Source of the DNA: Candidatus Zhuqueibacterota bacterium
Lineage (GTDB): Bacteria; Zhuqueibacterota; Zhuqueibacteria; Zhuqueibacterales; Geothermadaptataceae
Direction: 5' to 3'
DNA length: 50,061 bases
NCBI GenBank assembly: GCA_030950365.1
Contig: JAUZRQ010000092.1
Coordinates: 1-50,061 of the forward strand
Part shown: in pieces, positions 1 to 50,061 of the stretch
How the letters are laid out: each line of letters opens with the position of its first letter
Numbering within the stretch: position 1 is the stretch's first letter
Made by a program: the position numbers and the translations under genes
Notes under the pieces: model-generated
What the model saw: the letters and a program-made list of their open reading frames with translations, nothing else
Told to the model about the DNA's origin: nothing
Database searches by the model: none

Positions 1-1310
1 AGGCTCTACTGGCTTTTTTGTGGGTGATGCCTTATATTTTCAATTATGCGAGATACGGAATTTTACACAAAGCTTTTGGGCATAACTTCTCCGTGGGACG
101 TGAGTTTGGTTGAATTAGACACGGAAAAGGAAGAAGTCCAGATATGGATCAGGTATGGTTCTGGCCAGGCCTGCTGTCCGGAATGCGGGAAAGCGTATCC
201 CATTTACGATCACCGTAAGCCGCGCCGGTGGCGACATCTGGATACCTGCCAGATGAAGACCTGGCTTGTGTGTTCGGTTCCTCGCGTATCGTGTCCTGAG
301 CATGGTGTCATCACCATTGCCACGCCATGGGCCAATCCTCAGAGCCGTACAACACGGATGTTTGAGCGGTTGGCCATCGACATGTTGAAGGCCTTTAAGA
401 ACCAAACCAAGGTAGCTAGACTCTTGCGCATTAGCTTTGATCAAATTCATCATATCATGCATCAATCAGTTAAACGAGGACTCGCTCGTCGATCTAAGCA
501 ACACTCGCCGCGGCGCCTTGGCATGGATGAAAAAAGCTTTCAAAAGGGCCACCGCTACAGCACCATCCTCTCCGATCTGGACTCAGGTTGCGTCATTGAC
601 CTGTGTGAAAACCGCGATGAGGATTCCGCAACTGAATTAATTGACAAGAATCTAACACAAGAACAGAAACACAACATCCAGGCCGTGAGCCTGGATATGT
701 GGAAACCCTTTATTAATGCGGTAAAGACCTGTTTCCCGAACGCCGATATCGTGCATGATCGCTTCCATCTGGCAAAGTATCTCAATGAGGCCGTGGATAC
801 AACTCGGCGACAGGAAGTCCAACAGCTGGTCGAACAAGACCAAAAGAATCTGCTTAAAAGAACACGCTATATCTTCCTAACCAATCCGGAAAATTGGTCT
901 GAAGCGTATCTTGAGCGCTTCGAAGAGATTAAAACCGTGAACCTCAAAACTGCAGAAGCCTGGCAAATTAAAGAAAATTTCAAACCATTCTTCCAATTGG
1001 TATCAGTCGAACAGGGAAACGAGTACTTCCTCGAATGGTACAAGGATGCCATAAAAACCAATATCAAACCGATCCAAAAGGTCGCCAACATGTTCAAAAA
1101 ACATATCCAGGGGATTCTTAACTATCTCAAACACCGGATCACTAACGCGCTACTTGAATCCATAAACTCCATCATTCAACAAATTAAAAATATCGCCAGA
1201 GGATACAAATCCTTCGAAAACTTTAGAATCGCGGTCCTATTCCATCTCGGAAAATTAAACCTGTACCAATAAAAAAACCGGTTATCCCACAATTCCAATT
1301 TGGGGAACTT
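1..1310 (+). mobile_element. ISL3-family insertion sequence (ends approximate)
   Basis: The element is inferred from the intact ISL3-type transposase. The window begins with AGGCTCT, which resembles the GGCTCT tips of many ISL3 elements, followed by TTGTGGGTGATGCC at 18-31. Past the stop codon, the reverse complement of about 1279-1293 reads ATTGTGGGATAACCG, an imperfect partner, so an inverted-repeat pair is plausible but the outer right boundary is not fixed. No target-site duplication can be seen because the left flank lies outside the window. Confidence 0.55.
46..1272 (+). CDS. ISL3-family transposase
   Basis: This 408-residue protein is a full-length DDE transposase that would cut and rejoin the ends of its own insertion sequence. 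The N-terminus has a zinc-finger-like block (CCPECGKAYPIYDHR, about residues 43-57), then a helix-turn-helix region near residues 115-140. The catalytic triad can be placed at D161 (GMDEKSF), D217 (SLDMWKPF) and E371 (NALLESIN), with the family's HDRFH motif after the second Asp. Length and motif order match ISL3 elements, and the frame is intact, so the copy may be active. It uses more AT-rich codons than the genes that follow, which fits a mobile origin. The ATG at 46 is the first plausible start in the left end of the element. Confidence 0.93.
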   Translation: MRDTEFYTKLLGITSPWDVSLVELDTEKEEVQIWIRYGSGQACCPECGKAYPIYDHRKPRRWRHLDTCQMKTWLVCSVPRVSCPEHGVITIATPWANPQSRTTRMFERLAIDMLKAFKNQTKVARLLRISFDQIHHIMHQSVKRGLARRSKQHSPRRLGMDEKSFQKGHRYSTILSDLDSGCVIDLCENRDEDSATELIDKNLTQEQKHNIQAVSLDMWKPFINAVKTCFPNADIVHDRFHLAKYLNEAVDTTRRQEVQQLVEQDQKNLLKRTRYIFLTNPENWSEAYLERFEEIKTVNLKTAEAWQIKENFKPFFQLVSVEQGNEYFLEWYKDAIKTNIKPIQKVANMFKKHIQGILNYLKHRITNALLESINSIIQQIKNIARGYKSFENFRIAVLFHLGKLNLYQ

Positions 1311-1440
1311 TTGAATTCGCGGGGCTGTTACTAATATATGCTATGGCGTCGGAATAGTGGAGTCGATTTTGAAGGTGTGAGGGATACATGATGATTCTGT
1401 ATCACAAAAGCATCGCTGGATATGGCAATAAAGCAATAAT

Positions 1441-1545
1441 TTAGCCGTACACAGACAAGGCAATGCCATTTTTTTCAATAAATTCATGAATTGTTTCCGG
1501 ATTTTTATTGCAATGTAATGTTAACGGTGGTAAATTTTTATACAT
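1441..1545 (-). CDS. Short ORF or gene remnant, unknown (34 aa)
   Basis: On the - strand an ATG at 1545 opens a 34-codon frame beginning MYKNLPPLTLHCNKNPE and ending in ALSVYG before a TAA. The residue composition looks protein-like rather than random (NKNPETIHEFIEKNG), so it may be a tiny protein or the 5' fragment of a gene broken by the neighbouring IS. I see no clear ribosome-binding site and do not recognise a family. It is a weak call. Confidence 0.22.
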   Translation of the reverse strand: MYKNLPPLTLHCNKNPETIHEFIEKNGIALSVYG

Positions 1546-1556
1546 GTGGTATGGTA

Positions 1557-1583
1557 TTGACGTAAAGAGATGAATCTTATAAA
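1557..1583 (+). promoter_or_regulatory. Possible sigma-70 promoter for the TPR/peptidase gene
   Basis: TTGACG at 1557-1562 is followed after 15 bases by TATAAA at 1578-1583. Both hexamers are close to consensus but the spacer is short. The position, about 50 bases before the ATG at 1631, is suitable. Confidence 0.33.
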
Positions 1584-1630
1584 TCACGACTGGATGTCAT
1601 TTTGACCTTTGCTTGCCGGTGAATTTTGGA

Positions 1631-4270
1631 ATGCTCTTTTTCCCGCTCCATTTGCGCCCGATATTACCTGGCTTGTCGCATCCATGGATTCTCTTTGCTG
1701 TACTGTTCCATCTATTTTTTCAGCTTCCAACTCATTCCTCTGCGCAATCTCTGCAAAAAGGCAAAGAGGCGTTTTTTAAGGGCGATTACGCTGCTGCCAT
1801 CAAAGCCTTCCGCGCTGTCAGGCCAGATGAGGAATCGGTGTACTGGCTGAGCCTTGCGCTGGAAGCGCGCGGTGAGCCGGACAGGGCCAAAAAAGCGATT
1901 GTGCAATTTGCTCCCCATGCACGCTCGGCTTTGCTGCTTTCGCGGCTGGGTGAGCTGGAATTTGCACAGGCCAATTACCGCCGGGCCGGTGAGCTTTTCC
2001 GGCAGGCCTTCCGGACCGATTCCACTCAACTGGAAGCGCGTTTGAACTGGGGACGCTATTTGCACTGGCGCGGCAAACGCCAGCAGGCCCGGACCGTGCT
2101 GCAATATTTTGTGGAGCTGTACCGCGCCGCCGCCCGTCCGGATGCGCGACTGAATTTTCTCACCGCATCGGCGTGCATTTATCTAAACCGGTTTCAGGAT
2201 GCCAATGATCTGTTCCAGGAAGCCAGCAAGCAGGCGCCGCAAGATTGGCGCATCTTCATCCGCTGGGGAAATTTGTTTTTAGACAAATACAATTATGCCG
2301 ATGCCAGTAGCGTTTTCGAAGATGCGCTGAAAATCAATGGTAGGCTGGTGCCGGCGCGCATCGGGCTGGCGCGGGCGAAGGAGGCGGCGAGTCCGCAGCA
2401 GGCGTTGAAAATGGTTGAAGACCTGCTGAATGATCACGACGATCGCACCGATGTGCTGAATTACGCCGCCCACGTGTATCTGCTGCTTGGGCGTTACGAA
2501 AAAGCGCAAAAACTAATTGCCAAGGTGTTGAAGCAGCGCCCCGAGCATCTGGAAGCCCTGACCCTGAAAGGCCGTCTGGCGCTGTACCGCAAGCGCTTCG
2601 ACGAATTCGAATCGATTGCGCGCCGCGTGCTGAAGGTTCATCCGCGGTATGCAACATTTTACACCCGTGCCGGTGATGCCCTGGCGCAGCGGTATTTGTT
2701 TGAAGAAGCCGCGCGCATGTACCGCCGGGCGATTGCGCTGGATGCTGAAGATGCAGCCGCCCACGCGGGGCTGGGCACCACCCTGTCCAGGCTGGCGCGG
2801 CTGGCCGAAGCCCGCGCGGAGCTGGAAGAGGCTTTTGAGCTGGATGCCTACAATGTCTGGACCGGCAACTTGCTGAATCTATTCGACAGCTACGCGGATT
2901 ACGACACCATCCGCACCGAACATTTTTTGATCCGCTTGCACAAAGACGAGCGGCCGGTCCTCGGACCTTATGCTGCGGAAGTGGCCGAGCGCGCCTATCG
3001 CGAGCTGGTGCCACGCTACCGCATGCAGCTCAACTGGCCGGTTACCATTGAGATTTTCCCGGATCACGATGATTTTGCCGTGCGCAGTTTCGGGCTCCCC
3101 GGCGCGCAGGTGTTTCTGGGCATCTGTTTCGGCCCGCTGATCACCATGAACTCGCCGCGCGCCCGTCCCATTGGCACGTTCAACTGGCAGGAAACCCTGT
3201 GGCACGAGTTTGCCCACGTGCTGCACCTCACCATGACGCACAACCGGGTGCCGCGCTGGCTGGCCGAGGGTATCTCCGTGTACGAGGCCGCGCGGGCCAA
3301 TCCGGCGTGGGATATGGACATGCACATGATGATGATTGGTGCGCTGAAAAAAGATGAACTGATTCCGCTGGCCGAGCTGGACAAGGGCTTCGTGGGCGAT
3401 CCGCGCCGGGTCACGTTTTCGTATTATCAGTCATCGCAAATGGTGCGGTTTATTGTGCAGACATTTGGCTTCGACAGATTGCTGCAATTGCTGGCCGCCT
3501 TCCGCGATGATCTGAACACCGCGCAGGCTATCCGGCGGGTGTTCGATCTGTCTTTGTCACAATTCGATCGTCAGTTTGCGCAGTGGGCCCGGCAGGTTTT
3601 CCCGGTGGATCAAATCGAATTCGATGCCGATCTGGAAAAATTGATGGGATCGGATCAACCATCCGGAAAGCTGCTGCACACGCTGCTCAAAGACAATCCG
3701 AAATTGTTTTTGGTAAAATTGCGCTATGCAAAGTATCTTATTGAAAAAGGCGAGTTCCGCGAAGCGATCGATATGCTGGTGAAGGTGCGAGACACCTTCC
3801 CGGAGTATGTCGGCCCAAATAATGCGTATTTGCTGCTCGAAAAGGCCTACGCCGAAATTGGCGATTCGGCGAGTGCGGCGGCTCAGCTATCGGCGCTGTT
3901 GCGCCGCGATGGCAAAAATTACCGGGCGGCTCTCAAGCTTCTGCGCTATGCCGAATCGTTGCAGCGGGACGACTGGGCCAAACAGGCGCTGGAGCTGGCC
4001 ATTCAGATTTATCCGTACAATGCTGAACTGCACCGCAAGCTGGGACGCATTTATTTGAAGGAGAATCGCAGCCGGCTGGCCATCCGGGAATTTGAGGTGC
4101 TGCTGGCGCTCAATCCGCTGGACAGGGCGGATGCCCATTGCAATCTGGCCGAGGCCTATTTACAGGCGCAACAAAAGCGCCGCGCGCACCGGCATGCGCT
4201 CAAGGCGCTGGAATTTGCGCCGACCTATCAACGGGCACAGGAATTGCTGTTGAAAACCGCATCGCAGTGA
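1631..4270 (+). CDS. Exported TPR protein with a gluzincin-type zinc metallopeptidase domain
   Basis: The product is about 879 residues and probably periplasmic. It has a hydrophobic N-terminal signal ending near THSSAQS, then a long run of TPR repeats (for example GDYAAAIKAF, ANYRRAGELFRQAF), a peptidase-like core around residues 430-640, and a second TPR block to the C-terminus. The core carries WHEFAHVLH (zinc His about 525 and 529) followed by WLAEGISVYE, the downstream Glu expected of gluzincins of the peptidase MA group. The substrate is unknown. TPR arms on both sides suggest that it docks on partner proteins. I chose ATG 1631 because GGTGA at 1618-1622 is well spaced from it. A TTG at 1613 in the same frame is an alternative. 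The MoxR/von Willebrand envelope cluster follows. Confidence 0.8.
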   Translation: MLFFPLHLRPILPGLSHPWILFAVLFHLFFQLPTHSSAQSLQKGKEAFFKGDYAAAIKAFRAVRPDEESVYWLSLALEARGEPDRAKKAIVQFAPHARSALLLSRLGELEFAQANYRRAGELFRQAFRTDSTQLEARLNWGRYLHWRGKRQQARTVLQYFVELYRAAARPDARLNFLTASACIYLNRFQDANDLFQEASKQAPQDWRIFIRWGNLFLDKYNYADASSVFEDALKINGRLVPARIGLARAKEAASPQQALKMVEDLLNDHDDRTDVLNYAAHVYLLLGRYEKAQKLIAKVLKQRPEHLEALTLKGRLALYRKRFDEFESIARRVLKVHPRYATFYTRAGDALAQRYLFEEAARMYRRAIALDAEDAAAHAGLGTTLSRLARLAEARAELEEAFELDAYNVWTGNLLNLFDSYADYDTIRTEHFLIRLHKDERPVLGPYAAEVAERAYRELVPRYRMQLNWPVTIEIFPDHDDFAVRSFGLPGAQVFLGICFGPLITMNSPRARPIGTFNWQETLWHEFAHVLHLTMTHNRVPRWLAEGISVYEAARANPAWDMDMHMMMIGALKKDELIPLAELDKGFVGDPRRVTFSYYQSSQMVRFIVQTFGFDRLLQLLAAFRDDLNTAQAIRRVFDLSLSQFDRQFAQWARQVFPVDQIEFDADLEKLMGSDQPSGKLLHTLLKDNPKLFLVKLRYAKYLIEKGEFREAIDMLVKVRDTFPEYVGPNNAYLLLEKAYAEIGDSASAAAQLSALLRRDGKNYRAALKLLRYAESLQRDDWAKQALELAIQIYPYNAELHRKLGRIYLKENRSRLAIREFEVLLALNPLDRADAHCNLAEAYLQAQQKRRAHRHALKALEFAPTYQRAQELLLKTASQ

Positions 4271-4348
4271 ATTTCCTGTGGGCGATTCTGCATAAAGTAT
4301 ATGGAATGAACAGGAACGGGATTTGGGTTGAACCGGTTTAATCAATGG

Positions 4349-4376
4349 TTGCAGGCATTTGAATTTTTACTAATTT
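4349..4376 (+). promoter_or_regulatory. Possible sigma-70 promoter of the DUF4159/MoxR operon
   Basis: TTGCAG at 4349-4354 and TAATTT at 4371-4376 are separated by 16 bases. They lie in the only sizeable gap (4271-4428) before the tightly packed run of genes to 16936. The match is moderate. Confidence 0.32.
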
Positions 4377-4428
4377 CGCTGAAGAAGAGGGTGGGATTGC
4401 CGTTTATCAATGAAGGTGCATCCGTTTG

Positions 4429-5178
4429 ATGAAGCGAAACGGGGAAAAATGGCTTTTGGTTGCGTGGCTGGCGGCGGCGAGTCTGGCCATGCTCGATCGG
4501 CCGGTTGTCGCGCAGACCGTGACAACGCACCTGGCCGATAATGCGTTCACGTTTGTGCGCATTCGCTGGAAGGCGCCGGATTATGCGCGTTTCATGCGAT
4601 TTTATTTTAATTCCGGGCCGCCTTGGTCGCACGACTATCCCACAGCCGAGGAAAACATGTACACGGCCCTGCGGCTGCTGACGCAACTGCCGGTCACGGG
4701 CGAAGCCAAGATTTTGACTCTGGACAATGACGAAATTTTTGACTATCCCATGCTGTACATTTGCGAAATCGGCGTATGGGAGCCCTCTGACGCCGAGGTG
4801 AAGCGGCTGGGAGAATATCTCAAGCGTGGTGGATTTTTGATCGTGGATGATTTCCGCGGGCGGCGCGAATTGCTGAACCTGATCCGGCAAATGAAGCGGA
4901 TCGTGCCCGAGTTCACCTATCGTAAGTTGCAAGCAGATCATCCAATTTTTCATTGCTTTTTCGAGTTTTCGTCTCTGGTGTATGATTCGCCTTACCTATC
5001 CGCGGGCTATTTTCCTGAATATTACGGCTGGTTTGATCCACATGGCCGCATGGCCGCGATCGTCAATTACAACAACGATATTGGCGACGGATGGGAGTGG
5101 CCGGAAGAGAACGAAATTTTTTCGGCCGAAGCGTTCAAACTGGGCATCAATTACATTATCTACTCACTGACGCACTGA
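4429..5178 (+). CDS. DUF4159 domain protein, first of a tandem pair
   Basis: This exported protein of about 249 residues has a signal peptide ending near RPVVAQT, followed by a single DUF4159 domain. Family hallmarks include FTFVRIRW near the mature N-terminus, LDNDEIFDYPMLYICEIG in the middle, GGFLIVDDF, and DHPIFHCFF near residue 170. DUF4159 has a glutamine-amidotransferase-like fold usually without catalytic residues and often sits beside MoxR/BatA clusters, as here. Its biochemical role is not known. ATG 4429 is preferred because AAGGTG lies 10 bases upstream. It ends one base before the next gene, and the two proteins are clearly paralogous, so a local duplication is likely. Confidence 0.82.
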   Translation: MKRNGEKWLLVAWLAAASLAMLDRPVVAQTVTTHLADNAFTFVRIRWKAPDYARFMRFYFNSGPPWSHDYPTAEENMYTALRLLTQLPVTGEAKILTLDNDEIFDYPMLYICEIGVWEPSDAEVKRLGEYLKRGGFLIVDDFRGRRELLNLIRQMKRIVPEFTYRKLQADHPIFHCFFEFSSLVYDSPYLSAGYFPEYYGWFDPHGRMAAIVNYNNDIGDGWEWPEENEIFSAEAFKLGINYIIYSLTH

Positions 5179-5179
5179 T

Positions 5180-5953
5180 ATGATAAAACAGGCATGGCGA
5201 CAAATCGCCGCGAGAGGTTCGATCTGGCTCCTTTTGCTGAGCGCCGCACCACAGGCGCCGGCGCAGCAAATCACCGATGACAATTTCACCTTCGTGCGCA
5301 TCCGTTATAGTATGGGCTATCTTGGCTATGCATTTCAGAGCCGCTACGGCGCTTACGATAGCTGGATGGTGGATTTCCCCAGTGCCGAGGAGAACTTTTT
5401 GCGCGGATTTGCCAAGGCCACCAGCGTGCCGGTCTCCGGTCGCTCTGTCTCCATCGGGCTGACCGAAGACGCGCTGTTTGATTACGCATTTGCCTATGTG
5501 GTGGAAGTCGGCTACATGCAGCTTACTGATGAAGAGGCGAAGGCCTTACGTGAGTGGCTGTTGCGTGGCGGATTTCTGCTCATCGATGATTTTCATGGCT
5601 GGCGCGAGTGGCAGAATTTTGTTTATCAGTTCAAAAAAGTGTTCCCGGAACGGGAACCACGCGACATTCCCATCGACCATCCGATCTTTCACTGCTATTA
5701 CGATTTTGACTACTTCCCGCAGGTGCCAGGACTGGCCGCGTTGTACCGCGGAGTCACCTATGAGAAGGGCGGCAAGGTGCCACACTGCCGGGGCATCTTC
5801 GACGACCAGGGACGGCTGATGGTGCTGATCAACCACAACATGGACCTCGGCGATAGCTGGGAGCACGCCGCAGACCGCCGATACCAAATCAAATATTCGA
5901 TTCTTGGCTACAAACTGGGCATCAACTACATCATTTATGCGTTAACCCATTAA
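5180..5953 (+). CDS. DUF4159 domain protein, second of a tandem pair
   Basis: This 257-residue paralogue of the preceding gene has a signal peptide ending near APAQQ. It shares the markers FTFVRIRYS, EDALFDYAFAYVVEVGY, GGFLLIDDFHGW, DHPIFHCYYDF and the C-terminal YKLGINYIIYALTH. The near-identical C-termini of the pair (LGINYIIY) and the conserved block order support a tandem duplication followed by divergence. The start codon follows the previous stop by one base, so translation is probably coupled. It is inferred to work at the periplasmic face of the same assembly as the downstream MoxR and BatA-like proteins. The molecular function is unknown. Confidence 0.82.
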   Translation: MIKQAWRQIAARGSIWLLLLSAAPQAPAQQITDDNFTFVRIRYSMGYLGYAFQSRYGAYDSWMVDFPSAEENFLRGFAKATSVPVSGRSVSIGLTEDALFDYAFAYVVEVGYMQLTDEEAKALREWLLRGGFLLIDDFHGWREWQNFVYQFKKVFPEREPRDIPIDHPIFHCYYDFDYFPQVPGLAALYRGVTYEKGGKVPHCRGIFDDQGRLMVLINHNMDLGDSWEHAADRRYQIKYSILGYKLGINYIIYALTH

Positions 5954-5972
5954 CGAGGAAAAAGGAAGTCGT

Positions 5973-6998
5973 ATGACGGAGCGATCAGGACACCCCATGA
6001 CGGAGCAGGACAGGATGATCGAACGGTTGCAGCAGGGACAGAAGTCCATCCTGCAAGAACTGCGCAAAATCATCATCGGGCAGGATCAGGTGATCCATCA
6101 GGTCATGGTGGCGCTGTTCACCGGTGGCCATTGCCTTATCACCGGCGTCCCCGGCCTGGCCAAAACCCTGCTCATCCGTACGTTGGCTCGCATTCTCGAT
6201 CTCAAATTCAGCCGCATTCAGTTTACGCCCGACCTCATGCCCGCCGATATCACCGGCATCGATGTGATCGAGGAAGATCGTGCCACTGGCAAACGTGTGA
6301 TGAAATTTATCCCCGGTCCCCTGTTTGCCAATATCATTCTGGCGGATGAAATCAACCGGACTCCCCCGAAAACCCAGGCAGCACTTCTGGAAGCCATGCA
6401 GGAGAAGCATGTGACGGCCGGCGGCAAAACCTATAAACTATCGGAACCGTTTTTCGTACTGGCCACGCAGAACCCCATCGAACTGGAAGGCACGTATCCG
6501 CTGCCGGAAGCGCAGCTCGATCGCTTCATGTTCAACATCGTGATGGATTATTTGCCGGAAGAAGAAGAGGTGCGCGTGGTCACCAGCACCACGTCCAATT
6601 ACGATCCGGCCATCGACCGGGTGGTGACCGGCGCCGATATTCTGGCATTTCAGCGTATCATCCGCAACGTGAAAGTGGCTGAAGACGTGGCGCGGTACGC
6701 GGTGCAACTGGTGGCCGCCAGCCGGCCCTCCAGCAAGAACGCTCCCGATTTCGTGAAAAAATATGTCAACTGGGGCGCCGGTCTGCGCGCCTCCCAGTAT
6801 CTGATTCTCGGCAGCAAGGCCCTCGCACTGATGAACGGCCGGTTGAATGTGTCGCTCAAGGATATCCGGGCGCTGGCGTTTCCGGTGCTTCGCCACCGCA
6901 TCATCACTAACTTTTACGCCGAGTCCGAAAAAATTCGCTCGGAAAACATCATTGCCATGCTGCTGGAAACCGTGCCCGAACCGAAGGGAATCGAATAA
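5973..6998 (+). CDS. MoxR-family AAA+ ATPase
   Basis: The 341-residue cytoplasmic ATPase belongs to the MoxR group, which acts as a chaperone or metal/cofactor insertion machine together with von Willebrand partner proteins. Visible motifs are the Walker A GVPGLAKTLL (about residues 54-63), Walker B ILADEINRTPP, sensor 1 LATQNPIELEGTYPLPEAQ with the typical LDRFMF arginine-finger region, and a C-terminal lid. Length is typical. AAAGGAAG upstream of ATG 5973 gives a good ribosome-binding site. The following DUF58 gene starts five bases after the stop, the classic MoxR-DUF58 pair. Client proteins are unknown; the membrane and exported proteins encoded next to it are candidates. Confidence 0.93.
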   Translation: MTERSGHPMTEQDRMIERLQQGQKSILQELRKIIIGQDQVIHQVMVALFTGGHCLITGVPGLAKTLLIRTLARILDLKFSRIQFTPDLMPADITGIDVIEEDRATGKRVMKFIPGPLFANIILADEINRTPPKTQAALLEAMQEKHVTAGGKTYKLSEPFFVLATQNPIELEGTYPLPEAQLDRFMFNIVMDYLPEEEEVRVVTSTTSNYDPAIDRVVTGADILAFQRIIRNVKVAEDVARYAVQLVAASRPSSKNAPDFVKKYVNWGAGLRASQYLILGSKALALMNGRLNVSLKDIRALAFPVLRHRIITNFYAESEKIRSENIIAMLLETVPEPKGIE

Positions 6999-7003
6999 TC
7001 GCC

Positions 7004-7900
7004 ATGGCCGCACAACCCATACAATTTCTCGATCCCGAGATTCTGGCCAGCATCGCCGGGATGGAATTGCGCGCCCGCGCAGTGGTGGAAGGCTTTCTCT
7101 CCGGCCTGCATCGCAGCCCGTACAAGGGATTCAGCGTGGAGTTCGCCGAATACCGGCAGTACACTCCGGGCGACGATCCGCGGCACATCGACTGGAAAGT
7201 GTACGCACGCACGGATCGCTATTACGTCAAGGAGTTCGAAGAAGAAACCAACCTGGCCTGCCACATTCTGCTGGACCTGTCGAAATCCATGACGTATGCG
7301 TCGGGCAAAACCAGCAAATTAACCTATGGTTCGTATCTTGCGGCATCGCTGGCTTATCTGATGTTTCGGCAGCGGGATGCGGTAGGGTTGATCACGTTCG
7401 ACGATCGCATTCGCACGCATCTGCCGGCGCGGATCAAGCCCGGGCATTTGCACAGTTTGCTGATTGCGCTGGAGCACCTGACCCCGGGCGAGCGCACGGA
7501 TATCGCCGCGCCGCTGCATCAGATCGCAGACTTTTTAAACAAAAAGGGCCTGATCATCCTGATTTCCGATTTGCTCGATGATCCCGACCGCATACTGGAA
7601 GCGCTGCAGCATTTTCGGTTTCGAGGGCATGAAATCATCGTATTTCAGGTCATGGATCATGCCGAACTGACGTTTCCGTTTCACAGCACCACCCGGTTTG
7701 TGGGTCTTGAAGGCGAAGGACAGGTTTTGACCGTGCCCCAGAGCGTGAAAGATCAGTATTTGGAAAAATTGCAGCAGCACACGGAACGCCTGCGCAAAGG
7801 CTGTGGCCTCCATCATATTGACTACACCGTGCTGGATACCAAACGACCGCTGGATTTTGCGCTGCAGGAATACCTTGCGGCCCGGGCGGGCAAATTGTGA
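7004..7900 (+). CDS. DUF58 domain protein (MoxR partner)
   Basis: The product is 298 residues, soluble, and of the DUF58 family. Recognisable parts are GFSVEFAEYRQYTPGDDPRHI (about residues 43-63) with IDWKVYAR following, and a von Willebrand-like domain starting with HILLDLSKSMTY, in which the metal-site pattern D-x-S-x-S is present as DLSKS. Family members pair with MoxR ATPases, and the gene order here is the usual one. It lacks the transmembrane helices found in some longer DUF58 proteins. No catalytic activity can be assigned from sequence. It is presumably an adaptor between the ATPase and the BatA-like membrane protein that follows. Confidence 0.9.
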   Translation: MAAQPIQFLDPEILASIAGMELRARAVVEGFLSGLHRSPYKGFSVEFAEYRQYTPGDDPRHIDWKVYARTDRYYVKEFEEETNLACHILLDLSKSMTYASGKTSKLTYGSYLAASLAYLMFRQRDAVGLITFDDRIRTHLPARIKPGHLHSLLIALEHLTPGERTDIAAPLHQIADFLNKKGLIILISDLLDDPDRILEALQHFRFRGHEIIVFQVMDHAELTFPFHSTTRFVGLEGEGQVLTVPQSVKDQYLEKLQQHTERLRKGCGLHHIDYTVLDTKRPLDFALQEYLAARAGKL

Positions 7901-7921
7901 CGAGGTGACTATTTAACCGAA

Positions 7922-9967
7922 ATGGACTTCTTAAATCCGACATTTCTCAGTCTGACGGCGGCTGCTGCGGCCGTGCCCATTTTGATCCACCTGCTCAAAC
8001 GCAACAAGGCGGTAAAGGTGGAATTTGCGGCCATGCGGTTTTTGCTCGGCACCTCGAAGCCGATCGTACGCTGGCTCCGGCTCAAGCAGCTATTGATTCT
8101 GCTGATGCGTATCGCGGCGGTGGTTCTGCTGGGATTGGCTTTTGCACGGCCATTTTTTCCGGATAAAGCAAGCCTCGGTATCTGGAGCGACGCCCAGCGC
8201 GAGGTGGCGATTATTCTCGATGGCACCGCAAGCCTGGCTGCCGCCGACCATTTACAAAAGGCGCGCAGCCACCTGGATAATGTCATCAACCATCTCGAGC
8301 CGGGAACGCTGGTGACCGCCTACCTGATCAATGGCCAGCCGGGATTCATCACCGAGCGGGAGCCGTTTACGGCGGAACTGGGCCGACGGATCAAATCCGC
8401 ACTGCAGCCGGATTACAGCACCGGGCAGTTGCGTTCCGCTCTGCAGGCCGTAGACGATGTGCTTGCCGGTTCTCCGGTACTGAAAAAGCAAATCTACATC
8501 ATATCCGATTTTCAGACCACAGCCTGGCCGGATGAACAGACGCGACTCACCCTCAACAGCCGCGCGCAGATCGAGCTGCGGCTCACCGCCAAAGAACGCT
8601 GGAACAACCTGGCCGTGATCAGCGCCAAACTGCCCAACGGCAACGATCGCACCTGGGCCTGCAGCATTCGCAATTTTTCTGGAAAGACGCAGCGGTCCGT
8701 GCGGGTACAACTGGTGATCAACGGCCGCACGCGTGCCAGCCGAACCCTGACGCTGGGCCCAAACGATGTTGAGGTGGTGCGGTTTAAGAATGTGCCCACG
8801 CCGGCCGGCCTGGTGCAGGGCTATTTCGAGGTTCGCGGCGGCGGAGACGAGTTTGAGCCCGATAACCGGTATTATTTCATTCAGCAGCGGCGTAGTAACA
8901 TCAATGTGCTGGCCATCAACGGCGAGCCGGGCGACCGCGCCGGCGATGAGCTGTTCTTTGTGCGCCGCGCTCTGACCATCGCCGGGGCGCCGTTCAGTCT
9001 GGCAGTGCGGCGGGCCAGCCGCGTCCGCGCCAAATCCATTGCCGCGTTCGATGTGATCATTCTGGCGAATGTGCGAGGCCTGAGTCATGCCGTGCTTGGC
9101 GCGATCCGCGAGTTTGTGGAAAGCGGCGGCGGCCTGATCCTGGCGCCGGGCGACCGCGTGCAGCCGAAGATTTTTAACCGGCTTTTCGGCGGAATCAGCC
9201 TGGCGACGCTTCGCAAACCCGCCTATGCACAGGTCGATCGCGTCCGTGCCGATGGACTAATGCTGACGCAGCCGGAGCATCCGGTACTGAAGCCGTTTTT
9301 GAAGACGGGCAGCGAACCACTGAATTCGAGCTATTTTTACCAGCATTGGCTCATGCAGCCGGCGCCGGGCGCGCTGGTGCTGGCCCGTTTTAACGACAAT
9401 GCGCCGGCCATGCTGGCAGGACAGATCGGGCAGGGCAAGGTGATCATGCTGGCCTTCCCGCTGGATGCCGAGTGGTCGGATCTGCCTATCAAATCGGCGT
9501 ACCTGCCGCTGCTGTACAGCATGTGCGAGTTTGCGGCGCGGGAACAGGTGGCGGAACGGGCGTTTACCGCCGGTCAGCCGATTTATCTGGGCAACCGGTT
9601 TATCAGCGCGCGGCCGATCGAGGTGCAATTGCCAGACGGCCAAAAAAGGCAATTGCCCGCTGGTGAACCTATTTTTTCGGATACGCCAATGCCCGGAGTG
9701 TATCGATTCCAGCAGGGGGGACTGTTGCGTGCGTTTGCAGTGAACGTGGATAGCAAAGAAAGTCAGACCGAGCTGATTCCGAGGGATAAATTTCTGGCCT
9801 TGATCGATGTGGGCACTCAGGTAACCTCTATCGATTCCGGCAACCGGCTGGATGATTTCAGCGCGCGCGAGACGGAACAACAGCAAAAGCTGTGGCGACT
9901 GGCCCTGGGCGCGGCGTTTCTGCTGCTCATCGGCGAAACCTTGCTGGCCAACCGAACGCCGCGGTGA
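7922..9967 (+). CDS. BatA-like membrane protein with aerotolerance-regulator N-terminus
   Basis: This 681-residue inner-membrane protein begins with the BatA N-terminal pattern MDFLNPTFLSLTAAAAAVPI, then LKQLLILLMRIAAVVLLGL as a second helix. A degenerate von Willebrand-like region follows (VAIILDGTASLAAADH), with an ILASPV-like extracytoplasmic middle part. A glutamine-amidotransferase-like segment (FVESGGGLILAPGDRV, about residues 395-415) comes next, and the C-terminal helix is LALGAAFLLLIGETLL. GAGGTGA upstream of ATG 7922 is a strong ribosome-binding site. The metal-site Ser/Thr pattern is weak (DGTAS), so metal-dependent adhesion is doubtful. It probably forms the membrane core of the MoxR complex. 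Confidence 0.82.
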   Translation: MDFLNPTFLSLTAAAAAVPILIHLLKRNKAVKVEFAAMRFLLGTSKPIVRWLRLKQLLILLMRIAAVVLLGLAFARPFFPDKASLGIWSDAQREVAIILDGTASLAAADHLQKARSHLDNVINHLEPGTLVTAYLINGQPGFITEREPFTAELGRRIKSALQPDYSTGQLRSALQAVDDVLAGSPVLKKQIYIISDFQTTAWPDEQTRLTLNSRAQIELRLTAKERWNNLAVISAKLPNGNDRTWACSIRNFSGKTQRSVRVQLVINGRTRASRTLTLGPNDVEVVRFKNVPTPAGLVQGYFEVRGGGDEFEPDNRYYFIQQRRSNINVLAINGEPGDRAGDELFFVRRALTIAGAPFSLAVRRASRVRAKSIAAFDVIILANVRGLSHAVLGAIREFVESGGGLILAPGDRVQPKIFNRLFGGISLATLRKPAYAQVDRVRADGLMLTQPEHPVLKPFLKTGSEPLNSSYFYQHWLMQPAPGALVLARFNDNAPAMLAGQIGQGKVIMLAFPLDAEWSDLPIKSAYLPLLYSMCEFAAREQVAERAFTAGQPIYLGNRFISARPIEVQLPDGQKRQLPAGEPIFSDTPMPGVYRFQQGGLLRAFAVNVDSKESQTELIPRDKFLALIDVGTQVTSIDSGNRLDDFSARETEQQQKLWRLALGAAFLLLIGETLLANRTPR

Positions 9968-10037
9968 GCCATCAATTGAATTGCAGCCGCGGATGAAACG
10001 CCGATTGCGTCTGACCGATGTCGAGAAGATTTTTGAA

Positions 10038-10101
10038 GGTTTTCATTGAGAAAAAAGTCTCTGCGAGCTCCGCGCCTCTGCGAGAGATTTCCTTTAAATC
10101 C
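10038..10101. repeat. Degenerate copy of a GCAGAGG-type dispersed intergenic repeat
   Basis: The gap between the BatA-like and DUF4175-like genes contains CTCTGCGAGCTCCGCGCC and CTCTGCGAGAGATTTCC back to back. Read in reverse it gives the RRGAELAE-like peptide pattern that turns up in many genomes as an artefact of a widespread intergenic repeat. The unit CTCTGCGAG occurs twice about 20 bases apart. No second copy is seen elsewhere in this window. Confidence 0.5.
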
Positions 10102-10169
10102 GAAATGAATAAAATAAAAGCATTCGAAGTGAAACATTTGATCAAAAGCATAAATCGCAGGGTTTGCGC

Positions 10170-13100
10170 ATGAACCATCCGCGGCAATATTTGGAAGACC
10201 AAATCGTCAAAGCGCTGAAACGCTGGAAAACCGGCATGGTGGTCCGGGCGCTGGCGCTGATGCTGTTCATCATCGCGCTGGGGGCTGGCGCGTTGGTGGC
10301 GCTGAAGCCGATGTGGCTGACGCACCCGTGGCTGGTGCCGGCGGTGGCCGTGGCGGTGCTGGCCATCAATCTGGTGATCCTGATTCGCTACATTATCCGG
10401 CCGCTGCGCCGCAAAGTGACCCTCAGCGCCGTCGCCCGCAGCATCGAGCGCAAGCACCCGGAGTTGGAAGACCGGCTGGTCACGGCGGTGGAATTGTCCG
10501 AAAAGCAGCGGGCGGAAATGGACGCCTGGGTGGAGCGGTTGATCCGCGATGCCGTGCAGCATATCTCCGGCATGTCCCTGCCCAAACAGGTGCAGGTCCG
10601 GGGCTTTATGGCCTGGCAAACTCTGCTGTTCGCTTCCCTGATTGCACTGGTGTCCAGCGTGTTAGTGCGGAACGACTGGGCGCCCGATTTGCGCCGGCTG
10701 GCGAAACAGGGTTTTACCCCCCCCAGACCGCAGGCCGAGCTCACCGTGGAGCCGGGTAACGCGCGATTGCAGCGCGGCAAAAGTTTCGATGTAAAGGCCA
10801 TTTTAAACCATCTAGACGTGAAGCAGGTGCGCATTTTCTACACCTACGAAGATTCGAGTTGGCAAACCGAGGCCATGGAGTTGCCCGACGGCGGTACTGA
10901 TTACCGTTACACGTTTTTCGATGTGCAATCGCCGTTCCGCTATTACGTGGAGGCGGGTGAGGAAATTTCTGACATTTTCAAAGTGGATGTGTTTGATGCG
11001 CCGGACATCCGCCGCATCGATTTGACCTATTACTACCCCAAAGCCTTCGGCCTGCCGCGGCAGCACGTGCCAGACGGCGGTGATATCTGGGCTCCGGCGG
11101 GCACGCGCGTGCGCATTCGGGTGATTAGCACCTGGCCGGTGGAAAAGGCCGAGTTCCTGCTGGGCGAAAAATCCGCCGTGCCCATGCAGCTCCTCAACGA
11201 TACCACGGCGGTGTACGACATTCGTGTGCGAAGAGACAACTACTACCGCATCCGGCTGATCAGCAAAGAGGGGCTGGATAATGCGCCGCTCACCGAGTAT
11301 TACATCCAGGCGTTGCCGAACCAGAAGCCCATTTTGACCCTGCGCCGGCCCGGCCGCGACTACAAGGCCACGATGCTAGAGGAAATCCCCATCGAGGTGG
11401 ATGTCACCGACGATTTTGGCCTGCAATCGGTCACGCTGCGGTTGCGGGTCAACTCGGATGAGGAAATCAGCATGCCGCTGCGACGGCAAACGGCCGACAA
11501 AACCACGGGCGGCGATGTCTCCCTGAAAACCCTGACTTATGCCGGGCTACTGTATCTGGAAGATTTGCAGGTCAAGCCCGGGGATTTCATCACCTATTAT
11601 CTGCAGGCGCAGGATGCCGGCATGCCGCCCGTACTGTCCGATCTGTATTTCATCGAAATCCGCAATTTCGATGCGATTTTCAAGCGGGCGACCAGCCAGG
11701 GCGGCGGTGGCGGCGGCTTCAGTCCTAACCTGGCACAGATGCAAAAAGAAATCATCATCGCCACTAACAAACTCATCCGGCAGCGCTCCAGTTTTGATGA
11801 CAAGTTGTATGCCGAATACCTCGATGATTTGCACGAGTCGCAGGCCAAACTGCGCAAATCGGTGGAGCAAATCAGCCGGCAGGCGCGCATGCGCATGAAT
11901 TTTGTGCCGGACGAAGATAAAAAGGTGCTGGAATACCTGGATCGCGCCATTCTGGCCATGAAAGAGGCCGAGCCGCTGATCCGCAACGACTCGCTCAAAG
12001 CCGCTTTAACGCCGGAGCGCACGGCGTTCCACTATCTACTGAAGGCCGATGCCCTCACGCGGGAGAAGCAGATCAGCACGTCGCGCTCCTCCGGCGCCCC
12101 GGCCAATGCCGACGAATTGACGCAGTTGTTCCGGGATGAAATGGACAAGCTGAAGAGCAAATACGAAACCCTGCAGCAGGGCGACCGGCAGTCCATGCAG
12201 CAGCAGATAGACGAGGCGCTGCAAAAAATCCGCGAGCTAGCGCGGCGGCAGCAGCGGCTGAACGATCTCAACCGGCAACTGGCCAACCGCAATCTCTCGG
12301 AAGAGGAAAAGCGGCGGGAGATCAAAAGATTGCAGCGGCAGCAGGAGCAGTTGAACCGGGACATGCACCAGGCCATGCAGCAGATGTCAAACATGATGCG
12401 CAACTCCGGCATGGGGGATCCCGAAGCCCTGCGCCGCTTGCAGCAGGCCAGCAACGCCATGAACCGCGCCATGAACCGACTGCGCCGACAGGACCTGCAG
12501 AGTGCGGCCTCCAGCGGGCAGCAGGCACTGAACCAGTTGCGCAATTTAGAAGACCGGCTGAAGAAAACGCAGCAGAATGCATTGCGCAACGAGCTGCAGC
12601 AATTGCGCAATGAAATGCAACAACTGGCGCAGCAGCAGAGCGCCTTGCGCGAGAAAAGCCAACAAATGCAGCAACCGGGCAAATTGAGCCGGGAAGAGCT
12701 GGCAAAACAGGTTCGCGAGCAGGAAGCGCTGCGGCAGCGCACCGAGGAAACCCTGCAGAAACTACAGGAATTGGCGCAGGGCACGCGCAATCATCCGAAA
12801 TTGCAGCGGGAACTGCAGTCGGCGGTGCGGGAGATGCAGCGCAAGAAACCGATCGAAGGGATGCGGCAAAGCGAGCTGGCGTTGCGCGCCGGTCGGTTGC
12901 GCATTGCCGAGCATCTGCAACAGAAGGCCGAAGAGGCGCTGAAATCCGGAAGCCAAAAAATCACCGAAAGCCTCGCCAATCTGGGCAATTCGCCCGAAGA
13001 AAAGCTGGAAATGGCGCTGGAAAAAACCCAGACCATGCGCCGTCAGCTCGAACAGCAATTGCAGACGCAGAGTGGTCAGGGTCAGAAACCGCAGCAGCGC

Positions 13101-13544
13101 GAAGGCCAGCCGCACCAGGGGCAGCCAGGACAGCAGCAGGGCGGCGCGCGTCCGGGGAATCCGCCCACCGGCACCGAGCGGCTGACCGATCAGCAACTGA
13201 AAAAGTGGCGCGATTTGCTCTGGCAGGCGCAAAAGCAGTTGCAGGATGTGCAGCAGCAGATCAGCGGCGTGGATACCAGCCTGAGCCGCAGCGCACAGCA
13301 ACTGGCCAATCAGATCCGCGGCATCGTGCGCACCTTCCGCGGCGGTGATCCGAGTCGCATGCAGTCGATTCAGAATAAAATCGTCGATCCGCTGCGGCGC
13401 CTGGAAGCGGAGCTGGCCATGCAGTTGCAACTGGTGAAAAACAAAGAAACGTTTCGCACGGTTCTCGACGAAGACCTGCCGCCGAAATATCGCGAATATA
13501 TCGAGGCTTACTACCGGTCTTTGTCGCAAGGACGGGAAAACTAA
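10170..13544 (+). CDS. DUF4175-like membrane protein with very long Gln-rich coiled coil
   Basis: At about 1124 residues this is the largest gene in the window. The N-terminus has hydrophobic helices (MVVRALALMLFIIALGAGAL, a second near residues 55-72, a third near 150-165). A large extracytoplasmic part with beta-rich repeats follows to about residue 500. The C-terminal half is an almost continuous Gln/Arg/Leu coiled coil (QQLRNEMQQLAQQQSALREK) with a Gln/Gly/Pro-rich break near residues 965-1005 (QTQSGQGQKPQQREGQP). The architecture is that of DUF4175-type proteins found next to MoxR/DUF58/BatA genes. It may act as a long periplasmic scaffold. ATG 10170 is preferred over the in-frame TTG two codons earlier. 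Function is unknown. Confidence 0.78.
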   Translation: MNHPRQYLEDQIVKALKRWKTGMVVRALALMLFIIALGAGALVALKPMWLTHPWLVPAVAVAVLAINLVILIRYIIRPLRRKVTLSAVARSIERKHPELEDRLVTAVELSEKQRAEMDAWVERLIRDAVQHISGMSLPKQVQVRGFMAWQTLLFASLIALVSSVLVRNDWAPDLRRLAKQGFTPPRPQAELTVEPGNARLQRGKSFDVKAILNHLDVKQVRIFYTYEDSSWQTEAMELPDGGTDYRYTFFDVQSPFRYYVEAGEEISDIFKVDVFDAPDIRRIDLTYYYPKAFGLPRQHVPDGGDIWAPAGTRVRIRVISTWPVEKAEFLLGEKSAVPMQLLNDTTAVYDIRVRRDNYYRIRLISKEGLDNAPLTEYYIQALPNQKPILTLRRPGRDYKATMLEEIPIEVDVTDDFGLQSVTLRLRVNSDEEISMPLRRQTADKTTGGDVSLKTLTYAGLLYLEDLQVKPGDFITYYLQAQDAGMPPVLSDLYFIEIRNFDAIFKRATSQGGGGGGFSPNLAQMQKEIIIATNKLIRQRSSFDDKLYAEYLDDLHESQAKLRKSVEQISRQARMRMNFVPDEDKKVLEYLDRAILAMKEAEPLIRNDSLKAALTPERTAFHYLLKADALTREKQISTSRSSGAPANADELTQLFRDEMDKLKSKYETLQQGDRQSMQQQIDEALQKIRELARRQQRLNDLNRQLANRNLSEEEKRREIKRLQRQQEQLNRDMHQAMQQMSNMMRNSGMGDPEALRRLQQASNAMNRAMNRLRRQDLQSAASSGQQALNQLRNLEDRLKKTQQNALRNELQQLRNEMQQLAQQQSALREKSQQMQQPGKLSREELAKQVREQEALRQRTEETLQKLQELAQGTRNHPKLQRELQSAVREMQRKKPIEGMRQSELALRAGRLRIAEHLQQKAEEALKSGSQKITESLANLGNSPEEKLEMALEKTQTMRRQLEQQLQTQSGQGQKPQQREGQPHQGQPGQQQGGARPGNPPTGTERLTDQQLKKWRDLLWQAQKQLQDVQQQISGVDTSLSRSAQQLANQIRGIVRTFRGGDPSRMQSIQNKIVDPLRRLEAELAMQLQLVKNKETFRTVLDEDLPPKYREYIEAYYRSLSQGREN

Positions 13545-13550
13545 ACCAGG

Positions 13551-15929
13551 ATGAATCGACCGACCGACATGTTCGAGTTTTTGTTTAAATTCAGTCCGGT
13601 GGTGTACCGGCAGGGCGAGTGGGCGTTCCGGCAGGAGGTAGCCCTCGGCTGGGTGTTGGCCATCGCGGCCGGACTGTTCTTGCTGACCCTGTGGCTGTAC
13701 CGGCGGTCGGCGGCGCCGGTGTCGCCCGCGCTCAAACGCACGCTTGTGGGCCTGAAATTTGTGGCGCTTCTGCTCCTGCTGGGGGTGTTGCTCGAGCCGT
13801 ACGTGAGCGTCACCACCGTGGTGCCGAAAAAGAGCGCAGTGCTGCTGCTGGTGGATGATTCCCGCAGCATGAGCATCCGGGATGAGTTCAACGACGAACC
13901 GCGAGTGGAAAAGGTGCGGCAATGGCTAGGTAGCCGCGAGCAGACCGGAATTTTGTATGAGCTGCAAAAGAATTTCAATTTGCTCACCTACCGCTTCAGT
14001 GACGAGGTGCGGGCGCTGAACCACGGCGCTGAATTGCAATCGCAGGGTGAGGTCACCGACCTGGCCAGGGCGCTGGAGTTCGCGCGGCAGCAGGCGCAGG
14101 TGCATCCGATTTCCGCGGTGATTCTGGTTACCGACGGCGCCCATGCCCCAGGCTCGGACCGCCAGCCTGAAAACGGCGCGGTTTCCGATCCGCTGCAAGC
14201 CAGCGTACTGCTGCAAAACGCCGGCATTCCGGTGTACACCGTCGGCGTCGGCTCCGAAATCAAGCAGGATGTGCAACTCACCAAAGTCTCGGTGAAAAAG
14301 TCGGTGGTCGAAGACGATTTTGTGGAAATGACCGCACTGATCATGACCAAGCAACCCGGCGACCGCCGTGTGACCCTGCAATTGATGGAAGACGACCGGG
14401 TGGTCAAAACCCGGGAAGTGGCGCTGAACAAGAAATACACCAAGGTTCATTTCAGTTTCAAACCGACGCGAAAGGGCTTTTTGAAGTACTCGGCCTCGAT
14501 CACGCCATTGCCCGATGAGCTGATTACCACCAACAATTCGCGTTCGTTTCTGGTGAAAAACGAAGAGCGTGTGGCGAAAATTCTGTACATCGAAGATTTG
14601 CATCCCTCGGAATTCAAATTCATCAAGCGCGCGCTCGATCTGGACAAGACCGTACAGCTCGTTTCCATGGTGCGCACCGGGCCGGAAAAGTTTTACCGCC
14701 AGGGCATCAGCCATCCGAAGGAGCTGGCCGATGGCTTTCCCACCACGGCCCGCGATCTGTTCGAATACAAAGCGCTGATCATCGGCAGCATCGACGCTTC
14801 GTTTTTCAGCCATCGGCAAATCCGGCTGATCCGCGAGTTTGTGTCCAAACGGGGCGGTGGCCTGCTGATGCTGGGTGGCCCCAAGGCGTTCACCAACGGT
14901 GGCTGGGATAAAACCGGCATAGTGGAATTGCTACCGGTGGAACTCATTTCCAGCAAGGAACTGGACGCCACCGATTCGCATCTGCGCTATTCGCCGTTCA
15001 AGCTCAAACTCACGCCCGAGGGCCTGCGTTCGCCCATGCTGCAACTGGCGCTCGATCCGGAAGAAAATCGTCTGCTGTGGGAAAGCATGCCGGATTTGCG
15101 CAGCTACAACGCGCTGGGGCGGCCTAAGCCCGGTGCCACCGTGCTGGCGGTGCATCCGCTCAACCAGCCCGATCGCCCCAAGGTGATCATGGCGCAACAA
15201 CGCTACGGCCGCGGCCGGACGATGGTGCTGGCGACCTCCACCACCTGGCGCTGGCAGATGCGGCTACCGTCCGATGACATGCGGCATGAAAAATTCTGGC
15301 GGCAGATCGCCCGCTGGCTGGCGCTCAGCGCGCCGTCGCCGGTGGAGGTGACTCTCGACAAAGACACCTTTCGGCCCGGCGAGCCGGTGGCCTTTCATAT
15401 TTCTGTGTTGGATAGCAGTTTCGAACCGGTGAAAAAAGCGCAGGTTTCGGTAGAATTTACCCTGCCGCCGGGCGTGGAACCTGCGAAAACGCCAGCACGG
15501 GATGCCGATCCGCCCACCGGGCGCGTGCGCAGCCTGGACGTGCTGCCGGATGTCAGTAAGCCCGGACTGTATCGCGCGCAATTCCGTCCGGAGGATGAAG
15601 GCCTTTACGAAGTGGAGGTATTGGTGCACGATGAGCGCGGCAAATATCTGGGCAGCGCCAGCACGGCGTTTTTGGTGGAAAGCGAAGATCGGGAGTTCAC
15701 GCGCCCGGACCTGCACGATGCGCTGCTGCGCCGCATGGCCGAGATGACCGGCGGCCAGTATGTGCACATCGATGGGGCGGGCGATCTGGCCGATCAACTG
15801 ACCGTAAGCCCGTCGTCCTATTCGAAGGTGGTCGAGCGCGATATCTGGGACGCGCCGGCGGTGTATTTGCTGATCCTCCTGCTGCTGGCCACGGAATGGT
15901 ACGTACGACGTTCAAAAGGATTGTCATGA
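13551..15929 (+). CDS. Membrane protein with von Willebrand A and glutamine-amidotransferase-like domains
   Basis: The product has 792 residues. N-terminal helices (LGWVLAIAAGLFLLTLWLY; LVGLKFVALLLLLGVLL) precede a von Willebrand A domain. Its metal site is intact: VDDSRSMSI gives the D-x-S-x-S pattern and VILVTDGAH the later Asp. An Ig-like stretch follows. A glutamine-amidotransferase-like domain comes next (FVSKRGGGLLMLGGPKAFTN, about residues 425-444), then another beta domain with RPGEPVAFHISVLD, and a C-terminal helix VYLLILLLLATEWYV. This is the typical large partner at the end of Bat-like operons. The stop of the previous gene lies six bases upstream, and the 3' end overlaps the possible upstream start of the next gene. 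Probable role: metal-dependent protein binding in the envelope complex. Confidence 0.85.
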   Translation: MNRPTDMFEFLFKFSPVVYRQGEWAFRQEVALGWVLAIAAGLFLLTLWLYRRSAAPVSPALKRTLVGLKFVALLLLLGVLLEPYVSVTTVVPKKSAVLLLVDDSRSMSIRDEFNDEPRVEKVRQWLGSREQTGILYELQKNFNLLTYRFSDEVRALNHGAELQSQGEVTDLARALEFARQQAQVHPISAVILVTDGAHAPGSDRQPENGAVSDPLQASVLLQNAGIPVYTVGVGSEIKQDVQLTKVSVKKSVVEDDFVEMTALIMTKQPGDRRVTLQLMEDDRVVKTREVALNKKYTKVHFSFKPTRKGFLKYSASITPLPDELITTNNSRSFLVKNEERVAKILYIEDLHPSEFKFIKRALDLDKTVQLVSMVRTGPEKFYRQGISHPKELADGFPTTARDLFEYKALIIGSIDASFFSHRQIRLIREFVSKRGGGLLMLGGPKAFTNGGWDKTGIVELLPVELISSKELDATDSHLRYSPFKLKLTPEGLRSPMLQLALDPEENRLLWESMPDLRSYNALGRPKPGATVLAVHPLNQPDRPKVIMAQQRYGRGRTMVLATSTTWRWQMRLPSDDMRHEKFWRQIARWLALSAPSPVEVTLDKDTFRPGEPVAFHISVLDSSFEPVKKAQVSVEFTLPPGVEPAKTPARDADPPTGRVRSLDVLPDVSKPGLYRAQFRPEDEGLYEVEVLVHDERGKYLGSASTAFLVESEDREFTRPDLHDALLRRMAEMTGGQYVHIDGAGDLADQLTVSPSSYSKVVERDIWDAPAVYLLILLLLATEWYVRRSKGLS

Positions 15930-16936
15930 AACGAGCAAAATGGCTATGGCTGTTTTTTGCGGCAACCGTGTTGCTGTGGAATGGCACGGCCGGCGCTAAA
16001 AATGTGGTGGTGATTATCGCCGGCAAAGGCGGCCTGGATGAGTATCGCGAACAATTTCTGGAACAGGCCACTACCCTGCAGCAGATGCTGGTGAGCGAAT
16101 ACGACTATTCGGAAAAAGACGTGTTTTTGCTGCACGAGGGGGGCGAAGGCGACCAACTCAGTAGCGCGAACAACATTCGTGCCTTGTTTAGGCAACTGCG
16201 TTCGCAACTGCGGCCCACCGACCGGCTGATTCTGGTGCTGATCGGCCACGGTAGCTACGACGGCGTGTTCGGCAAATTCAACCTGCCCGGCCCGGATTTG
16301 AGCGACGCCGATTTTGCCGAGCTCATTGAAGCGTTGCCATGCCGGAACGTGCTGGTGGTCAACACCAGTAGCGCCAGCGGCAGTTTCCTGGAAAAGCTGG
16401 CCGGAAAGGGGCGAGTGGTGATCACGGCCACGCGCAGCGGGCTGGAACGCAATGCCACGCATTTTGCCGAGTTCTGGCTACAGGCGCTGTCGCAAAAAGA
16501 AAACGCCGATTTGAACAAAGACGGGCAGATTTCGGCGCTGGAATCGTTCGTGTTTGCCCGCGATCAACTGGTGCGCTGGTATGAGGAACAGCGCCGGCTG
16601 CGCGGCGAGCATCCGCTTCTGGATGACAATGGTGACGGCAAAGGTACGGAAACGCCGGACCTGTTCACCGAGGATGGCCGTCTGGCCGGACAGTTTTTCT
16701 TCGCGCAGACAGCAAAACCCGTGGTGACCGATGCCGCCGGAGCCACAGCCCACCTGGACCGCCGGCAAAAAGCGATCCTCGAAAAAGTGCGCAAGCTACA
16801 GGCACGCAAAGCCAGCATGCCGGAAGAGCAGTACTACCGCGAATTTGAAAAGCTGATGCTGGAGCTGGCCAGATTGAATCAGCAAAAAGTGGGGCAGGGA
16901 ACGCTGAAGAAACAGCAAATGCGACGAGAAAAATAA
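15926..16936 (+). CDS. C13/caspase-fold exported protein with Ser at the Cys position
   Basis: The 336-residue product has a signal peptide (WLWLFFAATVLLWNGTAGA) and a peptidase C13/caspase-like fold. VVVIIAGKGG opens the sheet, LVLIGHGSYDG supplies the His (about H108), and VLVVNTSSASGS stands where the family has an A-C-E-S-G-S type nucleophile motif, so Ser149 replaces the catalytic Cys. Two Asp-rich loops (DLNKDGQISALE, DDNGDGKGTETPD) resemble EF-hand calcium sites. The C-terminus is a charged coiled coil. It may be a pseudoprotease or a serine version. ATG 15926 overlaps the preceding stop (ATGA) and is followed by a signal-peptide-like segment, so it is preferred over an upstream GTG. 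It is the last gene of the operon, before a terminator. Confidence 0.72.
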   Translation: MKRAKWLWLFFAATVLLWNGTAGAKNVVVIIAGKGGLDEYREQFLEQATTLQQMLVSEYDYSEKDVFLLHEGGEGDQLSSANNIRALFRQLRSQLRPTDRLILVLIGHGSYDGVFGKFNLPGPDLSDADFAELIEALPCRNVLVVNTSSASGSFLEKLAGKGRVVITATRSGLERNATHFAEFWLQALSQKENADLNKDGQISALESFVFARDQLVRWYEEQRRLRGEHPLLDDNGDGKGTETPDLFTEDGRLAGQFFFAQTAKPVVTDAAGATAHLDRRQKAILEKVRKLQARKASMPEEQYYREFEKLMLELARLNQQKVGQGTLKKQQMRREK

Positions 16937-16969
16937 GCACAGCGGCAGGTTTTCAAAACGGATGGCAAT

Positions 16970-17003
16970 AAAAAAAGCAGGTCAAATTGGCCTGCTTTTT
17001 TTT
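16970..17003. terminator. Bidirectional rho-independent terminator
   Basis: A-tract, then GCAGG-T-CAA-A-TTG-G-CCTGC, then eight T residues. The stem is symmetric and has A and T runs on its two sides, so it can end the + strand envelope operon and the convergent tRNA-Leu transcript. Confidence 0.9.
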
Positions 17004-17004
17004 G

Positions 17005-17089
17005 TGCCGGGGGCGGGACTCGAACCCGCACGGGATAAACTCCCACTGGATTTTGAGTCCAGCGCGTCTGCCAATTTCACCACCCCGGC
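17005..17089 (-). tRNA. tRNA-Leu (CAA)
   Basis: The 85-base cloverleaf reads on the - strand. The acceptor stem GCCGGGG pairs with CCCCGGC with discriminator A. The anticodon stem-loop CTGGA-CTCAAAA-TCCAG gives anticodon CAA. A long variable arm (GGGA/TCCC) identifies a class II tRNA, and the T arm is GCGGGTTCGAGTCCCGC. No CCA is encoded. Confidence 0.96.
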
Positions 17090-17104
17090 ATTTTCACGGC
17101 AGCT

Positions 17105-17133
17105 AATATAACGCAAATAGGGTTGAAAGTCAA
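17105..17133 (-). promoter_or_regulatory. Sigma-70 promoter of tRNA-Leu
   Basis: On the - strand TTGACT (17133-17128) is followed after exactly 17 bases by TATATT (17110-17105), ending about 15 bases before the tRNA 5' end. Both hexamers and the spacing are near consensus. Confidence 0.8.
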
Positions 17134-17393
17134 GTTTTTAAACAATACTGTTGCGCTTTCGGTCATCATAAAGGTGTGAGGCGGCTGACGGCTGGCGCAA
17201 TCGCCTGTTATGGAATACTCTGGATGGGGGATGCTACCATTTCAAGGCCCCTCAATTGGGGCACTGCAAGCCGTTATGACAAAAAGTTTCATAAGCTGAA
17301 TCGGCTGCCTCAATATGCATTTCTTTTTCGCTTGATTTTTAAAGAGATATTAGCAATATTATAAACTCCAAATAAACAAATTGGCCTGAAAAT
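17134..17393. other. Intergenic stretch without a convincing gene
   Basis: The stretch between the tRNA-Leu promoter and the DUF4416 gene contains a small hairpin, GCCCC-TCAATT-GGGGC at 17247-17262, with no T-tract, and a promoter-like pair near its right end. A 62-codon open frame from 17176 has no ribosome-binding site and no protein-like character. Confidence 0.6.
17332..17360 (+). promoter_or_regulatory. Possible sigma-70 promoter of the DUF4416-purM operon
   Basis: TTGATT at 17332-17337 is followed after 17 bases by AATATT at 17355-17360, in an AT-rich stretch that overlaps better-looking but less well spaced hexamers (TATTAT, TATAAA). It lies 33 bases before the first gene. Confidence 0.38.
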
Positions 17394-17927
17394 ATGGGAT
17401 TGCCGGGAAAGCTTGAGACGGCGGTATTGTTCGTTGCCGTAGCCTACCGCACAGAGCTGTCACGGCCGTGGATTCGCGAGCACATTTTGTCACAATTTGG
17501 TGAAATCTGGGATCAATCGCCGCCGTTTCTGTTTTCTTACAGCGACTATTACGAGCGAGAAATGGGCGCGCCATTGGAAAAACAGTTCGTGATTTACCGC
17601 GGACTGTACGCAGTTGAGAATGCCGTCACCACCAAATTGCAGGCCATCGAACTGGAGCAGGCCTACGCCCGAGAAGGTCGCCGCACCGTCAACATCGATC
17701 CGGGCTATTTGACCCTGGCCAAACTGGTGCTGACCACCACCAAAAATTACGACCACCGCATCCATATCGGACAGGGCATTTACGGCGATGTGCAATTGCG
17801 GTTTCGCAAAGGGCAGTTCGTTTTCAATCCATGGACGTATCCCGATTATCGGGACAACGAGCATTTAGCTTTTTTGTATCGCGCCAGGGAGTACTTACAC
17901 AAACTCATCCGGGAGCATGAAGCTTAA
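17394..17927 (+). CDS. DUF4416 family protein
   Basis: The 177-residue product matches the DUF4416 family in length and in its blocks: KLETAVLFVAVAYR at the start, FPFSYSDYYEREMG-like FLFSYSDYYEREMGAPL, the central RRTVNIDPGYLTLAKLVLTTTKNY, HRIHIGQGIYGDVQLRF, and the end WTYPDYRD. Some database entries call the family GTP-binding, but no nucleotide-binding P-loop is visible here, so I assign no activity. It overlaps purM by 11 bases, so the two are translated together. The first codons have no strong ribosome-binding site. Confidence 0.85.
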   Translation: MGLPGKLETAVLFVAVAYRTELSRPWIREHILSQFGEIWDQSPPFLFSYSDYYEREMGAPLEKQFVIYRGLYAVENAVTTKLQAIELEQAYAREGRRTVNIDPGYLTLAKLVLTTTKNYDHRIHIGQGIYGDVQLRFRKGQFVFNPWTYPDYRDNEHLAFLYRAREYLHKLIREHEA

Positions 17928-18945
17928 TTACAAAATCGCCGGCGTGGACATTGACGCCGCCGACGCAGCGGTGAAAAAAATCGCAGAGCTGAGCAAGCAG
18001 ACCCACCGTGATGGCGTGCTGGGCGGTATCGGCCATTTTGGGGCGTTCTTCTCGCTCGATGTTTCTAGATACAAAAATCCGGTGCTGGTGTCCAGCGTTG
18101 ATGGCGTGGGTACCAAAATCAAAATCGCCTGCGCGCTGGGCCAGTACCGCGGCATCGGACGCGATCTGGTCAACCACTGTGTAAACGATGTGATGTGCAG
18201 CGGCGCGGAGCCGTTGTATTTTCTGGATTATCTAGCTCTGGGCAAACTGGATGGCAAGGCGGTGCTGGAGCTGGCCACCGGGCTGGTTGAAGCCTGCAAA
18301 GAAAACGGCTGCGCGCTCATCGGCGGTGAAACGGCCGAAATGCCGGACATTTACCAGCCGGGGGAATTTGATATCGCCGGTACCCTGGTGGGCGTGGTTG
18401 AACGCGATGCCATCATCGACGGGAGCCGTATTGTGACCGGGGATGTGCTGCTGGGGCTGCCAAGCACGGGCCTGCACACCAACGGTTACACCCTGGCACG
18501 CCGCATCATCGAGCTGTCGCAGGATTCGGGTTACCACAAATATTACGACGAGCTGGGCTGTACCATCGGCGAGGCCCTGCTGGCCGAGCATCGGTCGTAC
18601 TATCCCATCGTTCGGGCGCTGAAGGATCATCCCGGCCTGCACGGCATCGCTCACATCACCGGCGGCGGCATTCTCGGCAATACGCGGCGCATTTTGCCGG
18701 ATGGCCTCGATATCGATGTGGATTGGGATAGCTGGCAGTGGCCGGCCATCTTTACTTTGCTGCAGCAGCTCGGCGATGTCGAGATCGATGAAATGCGCCG
18801 GGTGTTCAACCTTGGCGTCGGGCTGGTGCTGGTGGTGGCCGAGGAGCAGGCAGCGGAAATCGTTCGCATTTTAGAGCGGCTGGGTGAAAAGACCCTGACC
18901 GTCGGTCGGGTTGTTGAGGAAACAAGTGAACCAAAGGCGGGGTGA
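17917..18945 (+). CDS. purM: Phosphoribosylformylglycinamidine cyclo-ligase (AIR synthase)
   Basis: The enzyme converts FGAM and ATP to aminoimidazole ribonucleotide in purine synthesis. At 342 residues it has the usual length. It starts YKIAGVDIDAADAAVKKI (the family's Y-x-x-AGVD signature) and has the ATP-site segment SSVDGVGTKIKIA, VNDVMCSGAEPLYFLDYLA, GGETAEMPDIY and the C-terminal GGGILGNTRRILP. GGGAG just upstream, within the previous gene, is its ribosome-binding site. gpsA follows after three bases. Confidence 0.97.
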   Translation: MKLNYKIAGVDIDAADAAVKKIAELSKQTHRDGVLGGIGHFGAFFSLDVSRYKNPVLVSSVDGVGTKIKIACALGQYRGIGRDLVNHCVNDVMCSGAEPLYFLDYLALGKLDGKAVLELATGLVEACKENGCALIGGETAEMPDIYQPGEFDIAGTLVGVVERDAIIDGSRIVTGDVLLGLPSTGLHTNGYTLARRIIELSQDSGYHKYYDELGCTIGEALLAEHRSYYPIVRALKDHPGLHGIAHITGGGILGNTRRILPDGLDIDVDWDSWQWPAIFTLLQQLGDVEIDEMRRVFNLGVGLVLVVAEEQAAEIVRILERLGEKTLTVGRVVEETSEPKAG

Positions 18946-18948
18946 TCG

Positions 18949-19956
18949 GTGGCAGCCATAGGGATTATTGGCAGCGGTAGCTGGGGCACGGCCCTGGCGC
19001 TCACGCTGCTGAAAAATCACCACGAGGTGGTGCTGTATGGCCGACAGGCCATGCACGTTGACGAAATGCGCCGCAATCGCTACAATTTGAAGTACCTGCC
19101 CGGCATTCGTCTGCCCGATGAACTGGACATTACCCACGATCTCGAAAAAGCCACGCACAACAAAGACATTCTGGTACTCGCCGTGCCGTCGCATGCCTAC
19201 CGCGACGTGGCGCAACAGGTCAAACAGGCAATGGATCGTCGGCCGGCGCTGATCGTCAGCGTGACCAAGGGCATTGAAAACGAGACCCTTATGCGCATGG
19301 AAGAAATCACGCACGAGGTGTTCAGCGACCGGGAAGTGGATTTTGTGACGCTGAGCGGCCCCAGTCATGCGGAGGAAGTGGCACGAGATATTCCCACGGC
19401 GGTCGTGGCGGCCTCTCGCAGTTCGGAGGCAGCCCGGGCTGTGCAACAGGCTTTCATGAATCCCCAATTTCGCGTGTATTCCCATCACGATGTTACCGGC
19501 GTGGAACTGGGCGGCGCGCTGAAAAATGTCATTGCGGTGGCGGCCGGCATTTGCGATGGCGTCGGCTTTGGCGATAACACCAAGGCCGCGCTTATTACCC
19601 GCGGGCTGGCGGAGATCACGCGCCTGGGCGTAGCCATGGGCGCGGAGAAACTGACCTTCGCCGGACTGAGCGGCATGGGCGATCTGATTGTCACCTGTAT
19701 GAGCAAATACAGCCGCAACCGGTTTGTGGGCGAGCAGATCGGAAAAGGCAAAACGCTGCAACAGGTGCTGGACGGCATGGTGATGGTGGCCGAAGGCGTG
19801 CGCACCACCCGGTCGGCCTGCGCGCTGGCAGAAAAGTACCAGATCGAGATGCCCATTACCGAAAAAGTGTACCAGGTGTTGTTTGAAAAGAAATCGGCCC
19901 GGGAGGCGGTCACCGCGCTGATGACGCGGGAAGCGAAAGTGGAAAACTGGGGATAG
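18949..19956 (+). CDS. gpsA: NAD(P)-dependent glycerol-3-phosphate dehydrogenase
   Basis: The cytoplasmic enzyme reduces dihydroxyacetone phosphate to sn-glycerol-3-phosphate for phospholipid synthesis. The 335-residue protein opens with the dinucleotide-binding GIIGSGSWGTALA. It has the family blocks SVTKGIE, LSGPSHAEEVA, the catalytic-Lys region GVELGGALKNVIAVAAGICDG (key motif GGALKN), and LAGLSGMGDL-like FAGLSGMGDLIVTC. The start is GTG 18949, with GGGGTGA from the end of purM as ribosome-binding site. Confidence 0.97.
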   Translation: MAAIGIIGSGSWGTALALTLLKNHHEVVLYGRQAMHVDEMRRNRYNLKYLPGIRLPDELDITHDLEKATHNKDILVLAVPSHAYRDVAQQVKQAMDRRPALIVSVTKGIENETLMRMEEITHEVFSDREVDFVTLSGPSHAEEVARDIPTAVVAASRSSEAARAVQQAFMNPQFRVYSHHDVTGVELGGALKNVIAVAAGICDGVGFGDNTKAALITRGLAEITRLGVAMGAEKLTFAGLSGMGDLIVTCMSKYSRNRFVGEQIGKGKTLQQVLDGMVMVAEGVRTTRSACALAEKYQIEMPITEKVYQVLFEKKSAREAVTALMTREAKVENWG

Positions 19957-19959
19957 CTC

Positions 19960-20796
19960 ATGATCAAGTCCATTCTATTGTCGGTCGATGGCTCGATTTA
20001 CACGGAAGCCGTGCTGCGCAACGGCATTCATCTGGCCAAAGCGCTGGAGGCGCGCTTGCGCGTGCTGTCGGTCATCGACGTGCGCACATTTGAATGGGCC
20101 ATGTCCCTTGGCGCGGACGGATTCGTGCCCGTGATACCGTCGAGCGCCTATCTGGAAGAGAGCCGCAAATTGCACGAGGAGAAAGCACAAGCGGTTCTTG
20201 AAAAGAGCCGCGAGATTTTGCAGCAGGAAAATGTGGCTTTTGAACTGGAAAAAGCCAGCGGTTCGCCGATCGATGTGATTTGCGAGCAGGCCCGCACCGT
20301 GGATTTGATCATCATGGGCGCCCGCGGCGAATTCGCCCGCTGGGAAAGCAAAATGATCGGCGCCACGCTGGAGGCCGTCAGCCGACAGGTGAACAAACCG
20401 ATTTTGATCGTCAGCAAGGAATTTAAGCCGTTTACCAAAATCCTTGCCGCCTACGACGGCAGTCCCACCGCTAACAAGGCGCTGGGACTGGCCGGCTATT
20501 TTGCCAACAAATTGTCATTGCCGGTCATTGTGCTGACGGTTTCGAACAAAGGTGAAGAAGCCAGGCAAATTCTGGAAGAGGGGGTCAAATACGTATCCAG
20601 TTATGATGTCACTGTCCACGGCGAGCACGTCAGAGGCACGCCACACCAGATGATTTGCGAGTACGCGCACGACCACGATGTGGATTTGATTATCATGGGC
20701 GCGTATGGTGGATCGCGCATCAAAGAAACCATTCTGGGCAGCACCACCGAGTCGGTCATGCGGAAATCGCGGGTGCCCGTGCTGTTGGCAAAATAG
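19960..20796 (+). CDS. Universal stress protein with two UspA domains
   Basis: The 278-residue protein is a fused pair of Usp domains, about residues 1-148 and 150-278. The second has a canonical ATP-binding signature, IIMGAYGGSRIKETILGSTT. The first is partly altered (IIMGARGEFARWESKMIG followed by A-T instead of S-T), so only one domain may bind nucleotide well. Such tandem Usp proteins are thought to act in stress survival; the exact partner is unknown. GGGGAT upstream gives a ribosome-binding site. It starts three bases after gpsA and belongs to the same transcription unit. Confidence 0.9.
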   Translation: MIKSILLSVDGSIYTEAVLRNGIHLAKALEARLRVLSVIDVRTFEWAMSLGADGFVPVIPSSAYLEESRKLHEEKAQAVLEKSREILQQENVAFELEKASGSPIDVICEQARTVDLIIMGARGEFARWESKMIGATLEAVSRQVNKPILIVSKEFKPFTKILAAYDGSPTANKALGLAGYFANKLSLPVIVLTVSNKGEEARQILEEGVKYVSSYDVTVHGEHVRGTPHQMICEYAHDHDVDLIIMGAYGGSRIKETILGSTTESVMRKSRVPVLLAK

Positions 20797-20873
20797 CGAA
20801 ACAGATGAAGAGCTCTAACAGATAGCGAATGCAACCATGCAGCAAACATCAACAGAAGAGGATGGAACTCATC

Positions 20874-22187
20874 ATGCTTTCAAGCTACATTAACCGGGAA
20901 AAGGTTTACGTCGAGGATATTGCAAAGTACGAAGGTCAGAAGATAACGCTTTATGGCTGGTTGTACAATAAGCGGCTGAAAGGCAAGCTGGCATTTCTGC
21001 TGTTGCGCGATGGAACTGGCATTATCCAGTGCGTGATGAGCGTGGCCGATGTGGGCGAGGCGATTTTTCAACGTGCCGAAGAAGTGACGCAGGAATCGTC
21101 CATTGTGATAACCGGCCAGGTGCGGGCGGATCAGCGCGCGCCGGGCGGCTACGAGATCCTCGCCGAGGATTTGCAAATCGTGCATCTGGCGAAGGATTAT
21201 CCCATCACCCCGAAAGAGCACGGCACCACGTTTTTGATGGATCATCGCCACCTGTGGCTGCGCTCGCGCAAGCAAAATGCCATATTGCGCATCCGACACA
21301 CCATCATTCAATCCATTCGCGATTTTTTCGATCAGCAAAAATTCGTGCTCATCGATGCGCCCATTTTTACGCCGGCCGCCTGCGAAGGTACCACGACCCT
21401 GTTCGAAACCGATTATTTCGACACCAAAGCCTATTTGACCCAGAGCGGTCAGCTTTATATGGAAGCCGCGGCCATGGCTTTTGGCAAGGTGTACTGCTTT
21501 GGCCCCACTTTCCGCGCTGAAAAATCAAAAACGCGCCGACATCTGACTGAATTCTGGATGGTCGAGCCGGAAGTGGCTTATATGGATCTGAACGGCGCCA
21601 TGGAGCTGGCGGAAAATCTGGTGGCCTACATTGTCGAGCGCGTGCTGGACAAGCATCAAGAGCAATTCAAAGTAATCGAACGCGATACCAGCAAGCTCGA
21701 GACCATCAAAACGCCGTTTCCGCGCATTCATTATGATGAAGCCGCAAAAATTCTGAAAGAGGCCGGATCGGAGTTCGTTTATGGCGATGATTTCGGCGGC
21801 GGCGATGAAACGATCATTTCCAATCAATTCGATCGTCCGGTGATGGTGCACCGCTATCCGGCCGAGGTAAAAGCGTTTTACATGAAAAACGATCCGGAGG
21901 ATCAGAGCCGCGCCCTGTGTGTCGACATGCTGGCGCCTGAAGGTTATGGCGAAATCATCGGCGGCGGCCAGCGCGAGGATGATTACGATACCCTGATCGA
22001 GAAAATCAAAAAGCACAACCTGCCACAATCGGCGTTCGAATGGTATCTCGATTTGCGGCGCTACGGTTCCGTGCCGCACGCCGGATTCGGGCTGGGCATC
22101 GAGCGCACCGTGGCCTGGATTTGCGGGCTGCACCATGTGCGCGAGACCATCCCGTTTCCGCGGCTCATGCATCGGCTTTATCCGTGA
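20874..22187 (+). CDS. asnS: Asparaginyl-tRNA synthetase
   Basis: This class II aminoacyl-tRNA synthetase charges tRNA-Asn. An N-terminal OB-fold anticodon-binding domain ([20 protein letters not shown]) precedes the catalytic core. Motif 2 is [20 protein letters not shown] and motif 3 is [16 protein letters not shown]. The sequence [19 protein letters not shown] and [11 protein letters not shown] favour AsnS over AspS. Using ATG 20874 gives 437 residues, close to the length of compact bacterial AsnS. In-frame ATGs at 20829 and 20862 are possible but add a tail with no clear homology ([13 protein letters not shown]). Confidence 0.93.
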
Positions 22188-22196
22188 GGCAAAACC

Positions 22197-22664
22197 ATGG
22201 CCAGCCGAAAGCCCATCATCGGAGTAATTGGTGGCGGCGCGGTGAACCGGCGCATCTATAAACTGGCTTATGAAGTTGGCCGAGAAATCGCCGTCCGTGG
22301 CGCGATTCTGGTCAGCGGCGGGCTGGGCGGCGTGATGGAAGCCGCTTCGCACGGCGCCAGCGAAGCCGGGGGCCTGGTGTTGGGCATTTTGCCCGGATTT
22401 TCGGCCAGTGAAGCCAATGACTGGGTGGATGTCTCCATTGTTACGGGGATGAGCGAAGCACGCAATGTCATCATCGCGCGCACGGCCGACGCGCTGATTG
22501 CCGTGGACGGCGAGTTCGGTACGTTGAGCGAAATCGCGTTTGGCCTCCGCTTCGGCAAGCCGGTAATTGGCCTGGAAACCTGGGAGGTATCCCCGGAAAT
22601 TGTTAAGGCGCGATCGCCAAAAGATGCTGTGGAGATTGCTATTAAACACATATTGGGACGATGA
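22197..22664 (+). CDS. TIGR00725/LOG-like Rossmann protein
   Basis: The 155-residue protein has the fold of the lysine-decarboxylase-like (LOG) and molybdenum-cofactor carrier families. GVIGGGAVNRRIYKLAYEVG opens the nucleotide-binding sheet, VSGGLGGVMEAASHGASEAG forms the first loop, and the usual P-G-G-x-G-T-x-x-E motif is altered to DGEFGTLSEI. Because of that change a cytokinin-type phosphoribohydrolase activity is doubtful. Function is unassigned. TGAGG upstream supports ATG 22197. It overlaps acyP by four bases (ATGA). Confidence 0.85.
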   Translation: MASRKPIIGVIGGGAVNRRIYKLAYEVGREIAVRGAILVSGGLGGVMEAASHGASEAGGLVLGILPGFSASEANDWVDVSIVTGMSEARNVIIARTADALIAVDGEFGTLSEIAFGLRFGKPVIGLETWEVSPEIVKARSPKDAVEIAIKHILGR

Positions 22665-22933
22665 AAACGCTGCACATCCTGGTTTCTGGAATTGTTCAGG
22701 GAGTCGGATTTCGTTATTTCGTTTATAAAACCGCGCTGCGGCTGGATATCAAGGGGTGGGTGCGCAACCTTCCCGATGGCCGGGTGGAGGTGATGGCGCA
22801 GGGCAGAGATTCCGCATTGCGAGAGTTTGTAAAGCAGTTGCGGATTGGCTCGCGTTTCGCCACGGTGAAAAGCGTCCGCGTAGAAGAAAAACCCGACGAA
22901 CCGGAATATGATCAGTTTGATATCACCTATTAA
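22661..22933 (+). CDS. acyP: Acylphosphatase
   Basis: The 90-residue enzyme hydrolyses acyl phosphates. The catalytic Arg sits in VQGVGFRYFV and the catalytic Asn in KGWVRNLPDGRVEVMAQG, both canonical, and the total length is that of the family. The start overlaps the preceding stop by four bases, which indicates translational coupling. Confidence 0.95.
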   Translation: MKTLHILVSGIVQGVGFRYFVYKTALRLDIKGWVRNLPDGRVEVMAQGRDSALREFVKQLRIGSRFATVKSVRVEEKPDEPEYDQFDITY

Positions 22934-22951
22934 ACTGCAGGAGGAACCACT

Positions 22952-23473
22952 TTGCAGGACCTTGCGCGCTACATTCGTACCGTGCCGGATTTTCCCAAGG
23001 CCGGGATTCAATTCAAGGATATTACCACTTTGTTGAAAGACCCTGAGGCGTTCCGCCGCAGCCTGGATGCCATGAAGGCGCGCTTTCAGGAACCGGTTGA
23101 TGTGATTGTGGGCATCGAATCGCGCGGATTTATCTTCGGAGGGGCACTGGCCGCGAGCTATGGTGCAGGATTCGTACCGGCCCGCAAGCAGGGAAAGCTG
23201 CCGGCCGAAGTCGAGCAGGAGACGTACGAACTCGAATATGGCGCCGATCAACTAGAAATCCACAAAGACGCCATCCGCCCAGGACAAAAGGTGCTGATCG
23301 TGGACGACCTGCTGGCCACTGGCGGCACCGCGGCGGCAACGGCTCGCCTGGTGAAAAAGCTCGGCGGCGACATTGTTGGTCTATTGTTTTTGATCGAACT
23401 TACCTTTCTGAACGGCCGGGAAAAGCTAAAAGATTTTCGAGTGGAATCGATCATTCAGTACGCTGAAGAGTAG
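22952..23473 (+). CDS. apt: Adenine phosphoribosyltransferase
   Basis: The cytoplasmic purine-salvage enzyme joins adenine to PRPP to make AMP. The 173-residue protein has the N-terminal [20 protein letters not shown], the dimer/loop segment [15 protein letters not shown], the RKQGKLPAE loop and the PRPP-binding signature [17 protein letters not shown]. The start codon is TTG, chosen because a perfect AGGAGG lies 9 bases upstream and the family N-terminus begins there. It closes the operon; a tRNA with its own promoter follows. Confidence 0.96.
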
Positions 23474-23510
23474 GCATCCAAAGCGGGTGAACGCCTATGT
23501 TATAAATTGC

Positions 23511-23539
23511 TTGCTTTCCTGATTCCCGCCGTGTATATT
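23511..23539 (+). promoter_or_regulatory. Sigma-70 promoter of tRNA-Arg
   Basis: TTGCTT at 23511-23516, a 17-base spacer, and TATATT at 23534-23539, ending 14 bases before the tRNA. The -10 hexamer and spacer length are the same as in the tRNA-Leu promoter. Confidence 0.75.
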
Positions 23540-23553
23540 TAAAATTTGGTGAT

Positions 23554-23628
23554 GCCCCTATAGCTCAGTATGGATAGAGCAGCGGTTTCCTAAACCGTGT
23601 GTCGCAGGTTCGAGTCCTGCTAGGGGCG
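23554..23628 (+). tRNA. tRNA-Arg (CCT)
   Basis: The 75-base cloverleaf has an acceptor GCCCCTA pairing with TAGGGGC, and an anticodon stem-loop GCGGT-TTCCTAA-ACCGT giving anticodon CCT, which reads AGG. The T arm is GCAGGTTCGAGTCCTGC. The 3' CCA is not encoded. It marks the change from GC-rich housekeeping genes to an AT-richer accessory region. Confidence 0.95.
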
Positions 23629-23918
23629 CAAGGATCTTTTGTTTTATCTCATTTTCCAGGAACCTATTCCGGCACCGAAACGACCGGGGCTTCGCGTCGC
23701 AATCACATTTTCTAACAGAGGGCATAGGGGGAGGGAACTTCTGAAGATTTATCTCTCATTTTCCATAGATTCAAAGCCGGGGGGCAACATCATTCCCTGC
23801 TCGACACCGCAATTTTATGCCAAATGCGATGAAGGAATTTGAATGAAACGGCTTGCAGCAATGTGATGCGAGTTTAATGTGGTTCTACTTAAACTCTCTT
23901 TGCAATTGAGACGAGGCA
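23629..23918. other. Intergenic stretch before the PAS pseudogene
   Basis: About 290 bases with no convincing gene. Contents seen: an imperfect direct repeat TTTATCTC-ATTTTCCA at 23643-23658 and 23748-23765, and a purine run TAGGGGGAGGG at 23725-23735 that recurs in other gaps of this region. A 67-codon open frame from 23639 crosses these repeats and looks non-coding. Confidence 0.5.
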
Positions 23919-24839
23919 TTGGGGCGAATATTGGAACATACGAAAAATAAGTTTGCCTACCGGATTCGCATAAATGCTTACCGGCTTGGCCAACTGATAG
24001 TAGGCTGTCCTGGGTCGGTTGCGCAATGGAATGATCTGTCCTTTGTATTCGTATTTCTTGAGGAAAACGGGCAAATTTTTAAGGCCAATACGGCTTTTCT
24101 GGAATTGTTGACATGGAACAAAGAGCCTATCTGGTCGGATTCCATTTTTGATTTGTTTATTACGGCATTGAAAAACTACTCTCGGCAATGCCCTGGACAA
24201 GTGCACCCGGCAAGCAAATCAAACACAGCAATTGCCCCTCAGAATGAAGTATTCTCGTCAACGATTTCTTTATGTTACAGTTAAAGCATGCGATTTTTCG
24301 GGGCCAAAGCCACTGATATTTTCAATCATTTTCGTTCCGCATGAAGCGCTTTTGCCCTCTAAACTATTAAAGAATTTATCTAACACATTCAAACTGTTCG
24401 CCAATGAAAGGATTTGTCATGTCCTGATCCACCGAGAGCGAAAAATTCTGGAGTGCCAGAAAAGCACTCAGCCTATTTGGGGTTTTGCAGTTGAATATTT
24501 GAGTTAGGAATGGATTTTTTTTAATTATTTGCAGAACCTCTTGAAGGATGGCAAATCTGGTTGAATTTGAAATCGGTTCAATCATTCAAAGAGGCTGTTC
24601 ACATCGCACGCAAGGATGCCGAAGCAATTCCCCTTCACCTGATCGCGTAGGCATTACCACTCTCCTCTGGAACGGAGAATTATTATCTATTGACTTTTTT
24701 TGACTTTTACTGGCTCGATGCATTTCGACAGGAGGTGCGCGCCTCAACAAAATCTTTTTCCCGATTGTTAAAGCCATTTTCGCAGGCCATTAGCACTATA
24801 GCCGATTTTACAGCTTCGGAGTGCCGAAATGAGCAATAA
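23919..24839 (+). pseudogene. Decayed PAS-domain sensor gene
   Basis: Three fragments in two frames reconstruct one protein. Frame A from 23919 gives a PAS start (FLEENGQIFKANTAFLELL). Frame B, about 24240-24507, continues (KPLIFSIIFVP) and opens a second PAS (VLIHRERKILECQKSTQPIW), ending in TAG at 24505. Past that stop, frame B still reads EWIFFNYLQNLL. Back in frame A, from about 24530, the rest of the PAS is clear (GWQIWLNLKSVQSFKEAVH, then ALPLSSGTENYYLLTFFDFY, then RQEV), with a TAG at 24648 and final TAA at 24837. The 3' end would overlap the next kinase gene by 11 bases, as an operon partner would. So at least two frameshifts and two stops disable it. It had no kinase domain; its partner was probably the adjacent kinase. 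Confidence 0.8.
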
Positions 24840-25896
24840 GGTTACCATAGAGCAGCTTCAATATCGATTCTTTTTAGAGAAGTTACGAACATCAGTGTAT
24901 CCCATTATTATCGTTAAAGATCATTCAATCCGATTCGCTAATGAAGCATTTGAATGCCTTTTCCCAAACCGATCAGACGGTCTAAAAGTAGATGAATTTT
25001 TCCAGGAGCTCATAGAACATATTCAATTTAAACCGAATCTTTCCACACTTATAAAGGCGAGCGATCTGCCAATACGAGGGAAGGCAACGGTTTTCGAGAA
25101 TGGTCGACTATTGTCATACGATCTTTTTGTATTTCCTGTAGGTTACACTGGCCTCAACGAGCGAATGTTCTGGTTTATCCCATCGCAATGCCACTGTAGT
25201 TCCGAAATATCCAACGATCAGCTCGAACGGCTTGCTTCGCTAGGTCAGATTTCTACCATCATTGCCCATGAGATTCGCAATCCACTCGGATCGATTCGGC
25301 TGAATTTGCAGTATCTTTCACAGCGGATTGCCATCCCTGAAGCCTATAAAAAGACTTTTAAAGATATTGAGATGGGCATTTACCGGATCGAAAAAGTGAT
25401 CCAGAGCATTTTGGATTATACCCGCCCGCAAACGCCAGAATTTCAGCCGATCTGTTTGCATGAGGTTTTGAATAGTCGAATTATAGCTTTTCAAAATGAA
25501 TTGAACTGCTCGGGGATTTCGCTGCGTGCTGAGTTAGGCGCCGAGCGAACGCATATTTTGGGGGATCCCAATATGCTCGATCGCGTTTTCGCTAATTTAA
25601 TGTCTAACGCATACGAAGCCATCGATCATCAGGGATCGATTGAAATCACAACTGGAAACCAAAATCAACAAATCTGGATAAAAATCCGTGACACTGGCCG
25701 GGGAATCCTGCCAGAAATATTGCCCAAAATCTACGATCCGTTTTTTACAGCCAAGTCCGAAGGCGTGGGCATTGGACTGGCCATTGTTAAGCGTATCCTG
25801 GACCTTCATCGAGCCGAAATTCAAGTGGAAAGCCGTGTCGGCAACGGTACGACGTTTCTATTGAAGTTTTCTGTAATTGATTCGGGGGAATCATGA
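24829..25896 (+). CDS. PAS-domain sensor histidine kinase (cytoplasmic, NtrB-like)
   Basis: The 355-residue kinase has no transmembrane segment, so it senses a cytoplasmic signal. A degenerate PAS domain (IIIVKDHSIRFANEAFECLF, about residues 25-45) precedes the dimerisation helix with the phosphorylated His at about H147 (IIAHEIRNPLGSIRLNLQYL). An ATPase domain follows with N box LMSNAYEAIDHQG, G1 IRDTGRGI, F box DPFFTAKSEG and G2 VGIGLAIVKRI. GGAGTG upstream of ATG 24829 is the ribosome-binding site. The next gene starts inside its stop codon (ATGA), so it is the cognate kinase of the NtrC-like regulator. Confidence 0.93.
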   Translation: MSNKVTIEQLQYRFFLEKLRTSVYPIIIVKDHSIRFANEAFECLFPNRSDGLKVDEFFQELIEHIQFKPNLSTLIKASDLPIRGKATVFENGRLLSYDLFVFPVGYTGLNERMFWFIPSQCHCSSEISNDQLERLASLGQISTIIAHEIRNPLGSIRLNLQYLSQRIAIPEAYKKTFKDIEMGIYRIEKVIQSILDYTRPQTPEFQPICLHEVLNSRIIAFQNELNCSGISLRAELGAERTHILGDPNMLDRVFANLMSNAYEAIDHQGSIEITTGNQNQQIWIKIRDTGRGILPEILPKIYDPFFTAKSEGVGIGLAIVKRILDLHRAEIQVESRVGNGTTFLLKFSVIDSGES

Positions 25897-27260
25897 AGAA
25901 TAATTTTAAAAAATCCATTTTGATCGTTGAAGATGATCGACTTTTTCGAAAGGCCATTCTGAATTTTTTGATTGAAAAATATGAAGTCATGGAGGCAGAC
26001 AATGCCGAGCATGCGCTTGAGATGATGAAATGCCATCTGCCGGATTTGCTAATCATCGATATTACCCTGCCCGGCCTGGACGGGATTGATTTTCTTGAAA
26101 AAATCAAGGTCAGCTATCCTGAGATTCCTGCCATTATGTTGACTGCCATGGATCGCATTCCCAAGGTCGTCGAGTGCATTAAAATGGGCGCTTTTGATTA
26201 TTTAACCAAGCCCATTGATGCCGAAGAATTGCTTCTGAGCATCGAGCGCGCACTGGAATCGGTGGAGATCCGAAAAGAGCTCGAGCAACGGAAACGGCTG
26301 CAACTTTTGGAAAATGAGGAAATCAAGCTGATTGGCTCGAGCGAATCCATGCGAAAGCTAAAAAATGAGATTAAGATTGTGGGTGAAACCGATGCCACGG
26401 TTTTGATCCAGGGCGAAACCGGCACGGGCAAAGAGGTGGTGGCCAGAGCCATTCATGCCGCCAGTCCACGAGCAGCAGGATCGTTCATTGCCATCAATTG
26501 CGGTGCCATCCCAAAGGAGTTGTTTGAATCCGAGCTGTTCGGACACAAACGCGGAGCCTTCACCGGCGCCGATAAAGATCAAATTGGCAAGTTTCAATTG
26601 GCCCATCGAGGCACAATTCTGTTGGACGAAATCGGCGAAATCCCCCTTGATGTGCAGGCCAAATTGTTGCGTGTTATTGAAGAGAAGAGCTTTTATCCCC
26701 TGGGCAGCAACGAGCTGGTCCGCGTCGATGTTCGTATCATTGCCGCTACCAATCGCGATTTGAAAAAGGAGGTTGAAAACGGCCTCTTTAGAGAAGACTT
26801 GTATTTTCGTTTGAATGTGTACGCCATCCATATTCCGCCCTTGCGGAAGCGGCCTGAGGATATCATAAGCCTTGCCATGCATTTTATGGAGCTTTTTAAC
26901 ATCAAATTTGGCAAAAAATTTAAGAGGATTAGTCCGGAGGCCAAAGCCATTCTCTTGCAATTGCCATGGACAGGAAATGTACGGGAATTGCGGAATACGA
27001 TCGAGCGAATTATACTTTTTGAATCAGGAACGGTGATCAAAAAGGAGCATCTTTATTTTATTGAAAAACCACATCCCGAAAAAAAATCGAAAACGATGTT
27101 TGAACTGCCCGAGGAAGGAATTGATCTGGAAGAAGTGGAAAAGAATTTCATCAAGCAGGCTTTGGAATTGGCCAAATACAACAAGACCAAAGCGGCGAGA
27201 TTACTCCGTTTGAGCCCGCCAACGCTGTATTACCGGCTACAAAAATATGGCTTTAAATGA
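25893..27260 (+). CDS. NtrC-family sigma-54 response regulator
   Basis: The 455-residue regulator has an N-terminal receiver (SILIVEDDRLF supplies the acidic pair, IIDITLPG the phosphorylated Asp, LTKPID the Lys). A sigma-54 AAA+ domain follows with Walker A GETGTGKE, the sigma-54-contacting loop KRGAFTGADK, ILLDEIGEIP as Walker B, and the arginine region FREDLYFRLNV. The C-terminal Fis-type helix-turn-helix is KYNKTKAARLLRLSPPTLYY. It activates sigma-54 promoters on phosphorylation by the overlapping kinase. Targets are not proven; palindromes and -24/-12-like sites downstream are candidates. Confidence 0.95.
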   Translation: MKNNFKKSILIVEDDRLFRKAILNFLIEKYEVMEADNAEHALEMMKCHLPDLLIIDITLPGLDGIDFLEKIKVSYPEIPAIMLTAMDRIPKVVECIKMGAFDYLTKPIDAEELLLSIERALESVEIRKELEQRKRLQLLENEEIKLIGSSESMRKLKNEIKIVGETDATVLIQGETGTGKEVVARAIHAASPRAAGSFIAINCGAIPKELFESELFGHKRGAFTGADKDQIGKFQLAHRGTILLDEIGEIPLDVQAKLLRVIEEKSFYPLGSNELVRVDVRIIAATNRDLKKEVENGLFREDLYFRLNVYAIHIPPLRKRPEDIISLAMHFMELFNIKFGKKFKRISPEAKAILLQLPWTGNVRELRNTIERIILFESGTVIKKEHLYFIEKPHPEKKSKTMFELPEEGIDLEEVEKNFIKQALELAKYNKTKAARLLRLSPPTLYYRLQKYGFK

Positions 27261-27478
27261 GAAAGCTTGTCGCTAATCAGTTAAGCTCTGTCATGATCGA
27301 ATTGGAACCTGGCTTGCTAGTTTTTCGCCGATGGGCAATGCCGATTCGCAAAGTATCGGCAGCGCGTTCGACGGAATGTGTGCGAATGACAAAAAGGGCT
27401 ACCTGCAACCCAATAGTTGCAAAAACGATACAGGAATTCCTCAAAATTTTAGCAAATGCTTAAATTTTCGAAAGTCGA

Positions 27479-27496
27479 TGTAAGACAGATTTTCCA
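27479..27496. promoter_or_regulatory. Palindrome TGTAAGA-CAGA-TTTTCCA, candidate activator site
   Basis: It has the same 7-4-7 layout as the perfect palindrome at 29062 and differs from it by one base in each half-site. It lies about 80 bases before the -24/-12-like element at 27575, a normal distance for a sigma-54 enhancer. Confidence 0.42.
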
Positions 27497-27574
27497 CGTC
27501 AAAAATAAATCGATAGAAGAAACTTAATGAAAATTAATATATTAGAATGGCCCTCAAAAATTCCATGTCCTTTC

Positions 27575-27590
27575 TGGCATAATTGTTGTG
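27575..27590 (+). promoter_or_regulatory. Possible sigma-54 (-24/-12) promoter
   Basis: TGGCAT-N5-TTGTG: the GG and the second block are correctly spaced (GG-N10-GT), but the usual -12 GC is GT. It would start transcription near 27601, giving a leader of about 190 bases for the activator gene. Confidence 0.4.
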
Positions 27591-27602
27591 AAAAGTATTT
27601 GA

Positions 27603-27620
27603 TGTAAATTTGAATTTTCA
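27603..27620. promoter_or_regulatory. Palindrome-like TGTAAAT-TTGA-ATTTTCA
   Basis: This is a looser copy of the TGTAAAA-N4-TTTTACA pattern. It would overlap the start of the transcript from the 27575 element and could serve feedback control. Confidence 0.3.
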
Positions 27621-27678
27621 GGCCCAGAGATTTGCAACCTGCAGCGGCAACAACCCTTGCCTGAAAAATTCATTCAGG
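27615..27678 (+). promoter_or_regulatory. Leader with two mutually exclusive hairpins
   Basis: TTTTCAGGC at 27615-27623 can pair with GCCTGAAAA at 27659-27667. The CCTGAA inside the latter (27660-27665) can instead pair with TTCAGG at 27673-27678. The two pairings exclude each other, as in switching leaders. No known riboswitch class is recognised. Confidence 0.35.
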
Positions 27679-27793
27679 GGTAGGGGGAGGTAGCCTTCCA
27701 TTCATCCAGGTCGTGAGGGACGTGTAGGGATTCCGTTTTTACAATCAGCCGCTGGCATCTTGGTCACCAGATTGGTACCTGAGGGGCTATACT

Positions 27794-28864
27794 ATGAGCA
27801 TCCGCGAAGGGATTTTCCGGCAAAATCTGGCTTGGAAGGATCTGCAAAGCATGCCCATGGAGCAATTCGAGGAAACTTATAGTTTTCACGGCATTGTGTG
27901 CCAATCCATGGTCATGCACGAGATTTGCCAGCTAATCCAGAAGGTATCGGCAACCGATGTTACGGTACTCATTTATGGCGAAAGCGGTACCGGCAAGGAA
28001 CTGGTAGCGCGAAATATTCATTTATTGAGCAAGCGCGCGGAAAAGCCTTTTATTCCGGTTGATTGCAACGCCTTGCCGGTGTCGCTCATGGAAAGTGAGT
28101 TGTTCGGATATGAAAAAGGCGCGTTTACTGGTGCGAATAAATCCAAATCCGGGCTGCTGGAATATGCGCAGGGAGGCACCTTTTTCCTAGATGAACTCAC
28201 CAGTCTTGATTTGAATCTTCAGGGCAAATTGTTGCGCGTCTTGCAAGAACGAGTGACCCGACGTATTGGTTCCACCGAGCAAATTCCAATCGATGTGCGA
28301 ATCATTGCGGCGACGAATATAAATCCTCAATTGGCTCTCAAACGCAATAAACTCCGGCTGGATCTTTATTACCGCTTGAATGTGGTGCCGATCCACATGC
28401 CTCCACTTCGAGAGCGCAAGGACGACATTCCGCTTCTGTTGAAATATTACAGCTATAAAATTGCCGAAAAAGAAGGCATTCGCGTCCGGCCGTTTTCTAA
28501 AGAAGCTGTAGAATTGTTGCAAAGTTATCACTGGCCCGGTAACATCCGTGAGCTCAAAAACATAGTCGAGCGCCTGCAAATACTTTGCGAAACCCGAGAA
28601 ATTCAGCCGGATCATGTGCTGAAAATTGCTGATATCGGCAATAAGCTGACAGCCGACCGCGAGCAAAAAAGCATATTGCAATACAATGTATTGCGAGCCA
28701 AAGTCCTGGCTGAGTTTGAGCGAAATTATATTCACAAATTGCTGAGGATTGCAAGGGGAAATATCTCTTTAGCCACCCGAATATCAGGTCTGACTCGCCC
28801 CACAATCTACCGAATGGTCAAAGAATACATTCCGAATAAAAATTTTAGAGAGTTTGCCTCTTAG
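27794..28864 (+). CDS. Sigma-54 activator lacking a receiver domain
   Basis: The 356-residue protein is an enhancer-binding AAA+ activator with only about 25 residues before the ATPase. The core has [15 protein letters not shown] (Walker A), EKGAFTGANK (sigma-54 loop), TFFLDELTSLD (Walker B) and LRLDLYYRLNVVPIHMPPLR. The C-terminus carries a Fis-like helix-turn-helix (GNISLATRISGLTRPTIYRM). Without a receiver it would be controlled by its own level or by a partner protein, as in PspF-type activators. Its promoter region shows a sigma-54-like site and palindromes, so it may control itself. It follows the NtrC-like gene by 533 bases and is transcribed separately. Confidence 0.92.
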   Translation: MSIREGIFRQNLAWKDLQSMPMEQFEETYSFHGIVCQSMVMHEICQLIQKVSATDVTVLIYGESGTGKELVARNIHLLSKRAEKPFIPVDCNALPVSLMESELFGYEKGAFTGANKSKSGLLEYAQGGTFFLDELTSLDLNLQGKLLRVLQERVTRRIGSTEQIPIDVRIIAATNINPQLALKRNKLRLDLYYRLNVVPIHMPPLRERKDDIPLLLKYYSYKIAEKEGIRVRPFSKEAVELLQSYHWPGNIRELKNIVERLQILCETREIQPDHVLKIADIGNKLTADREQKSILQYNVLRAKVLAEFERNYIHKLLRIARGNISLATRISGLTRPTIYRMVKEYIPNKNFREFAS

Positions 28865-29007
28865 CATTTGGCCAGGTCATCAAAGCCAATGGTAGCATGC
28901 ACCTTGATAAGAAACCCTTGAATGCGATTTGAAGCCGCAGTATGAGAATGTTGGCATTTAGAGGAATAGTGCTGTAAAAATGGATTACTTGTAACTGTTA
29001 AGTATTC

Positions 29008-29030
29008 TTTACAACCGGAAGTATTGTAAA
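29008..29030. promoter_or_regulatory. Inverted repeat TTTACAA-N9-TTGTAAA
   Basis: Perfect 7-base arms with a 9-base centre. The half-sites are the same words as in the palindrome at 29062, in the opposite arrangement. It lies about 180 bases before the -24/-12-like element. Confidence 0.42.
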
Positions 29031-29061
29031 AACAATAAGGTCAGGAATTGCAAGAAGATCG

Positions 29062-29079
29062 TGTAAAAGCAGTTTTACA
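29062..29079. promoter_or_regulatory. Perfect palindrome TGTAAAA-GCAG-TTTTACA, candidate sigma-54 enhancer
   Basis: The two 7-base arms are exactly complementary. It is the best copy of a motif also present at 27479 and 27603, and it lies 133 bases upstream of a -24/-12-like promoter. Confidence 0.5.
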
Positions 29080-29211
29080 AATTTTTGCTGCTGCCATGAA
29101 AAAGGCGCTGCTCGAAGAGCAAGCCGACTTTTAAGTAGTATTGTAGCTAACTCGTTGAAAAATTAAAGATAATTTTGATAGCATTTTGAAATTGAAACAA
29201 AAATGACGTAA

Positions 29212-29227
29212 TGGCACAATAGTTGAT
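29212..29227 (+). promoter_or_regulatory. Possible sigma-54 (-24/-12) promoter of the polysaccharide locus
   Basis: TGGCAC-AATAG-TTGAT: the -24 block is consensus and the spacing is right, but the -12 dinucleotide is GA rather than GC. A transcript would begin near 29239, about 100 bases before the receiver-like gene. Confidence 0.48.
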
Positions 29228-29336
29228 AAGATGCTGTCATAAAAAGGAAGACCAAGTTGCCTTTTCAGCCTGGACAAAGCAATGAACATCATTTCGAAAA
29301 GCGCAATGTAATAGGAGGGGGGATGGGGTAGCTTTG

Positions 29337-29696
29337 GTGGCATCTCAGGATTTGCGCGCGATATCAACCATTTCCGCATTGCTCGCAGAGAACAATTTTA
29401 CTTTTGAAATATTGGATGGGGGGACGGATTTAATTAAGAAAATAATTGACCATTCTGTTAATCTGGTTGTGCTTGATGCCGATTTGGAAAATCATTTGCC
29501 AGTCAGTGAAGTTGTTTCCATAATCAGAAAAGCGCGAGAAAAGATATTTATTGTAATCATTGCCAATCAAATTTCTTTACAACTGGGAAGGAAATTGGCG
29601 GAGTATCGAATCGCACTTTCTTTATTGAAACCCATTAATCGTGCCTTATTTTCTGAGTTTCTGACGCATTTGAGACAAAACGAAGCCATTCAATAA
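29337..29696 (+). CDS. Stand-alone receiver-like protein
   Basis: The product is about 119 residues with the alternating pattern of a response-regulator receiver. A possible phosphoacceptor is D47 (LVVLDADLEN), and a Lys-Pro pair is present in LLKPINR. The N-terminal acidic pair of receivers is replaced by SQD, so magnesium binding may be impaired and it may act without phosphorylation. It has no output domain. The start is uncertain: GTG 29337 is favoured because GGGGT sits eight bases upstream, while TTG 29334 is possible. It is directly followed by the antiterminator gene and probably regulates it or a protein partner. Confidence 0.6.
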   Translation: MASQDLRAISTISALLAENNFTFEILDGGTDLIKKIIDHSVNLVVLDADLENHLPVSEVVSIIRKAREKIFIVIIANQISLQLGRKLAEYRIALSLLKPINRALFSEFLTHLRQNEAIQ

Positions 29697-29718
29697 GGTG
29701 ATAGGAGCCGGGGGATTC

Positions 29719-30267
29719 ATGGTATCAACATCGGTTTCACAGGAAATACCGGAACGCTGGTATGCCATCTATTGCAAAAGTCGCCATGATGTGCAGGTTC
29801 GCAACCGACTCAAGAGCAAAGGGATTCAAACGTATCTGGCTGAATACAGGACGCGTGTGCGATGGGGGCAGCGCATTCGAAAAGTTACCCGAAATCTCTT
29901 ACCCGGCTATGTCCTGGTTCGAATTCAACTGACTCCCAAAAACTATTTGCGTGTATTGCAAACGCAGGGGGTGGTCCGGTTTATTGATAAGCCGTGGCCT
30001 CATGTTCCCTGGATTCCGGACGAGCAGGTCGATAGTTTGCGTTTGTTGCTGAATTCCAATTGCCCTTTCGAAGAAGTTCCGTACTGGGATTGTGGCGAAG
30101 AGGTGGAAATTATCGCTGGAGCCCTGAAAGGACTTCAAGGGAAGGTCGTAGAGTTTTCAAAAAAGAAGAACATTGTTGTTGTTTCCATCGATTTGTTAAA
30201 GCGCAGCGTCGCTGTTGAAATCAATGCGGCGCTACTTCGTCGCAAGAAAAAGATTCTGGTTGCTTGA
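29719..30267 (+). CDS. NusG-like specialised transcription antiterminator (UpxY/RfaH type)
   Basis: The 182-residue protein has the NusG N-terminal domain (RWYAIYCKSRHDVQVRNRLK, then VTRNLLPGYVLVRIQL, GVVRFIDKPWPHVPWIPDEQ) and a C-terminal KOW-type domain (CGEEVEIIAGALKGLQGKVV). This is the layout of UpxY, LoaP and RfaH proteins that let RNA polymerase read through long polysaccharide operons. Its place just before a hairpin-rich leader and the first sugar transferase fits that role. ATG 29719 is preferred, with AGGAG 11 bases upstream. An in-frame GTG at 29698 would add seven residues (MIGAGGF). Confidence 0.88.
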   Translation: MVSTSVSQEIPERWYAIYCKSRHDVQVRNRLKSKGIQTYLAEYRTRVRWGQRIRKVTRNLLPGYVLVRIQLTPKNYLRVLQTQGVVRFIDKPWPHVPWIPDEQVDSLRLLLNSNCPFEEVPYWDCGEEVEIIAGALKGLQGKVVEFSKKKNIVVVSIDLLKRSVAVEINAALLRRKKKILVA

Positions 30268-30380
30268 TCGGACTGCATCAGGCAGTTCAATCGGTTGCAT
30301 TAGGCGGCCGGCATGATTACACAAGTTGTGAGGGGCGAATATCCTTTGCCCATGCTGAGGTTTAGTTTGTACTCGACAAA

Positions 30381-30480
30381 AGCGAAATGGCGTCGAGGAG
30401 GCGGAGCTCTATCCTGGTCAAAGGCCTCGTTGACAGTTCCAACCTGAGTGCTCTCCATTCTCCGTCCTCTTGCTTTCGCT
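30381..30480 (+). promoter_or_regulatory. Structured leader, candidate antitermination target
   Basis: A long interrupted hairpin can form between 30381-30406 and 30460-30480: AGCGAAA with TTTCGCT, GAGGA with TCCTC, and CGGAG with CTCCG. It is followed directly by a short T run (TTTT at 30480-30483). A small inner hairpin GTCAA/TTGAC (30417-30421 with 30430-30434) sits in its loop. It lies in the 278-base gap between the NusG-like gene and the first sugar transferase. Confidence 0.45.
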
Positions 30481-30545
30481 TTTAAAACGCTGTTTAACTC
30501 GATGTGAATGAATCATGAGCGCGCTATTCAGGCCAGGGGGAGGTC

Positions 30546-31451
30546 ATGGGCACAGTTGTCTTTGAAAAAGGTATCGACATTGCACGAATTGCCGCAGATG
30601 AAAACCGACGGATTGCATCTTACCGCAAAGGCAATCTCGCACTTCGTCTGGCGGACCGGGTTCAGTTCGCACTGGTGTCTGCTACTTTTACGACTTTGTC
30701 GCTTCTGGTCAATATTGCCTTACCCAAAAATTTATCGCTTACCATATCCCGGACACGAGTTCTGCAAACGCTCAACAATGCGGCAATCCGGTGGATTGAT
30801 ATTTTGGGGGCATTTGTTGGACTTGTGTTTTCGATTCCATTGTTTCTCATCGTCCCGATACTCATCAAGCTGGATAGCCCCGGACCGGTATTTTATCGTC
30901 AATTGCGTACAGGAATCAATCGGCGTAAAGGCGAGCGCCGGCATGCCAATCTGGGTATTGGCATTGATCGACGCATGCAGCAGCGGCGCAAGCACAATTT
31001 GTTTGGCCGGCCTTTTGTGATATATAAATTTCGAACCATGCATGTTGGAGCCGAAAAGGAAAGCGGGCCAGTATGGGCCAGGGAAGATGACCCTCGAATT
31101 ACCCGCATTGGCAAGTATCTCCGAAAGTTTCATATCGATGAAATTCCCCAGTTCTGGAATATTTTGAAAGGGGAAATGAGCCTTGTGGGGCCGCGTCCAG
31201 AGCGCCCCGAAATTATTCGCAAATTAGTTGAAGAAATTCCAGATTATCAGGCAAGATTGTCTGTAAGGCCGGGATTGACCGGTCCGGCGCAAATTTTCAA
31301 TGGCTATGACACCAATCTGGAAGATGTTCGCCGGAAATTGCAGTATGATCTTGAATATCTCCAAAAACGAGGCCCTGTTTATCATCTTCAAATGATTTTT
31401 TTAACGCTTGCCAGATTATTGACCAACTTCCCAAACAACGAAACGGGTTAA
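30546..31451 (+). CDS. Undecaprenyl-phosphate sugar-1-phosphate transferase
   Basis: This 301-residue membrane enzyme starts polysaccharide synthesis by moving a sugar phosphate onto undecaprenyl phosphate. The core has a single reentrant helix (DILGAFVGLVFSIPLFLIVP), DSPGPVFYRQLRTG, FVIYKFRTM, the E-D-D-P-R-I-T-R-I-G block, the KFHIDEIPQFWNILKGEMSL segment (key DEIPQ, N-x-L-K-G) and GPRPERPE. It lacks the four-helix N-terminus of full PHPT proteins. An Arg-rich insertion of about 30 residues (INRRKGERRHANLGIGIDRR onward) separates the two substrate-binding blocks. GGGGG six bases upstream of ATG 30546 is the ribosome-binding site. Confidence 0.93.
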   Translation: MGTVVFEKGIDIARIAADENRRIASYRKGNLALRLADRVQFALVSATFTTLSLLVNIALPKNLSLTISRTRVLQTLNNAAIRWIDILGAFVGLVFSIPLFLIVPILIKLDSPGPVFYRQLRTGINRRKGERRHANLGIGIDRRMQQRRKHNLFGRPFVIYKFRTMHVGAEKESGPVWAREDDPRITRIGKYLRKFHIDEIPQFWNILKGEMSLVGPRPERPEIIRKLVEEIPDYQARLSVRPGLTGPAQIFNGYDTNLEDVRRKLQYDLEYLQKRGPVYHLQMIFLTLARLLTNFPNNETG

Positions 31452-31454
31452 ACC

Positions 31455-32222
31455 ATGAATGGTAACATCAAAACGCTGGTTGCCGGAATGGCCCTTTCCG
31501 GTTTGTTTGTAATCACACCTGCAATTTATGCCCAGGATGGTTCAACCAATGGCAAAAACGCTGTCAACACCGGCATTGTCATTAGCTCGATTCCACAGGG
31601 GACCCTGGTTTATCTCAAAGGCGAATTCGAGTTTTTCGGGCGTACGCCATTGGTGTTGCCGTACAAGCTGTTTGGCAAGTACAGGATCAAGGCCTATAAA
31701 AATGGCTATGAAACCGTAAACACGGTTTACGATTTCACTGGCGAAAAAGGTGGCACATTTATGGTCAAGTTGCGTCCCAAAACCCGCACCAAAGCCTTTG
31801 CCCGATCGTTGCTTTTTCCAGGGTGGGGGCAATACTACTCGAGTCGCAAAACTTCAGGCACGTTGTTTCTAACTGCCACCATGGCAGCGTTGGTGATGGT
31901 CGCTGCCGATCAAAACCAATATCAAAAGGCGCTGAATCAATATGATCAGGCATTGGTCCGCTTCCAGCGCGAAAGCAACAGTTTTGAGGAGCAAAAAGCT
32001 GCCTTTGATGATCTTCAGCGAGCCATCACAAATGTGGAAAATAAGCGAAATCAGAGAAATATTAGCGCAGCCGTTGTCGCTGGAATTTGGCTTTTAAATG
32101 CGCTCGAGAGCGTTCTGTTTTTCCCCGATTTCAGCTCGCAAATTGAATTTTTCAATAACTTCTCTGCAAAAGCTGAACTTCGAGAGGATAACCTGGCCCT
32201 GGTCCTTCGATACCGCTTTTAA
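31455..32222 (+). CDS. PEGA-domain, DUF5683 membrane protein
   Basis: The 255-residue protein has a signal peptide (LVAGMALSGLFVITPAIYAQ) and a PEGA domain (SIPQGTLVYLKGEFEFFGRT, then IKAYKNGYETV). The DUF5683-type membrane part begins RSLLFPGWGQYYSSRKTSG, has a helix TLFLTATMAALVMVAADQ, a short coiled coil and a second helix ISAAVVAGIWLLNALESVLF. PEGA domains are often found on cell-surface proteins of the FCB group. The role in this locus is unknown. It starts three bases after the stop of the sugar transferase and is surely in the same operon. Confidence 0.82.
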   Translation: MNGNIKTLVAGMALSGLFVITPAIYAQDGSTNGKNAVNTGIVISSIPQGTLVYLKGEFEFFGRTPLVLPYKLFGKYRIKAYKNGYETVNTVYDFTGEKGGTFMVKLRPKTRTKAFARSLLFPGWGQYYSSRKTSGTLFLTATMAALVMVAADQNQYQKALNQYDQALVRFQRESNSFEEQKAAFDDLQRAITNVENKRNQRNISAAVVAGIWLLNALESVLFFPDFSSQIEFFNNFSAKAELREDNLALVLRYRF

Positions 32223-32233
32223 GGGATGAGAAA

Positions 32234-33835
32234 ATGTGGAGCGTACAAAAAGAGCGATTGATTGCTTCAACTGGATGGCTGATTTTCATTAGCCTGGCTC
32301 TGTTTGGACAGTTCTCCTGCCAGGATTTCACACCCGTCCAGCTTCAAAAAGAGTCTGTTTTCTTGCCGCCACCGCAAAATGTTGTTTTAAAATTAGGCAA
32401 TGGTAGCGTCACCCTGAGATGGGAATATCCGGATACCATCGCCGTCAAGGAATTCCGAATTTACCGCCGCTCGAGTGGAGATGAAGATTTTACCCGCATT
32501 GCTACTACCGAAGAAAAATGGTACCGGGATACCTTTTTGGCTAACGGCAGCCGCTATGAATATGAGATCGCTGCGGTAAGTAAAGAAGGAATTGAAGGTG
32601 AGCATTCTAAAAGCGTTGTAGGAGTACCGGCTATCTATAGTTTGATAATAAATGATGGTACAGTATATACAAATAGCAGGCAGGTAAAAATTACTATTAC
32701 GGCGCCGAATAATACAACACTGATGATGTTATCAAACGATTCTGCGTTCACAAATGCTAAATGGGAGCAATTTAAAACGACGCGATATTGGGATTTATCA
32801 TTTGGTGATGGACCTAAAACCGTCTACGCAAAGTTTCGCAACATTGATGATCAAGAACTTGATCAACCTGTTAAAGCAGATATAATTTTGGATCAGGTAG
32901 CTATTATTAATTTTTTGGAAGAGGATAGCAATGGGAAGATTTTGCAGTCTGGGGATACGCTTCATATAAAGATGGGAACGGGTGAGATCGGAGGGAAAGC
33001 GAGTGTTGACATAGTAGATGTTAGTAGGTCAGTAAATGATTATACAGCAAGAGAGGAAGATATTAAACTATTTGATGACGGTAGCCACGGAGATAAAGTG
33101 CCCAATGATGGTATTTATGAGCGAGACTATTATGTTCGTCAAGGATTACAAATGGAAATGGCCTTTGTTTTCGGAAGGTTTGAAGATGCAGCGGGAAACC
33201 AAGCTCGAGCAACAGCATCGTCAAGAGTTACAATTCAATCTCGACCGCTTCCTGTTTACTTATTTGAACCCATCATTCTATCTTCAGATATTCCTAAATT
33301 AAAAATACGTTGGACGGCAAATCATGACGGCGATTTTGCAGCATATCAATTGGTCAGATCTAAATCTTCCAATATTTCATTGGCTTCAAGATTAATTACA
33401 GAGATTGAAGACATAAATGTGGTCTCTTATACTGACGTAGATTTAGAGCCAGGGACTGAATATTATTACCAAATATATGTTTTTGATCAAGCCGGCAATA
33501 ATTCAGGTAGTAATGTTGTTAAAGCAACCACCCCTGAAAATGTTCCTCCCAAGCCAGTGGTGTTGTCACAACCTGTTCAAGATACACTCTCTTTGAAATT
33601 AACCTGGTCACCTTCCACAGCCGAAGATTTTGCAAATTATCGCCTCTACCGTTCCGTCAGTTCGCCTGTGGATACCACTTATGCACCTATTGCGATCATC
33701 AACGATGCCAACATCACCGAATTTCGGGATTTCAGTGCGACGCCGAATATTACCTATTTCTACCGTATCTTTGTCTTTGACAAGTGGGGATTGTCGGCGG
33801 GCAGCAACGAGGTCCGGGGTAAATTTGTCAGATAA
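32234..33835 (+). CDS. Fibronectin type III repeat lipoprotein
   Basis: The 533-residue exported protein starts with a hydrophobic signal ending FGQFSCQD, a lipobox-like site with an unusual residue at -3. Three Fn3-like modules are visible: about residues 45-135 (NVVLKLGNGSVTLRWEYPD), 350-440 (PKLKIRWTANHDGDFAAYQL) and 445-530 (LKLTWSPSTAEDFANYRLYR). Between them lies an Ig-like region ending in LFDDGSHGDKVPNDGIYERD, a pattern seen in surface proteins. It probably sits in the outer membrane. From about 32640 to 33590 the codons are clearly more AT-rich than the gene ends, which suggests a replaced middle. AAGGGATGAG upstream is the ribosome-binding site. Confidence 0.8.
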   Translation: MWSVQKERLIASTGWLIFISLALFGQFSCQDFTPVQLQKESVFLPPPQNVVLKLGNGSVTLRWEYPDTIAVKEFRIYRRSSGDEDFTRIATTEEKWYRDTFLANGSRYEYEIAAVSKEGIEGEHSKSVVGVPAIYSLIINDGTVYTNSRQVKITITAPNNTTLMMLSNDSAFTNAKWEQFKTTRYWDLSFGDGPKTVYAKFRNIDDQELDQPVKADIILDQVAIINFLEEDSNGKILQSGDTLHIKMGTGEIGGKASVDIVDVSRSVNDYTAREEDIKLFDDGSHGDKVPNDGIYERDYYVRQGLQMEMAFVFGRFEDAAGNQARATASSRVTIQSRPLPVYLFEPIILSSDIPKLKIRWTANHDGDFAAYQLVRSKSSNISLASRLITEIEDINVVSYTDVDLEPGTEYYYQIYVFDQAGNNSGSNVVKATTPENVPPKPVVLSQPVQDTLSLKLTWSPSTAEDFANYRLYRSVSSPVDTTYAPIAIINDANITEFRDFSATPNITYFYRIFVFDKWGLSAGSNEVRGKFVR

Positions 33836-33852
33836 ACAAAGGAATTTGCTCA

Positions 33853-34704
33853 ATGAGTGCTAAAGAATTGACCAAACTTCAGTTGCTCATGGCAGCATGG
33901 CGGCAGACCATTAGCTGCATGAAAATTCCGCGCTTTTACACTCCGTTTATCGTGTATGCGCTGCTGCAGGTGTTTATATTAATCGGTTTTGTGCTATTCA
34001 ACTATTTCCCTTTTTCCAAAATTTTCATGCCCATTCAAAAAGCTATCTATGGAGAAGCAGCGCTGCATTATCCAAATAATTTTATCATCTTACCAAGCTT
34101 GTTTGATATTACCAACATTGCACTGAGCGGTATCGCCGGCATTCTGGTGTTGGCTCTGGCAACGCAATATTTCTTTTTCTATACTGACAAAAAGAATATT
34201 CCTGGAGGATCGGTTCGAGAAGTGTTGCGAAGATTCCCCGATTTATTTGGCGTCTGGGTAATCGAAACAGCGGTCATACTTGGTTTGATCTATGGGGCAA
34301 CCATTGTGAGTCCTGATTATCCCAATTATGTATCTTTCATTACAGCAGGAAGAATCACCGGCGCTGTGGTAATCATGGCAGCGTTTGCCTATGCTATTGT
34401 CATTATTGTCACTGAAGGAAAGCGATTTTGGGCGGCCATTTGGAAAAGCTTTCGGCTGTTCGTTCGGTATTTTTACATAACGCTATTAATGATTGCAGTC
34501 CCAATTCTGATTTTGCAAATCCCGCTTGATCTGATGCTCACCAATACGCCGGAAATCGCCAAAAAATTGTCCCCCGAAATCATTCCAGTGCTTATCGGCA
34601 GCGATATTGTATTTTCCATTTTGCTCAACTTTATGGTCATCGGGGCCATAACCTTCTTTTATAAAACGGCTGTTGTGGCAAACGAAAAGGCCTTGTTGGT
34701 ATGA
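33853..34704 (+). CDS. Six-helix inner-membrane protein, unknown
   Basis: The 283-residue protein has about six hydrophobic helices, for example FIVYALLQVFILIGFVLF near residue 38, IALSGIAGILVLALATQYFF near 95, VWVIETAVILGLIYGATIV near 138, and ITGAVVIMAAFAYAIVIIV near 180. The short N-terminal cytoplasmic segment is amphipathic. I recognise no catalytic motif or family. Its position between surface and TPR lipoproteins of the polysaccharide locus suggests a role in export or in membrane organisation, but this is only context. AAAGGAA supports the ATG at 33853. Confidence 0.72.
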   Translation: MSAKELTKLQLLMAAWRQTISCMKIPRFYTPFIVYALLQVFILIGFVLFNYFPFSKIFMPIQKAIYGEAALHYPNNFIILPSLFDITNIALSGIAGILVLALATQYFFFYTDKKNIPGGSVREVLRRFPDLFGVWVIETAVILGLIYGATIVSPDYPNYVSFITAGRITGAVVIMAAFAYAIVIIVTEGKRFWAAIWKSFRLFVRYFYITLLMIAVPILILQIPLDLMLTNTPEIAKKLSPEIIPVLIGSDIVFSILLNFMVIGAITFFYKTAVVANEKALLV

Positions 34705-34725
34705 TGAGAAATTTTCGGAGTTAAA

Positions 34726-36186
34726 ATGAAAAAGTTTCTTGTGGTTGTTGTGCTTATAACTCTGGGCTGCGCCGAAAAGGGCCCCGAATTTGAGCGCTAT
34801 CAACTGGAAAAGGCATTTTTTAAGGCCCAGAAAATTGTGCAAAAGATTTATATCAATCCACGAATTGCCCCTATAACCGATTTTGAAAAGGCCAAAAGGC
34901 TATTGCTAAAAGTGGCATTTGCTTATGATTCCATTGGCCTCCGGCCCGATACCTCGTTGATGTGCTACAGTTTGCTGACCCTGGCGCAATTGGAAATTTT
35001 GCAGGAAAACCCTCAAAACGCGATTGAATATTACAACCTATATCTACGAAACACCAACAATCACGAAAATCCAAATGAAATTTCAGCTCGCATCAATTTG
35101 GGCTTTTTGTACGAACGTATTCTGGCATATCAGGATGCCGCAAAGGAATATGCTCACGTGCTTGACAAATTGATGGATGAAATTAATCCCAACTCACCGA
35201 AACCTTATCTCATCGCCATCCCATTCCAATATGCCAGGATCTATAAATACGATTTAGGCAATGGCAGTTATAAAGCCGCCGTTACCCGGGCCAGCAAGGT
35301 TTACCAGGACATGCTTCAGCGCTGGCCTAACTCTAAAGCGGCGCTGTTGGCGTTGAATTATGTATCCTTAATAATGCTACAAAACAAAGATTACAGCCGG
35401 CTACAGCAAATTTTAGATGAACAGCTCCAAATTACTCAGGATACAACCATACTGGCACGCTTGCAGTTTTTGCAGGCCAAAATCATGCTGGCTCAGCACG
35501 TTGATCCGGCAACAGTTATTCGGCAGTTGCAAAGAATCATTACAAACTATCCCGATTCTGAAATCATTGCGGCCGTGAAGCTGGAGCTGGCAAAAGCTTA
35601 TTTGCAACAGCAGCGATTCGAAAAAACGCGATTAATTCTGAAGGATATTTTGAACAATTATTTGGAGAATTTTATTGTAGCCGCAGAAGCCCAGGAACAG
35701 CTTGCCTTGAGTTTCGAGCTGGAAGGACGATGGGATCAGGCCTTGAATGAATATCGCTGGCTGAGCAAGCAATTCGAAACATCGCTGCAGGGACTAACAG
35801 CGCCTTTGAAAATCGCCAATTATTATTTGCAGCAAAACAACATTGCCCTGGCTGACCAGGCCTTCAATGAGGCTATTGAATTCTACCAGGAGCTCGTAAG
35901 GAAATATCCGAGCTCCATTCTGGCAGCGATGGCGCAGGAGCAAATCAGCAAATGCTTTATGGCTCAGCGGAAATATGAGGAGGCCATCGGAGCCGTCAAA
36001 AAAATCAAAGAAATCTGGAGCAACAGCGCCGGCGTGATTAGCACTTATCTGCTTTTGGGCAAAATTTATGAGGCATCCAATCAATATTCGCTGGCGGCGA
36101 GAGCGTACAAAGAAATCGCCACACAATTTCCGCAGCATCCGCTGGCTCCCCTGTTTGATGAAAAAGCTCGCCAATTGCTAAATTGA
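34726..36186 (+). CDS. TPR-repeat lipoprotein
   Basis: The 486-residue protein has a short signal with a good lipobox, VLITLGC, so it is anchored by a lipidated Cys at about residue 15. The rest is helical TPR-like repeats (NPQNAIEYYNLYLRN, DAAKEYAHVLDKLMDE, NIALADQAFNEAIEFYQELV, YSLAARAYKEIATQFPQH). This kind of protein is found in XrtA-type exopolysaccharide loci as an assembly partner, but the repeats alone do not prove that. CGGAG upstream gives the ribosome-binding site. The next gene starts two bases past its stop codon. Confidence 0.8.
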   Translation: MKKFLVVVVLITLGCAEKGPEFERYQLEKAFFKAQKIVQKIYINPRIAPITDFEKAKRLLLKVAFAYDSIGLRPDTSLMCYSLLTLAQLEILQENPQNAIEYYNLYLRNTNNHENPNEISARINLGFLYERILAYQDAAKEYAHVLDKLMDEINPNSPKPYLIAIPFQYARIYKYDLGNGSYKAAVTRASKVYQDMLQRWPNSKAALLALNYVSLIMLQNKDYSRLQQILDEQLQITQDTTILARLQFLQAKIMLAQHVDPATVIRQLQRIITNYPDSEIIAAVKLELAKAYLQQQRFEKTRLILKDILNNYLENFIVAAEAQEQLALSFELEGRWDQALNEYRWLSKQFETSLQGLTAPLKIANYYLQQNNIALADQAFNEAIEFYQELVRKYPSSILAAMAQEQISKCFMAQRKYEEAIGAVKKIKEIWSNSAGVISTYLLLGKIYEASNQYSLAARAYKEIATQFPQHPLAPLFDEKARQLLN

Positions 36187-36187
36187 T

Positions 36188-38317
36188 ATGAGCGTAATAT
36201 TCGCAAAAATCCTTGCTGTTATCAATATTACCGCGGCATCCTGGCTGTTTGTTCTCCTATCGCGATCTATATTACCCGGTCTGAGAAGACTCCGTTTGGC
36301 GACGATTGCCTATATTTTGGCGAATGCCAACTTTTTCCTCGTGCTCGAATTTCCTGGATTGCCAGTCGCTTATCTAACGCTCGGCTGGTTAGGGTTAGTT
36401 TTCATCGGTGGTTTAATGTTTGGCCTGAGGCCCTTTTGGCGCAAAAAATGGCAGTATCTTGTAATTACCGGCGCAACCTGGATGGCGGTTTTTATTTTTT
36501 TCTGGGTTCATCTGTATTTCGGGCTGTTCCAAATTGCAATCAAAACGGATCAAAGCACGCTCATATTTGCCTTAACGCGTGCCGGACGCTTTTTCCTGCT
36601 GCTAATTTATTTGCCAGTAATTCTGATCCTGATCTTCTGGCAGAGCTGGTCAAAAGAAGTGGATCATTATTTTGGAAAATCCGCCAGATATTTGAAAATT
36701 TTGATAGCCCTGATGCTGGCCGTGAGTTTTGGCGCTTTAACTCATCTTTATTTCTATTCCCAAATCAATTCCGTACTGTCTCTTTTGGCATATTTGCTAA
36801 ACGGATTGATGATTGCATCGGTAGCGTTTTTCATTTCCCGCGCACCGGCAACGAGCCGGAGGTTTGAATTGCCTGTGAAGCAAAGCGCTTTTGCAAGTTC
36901 CTCCATATTAATCTACCTCGGAATTTATTTCTTAATCTCAGGCGGACTTCTCAAACTTTTCATAACATATGATGGCTTTTGGCAGAGTATTTTTCGTGCC
37001 GTATCTATTGCTGGTATTGCCTTTTTAGCCTTGCTGTTGACTGCTGGAAAACAACTGCGGCAAGCTTGGATTCAGCTCGTTCAGAAGTTGCTCATAGTTC
37101 CAAAATATGATTTTCGTGAGGAATTGTCGCGATTTACCAGGGCGGTCAGTCAGGCCAAGGATGAAAAGGCTTGCATCCAAGCCATTTTGAAAACGGTGCG
37201 CTCAGTGTTTCATGTGAACAATGCGGCCCTTTGTTTAGTGCAGCCCGGAGTTCCTGAGTTACGCATCATACGTTTAGAAGAGGGCCAGGGGGTATCCGAA
37301 GCAGGCATTTTGAAAAATCTGCCCAAAAAAAAATTACGGATCCTGTTGCAATATGCAAAAGAACATGATATTCAACCGGTTGCACGATTGCAGGAATTGA
37401 TTCAGGACAGGGAAACCGGGCAATATCTGGATACGTTTAGAGTATTCCTGCCGATTCAGGCCGGGGAGCAGCTTATCGGGTTGTTGCTGCTGGGAGCCGG
37501 TGATGAAGCTACTGACTTTGACTATGAGGACCGGCAGTTACTTCAGCTTTTCACGAACGCCATCGGAATTGCTCTTCATCGCATTCAATTGTATGAGGAT
37601 TTGATGCTGGCCAAGCAACAAGAAGCCATGAGCCGGCTGGCAAGTTATGTTCTGCATGAGCTTAGAAACAATACATCCATTCTAAGTCTGCTGGTGCAAA
37701 ATGCGAAGAAAAACTTTCAAAAGCCCGACTTCCAAAAGGAGTTTTTGAAAGGCGTGGCGGCGGTTTCGGGCGAAATGCATACACTTATCCGGAAAATAGG
37801 CGCCTTTAAGGATGGGAAAATCGAGGTGCAACGGAAACCGGTGAACCTTCATCAGTTGATATGGCAAATCAGTCAGGAACTTCAAATTCCTGAAAAGTTT
37901 GAGCTTCAAATGGATATCCCAGATGAAATCGTGGCCCACTGGGACCGTGAATTGATCAAAATGTCATTTCGAAATCTTTTAATGAATAGCATTGAAGCCA
38001 TGCCGGATGGGGGCAAAATCGAAATCAGCGCCATACAAACGAATCATCATTTGCGAATCCAGATTCAAGATTGGGGATCGGGAATGAGCAAAGCTTTCAT
38101 AAAAGATCATTTGTTTCGTCCATACGATACCACCAAGCCGCATGGCCTGGGATTGGGCATGCATCAAGCTCGCGAAATCATTCAGGCGCACGAAGGCAGC
38201 ATCCGCGTGCAGAGCCAACCAGGAAAAGGCACGACGGTGATTATCGATTTGCCTTTAGGCCAGCGTCAGCAAATCCAGCAATCAAAGGTTGCCGCAAAGA
38301 GCATTGCTTTGGCGTGA
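36188..38317 (+). CDS. prsK: PrsK-like membrane histidine kinase
   Basis: The 709-residue kinase has an N-terminal membrane domain of about eight helices (to residue 300), then a GAF domain (about 330-465, with IQAILKTVRSVFHVNNAALC and VFLPIQAGEQLIGLLLLGAG). The dimerisation helix has phosphorylated His about H490 (ASYVLHELRNNTSILSLLVQ), and the ATPase domain has LMNSIEAMPDGG, QDWGSGM and GLGLGMHQAREII. The architecture is that of PrsK, the kinase of XrtA/PEP-CTERM-type exopolysaccharide loci. The symbol is by architecture and neighbours. The PrsR-like regulator follows. Confidence 0.82.
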   Translation: MSVIFAKILAVINITAASWLFVLLSRSILPGLRRLRLATIAYILANANFFLVLEFPGLPVAYLTLGWLGLVFIGGLMFGLRPFWRKKWQYLVITGATWMAVFIFFWVHLYFGLFQIAIKTDQSTLIFALTRAGRFFLLLIYLPVILILIFWQSWSKEVDHYFGKSARYLKILIALMLAVSFGALTHLYFYSQINSVLSLLAYLLNGLMIASVAFFISRAPATSRRFELPVKQSAFASSSILIYLGIYFLISGGLLKLFITYDGFWQSIFRAVSIAGIAFLALLLTAGKQLRQAWIQLVQKLLIVPKYDFREELSRFTRAVSQAKDEKACIQAILKTVRSVFHVNNAALCLVQPGVPELRIIRLEEGQGVSEAGILKNLPKKKLRILLQYAKEHDIQPVARLQELIQDRETGQYLDTFRVFLPIQAGEQLIGLLLLGAGDEATDFDYEDRQLLQLFTNAIGIALHRIQLYEDLMLAKQQEAMSRLASYVLHELRNNTSILSLLVQNAKKNFQKPDFQKEFLKGVAAVSGEMHTLIRKIGAFKDGKIEVQRKPVNLHQLIWQISQELQIPEKFELQMDIPDEIVAHWDRELIKMSFRNLLMNSIEAMPDGGKIEISAIQTNHHLRIQIQDWGSGMSKAFIKDHLFRPYDTTKPHGLGLGMHQAREIIQAHEGSIRVQSQPGKGTTVIIDLPLGQRQQIQQSKVAAKSIALA

Positions 38318-38464
38318 TCGAAGTTGGCGGGAGTAATGGTTCTTAGTCCAAAATCTTCATTTATTAAGCTCAAGTGCACCAATCAGGGGGAATCCAATAT
38401 GCAAATAGGATTGGCTGAGTCGCCGATGGGCGCTCCTTGAAATGAATTATTGTCTGAGGACATC
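38318..38464. other. Short gap between kinase and regulator
   Basis: About 150 bases that contain a purine run CAGGGGG at 38384-38390 and no promoter I can support. A TTG at 38450 is in frame with the next gene but lacks a ribosome-binding site. Confidence 0.4.
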
Positions 38465-39868
38465 ATGGAAGCCAGAATTCCAAAAGTTATGATTGCCGAT
38501 GATGATGAGCTGCTGTGCCAGCAGTTGAAATGGGGACTTGAGGATGATTATCTAATTGTGATGGCGCATGATCCCGGAGAAGCGCGCAAAAAATTTCGAA
38601 AATACCATCCTGATGTGGTTATGCTCGATTTGAATTTTAGCAGTGACGCGGCTGCTCCCCAGAATGAAGGCTTGCAGATTTTGGAAGAATTTATTGAGAC
38701 CGGGCAATATGCGAAAATCATTGTTATCACCGGGCAGCAGGAAAAGGAAATTGCTCGATCGGCTCTGAATGCGGGTGCCTTTGATTATGTGCTCAAACCC
38801 TTTGACATTGATGAACTGAAAGTATTGTTGAAACGAGCGCTTTTTTTACGCGAGGTGGAGCGAGATGCTGAGGACTGTGATCCCCTGATACTGGATGGCC
38901 ATTTCGGTTCAATCATCGGCCAGTCCGAAAAAATGCGCCGCATTTTTCAACTGGTCAAAATCGTGAGCGATACCGACGCTACGATATTGATTACAGGCGA
39001 GAGCGGCACGGGCAAAGAAGTCATAGCACGATTGATTCACCAGTGCAGCGAGAGAAAAAATCATGATTTTGTGGCGATCAACTGCGGCGCGATCCCTGCC
39101 GGTCTACTCGAAAGCGAATTGTTTGGTCATGAAAAGGGTGCGTATACCGGAGCCGTTGGGACGGTGAAAGGCAAATTCGAGTTGGCGCATGATGGTACAC
39201 TTTTTTTGGATGAAATTGCCGAGATGCCGCTCGCGCTGCAGGTCAAACTATTGCGTTTTCTGCAGGATCATACCATCCAACGCATTGGCGGGCTTCAAGA
39301 TATTAAGTTAAATGTGCGGATCATTGCAGCGACCAATAAGGACCTGAAAACCGAAATTCAGAATGGCCAGTTTAGAGAAGATCTCTTTTATCGATTGAAT
39401 GTGGTTTCCGTTGATATGCCTCCGCTGCGTGAACGTGAGGAAGATATCCAACTGATGGCCATTCATTTCCTCAAGGTGTTTGCGGCGAAATACAAAAAAA
39501 ATATTACCGGCATATCTCCTCGTGCCATGAAGATGATCAAACAGTACCGATGGCCTGGAAATGTGCGTGAATTGGAAAACAAGATTCGCAAGGCAGTCAT
39601 TCTCGCAAGGCATAATGTTCTTTTGCCGGGGGACTTCGATCTCGATACCGATGCCGAGACCAAAAGCGAGGGCTGGTCTTACAAGCATGCCATGCTGCGG
39701 GCGGAGCGAGAAATCCTATTGCAAGCCCTTCGGCGTCATCAGGGAGTCATTGCCCACATTGCCGAAGATTTGAAACTGAATCGTAGCACGCTTTACGATC
39801 TGCTACGAAAACACAATCTGGATTATAAAAAATACAGAACAGTGCAATCAAATCGGACAATCGAATGA
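38465..39868 (+). CDS. prsR: PrsR-like sigma-54 response regulator
   Basis: The product, about 467 residues, has a receiver domain with acidic pair MIADDDEL, phosphorylated Asp about D55 ([10 protein letters not shown]) and Lys in VLKPFD. The receiver has a longer loop after the phosphosite ([20 protein letters not shown]), as in PrsR proteins. The AAA+ domain has GESGTGKE, the sigma-54 loop [10 protein letters not shown] (Tyr in place of Phe) and [11 protein letters not shown] Fis-type helix-turn-helix ([20 protein letters not shown]) ends it. In PEP-CTERM systems PrsR drives sigma-54 promoters of the locus. ATG 38465 has GAGGA six bases upstream. The symbol is by domain pattern. Confidence 0.84.
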
Positions 39869-40851
39869 TGAAATTGTCTCGAATGATTGTGTTGATGCTT
39901 GCTGGCTGTTTGCTTCTAAATGCATTCAGTGCTTTTTCGCAGGGGCGAAAACCGGCCACTCAAAAGGGCAAAGAATATCGCATCGGCGTAGGCGATGAGT
40001 TGAGTATTACCTTCTGGCAGAATCCGCAGTACAACACGGTTGCGCGTGTCTCGGCCACGGGAAAAATTGAAATTCCCCTGATCGGATCGGTCCAAGCTAA
40101 GGATTTGACAACCAAGGAATTACGCCAGCGCATCATTTCCAAGATATCACTCTTTGATATGAACATCACTCAGGTAGCCGTGACAGTCACGCGGTATGGC
40201 AGTAAAACCGTCTATGTGACTGGCAATGTGCTCACACCGGGGAAATACACGTTTGAGGAAATCCCCAATCTGTGGCAAATCATCTCCGAAGCCGGCGGCC
40301 CGTTACCCAATGCTAATTTGAGCGATGTGGTAATTGTGCGCAGTTCGGTCTCGGGGGAAGACAATCTCATCCATGTGGATTTAACTTATGCCCTGGAAAC
40401 CGGAAATTTCGCGTCCTTGCCGCCCATTTATCCCGGCGATACCATCCATATTCAGGGCGCGGCGGGCACTCCGACCGGCTTGTCGTCATCGCCGTTGGAA
40501 CGCCGCTCCATCGTGTTGGTGTTTGGGGAAGTCGCGACCCCGGGCATTTTTAATCTCGAAAAAGATATGGATATTCTTGACGCCATCGTGCTTGCTGGCG
40601 GACCAACACCAACCGCAGACCTGGAGAAAGTCCGGCTGTATTTTCGGGGAAAGCGCCATGCCGAAGTCGCGATCGTCAATTTAAAAAAGTACTTGAAAAG
40701 CTCTATCCCAATTCCCCTGGAACTGCATCCGGGTGATGCGATTTACATCCCATCGAGACGGAGAATCTCGCCATTTGTAACTGAGGTTGTTCGGATTGGA
40801 TTGAGTGCCTTAACCAGCTATTTGATTTTTCGAGGGGTTCGACGATTTTAG
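39865..40851 (+). CDS. Wza-like polysaccharide export protein
   Basis: The 328-residue outer-membrane export protein has a signal with either a lipobox (LMLAGC) or a normal cleavage site near AFSQG. A polysaccharide-export domain follows (EYRIGVGDELSITFWQNPQY, then VSATGKIEIPLIGSVQAKDL). Two SLBB domains come next (VYVTGNVLTPGKYTFEEIPN; VLVFGEVATPGIFNLEKDMD). The C-terminal part ends with a possible membrane segment, VRIGLSALTSYLIFRGV. It carries the polymer across the outer membrane with the Wzz-like and kinase partners encoded next. The ATG overlaps the previous stop. Confidence 0.92.
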   Translation: MMKLSRMIVLMLAGCLLLNAFSAFSQGRKPATQKGKEYRIGVGDELSITFWQNPQYNTVARVSATGKIEIPLIGSVQAKDLTTKELRQRIISKISLFDMNITQVAVTVTRYGSKTVYVTGNVLTPGKYTFEEIPNLWQIISEAGGPLPNANLSDVVIVRSSVSGEDNLIHVDLTYALETGNFASLPPIYPGDTIHIQGAAGTPTGLSSSPLERRSIVLVFGEVATPGIFNLEKDMDILDAIVLAGGPTPTADLEKVRLYFRGKRHAEVAIVNLKKYLKSSIPIPLELHPGDAIYIPSRRRISPFVTEVVRIGLSALTSYLIFRGVRRF

Positions 40852-40900
40852 CATTTCAAAATGGCCCTTTATCAGCTAAACAGATCAAGGTTGAGTACGT

Positions 40901-42481
40901 ATGGATGGAAACTCCTATTCCAACAACCACCAATCCAACGGCAGTTATGAAGATATTCTCAACCTTCTGAATCAAAAACCGACGATTGACTTTCGCCTGT
41001 ATTGGTTTCGCCTTTGGAGAAAAAAATGGTGGATTGTTCTTTCGACGTTTGTTTGTACGTCTCTGGCTGTCGTATATGCGTTGCTCATTATCAAGCCCAT
41101 CTATGAATCCAGCACAACATTTGAAATCTCACCAAGCCGCCTGTACAATTCTGTCCGTTCGGTGACGCCGGGAACCTCGCAAAATGTGGATTATCAGGAT
41201 GTACAGCGAAAAATTTTGAGCACGGAATATCTGGCATTGCTGGGAAAGCGCGTTGGTATGGATCAGGACCCCGAAATCGTGAAACTGACCAAAGAGATTC
41301 TGGCACAGCGCCCTTGGCTGAAATACGATGATGTTCTGGATCGAAGCATGGCGGTGTTCCTGCGACGGCAGATCAAAATCAAAATGATTGGGCCGCGGGT
41401 GTTTCAAATTGTTGCCGAGTCGCCTTCGCCCAATCTGGCCTATTCCATGGCAAAGACCCTCACGGATATTTTTATCGATGAATCGAAAAAAGACGAGCTG
41501 CGTGGCATCCGGGGCATTAAAGAGTTCAGCGATGAGCAACTGGCAATTTATAAAAAGAAGGTTGAACTCGCCGAAGATAGGCTGAAGCAACTCCAGGAAA
41601 AAATTGCCCGGGAGCGCATTCAGACCGTTGGTTTGAATGAAGAAAATATTGTCGCGCTTAAATCGCTGATTTTTAATGATGAAACCGCGATTATCAATAA
41701 GCAAAACCGGCTTGCTGAATTGCAAAAAATTTTGCCGGAGGGATTGAAAAGAGAACGGTATTGGGATATAAAAAGGGATTTTGCGCTGATCAAGCGGAAA
41801 TTGAATGAGAAATTGGACGATTTCAAAAAGCGAATTTCAATCAGCATGCAGGATTGGAAATCGTCCTATGAATTCACCTTCAATTCTGAGATCAACCGGC
41901 TGCGACAGCAAAGCTTTCAGATCATCAACCGACTGATTGCCGAATCGCATCCCAATCTGGGCGATCTTGCCGAGCCCTTTTCCGAATATCAGCGCGTTCT
42001 GATGGATTTATCCATTTTGAATAAAAAAATTGAAATCGCCAGACGCATTCTCAATCGTTATTATTCTTTGGCAACGTCGGATCCGGCGCAGCGCATGGAA
42101 TTGGAGCGTTTGGAGGAAGAAATTGAAAAAAACAGGGAGGTGTATAACTTATTTCTCAGTCATTCACGGGGGTCCCAAATCGAAGAGGCCCTTCAGAATA
42201 GCGATATGGAATTTAAATATAAACTCATTGAAAAAGCGAGGATGCCTATTTATGCAACCAAAGGAAGCAAGCGCGTCTTTGTCATGATCGTCTTTTTGGT
42301 CAGCGGGCTGGGCAGTGTGGCTGTGGTATTGGCATGGAGCTTTTTTGATCAAACCATCCGCGATGTAAAAGGCGTGGAAAATGAATTGAAGTTGCCGGTC
42401 CTCGGTGTTATTCCGAAGACACGGGTTCCGTTCGCGGAATTTTATCAGAACTATCAGCCACGTGCTTACCAATATGATTAA
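40901..42481 (+). CDS. Wzz-like chain-length determinant protein
   Basis: The 526-residue inner-membrane protein has the two-helix layout of polysaccharide co-polymerases: WWIVLSTFVCTSLAVVYALL near residue 45 and VFVMIVFLVSGLGSVAVVLA near residue 465. A long periplasmic coiled-coil domain lies between them (ELAEDRLKQLQEKIARERIQ-type stretches). The C-terminal tail is about 45 residues (GVENELKLPVLGVIP), the piece that contacts the BY-kinase. AAGGTTGAG upstream is a good ribosome-binding site. It overlaps the next ORF by one base at an ATG that is probably not the true start of the kinase. Confidence 0.9.
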   Translation: MDGNSYSNNHQSNGSYEDILNLLNQKPTIDFRLYWFRLWRKKWWIVLSTFVCTSLAVVYALLIIKPIYESSTTFEISPSRLYNSVRSVTPGTSQNVDYQDVQRKILSTEYLALLGKRVGMDQDPEIVKLTKEILAQRPWLKYDDVLDRSMAVFLRRQIKIKMIGPRVFQIVAESPSPNLAYSMAKTLTDIFIDESKKDELRGIRGIKEFSDEQLAIYKKKVELAEDRLKQLQEKIARERIQTVGLNEENIVALKSLIFNDETAIINKQNRLAELQKILPEGLKRERYWDIKRDFALIKRKLNEKLDDFKKRISISMQDWKSSYEFTFNSEINRLRQQSFQIINRLIAESHPNLGDLAEPFSEYQRVLMDLSILNKKIEIARRILNRYYSLATSDPAQRMELERLEEEIEKNREVYNLFLSHSRGSQIEEALQNSDMEFKYKLIEKARMPIYATKGSKRVFVMIVFLVSGLGSVAVVLAWSFFDQTIRDVKGVENELKLPVLGVIPKTRVPFAEFYQNYQPRAYQYD

Positions 42482-42501
42482 TGGATTGGGGTAGCTTTTA
42501 T

Positions 42502-43206
42502 ATGAGAAAGCGATCGACCTATTACTATGATGATACCCCGGAAGCAACGGAATTGCGCCGGCTGTTCCATAAAATCCACAGGCTGCAGCTTGAGAAAAAG
42601 GATCAGGTTTTTATGGTAACCAGCTCCAACACTGGAGAGGGGAAAAGCACCATCGCTGCCTATCTTGCCATCGAATCGGCAAGATATCCAAACAATCCAA
42701 CACTGCTTCTGGATTGCGACTTGAGAAGGCCCATGGTGCATAAGTTGTTTGGCTTGAAATTGCAAAATGGAATTGCTGATGTGATCGAAGAGCATAAGGA
42801 CATTGGCACCGCATGGAAAGATACCAAGTTGCCGAATTTAAAGATTGTTACCGCTGGGGCTGTGCACAGAAATCCGGTGGATGTTTTCACTTCCAAGCGG
42901 TTCACGCAAATGATCTATAATTTGCGCCTGTATTTCAAGACCATTATTGTGGATGCCCCACCGATCATTCCCGTGACCGATACTTTGCTCCTGTCCAATG
43001 AAGTCGATGGGATTCTGTTTGTTGTGATGGCGGGGAAAACGCCAAAACGCGTGGCCATTCGGGCCATGGAGTTGTTGCAAGACAGTAAAAAGAAGATCAT
43101 GGGCGCGGTTATCAACAATTTAAAAAGTGTGTTGCCGTACTATTACGATTATCAATATTACAATTACAAATACATCAACGAAGACGCGCTTGAAACGACG
43201 AAATAG
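42502..43206 (+). CDS. BY-kinase (tyrosine autokinase of polysaccharide export)
   Basis: The 234-residue cytoplasmic kinase has Walker A SSNTGEGKSTIAAYLA, Walker A' LLLDCDLRRPMVHKLFG and Walker B TIIVDAPPIIPVTD. The end carries a cluster of tyrosines (YYYDYQYYNYKYINED) that are likely autophosphorylated. With the separate Wzz-like protein it controls polymer length. ATG 42502 is preferred because GGGG lies ten bases upstream. The upstream ATG 42481 has no ribosome-binding site and adds MDWGSFY. The N-terminus has another Tyr cluster, STYYYDD. This kind is common in XrtA-type loci. Confidence 0.9.
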   Translation: MRKRSTYYYDDTPEATELRRLFHKIHRLQLEKKDQVFMVTSSNTGEGKSTIAAYLAIESARYPNNPTLLLDCDLRRPMVHKLFGLKLQNGIADVIEEHKDIGTAWKDTKLPNLKIVTAGAVHRNPVDVFTSKRFTQMIYNLRLYFKTIIVDAPPIIPVTDTLLLSNEVDGILFVVMAGKTPKRVAIRAMELLQDSKKKIMGAVINNLKSVLPYYYDYQYYNYKYINEDALETTK

Positions 43207-43244
43207 CTTTTATTGGTTCATTCGAAATCAGGTTCTTTGGAAAT

Positions 43245-44102
43245 ATGTACAATGCAATCACTGTAGATGTGGAAGAGTGGTTTCAGGTCACGCGTTTGCG
43301 AAACCGAATTCGCCCCAGGGACTGGCCACGACAACAAAGCAGGATTGTTGAGAATGTTGCCCGAATCTTGATGCTGTTTCAGGAGTATCAGATCAAAGCC
43401 ACGTTTTTTGTGGTCGGCTGGATCGCCGAACGGTACCCTGAGCTGGTGCGAACCATTTATGAACATGGTCATGAAATTGGAAGTCATGGCTATCAACATC
43501 AGTTAGTTTATGAACAATCTCCGGGGGAATTTGCCAGGGATTTGCGGAAATCGCTAGATCTTTTGGAGAGAATAACCAACAAAAAAGTCATCTCATACAG
43601 AGCCCCTTCTTTTTCCATTAACAATCGAACATTATGGGCATTTGAAATATTAAAAGAAAATCACATTGACATCGATTCCAGTCTCTTTCCGGTAAAACAC
43701 GATATTTACGGACAATTGCTCTGTCCATTTGGTTTTTTTAAAATCCAGATTCCCAATAAGGGATTTTTAACCGAATGCCCAATCGCAACATTATCGATTT
43801 TGGGCAGACGATTTCCTATCGGTGGCGGCGGTCATCTTCGAGTTTATCCGCTTCGATTGATTGAGGAGGGGATCCGGAGCCTTAATGCCCAGGGAACGCC
43901 AGCCGTGATTTATTTCCATCCGTGGGAACTGGATCCGTTTTTCCCCAAAGTGCCAACTTCGCTGATAAGCACAGCCATTCATTATCACGATTTGGCAAAC
44001 ACAGAAAACAAGATTCGCAAGCTGCTCGATGAATTCAAATTTACCAGTTTGCGTGAGCTTGTAAATCTTGCTAAGGTGAATGATTATTGGCCTTCATGGT
44101 AA
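43245..44102 (+). CDS. XrtA-type polysaccharide deacetylase (NodB fold)
   Basis: The 285-residue enzyme removes acetyl groups from the polysaccharide. It starts with AITVDVEEWFQV, the metal Asp signature of the PEP-CTERM-locus deacetylases. The two metal His residues are in SHGYQHQL, and SYRAPSFSINN is the next catalytic block. A C-terminal extension with PAVIYFHPWELDPFFPK follows (DUF3473-like). No signal peptide is seen, as in the XrtA-associated group. The product ends only three bases before a tRNA gene. Confidence 0.9.
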   Translation: MYNAITVDVEEWFQVTRLRNRIRPRDWPRQQSRIVENVARILMLFQEYQIKATFFVVGWIAERYPELVRTIYEHGHEIGSHGYQHQLVYEQSPGEFARDLRKSLDLLERITNKKVISYRAPSFSINNRTLWAFEILKENHIDIDSSLFPVKHDIYGQLLCPFGFFKIQIPNKGFLTECPIATLSILGRRFPIGGGGHLRVYPLRLIEEGIRSLNAQGTPAVIYFHPWELDPFFPKVPTSLISTAIHYHDLANTENKIRKLLDEFKFTSLRELVNLAKVNDYWPSW

Positions 44103-44105
44103 ATC

Positions 44106-44178
44106 GGGCGATTAGCTCAGTTGGTAGAGCACTGGCCAAACATGCCAGAGGTCGGTGGTTCGAGTCCACCGTCGCCCA
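44106..44178 (+). tRNA. tRNA-Val-like gene with abnormal anticodon loop
   Basis: The 73-base cloverleaf is intact: acceptor GGGCGAT with GTCGCCC (one G-T pair), D arm GCTC/GAGC, anticodon stem CTGGC/GCCAG, T arm CGGTGGTTCGAGTCCACCG. The loop CAAACAT puts A at 33 instead of the nearly invariant T, and reads AAC at 34-36, a valine anticodon with unmodified-type A34. The body resembles tRNA-Val(GAC), whose loop would be TTGACAT. It lies three bases after the deacetylase gene with no promoter of its own. It could be a functional but unusual tRNA, a pseudogene or a sequencing error. CCA is not encoded. Confidence 0.75.
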
Positions 44179-44260
44179 TTCTCCCTTTTTTTACTGGTAA
44201 GCAATTGCGTCGAGGGAATCATATCCAACTTTTTTTAACGCCAAACCATTCCCATGCATC

Positions 44261-45304
44261 ATGGATGAAACCTGTTTGCGAGTGGCACAATTTGATCTCT
44301 CGATGAAGCGCGAATGGGATCAGTTTGTGGATGCTCATGAAAAAGGCACCTTTTTCCATAAAATTGTCTGGAAAAATATTATCGAGAAAACCTTTTCCTA
44401 TCAATCCCTGTACTTGGCATGCTATAAAGGCCTGCGGTTGACTGGCGTATTGCCGCTGTTTTATTTAAAGTCCATTTTTGGTGGCAAGGCCCTGATCTCC
44501 ACCCCGTTTGGCGTTTATGGGGGAGTGCTGGCCAATGATGCTGAATCTGAAAAGAAGTTGATTCATGCCGCCAAAGATTGTGCTGAAGAATTGGGTGCGT
44601 CCTACATCGAACTTCGTCAGCAATTTGCGATTCAATATCCGGATTTGCAAATCAAAGACAAGCTGTACTGTACCTTTATCCAAAAGATAAGTGATTCTCC
44701 TGAGGGAAATCTGGCACTTTTGCCCAGAGAGGCGCGTCGTCTGGTCCGGAGAGCCATTGCCAACGGCCTGGAAGTCCATTTTACAAGAGAGATCAAGGAA
44801 TTCTATCACATTTATGCAGCATCCGTGAGAAATCTGGGTACCCCGGTATTCCCGGTTTCCCTTTTTGAAAATATTTTTTCTGAAGCAGGCGCTCAGGCAG
44901 ACATTCTGTTGGTTACGCATAAAGGCAAAGGCGTTGCAGGGGTGATGTCCTTTTATTATAAACAAACCGTGTTGCCATATTATGGTGGCTCTTTACCTTC
45001 CAAACGCTACCTCGCGCCTAATAATTATATGTATTATTCGCTCATAAATCATGCTAGCGAAAAGGGAATTTCCTATTTCGATTTTGGCCGCAGCAAAGTC
45101 AATACCGGGGCCTATCATTTCAAGCGGCACATGGGATTTAGCCCAACCCCACTGCCATATCAATATTATCTTATGAACGGAGCACGTATTCCGAACAACA
45201 ATCCTTTGAATCCGAAATTTCGATTGGCCATCGGCATCTGGCGCAGGCTGCCTCTGGCGATGACAAAAGTCATCGGCCCAAAAATCGTTAAACAATTTCC
45301 ATAA
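44261..45304 (+). CDS. FemAB-like XrtA-associated acyltransferase
   Basis: The 347-residue protein is of the FemAB/GNAT-fold group found with PEP-CTERM systems. It has FFHKIVWKNIIEKTF near the start, VLPLFYLKSIFGGKALIST, the middle LPREARRLVRRAIANGLEVH, RNLGTPVFPVSLFENIF, and the acyl-CoA or tRNA-site block VLPYYGGSLPSKRY followed by FDFGRSKVNTGAYHFKRHMG. Relatives add amino acids or acyl groups to cell-wall or polysaccharide precursors; the substrate here is unknown. There is no strong ribosome-binding site upstream of ATG 44261, so the start is somewhat uncertain. Confidence 0.88.
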   Translation: MDETCLRVAQFDLSMKREWDQFVDAHEKGTFFHKIVWKNIIEKTFSYQSLYLACYKGLRLTGVLPLFYLKSIFGGKALISTPFGVYGGVLANDAESEKKLIHAAKDCAEELGASYIELRQQFAIQYPDLQIKDKLYCTFIQKISDSPEGNLALLPREARRLVRRAIANGLEVHFTREIKEFYHIYAASVRNLGTPVFPVSLFENIFSEAGAQADILLVTHKGKGVAGVMSFYYKQTVLPYYGGSLPSKRYLAPNNYMYYSLINHASEKGISYFDFGRSKVNTGAYHFKRHMGFSPTPLPYQYYLMNGARIPNNNPLNPKFRLAIGIWRRLPLAMTKVIGPKIVKQFP

Positions 45305-45325
45305 TAATTTTGGAGAGATTAAACC

Positions 45326-46291
45326 ATGTTACATTTTCTTGTTACAGGGGGAGCAGGCTTCATTGGATCGCATCTGGTGGAAACGCTGGTAAAACAAGGC
45401 CATCGAGTACGGGTGCTGGATAATTTCAGTACCGGCGATGAAGCCAATATTCGGGAATTTCTGAACGACATCGAACTTATTGAAGGCGATATTCGTGATC
45501 AAAAAACGGTTGACCAGGCTGTAAGCGGAGTTGATTATATTTTACACCAGGCCGCATTGGGATCGGTGATTCGTTCGGTGCAGGACCCCATGGAAAGTCA
45601 TGCGGTTAATGTCAATGGCACATTGAACCTCCTGATCGCGGCCAAGGAAAAGGGTGTCAAACGGTTCGTGTTCGCCTCTTCATCCTCTGTGTATGGCAAC
45701 ACACCGACGCTTCCCAAAAAAGAAAACATGCGGCCACAGCCCATTTCGCCCTACGGCGCATCCAAGCTGGCTGCCGAATGCTATGCAATATCATTCTACG
45801 TGGTGTATAAGCTTCCAGTAGTTTGCCTTCGATATTTTAATGTTTTTGGGCCACGTCAGAATGCGCAATCTCAATATGCGGCTGTCATTCCGAAGTTTAT
45901 CAGAGCATTTATGCAAAACGACCGGCCGATTATTCATGGCGATGGCAAACAAACAAGGGACTTTACCTATGTAGAAAATGTCGTGAACGCCAACCTACTG
46001 GCATGCACGTCTTCTCTGGCGCCAGGACATGTTTTCAACATTGCCTGCGGGCAGCGGCATAGTTTGCTTGAGCTGTTTGGGCATTTAAAAACCATTTTTC
46101 AAAGGGACGTTAGTCCGATGCACACCGATCCCCGTCCTGGTGACGTCCGTGATTCTTTAGCGGCAATTGATCTTGCCAGTGAAATTCTTGGATATAGGGT
46201 CAACATTTCGTTTGGAGAGGGTCTCAAAAAAACCGTCGAAGCATATGTCCAGGACCAATCCGCTATTCCTTCTGAGACAGCGGTTTCTTAG
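45326..46291 (+). CDS. UDP-sugar 4-epimerase-like SDR enzyme
   Basis: The 321-residue extended short-chain dehydrogenase has NAD-binding FLVTGGAGFIGSHLVETL, catalytic Ser/Thr in ASSSSVYGN, and the YGASK Tyr-Lys pair. The substrate region LRYFNVFGPRQN and IHGDGKQTRDFTYVENV match UDP-GlcNAc or UDP-glucose 4-epimerases of the WbpP/GalE kind. It would supply a nucleotide sugar to the polysaccharide. Exact specificity cannot be read from sequence. TGGAGAGA lies at a good distance before ATG 45326. Confidence 0.93.
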   Translation: MLHFLVTGGAGFIGSHLVETLVKQGHRVRVLDNFSTGDEANIREFLNDIELIEGDIRDQKTVDQAVSGVDYILHQAALGSVIRSVQDPMESHAVNVNGTLNLLIAAKEKGVKRFVFASSSSVYGNTPTLPKKENMRPQPISPYGASKLAAECYAISFYVVYKLPVVCLRYFNVFGPRQNAQSQYAAVIPKFIRAFMQNDRPIIHGDGKQTRDFTYVENVVNANLLACTSSLAPGHVFNIACGQRHSLLELFGHLKTIFQRDVSPMHTDPRPGDVRDSLAAIDLASEILGYRVNISFGEGLKKTVEAYVQDQSAIPSETAVS

Positions 46292-46319
46292 AAATGAGCC
46301 GGAAAGGATGGGGTGAGGC

Positions 46320-46787
46320 ATGAAGATTTTATCCTTTATGGAAGCTCAAAAGCGGCTGCATGCGTTCTTCTGCAGATTGGGCAAAAGGAGTTTGCTAGTA
46401 AGCCTTTTCATTTTGTTTTTGATCGGAATCATTGCCTTTATGGGGCCTGAATCAACGATCAAAAGTAGCTACTTCGCCAGCAGAATTATATCGATCATCG
46501 GCTCAGTGACAGCCATTCTCTATTTTATGTTTATTCTGAGTTTGTTTTATTGCATTCATCACTGGGGGATTGCCGCTAAGTTGGCTGCCTTTATAAGTCT
46601 CATTGCCTCAATAGGAATTGGGTTCATTGCAGAAGTCGCTATGTTTCGAATGTACCATGATTTGAGTGGATATATGCCTCATAGTAACACCCTGTACATG
46701 CTAAGTGGCATAATCATAGGATTTTTCTCAATTCAATATTGGATTTACATGACTTTCTCTGGGCATTGGGAATCCAGCACATCATGA
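46320..46787 (+). CDS. Small four-helix membrane protein, unknown
   Basis: The 155-residue protein has four helices: LLVSLFILFLIGIIAFMG, IISIIGSVTAILYFMFILSL, AFISLIASIGIGFIAEVAMF and LYMLSGIIIGFFSIQYWIYM. No known motif is seen. It overlaps the glycosyltransferase start by four bases (ATGA), so it is translated with it and likely works at the membrane in polymer synthesis. The ribosome-binding site is GGGGTGAGG before ATG 46320. Confidence 0.7.
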   Translation: MKILSFMEAQKRLHAFFCRLGKRSLLVSLFILFLIGIIAFMGPESTIKSSYFASRIISIIGSVTAILYFMFILSLFYCIHHWGIAAKLAAFISLIASIGIGFIAEVAMFRMYHDLSGYMPHSNTLYMLSGIIIGFFSIQYWIYMTFSGHWESSTS

Positions 46788-48070
46788 AAACCCATCCCCG
46801 CAAACGCATCCTGTTCTTAGCTCACCGCGTTCCCTATCCACCGGATAAGGGGGATAAGATTCGTGGTTATCATGTATTGCAGTACTTATGCGAACGCTAT
46901 GAAGTCCATCTGGCATGTTTGTGTGATGATGATAAAGATTGGGCCCAAAAAGATGCACTTCGGCAATTGACTCCTCATTATTACGTTGAAAAATTTTCTG
47001 CCACAAAGCGGCAATTTTCACCATTACTAGCTCTATCTAATGATATGCCGATATCTGTTGCAGCTTTTTATTCCAATAAATTTCGTCAATACCTCCTGCA
47101 ATTAACTAAGAAAGAATATTACGATGTCATATATGTATTTAGCTCAAATGTTGCATTTTATGCAAAAGAGCTAAATGCACCTTTAAAGATTGTTGATTTT
47201 TGTGATCTGGACTCGGTGAAATTCAAAGAATTCGCAACAAAACGGAAATGGCCCCTCAACAAAATTTTTGAAATAGAATATAAAAAGCTAGCGCAATATG
47301 AAAGGGAAATTGCAAAGCATTATAATTATATATTATTTGTTAATGACAGGGAGAGAGAGTTATTTCGGTATCCGGCAGCAAATGGGAAAATACGGATAAT
47401 AGGTAATGGTGTACAGGTACACGATTATCAAAACCTCTTGAAAGTTTATTCCCAACAATATGATGGACAAATTCCATACCTGGTTTTTTTAGGGATGATG
47501 AGCTATTATCCCAACGTTGAAGCAGCTTTTTGGTTCGCCACTCAGGTATTTCCAAGAATAAAAGTGTTGATCCCTGACTTAGAATTTTACATTGTCGGCA
47601 AAAATCCTCCTGCAAAAATTCGCAGACTGCACAATCCACGGATTGGAATTTATGTAACGGGCTATATGGAAAAGATCGATTTGCTGCTAGCAAAAGCGAT
47701 CGCATTTGTTGCACCGATTAAAACAGCTCGTGGAGTTCAGACCAAAATATTGGATGCAATGAGTCATGGCGTCCCAGTCGTAACCACCCCGGATGCTGCC
47801 CGTGCTCTTAGTGCAAGAGATGGCTATGAATTGCTTGTTGCTTCGACAGAAGCAGAATTTGTTCACGCAATCCTATCGATTTTATACAATTTGTCCTTGC
47901 GAAAAAGAATTATAAAAGGGGCTATTGATTTGCTAAAGAATCAGTTTGACTGGACTGCCAATCTTAGCTCCCTATCTGAGCTCATTGATACGCATTATCA
48001 CAGACGAGTGAAAAATGGCAAGCTGAGTGCTTTCTCGCTGAATGCTACCAAAGCCGGTGCTCGTTCATGA
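46784..48070 (+). CDS. TIGR03087-like glycosyltransferase (XrtA-associated)
   Basis: The 428-residue GT4-type enzyme begins RILFLAHRVPYPPDKGDKIR, a signature of the PEP-CTERM/EpsH1-associated sugar transferase. The donor-side Rossmann half has YLVFLGMMSYYPNVEAAFWF, FYIVGKNPPAKIRRL, IYVTGYMEKIDLLLAKAIAF, VAPIKTARGVQTKILDAMSHG and the GVPVVTTPDAARAL loop. ATG 46784 is chosen because the family N-terminus begins there; a longer frame from 46739 overlaps the previous gene and has no support. The 5' half from about 47020 to 47500 is unusually AT-rich compared with its ends. Confidence 0.92.
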   Translation: MKTHPRKRILFLAHRVPYPPDKGDKIRGYHVLQYLCERYEVHLACLCDDDKDWAQKDALRQLTPHYYVEKFSATKRQFSPLLALSNDMPISVAAFYSNKFRQYLLQLTKKEYYDVIYVFSSNVAFYAKELNAPLKIVDFCDLDSVKFKEFATKRKWPLNKIFEIEYKKLAQYEREIAKHYNYILFVNDRERELFRYPAANGKIRIIGNGVQVHDYQNLLKVYSQQYDGQIPYLVFLGMMSYYPNVEAAFWFATQVFPRIKVLIPDLEFYIVGKNPPAKIRRLHNPRIGIYVTGYMEKIDLLLAKAIAFVAPIKTARGVQTKILDAMSHGVPVVTTPDAARALSARDGYELLVASTEAEFVHAILSILYNLSLRKRIIKGAIDLLKNQFDWTANLSSLSELIDTHYHRRVKNGKLSAFSLNATKAGARS

Positions 48071-49263
48071 ATGTTCGTGTTATCACAGACTATCAAAAAG
48101 TTAACCTTCGAGACCAATGGAATTCACTTGTTGCCAAATGTAATGATAACTTTTTTTTGACCTATGAAGTCGTCTCTGCTTGGTGGAGGCATTTTTCCAG
48201 GAATGGCAGGGAATTGCGAATTTTGCTTTTCGAAAAGGGCGATGAGCTGGTGGGCATTGCTCCTTTCTTCACTGAAACGATACGAATGGCTTCGATCCTG
48301 CCGGCCAAATGCTGGTACTGGCTTGGTGTGGAGCGCCTCAGCCCCGATCATATGGACCTGATATATTCCCCCGAGCATGCGGAGGAATTGGTTGATGCGT
48401 TTATTCAATATCTTGAATCGCATATTGATGAATGGGATGCGATTCATTTGCAATTTATGCGTGAGGAGTCGGCCTTTTTGACGGCCCTGTTGAAACGAAT
48501 TCATGGCAGAAAAATCTTCTTGCGGAAATACCACACGGGTGAGGTTTGTCCTTTCATATCATTGCCAGAGAGTTATGAAACATTTTATGAAAAGTTAAAA
48601 GGAAGTTTTCGCTATCGTCTCCGAAGAGGATACAAGGAATGGCAGCGTCGCAATTTTACTTTTCAATATAATGATGATTCTAAAAAGCTTGCGGCATCGT
48701 TTAAAAATTTTGTGCGGCTTCATCAAATGCGTTGGCAAATGCAGGGAAAACAAGGCAATTTTCATCTATCAAATCTTATTGATTTTCATCAAGAAATTCT
48801 TCATAGTAGGGATATTCCTTGGAAACCGGTTTTTTTCGAAATTGTCAATGAACATGACGTTGTAGCTTCTCTTTACACATTTATGTCTTCATCAAAATTT
48901 TTTTATTATCAGATGGGATATGATCCCAAATATCGCCAGAATAGGCTGTTGCCGGGAAAATTACTGCTTGACCAGGCGATCCGCTTTGCTATCTCAAAGC
49001 GATTAAAAGAATTTGATTTTCTGCGAGGCAATGAACGCTACAAATTCGAATGGAAGCCCTGGGTATCGGTCCGGCGGGAGCCGTCGTACCTACTTTTTCA
49101 CCAGTCTTTTGCATCCCTGCTTTATGCAGCAGGCAAAGTGCTTCGCTATAAAGCTGCGCGAAAACTAAAGCGCTCTAATGGTTTTTCTAATAGTCCCCTT
49201 ACTCAACCTCCCTCTGAAACAATCGATCGGGGAGCTCTCGCTATTATGTCCTGTAATGAATAA
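48067..49263 (+). CDS. CelD/BcsL-like GNAT-fold acyltransferase
   Basis: The 398-residue protein is a CelD-like (Acetyltransf_6) enzyme. Landmarks: LRDQWNSLVAKCNDNFFLTYE at the start, RRNGRELRILLFEKGDELVG, the central KLKGSFRYRLRRGYKEWQRR, and the C-terminal GYDPKYRQNRLLPGKLLLDQ followed by EFDFLRGNERYKFEWKPW. Such proteins probably transfer acyl groups to the polymer or to a nucleotide sugar; the donor is unknown. It starts inside the previous stop (ATGA) and overlaps the following gene, so the whole end of the locus is one coupled operon. Confidence 0.87.
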   Translation: MNVRVITDYQKVNLRDQWNSLVAKCNDNFFLTYEVVSAWWRHFSRNGRELRILLFEKGDELVGIAPFFTETIRMASILPAKCWYWLGVERLSPDHMDLIYSPEHAEELVDAFIQYLESHIDEWDAIHLQFMREESAFLTALLKRIHGRKIFLRKYHTGEVCPFISLPESYETFYEKLKGSFRYRLRRGYKEWQRRNFTFQYNDDSKKLAASFKNFVRLHQMRWQMQGKQGNFHLSNLIDFHQEILHSRDIPWKPVFFEIVNEHDVVASLYTFMSSSKFFYYQMGYDPKYRQNRLLPGKLLLDQAIRFAISKRLKEFDFLRGNERYKFEWKPWVSVRREPSYLLFHQSFASLLYAAGKVLRYKAARKLKRSNGFSNSPLTQPPSETIDRGALAIMSCNE

Positions 49264-50061
49264 GCTCGCACCAAATTTGCATTATCAAATTTTTACAACC
49301 GCAAGTTTTTTGGAGCAAGCGGAAAAAGAGTGGAATGCCCTCCTTCGAACTTGTCAGGAAAATATCCCCTTTTTGCGTTCGGAATGGCTTTCTGCATGGT
49401 GGCTCTGTTTCGGTAAAAATGCACGCCCCTTCATTCTTATTCTTTGCGACAATCACAAATGGATTGCAGCCGGCGCGTTTTATCAGGGGCGGTTTCAATA
49501 TGCTCCAAGCCCAATGTCAGCATTGCAGCTTTTCGCAAACGGTCATTCTTATCGTTCAGGTCTGATTGTGAGGACCGGTCATGAAAGAAAAGTGAAAAGC
49601 CTTCTGGCGCAAGTTTTTCAACAGGAATTGCAGCAAGTTGATCTTATTTTTTTACGGGATGTCCCGGAAGGGTCGATACTGTCAGGCACGGATTTGCGGC
49701 GGGCGATCGGTTGTAAAACGGGATCAATCGCTCCCATGTTGTCTCCTTTTATTAAGATTGAAGGTTCATGGGAAGATTATTGGGCTAAATTGCGCGGGCA
49801 TTTTCGGGCAAATTTGCGGAGAAGGTTGCGGAAACTTCAGCAATTAGGAGAAATTCGGTTTACACTAGCAGCAGATGAACAGGAAATCGCCTTCTTTCTT
49901 CAACAGGGGCTCAATCTAGAAGCCTCCGGGTGGAAGGGAAAAATGGGTTCGGCGATTTTAGCCAACAGGGAGACCCATAAATTCTATCATACGATTGCCG
50001 ATTGGGCCGCCGCGCATGGATGGCTCCGTCTTTTTGGATTGTTTTTGAATAACCGCATGAT
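49256..50061 (+). CDS. Second CelD-like acyltransferase (3' end outside the window)
   Basis: An ATG at 49256, inside the last codons of the previous gene, opens a frame that stays open to the window end (268 codons). It begins MNKLAPNLHYQIFTTASFLE and has the CelD-like blocks NIPFLRSEWLSAWWLCFG, FILILCDNHKWIAAGAF and the basic linker WEDYWAKLRGHFRANLRRRL. It resembles the preceding gene in layout but not closely in sequence, so the two are diverged paralogues. The C-terminal part and any partner genes lie beyond the window. Confidence 0.85.
   Translation, partial: MNKLAPNLHYQIFTTASFLEQAEKEWNALLRTCQENIPFLRSEWLSAWWLCFGKNARPFILILCDNHKWIAAGAFYQGRFQYAPSPMSALQLFANGHSYRSGLIVRTGHERKVKSLLAQVFQQELQQVDLIFLRDVPEGSILSGTDLRRAIGCKTGSIAPMLSPFIKIEGSWEDYWAKLRGHFRANLRRRLRKLQQLGEIRFTLAADEQEIAFFLQQGLNLEASGWKGKMGSAILANRETHKFYHTIADWAAAHGWLRLFGLFLNNRM

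Follow-up and report, generated by a model that had tools for sequence, protein, structure and literature searches.

Two 18-bp TGT-N12-ACA boxes as candidate sigma-54 enhancers at the head of an exopolysaccharide locus in a Candidatus Zhuqueibacterota bacterium

The window analysed here is a stretch of 50,061 nucleotides from a Candidatus Zhuqueibacterota bacterium (contig JAUZRQ010000092.1). Within it, a kinase gene and two genes for sigma-54 activators precede an intergenic region that contains repeated palindromic elements, and a block of exopolysaccharide and prs genes encoding a third such activator follows. The sequence-only reading of the window had counted three sigma-54 activators nearby, and we find the same three (25893–27260, 27794–28864 and 38450–39868). 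The features of the locus are as follows, with no strand assigned to boxes, half-sites and spacer.

24829–25896, + strand: histidine kinase, upstream of the receiver-less activator
25893–27260, + strand: NtrC-type regulator with a receiver domain, upstream of the receiver-less activator
27794–28864, + strand: sigma-54 activator without a receiver domain (AAA+, Fis-type helix-turn-helix), the most likely binder of the boxes
28973–28979: isolated half-site TGTAAAA, role uncertain
28996–29013: putative distal activator box TGTTAAGTATTCTTTACA, TGT-N12-ACA, 18 bp, starting 216 bp before the promoter
29025–29031: half-site TGTAAAA standing alone between the two boxes, of uncertain role
29062–29079: putative proximal activator box TGTAAAAGCAGTTTTACA, a perfect 18-bp palindrome, starting 150 bp before the promoter
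29080–29211: AT-rich spacer, the presumed loop region
29212–29227, + strand: sigma-54-like promoter TGGCAC-N5-TTGAT, 11 of 12 consensus positions, predicted start near 29238
29334–29696, + strand: short divergent receiver-like protein, predicted first gene of the transcript, acid pair replaced and phospho-acceptor Asp kept
29698–30267, + strand: UpxY-type NusG-family antiterminator, 99.4 bits, just below the curated cut-off of 100
30546–40851, + strand: sugar transferase, PEGA, fn3, lipoprotein, PrsK-like kinase, PrsR and Wza, the downstream exopolysaccharide/prs block
38450–39868, + strand: PrsR (TIGR02915, 512.7 bits against a cut-off of 502.6), the rival binder

The 38450–39868 protein groups with the PrsR proteins of relatives. 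A search upstream of 27794 for the remnant of a lost receiver domain found none. In the receiver-like protein encoded at 29334–29696 the acid pair is replaced by V-A-S-Q-D and the Lys-Pro is mostly kept in the alignment, with the phospho-acceptor Asp being the only residue, besides the start and a Pro, that is invariant. Its gene starts at a weak TTG, 15 nt downstream of AGGAGG, and its N-terminus is shorter than those of its homologues, possibly owing to a misplaced start or a frameshift. Judging by their common direction and close spacing, the genes from 29334 through Wza would form one transcript. Elsewhere in the window, a strong inverted repeat with 12-bp arms that ends in a T run (16970–17002) probably serves as terminator for the gene that ends at 16936.

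The promoter-like site announced at 29212 is present at 29212–29227. Compared with TGGCAC-N5-TTGCW its -24 element and spacing are exact, whereas the -12 element has GA rather than GC; a TTGAT -12 element is also found in the genus mate G001, and TTGAG at an activator paralogue on contig 56 of the same genome. Scans for boxes and promoters used a simple consensus rather than a trained matrix, and across the window only one other site scored equally, at 4233, inside a gene. The chance probability of a site of at least 11/12 on the + strand was 0.005. Relatives, too, have a sigma-54-like promoter placed ahead of a receiver gene and exopolysaccharide genes. A second intergenic sigma-54-like site lies at 27303–27318 (TGGAACCTGGCTTGCT, 10/12), upstream of the gene for the receiver-less activator, and could put that activator under the 25893–27260 regulator as a cascade.

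Upstream of the promoter, the perfect inverted repeat described at 29062–29079 is indeed there. Two further elements that had been reported need redrawing: of the half-sites placed at 28973 and 28989, TGTAAAA is present at 28973 but the second is TGTAAC at 28990, and the inverted repeat described at 29008–29030 has both of its halves (TTTACA at 29008–29013, TGTAAA at 29025–29030), but these are the right half of the distal box and a stray half-site. In our view a pair of 18-bp boxes, 66 bp apart and sharing the frame TGT-N12-ACA, describes the palindrome cluster better. The stretch from the stop of the 27794–28864 gene to the promoter contains two TGT-N(8..14)-ACA elements and no more, starting at 28996 and 29062 and both 18 bp long, and the 17-bp frame TGT-N11-ACA does not occur in the region upstream of the promoter. 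With starts 216 and 150 bp before it, these two palindromes have the layout of sigma-54 upstream activating sequences, which are repeated or palindromic sites about 80–200 bp upstream. The spacer is 67% AT overall and 75% AT in 29135–29211. A 28-codon ORF at 29048–29134, with a TTG start and a helical-looking product, overlaps the proximal box and may be a gene remnant or a chance occurrence.

We then asked how far chance accounts for these elements. A lone palindrome with 7-bp arms is unremarkable, appearing in about one third of shuffled regions of like composition. Over-representation of the half-site as a k-mer was set aside as evidence, being only marginal once any k-mer was allowed (P 0.07–0.13 for 7- and 6-mers). 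In shuffles, at least two TGT-N12-ACA boxes occurred in the region with a probability of 0.005, and at least two with 6 or more of 8 palindromic pairs in 0 of 5000, while TGTNAA-N6-TTNACA has seven sites in the 5-Mb genome against three for the control, two of the seven being the window boxes; these box probabilities and this count are optimistic, as the 18-bp frame was settled after the sites had been seen, a weakness that the comparative evidence does not share. The genome-wide enrichment that the sequence-only reading proposed for the exact palindrome did not materialise, with a single copy in the genome and, at two mismatches, 38 matches where the reversed control had 37. The reason is that promoters share the TGT...ACA frame alone and vary in the bases inside it.

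For the comparison with relatives, homologues of the 27794–28864 activator were located and their surroundings fetched, giving 22 downstream regions, window excluded, behind activators of this type or similar, some of them outside the tightest clade. Downstream of these 22 genes, 18 bp was the commonest TGT..ACA length (10 boxes in 7 loci, against a mean of 2.5 and a maximum of 8 in 200 shuffled controls), and a sigma-54-like site is present as well in the majority of the regions; the 18-bp box is absent from 15 of the 22. The box follows the activator gene and lies 101–137 bp before a sigma-54-like site in G027, G033, G001, G015, G022 and at the contig-56 paralogue, and at 194 bp in G008. The closest match is G022 (L250), where a kinase gene and an activator gene are followed by two 18-bp boxes 65 bp apart, an 11/12 sigma-54 site, and then a homologue of the 29334 protein, UpxY and Wza. 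In G033, G027 and G015 the activator gene likewise heads a series of 18-bp box, sigma-54 site and receiver-like gene, which G033 continues with PEGA, fn3 and Wza. The 27794–28864 protein falls in a clade whose genes, in several relatives, have a box downstream together with a sigma-54 site, although recognition helices differ among the relatives' activators.

The closest activator paralogue within the same genome (52%, contig 56) carries TGTAACATTTTTGTGACA at 105 bp upstream of TGGCACAATTATTGAG. In G001 this box and this promoter each form a conserved block. Along L266:4454-6906 (G000:C56) the paralogue, its 18-bp box and its sigma-54 site are followed by a conserved 129-aa protein (FKxDLIQDxLCQIDYQAA...) that belongs to no Pfam family and is also present in G001, G003, G008, G012 and G013. 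At the DNA level, the box and promoter region of the window had no match in 39 relatives, and the genus mate does not have the locus and so offers no direct footprint of this region. An activator orthologue was also considered as a marker and dropped, there being too many paralogues.

Two broader surveys bear on the pairing of such boxes with sigma-54 sites. Upstream of 124 intergenic sigma-54-like sites, TGT..ACA elements peaked at total lengths of 16, 17 and 18 (14, 21 and 12 elements, against 4.9 +/- 1.7 at other lengths), with no such peak in an ACA..TGT control; the loci were not fetched by box, and many were chosen for their activators, which makes such promoters over-represented in the set without favouring any one box length. 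When the class was searched for box and promoter together, 65 matches were obtained and the reversed pattern yielded 6. As this control leaves the sigma-54 site free to vary, and the inner positions of the 65 matches were not more complementary than background (P=0.42), the search lends the pairing weak support.

Taken together, the order of activator gene, 18-bp box and sigma-54-like site recurs in relatives and at the paralogue, and the arrangement of the elements in the window is non-random. We propose that the receiver-less Fis-type activator (27794–28864) would bind both 18-bp boxes as its upstream activating sequence, loop over the AT-rich spacer, and drive open-complex formation by sigma-54 polymerase at 29212–29227, with transcription starting near 29238 and running into the receiver-like gene, the UpxY-type antiterminator gene and the exopolysaccharide genes. 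We put the probability of this whole reading at about 0.62. That the palindromes act as sigma-54 enhancers for the -24/-12-like promoter heading the exopolysaccharide locus, as had been suggested from the window alone, is supported by the comparative evidence and is very likely; that the 27794–28864 protein is their binder, judged from neighbourhood and phylogeny, is probable. Counting against the proposal are the -12 element, TTGAT and not TTGCW, and the distance of 150 bp between box and promoter, compared with about 101–137 bp in most relatives.

The principal competitor as binder is PrsR. The PEP-CTERM box, as published, is 17 nt long with TTTACA at its end; it is in some cases repeated ahead of a sigma-54 site, from whose motif a spacer of 63 +/- 11 nt (range 32–92 nt) separates it (PMC1569441). 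The window locus resembles that system in the TTTACA 3' half, the repeated box, the sigma-54 site, the exopolysaccharide genes and the presence of both PrsK and PrsR, with the 38450–39868 protein passing the PrsR model; the genome has an exosortase and two PEP-CTERM genes. The boxes could thus be a variant PEP-CTERM box bound by PrsR, making the prs/exopolysaccharide operon self-activating. Consistent with this, G038, whose syntenic block comprises sugar transferase, PEGA, fn3, PrsK and PrsR, has at the start of that block a sigma-54-like site with TGTATCAATTCTTTACA and TGTATCACACGAATACA upstream of it, and PEP-CTERM genes of G014, G044 and the window genome likewise have tandem boxes in front of them, at a spacing of 63–68 bp. 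Unlike the published boxes, however, those in the window are 18 bp long, the spacer from the nearer one is 132 nt, and the target is an exopolysaccharide operon and not a PEP-CTERM gene (PMC1569441). Boxes of 17 bp precede the PEP-CTERM genes of G014, G038 and G044 and are also found at the PrsR loci of a Thermodesulfovibrionia bacterium and a Vibrio plasmid. At L235:799-993 (G000:C1, about 135540-135734), upstream of one of the genome's own two PEP-CTERM genes, inspection shows the 17-bp boxes CGTCGGAATTCCCAACA and TGTTGGTATTTCCAACA, 64 bp apart, followed by the -24/-12-like site TGGCAT-N5-ATGCC. The 18-bp boxes, in turn, follow genes of the 27794–28864 family even in genomes that lack PrsK: no full PrsK was found at E <= 1e-50 in G022, G033, G027 or G015, all of which have the 18-bp arrangement. 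As 17-bp boxes predicted to be PrsR sites are present in the same genome and the 18-bp boxes go with another family, PrsR is the less likely binder. We favoured it at first for the TTTACA likeness and demoted it on the comparison of 17- with 18-bp boxes, so that the PrsR-like activator hinted at by the sequence-only reading is no longer the first choice. PrsR stays a live, if unlikely, rival, since the 17-bp boxes have the same 3' half-site and tandem spacing as those of the window, and the syntenic operon of G038 carries 17-bp boxes in the equivalent position.

Binding of the boxes by the NtrC-type regulator of the adjacent two-component system (25893–27260) is less likely again. It is encoded beside the kinase immediately upstream, and in G022, G027 and G012, too, the promoter comes after a kinase–activator pair, but its recognition helix is AtoC/ZraR-like, it lies outside the clade with downstream 18-bp boxes, and the 27794–28864 gene sits between its own gene and the boxes. 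Least likely of all is that the palindromes are fortuitous, or serve a repressor or sigma-70 transcription, and that the 29212 site is no promoter: single 7-bp-arm palindromes are common by chance, there are 5 weak sigma-70-like sites against 1.5 expected, and the 28-codon ORF overlaps the proximal box, but two 18-bp boxes in the same frame with a sigma-54-like site stand behind an activator gene, in an order seen identically in relatives.

The switch proposed here, with the receiver-less activator acting at the two 18-bp boxes, has known counterparts. The upstream activating sequence of NifA, TGT-N10-ACA, is 16 bp long and lies 100–200 bp before a -24/-12 promoter; the window shares the TGT...ACA frame and this placement, but its boxes are 18 bp long and the regulon is unrelated. 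Sigma-54 activators of Desulfovibrio vulgaris recognise TGT/ACA-type motifs with half-sites 12 bp apart, and activator genes often adjoin the promoters they control (PMC4641369). Both window boxes fit the TGT-N12-ACA group so defined; Desulfovibrio vulgaris is, however, an unrelated organism, and the window locus has inner bases (TGTWAA..TTWACA) and an exopolysaccharide target of its own. With half-sites of this kind already published for sigma-54 activators, the switch is sound but ordinary in kind. The pepA promoter of Aquincola (PMC9850573) is likewise a sigma-54 promoter with a predicted enhancer and a link to flocs and exopolysaccharide; it is RpoN-dependent, mapped and tested with an rpoN1 mutant, whereas the window promoter is predicted.

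The unusual side of the window may be its split between receiver and activator, which is suggestive only. One speculative extension, which we hold to be rather unlikely, is a lineage-wide exopolysaccharide module in which kinase, sigma-54 activator, 18-bp boxes and promoter lead to a receiver-like protein without the acid pair, followed in several genomes by UpxY or export genes; the stand-alone receiver-like protein, whose gene would be the first to be switched on by the receiver-less activator, might then act on that activator in trans, as a regulatory domain or a feedback brake. Our analysis separates two classes of sigma-54 activator box, one of 17 bp before PEP-CTERM genes and one of 18 bp behind the neighbouring activator family. 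The PEP-CTERM motif was found in 2006 only in Proteobacteria (PMC1569441), and the PEP-CTERM-type boxes reported here from the window genome, G014, G038, G044 and a Thermodesulfovibrionia bacterium lie outside that phylum, beyond the original description. For a little-studied bacterial lineage, the predicted switch offers a concrete regulatory starting point for an exopolysaccharide locus.
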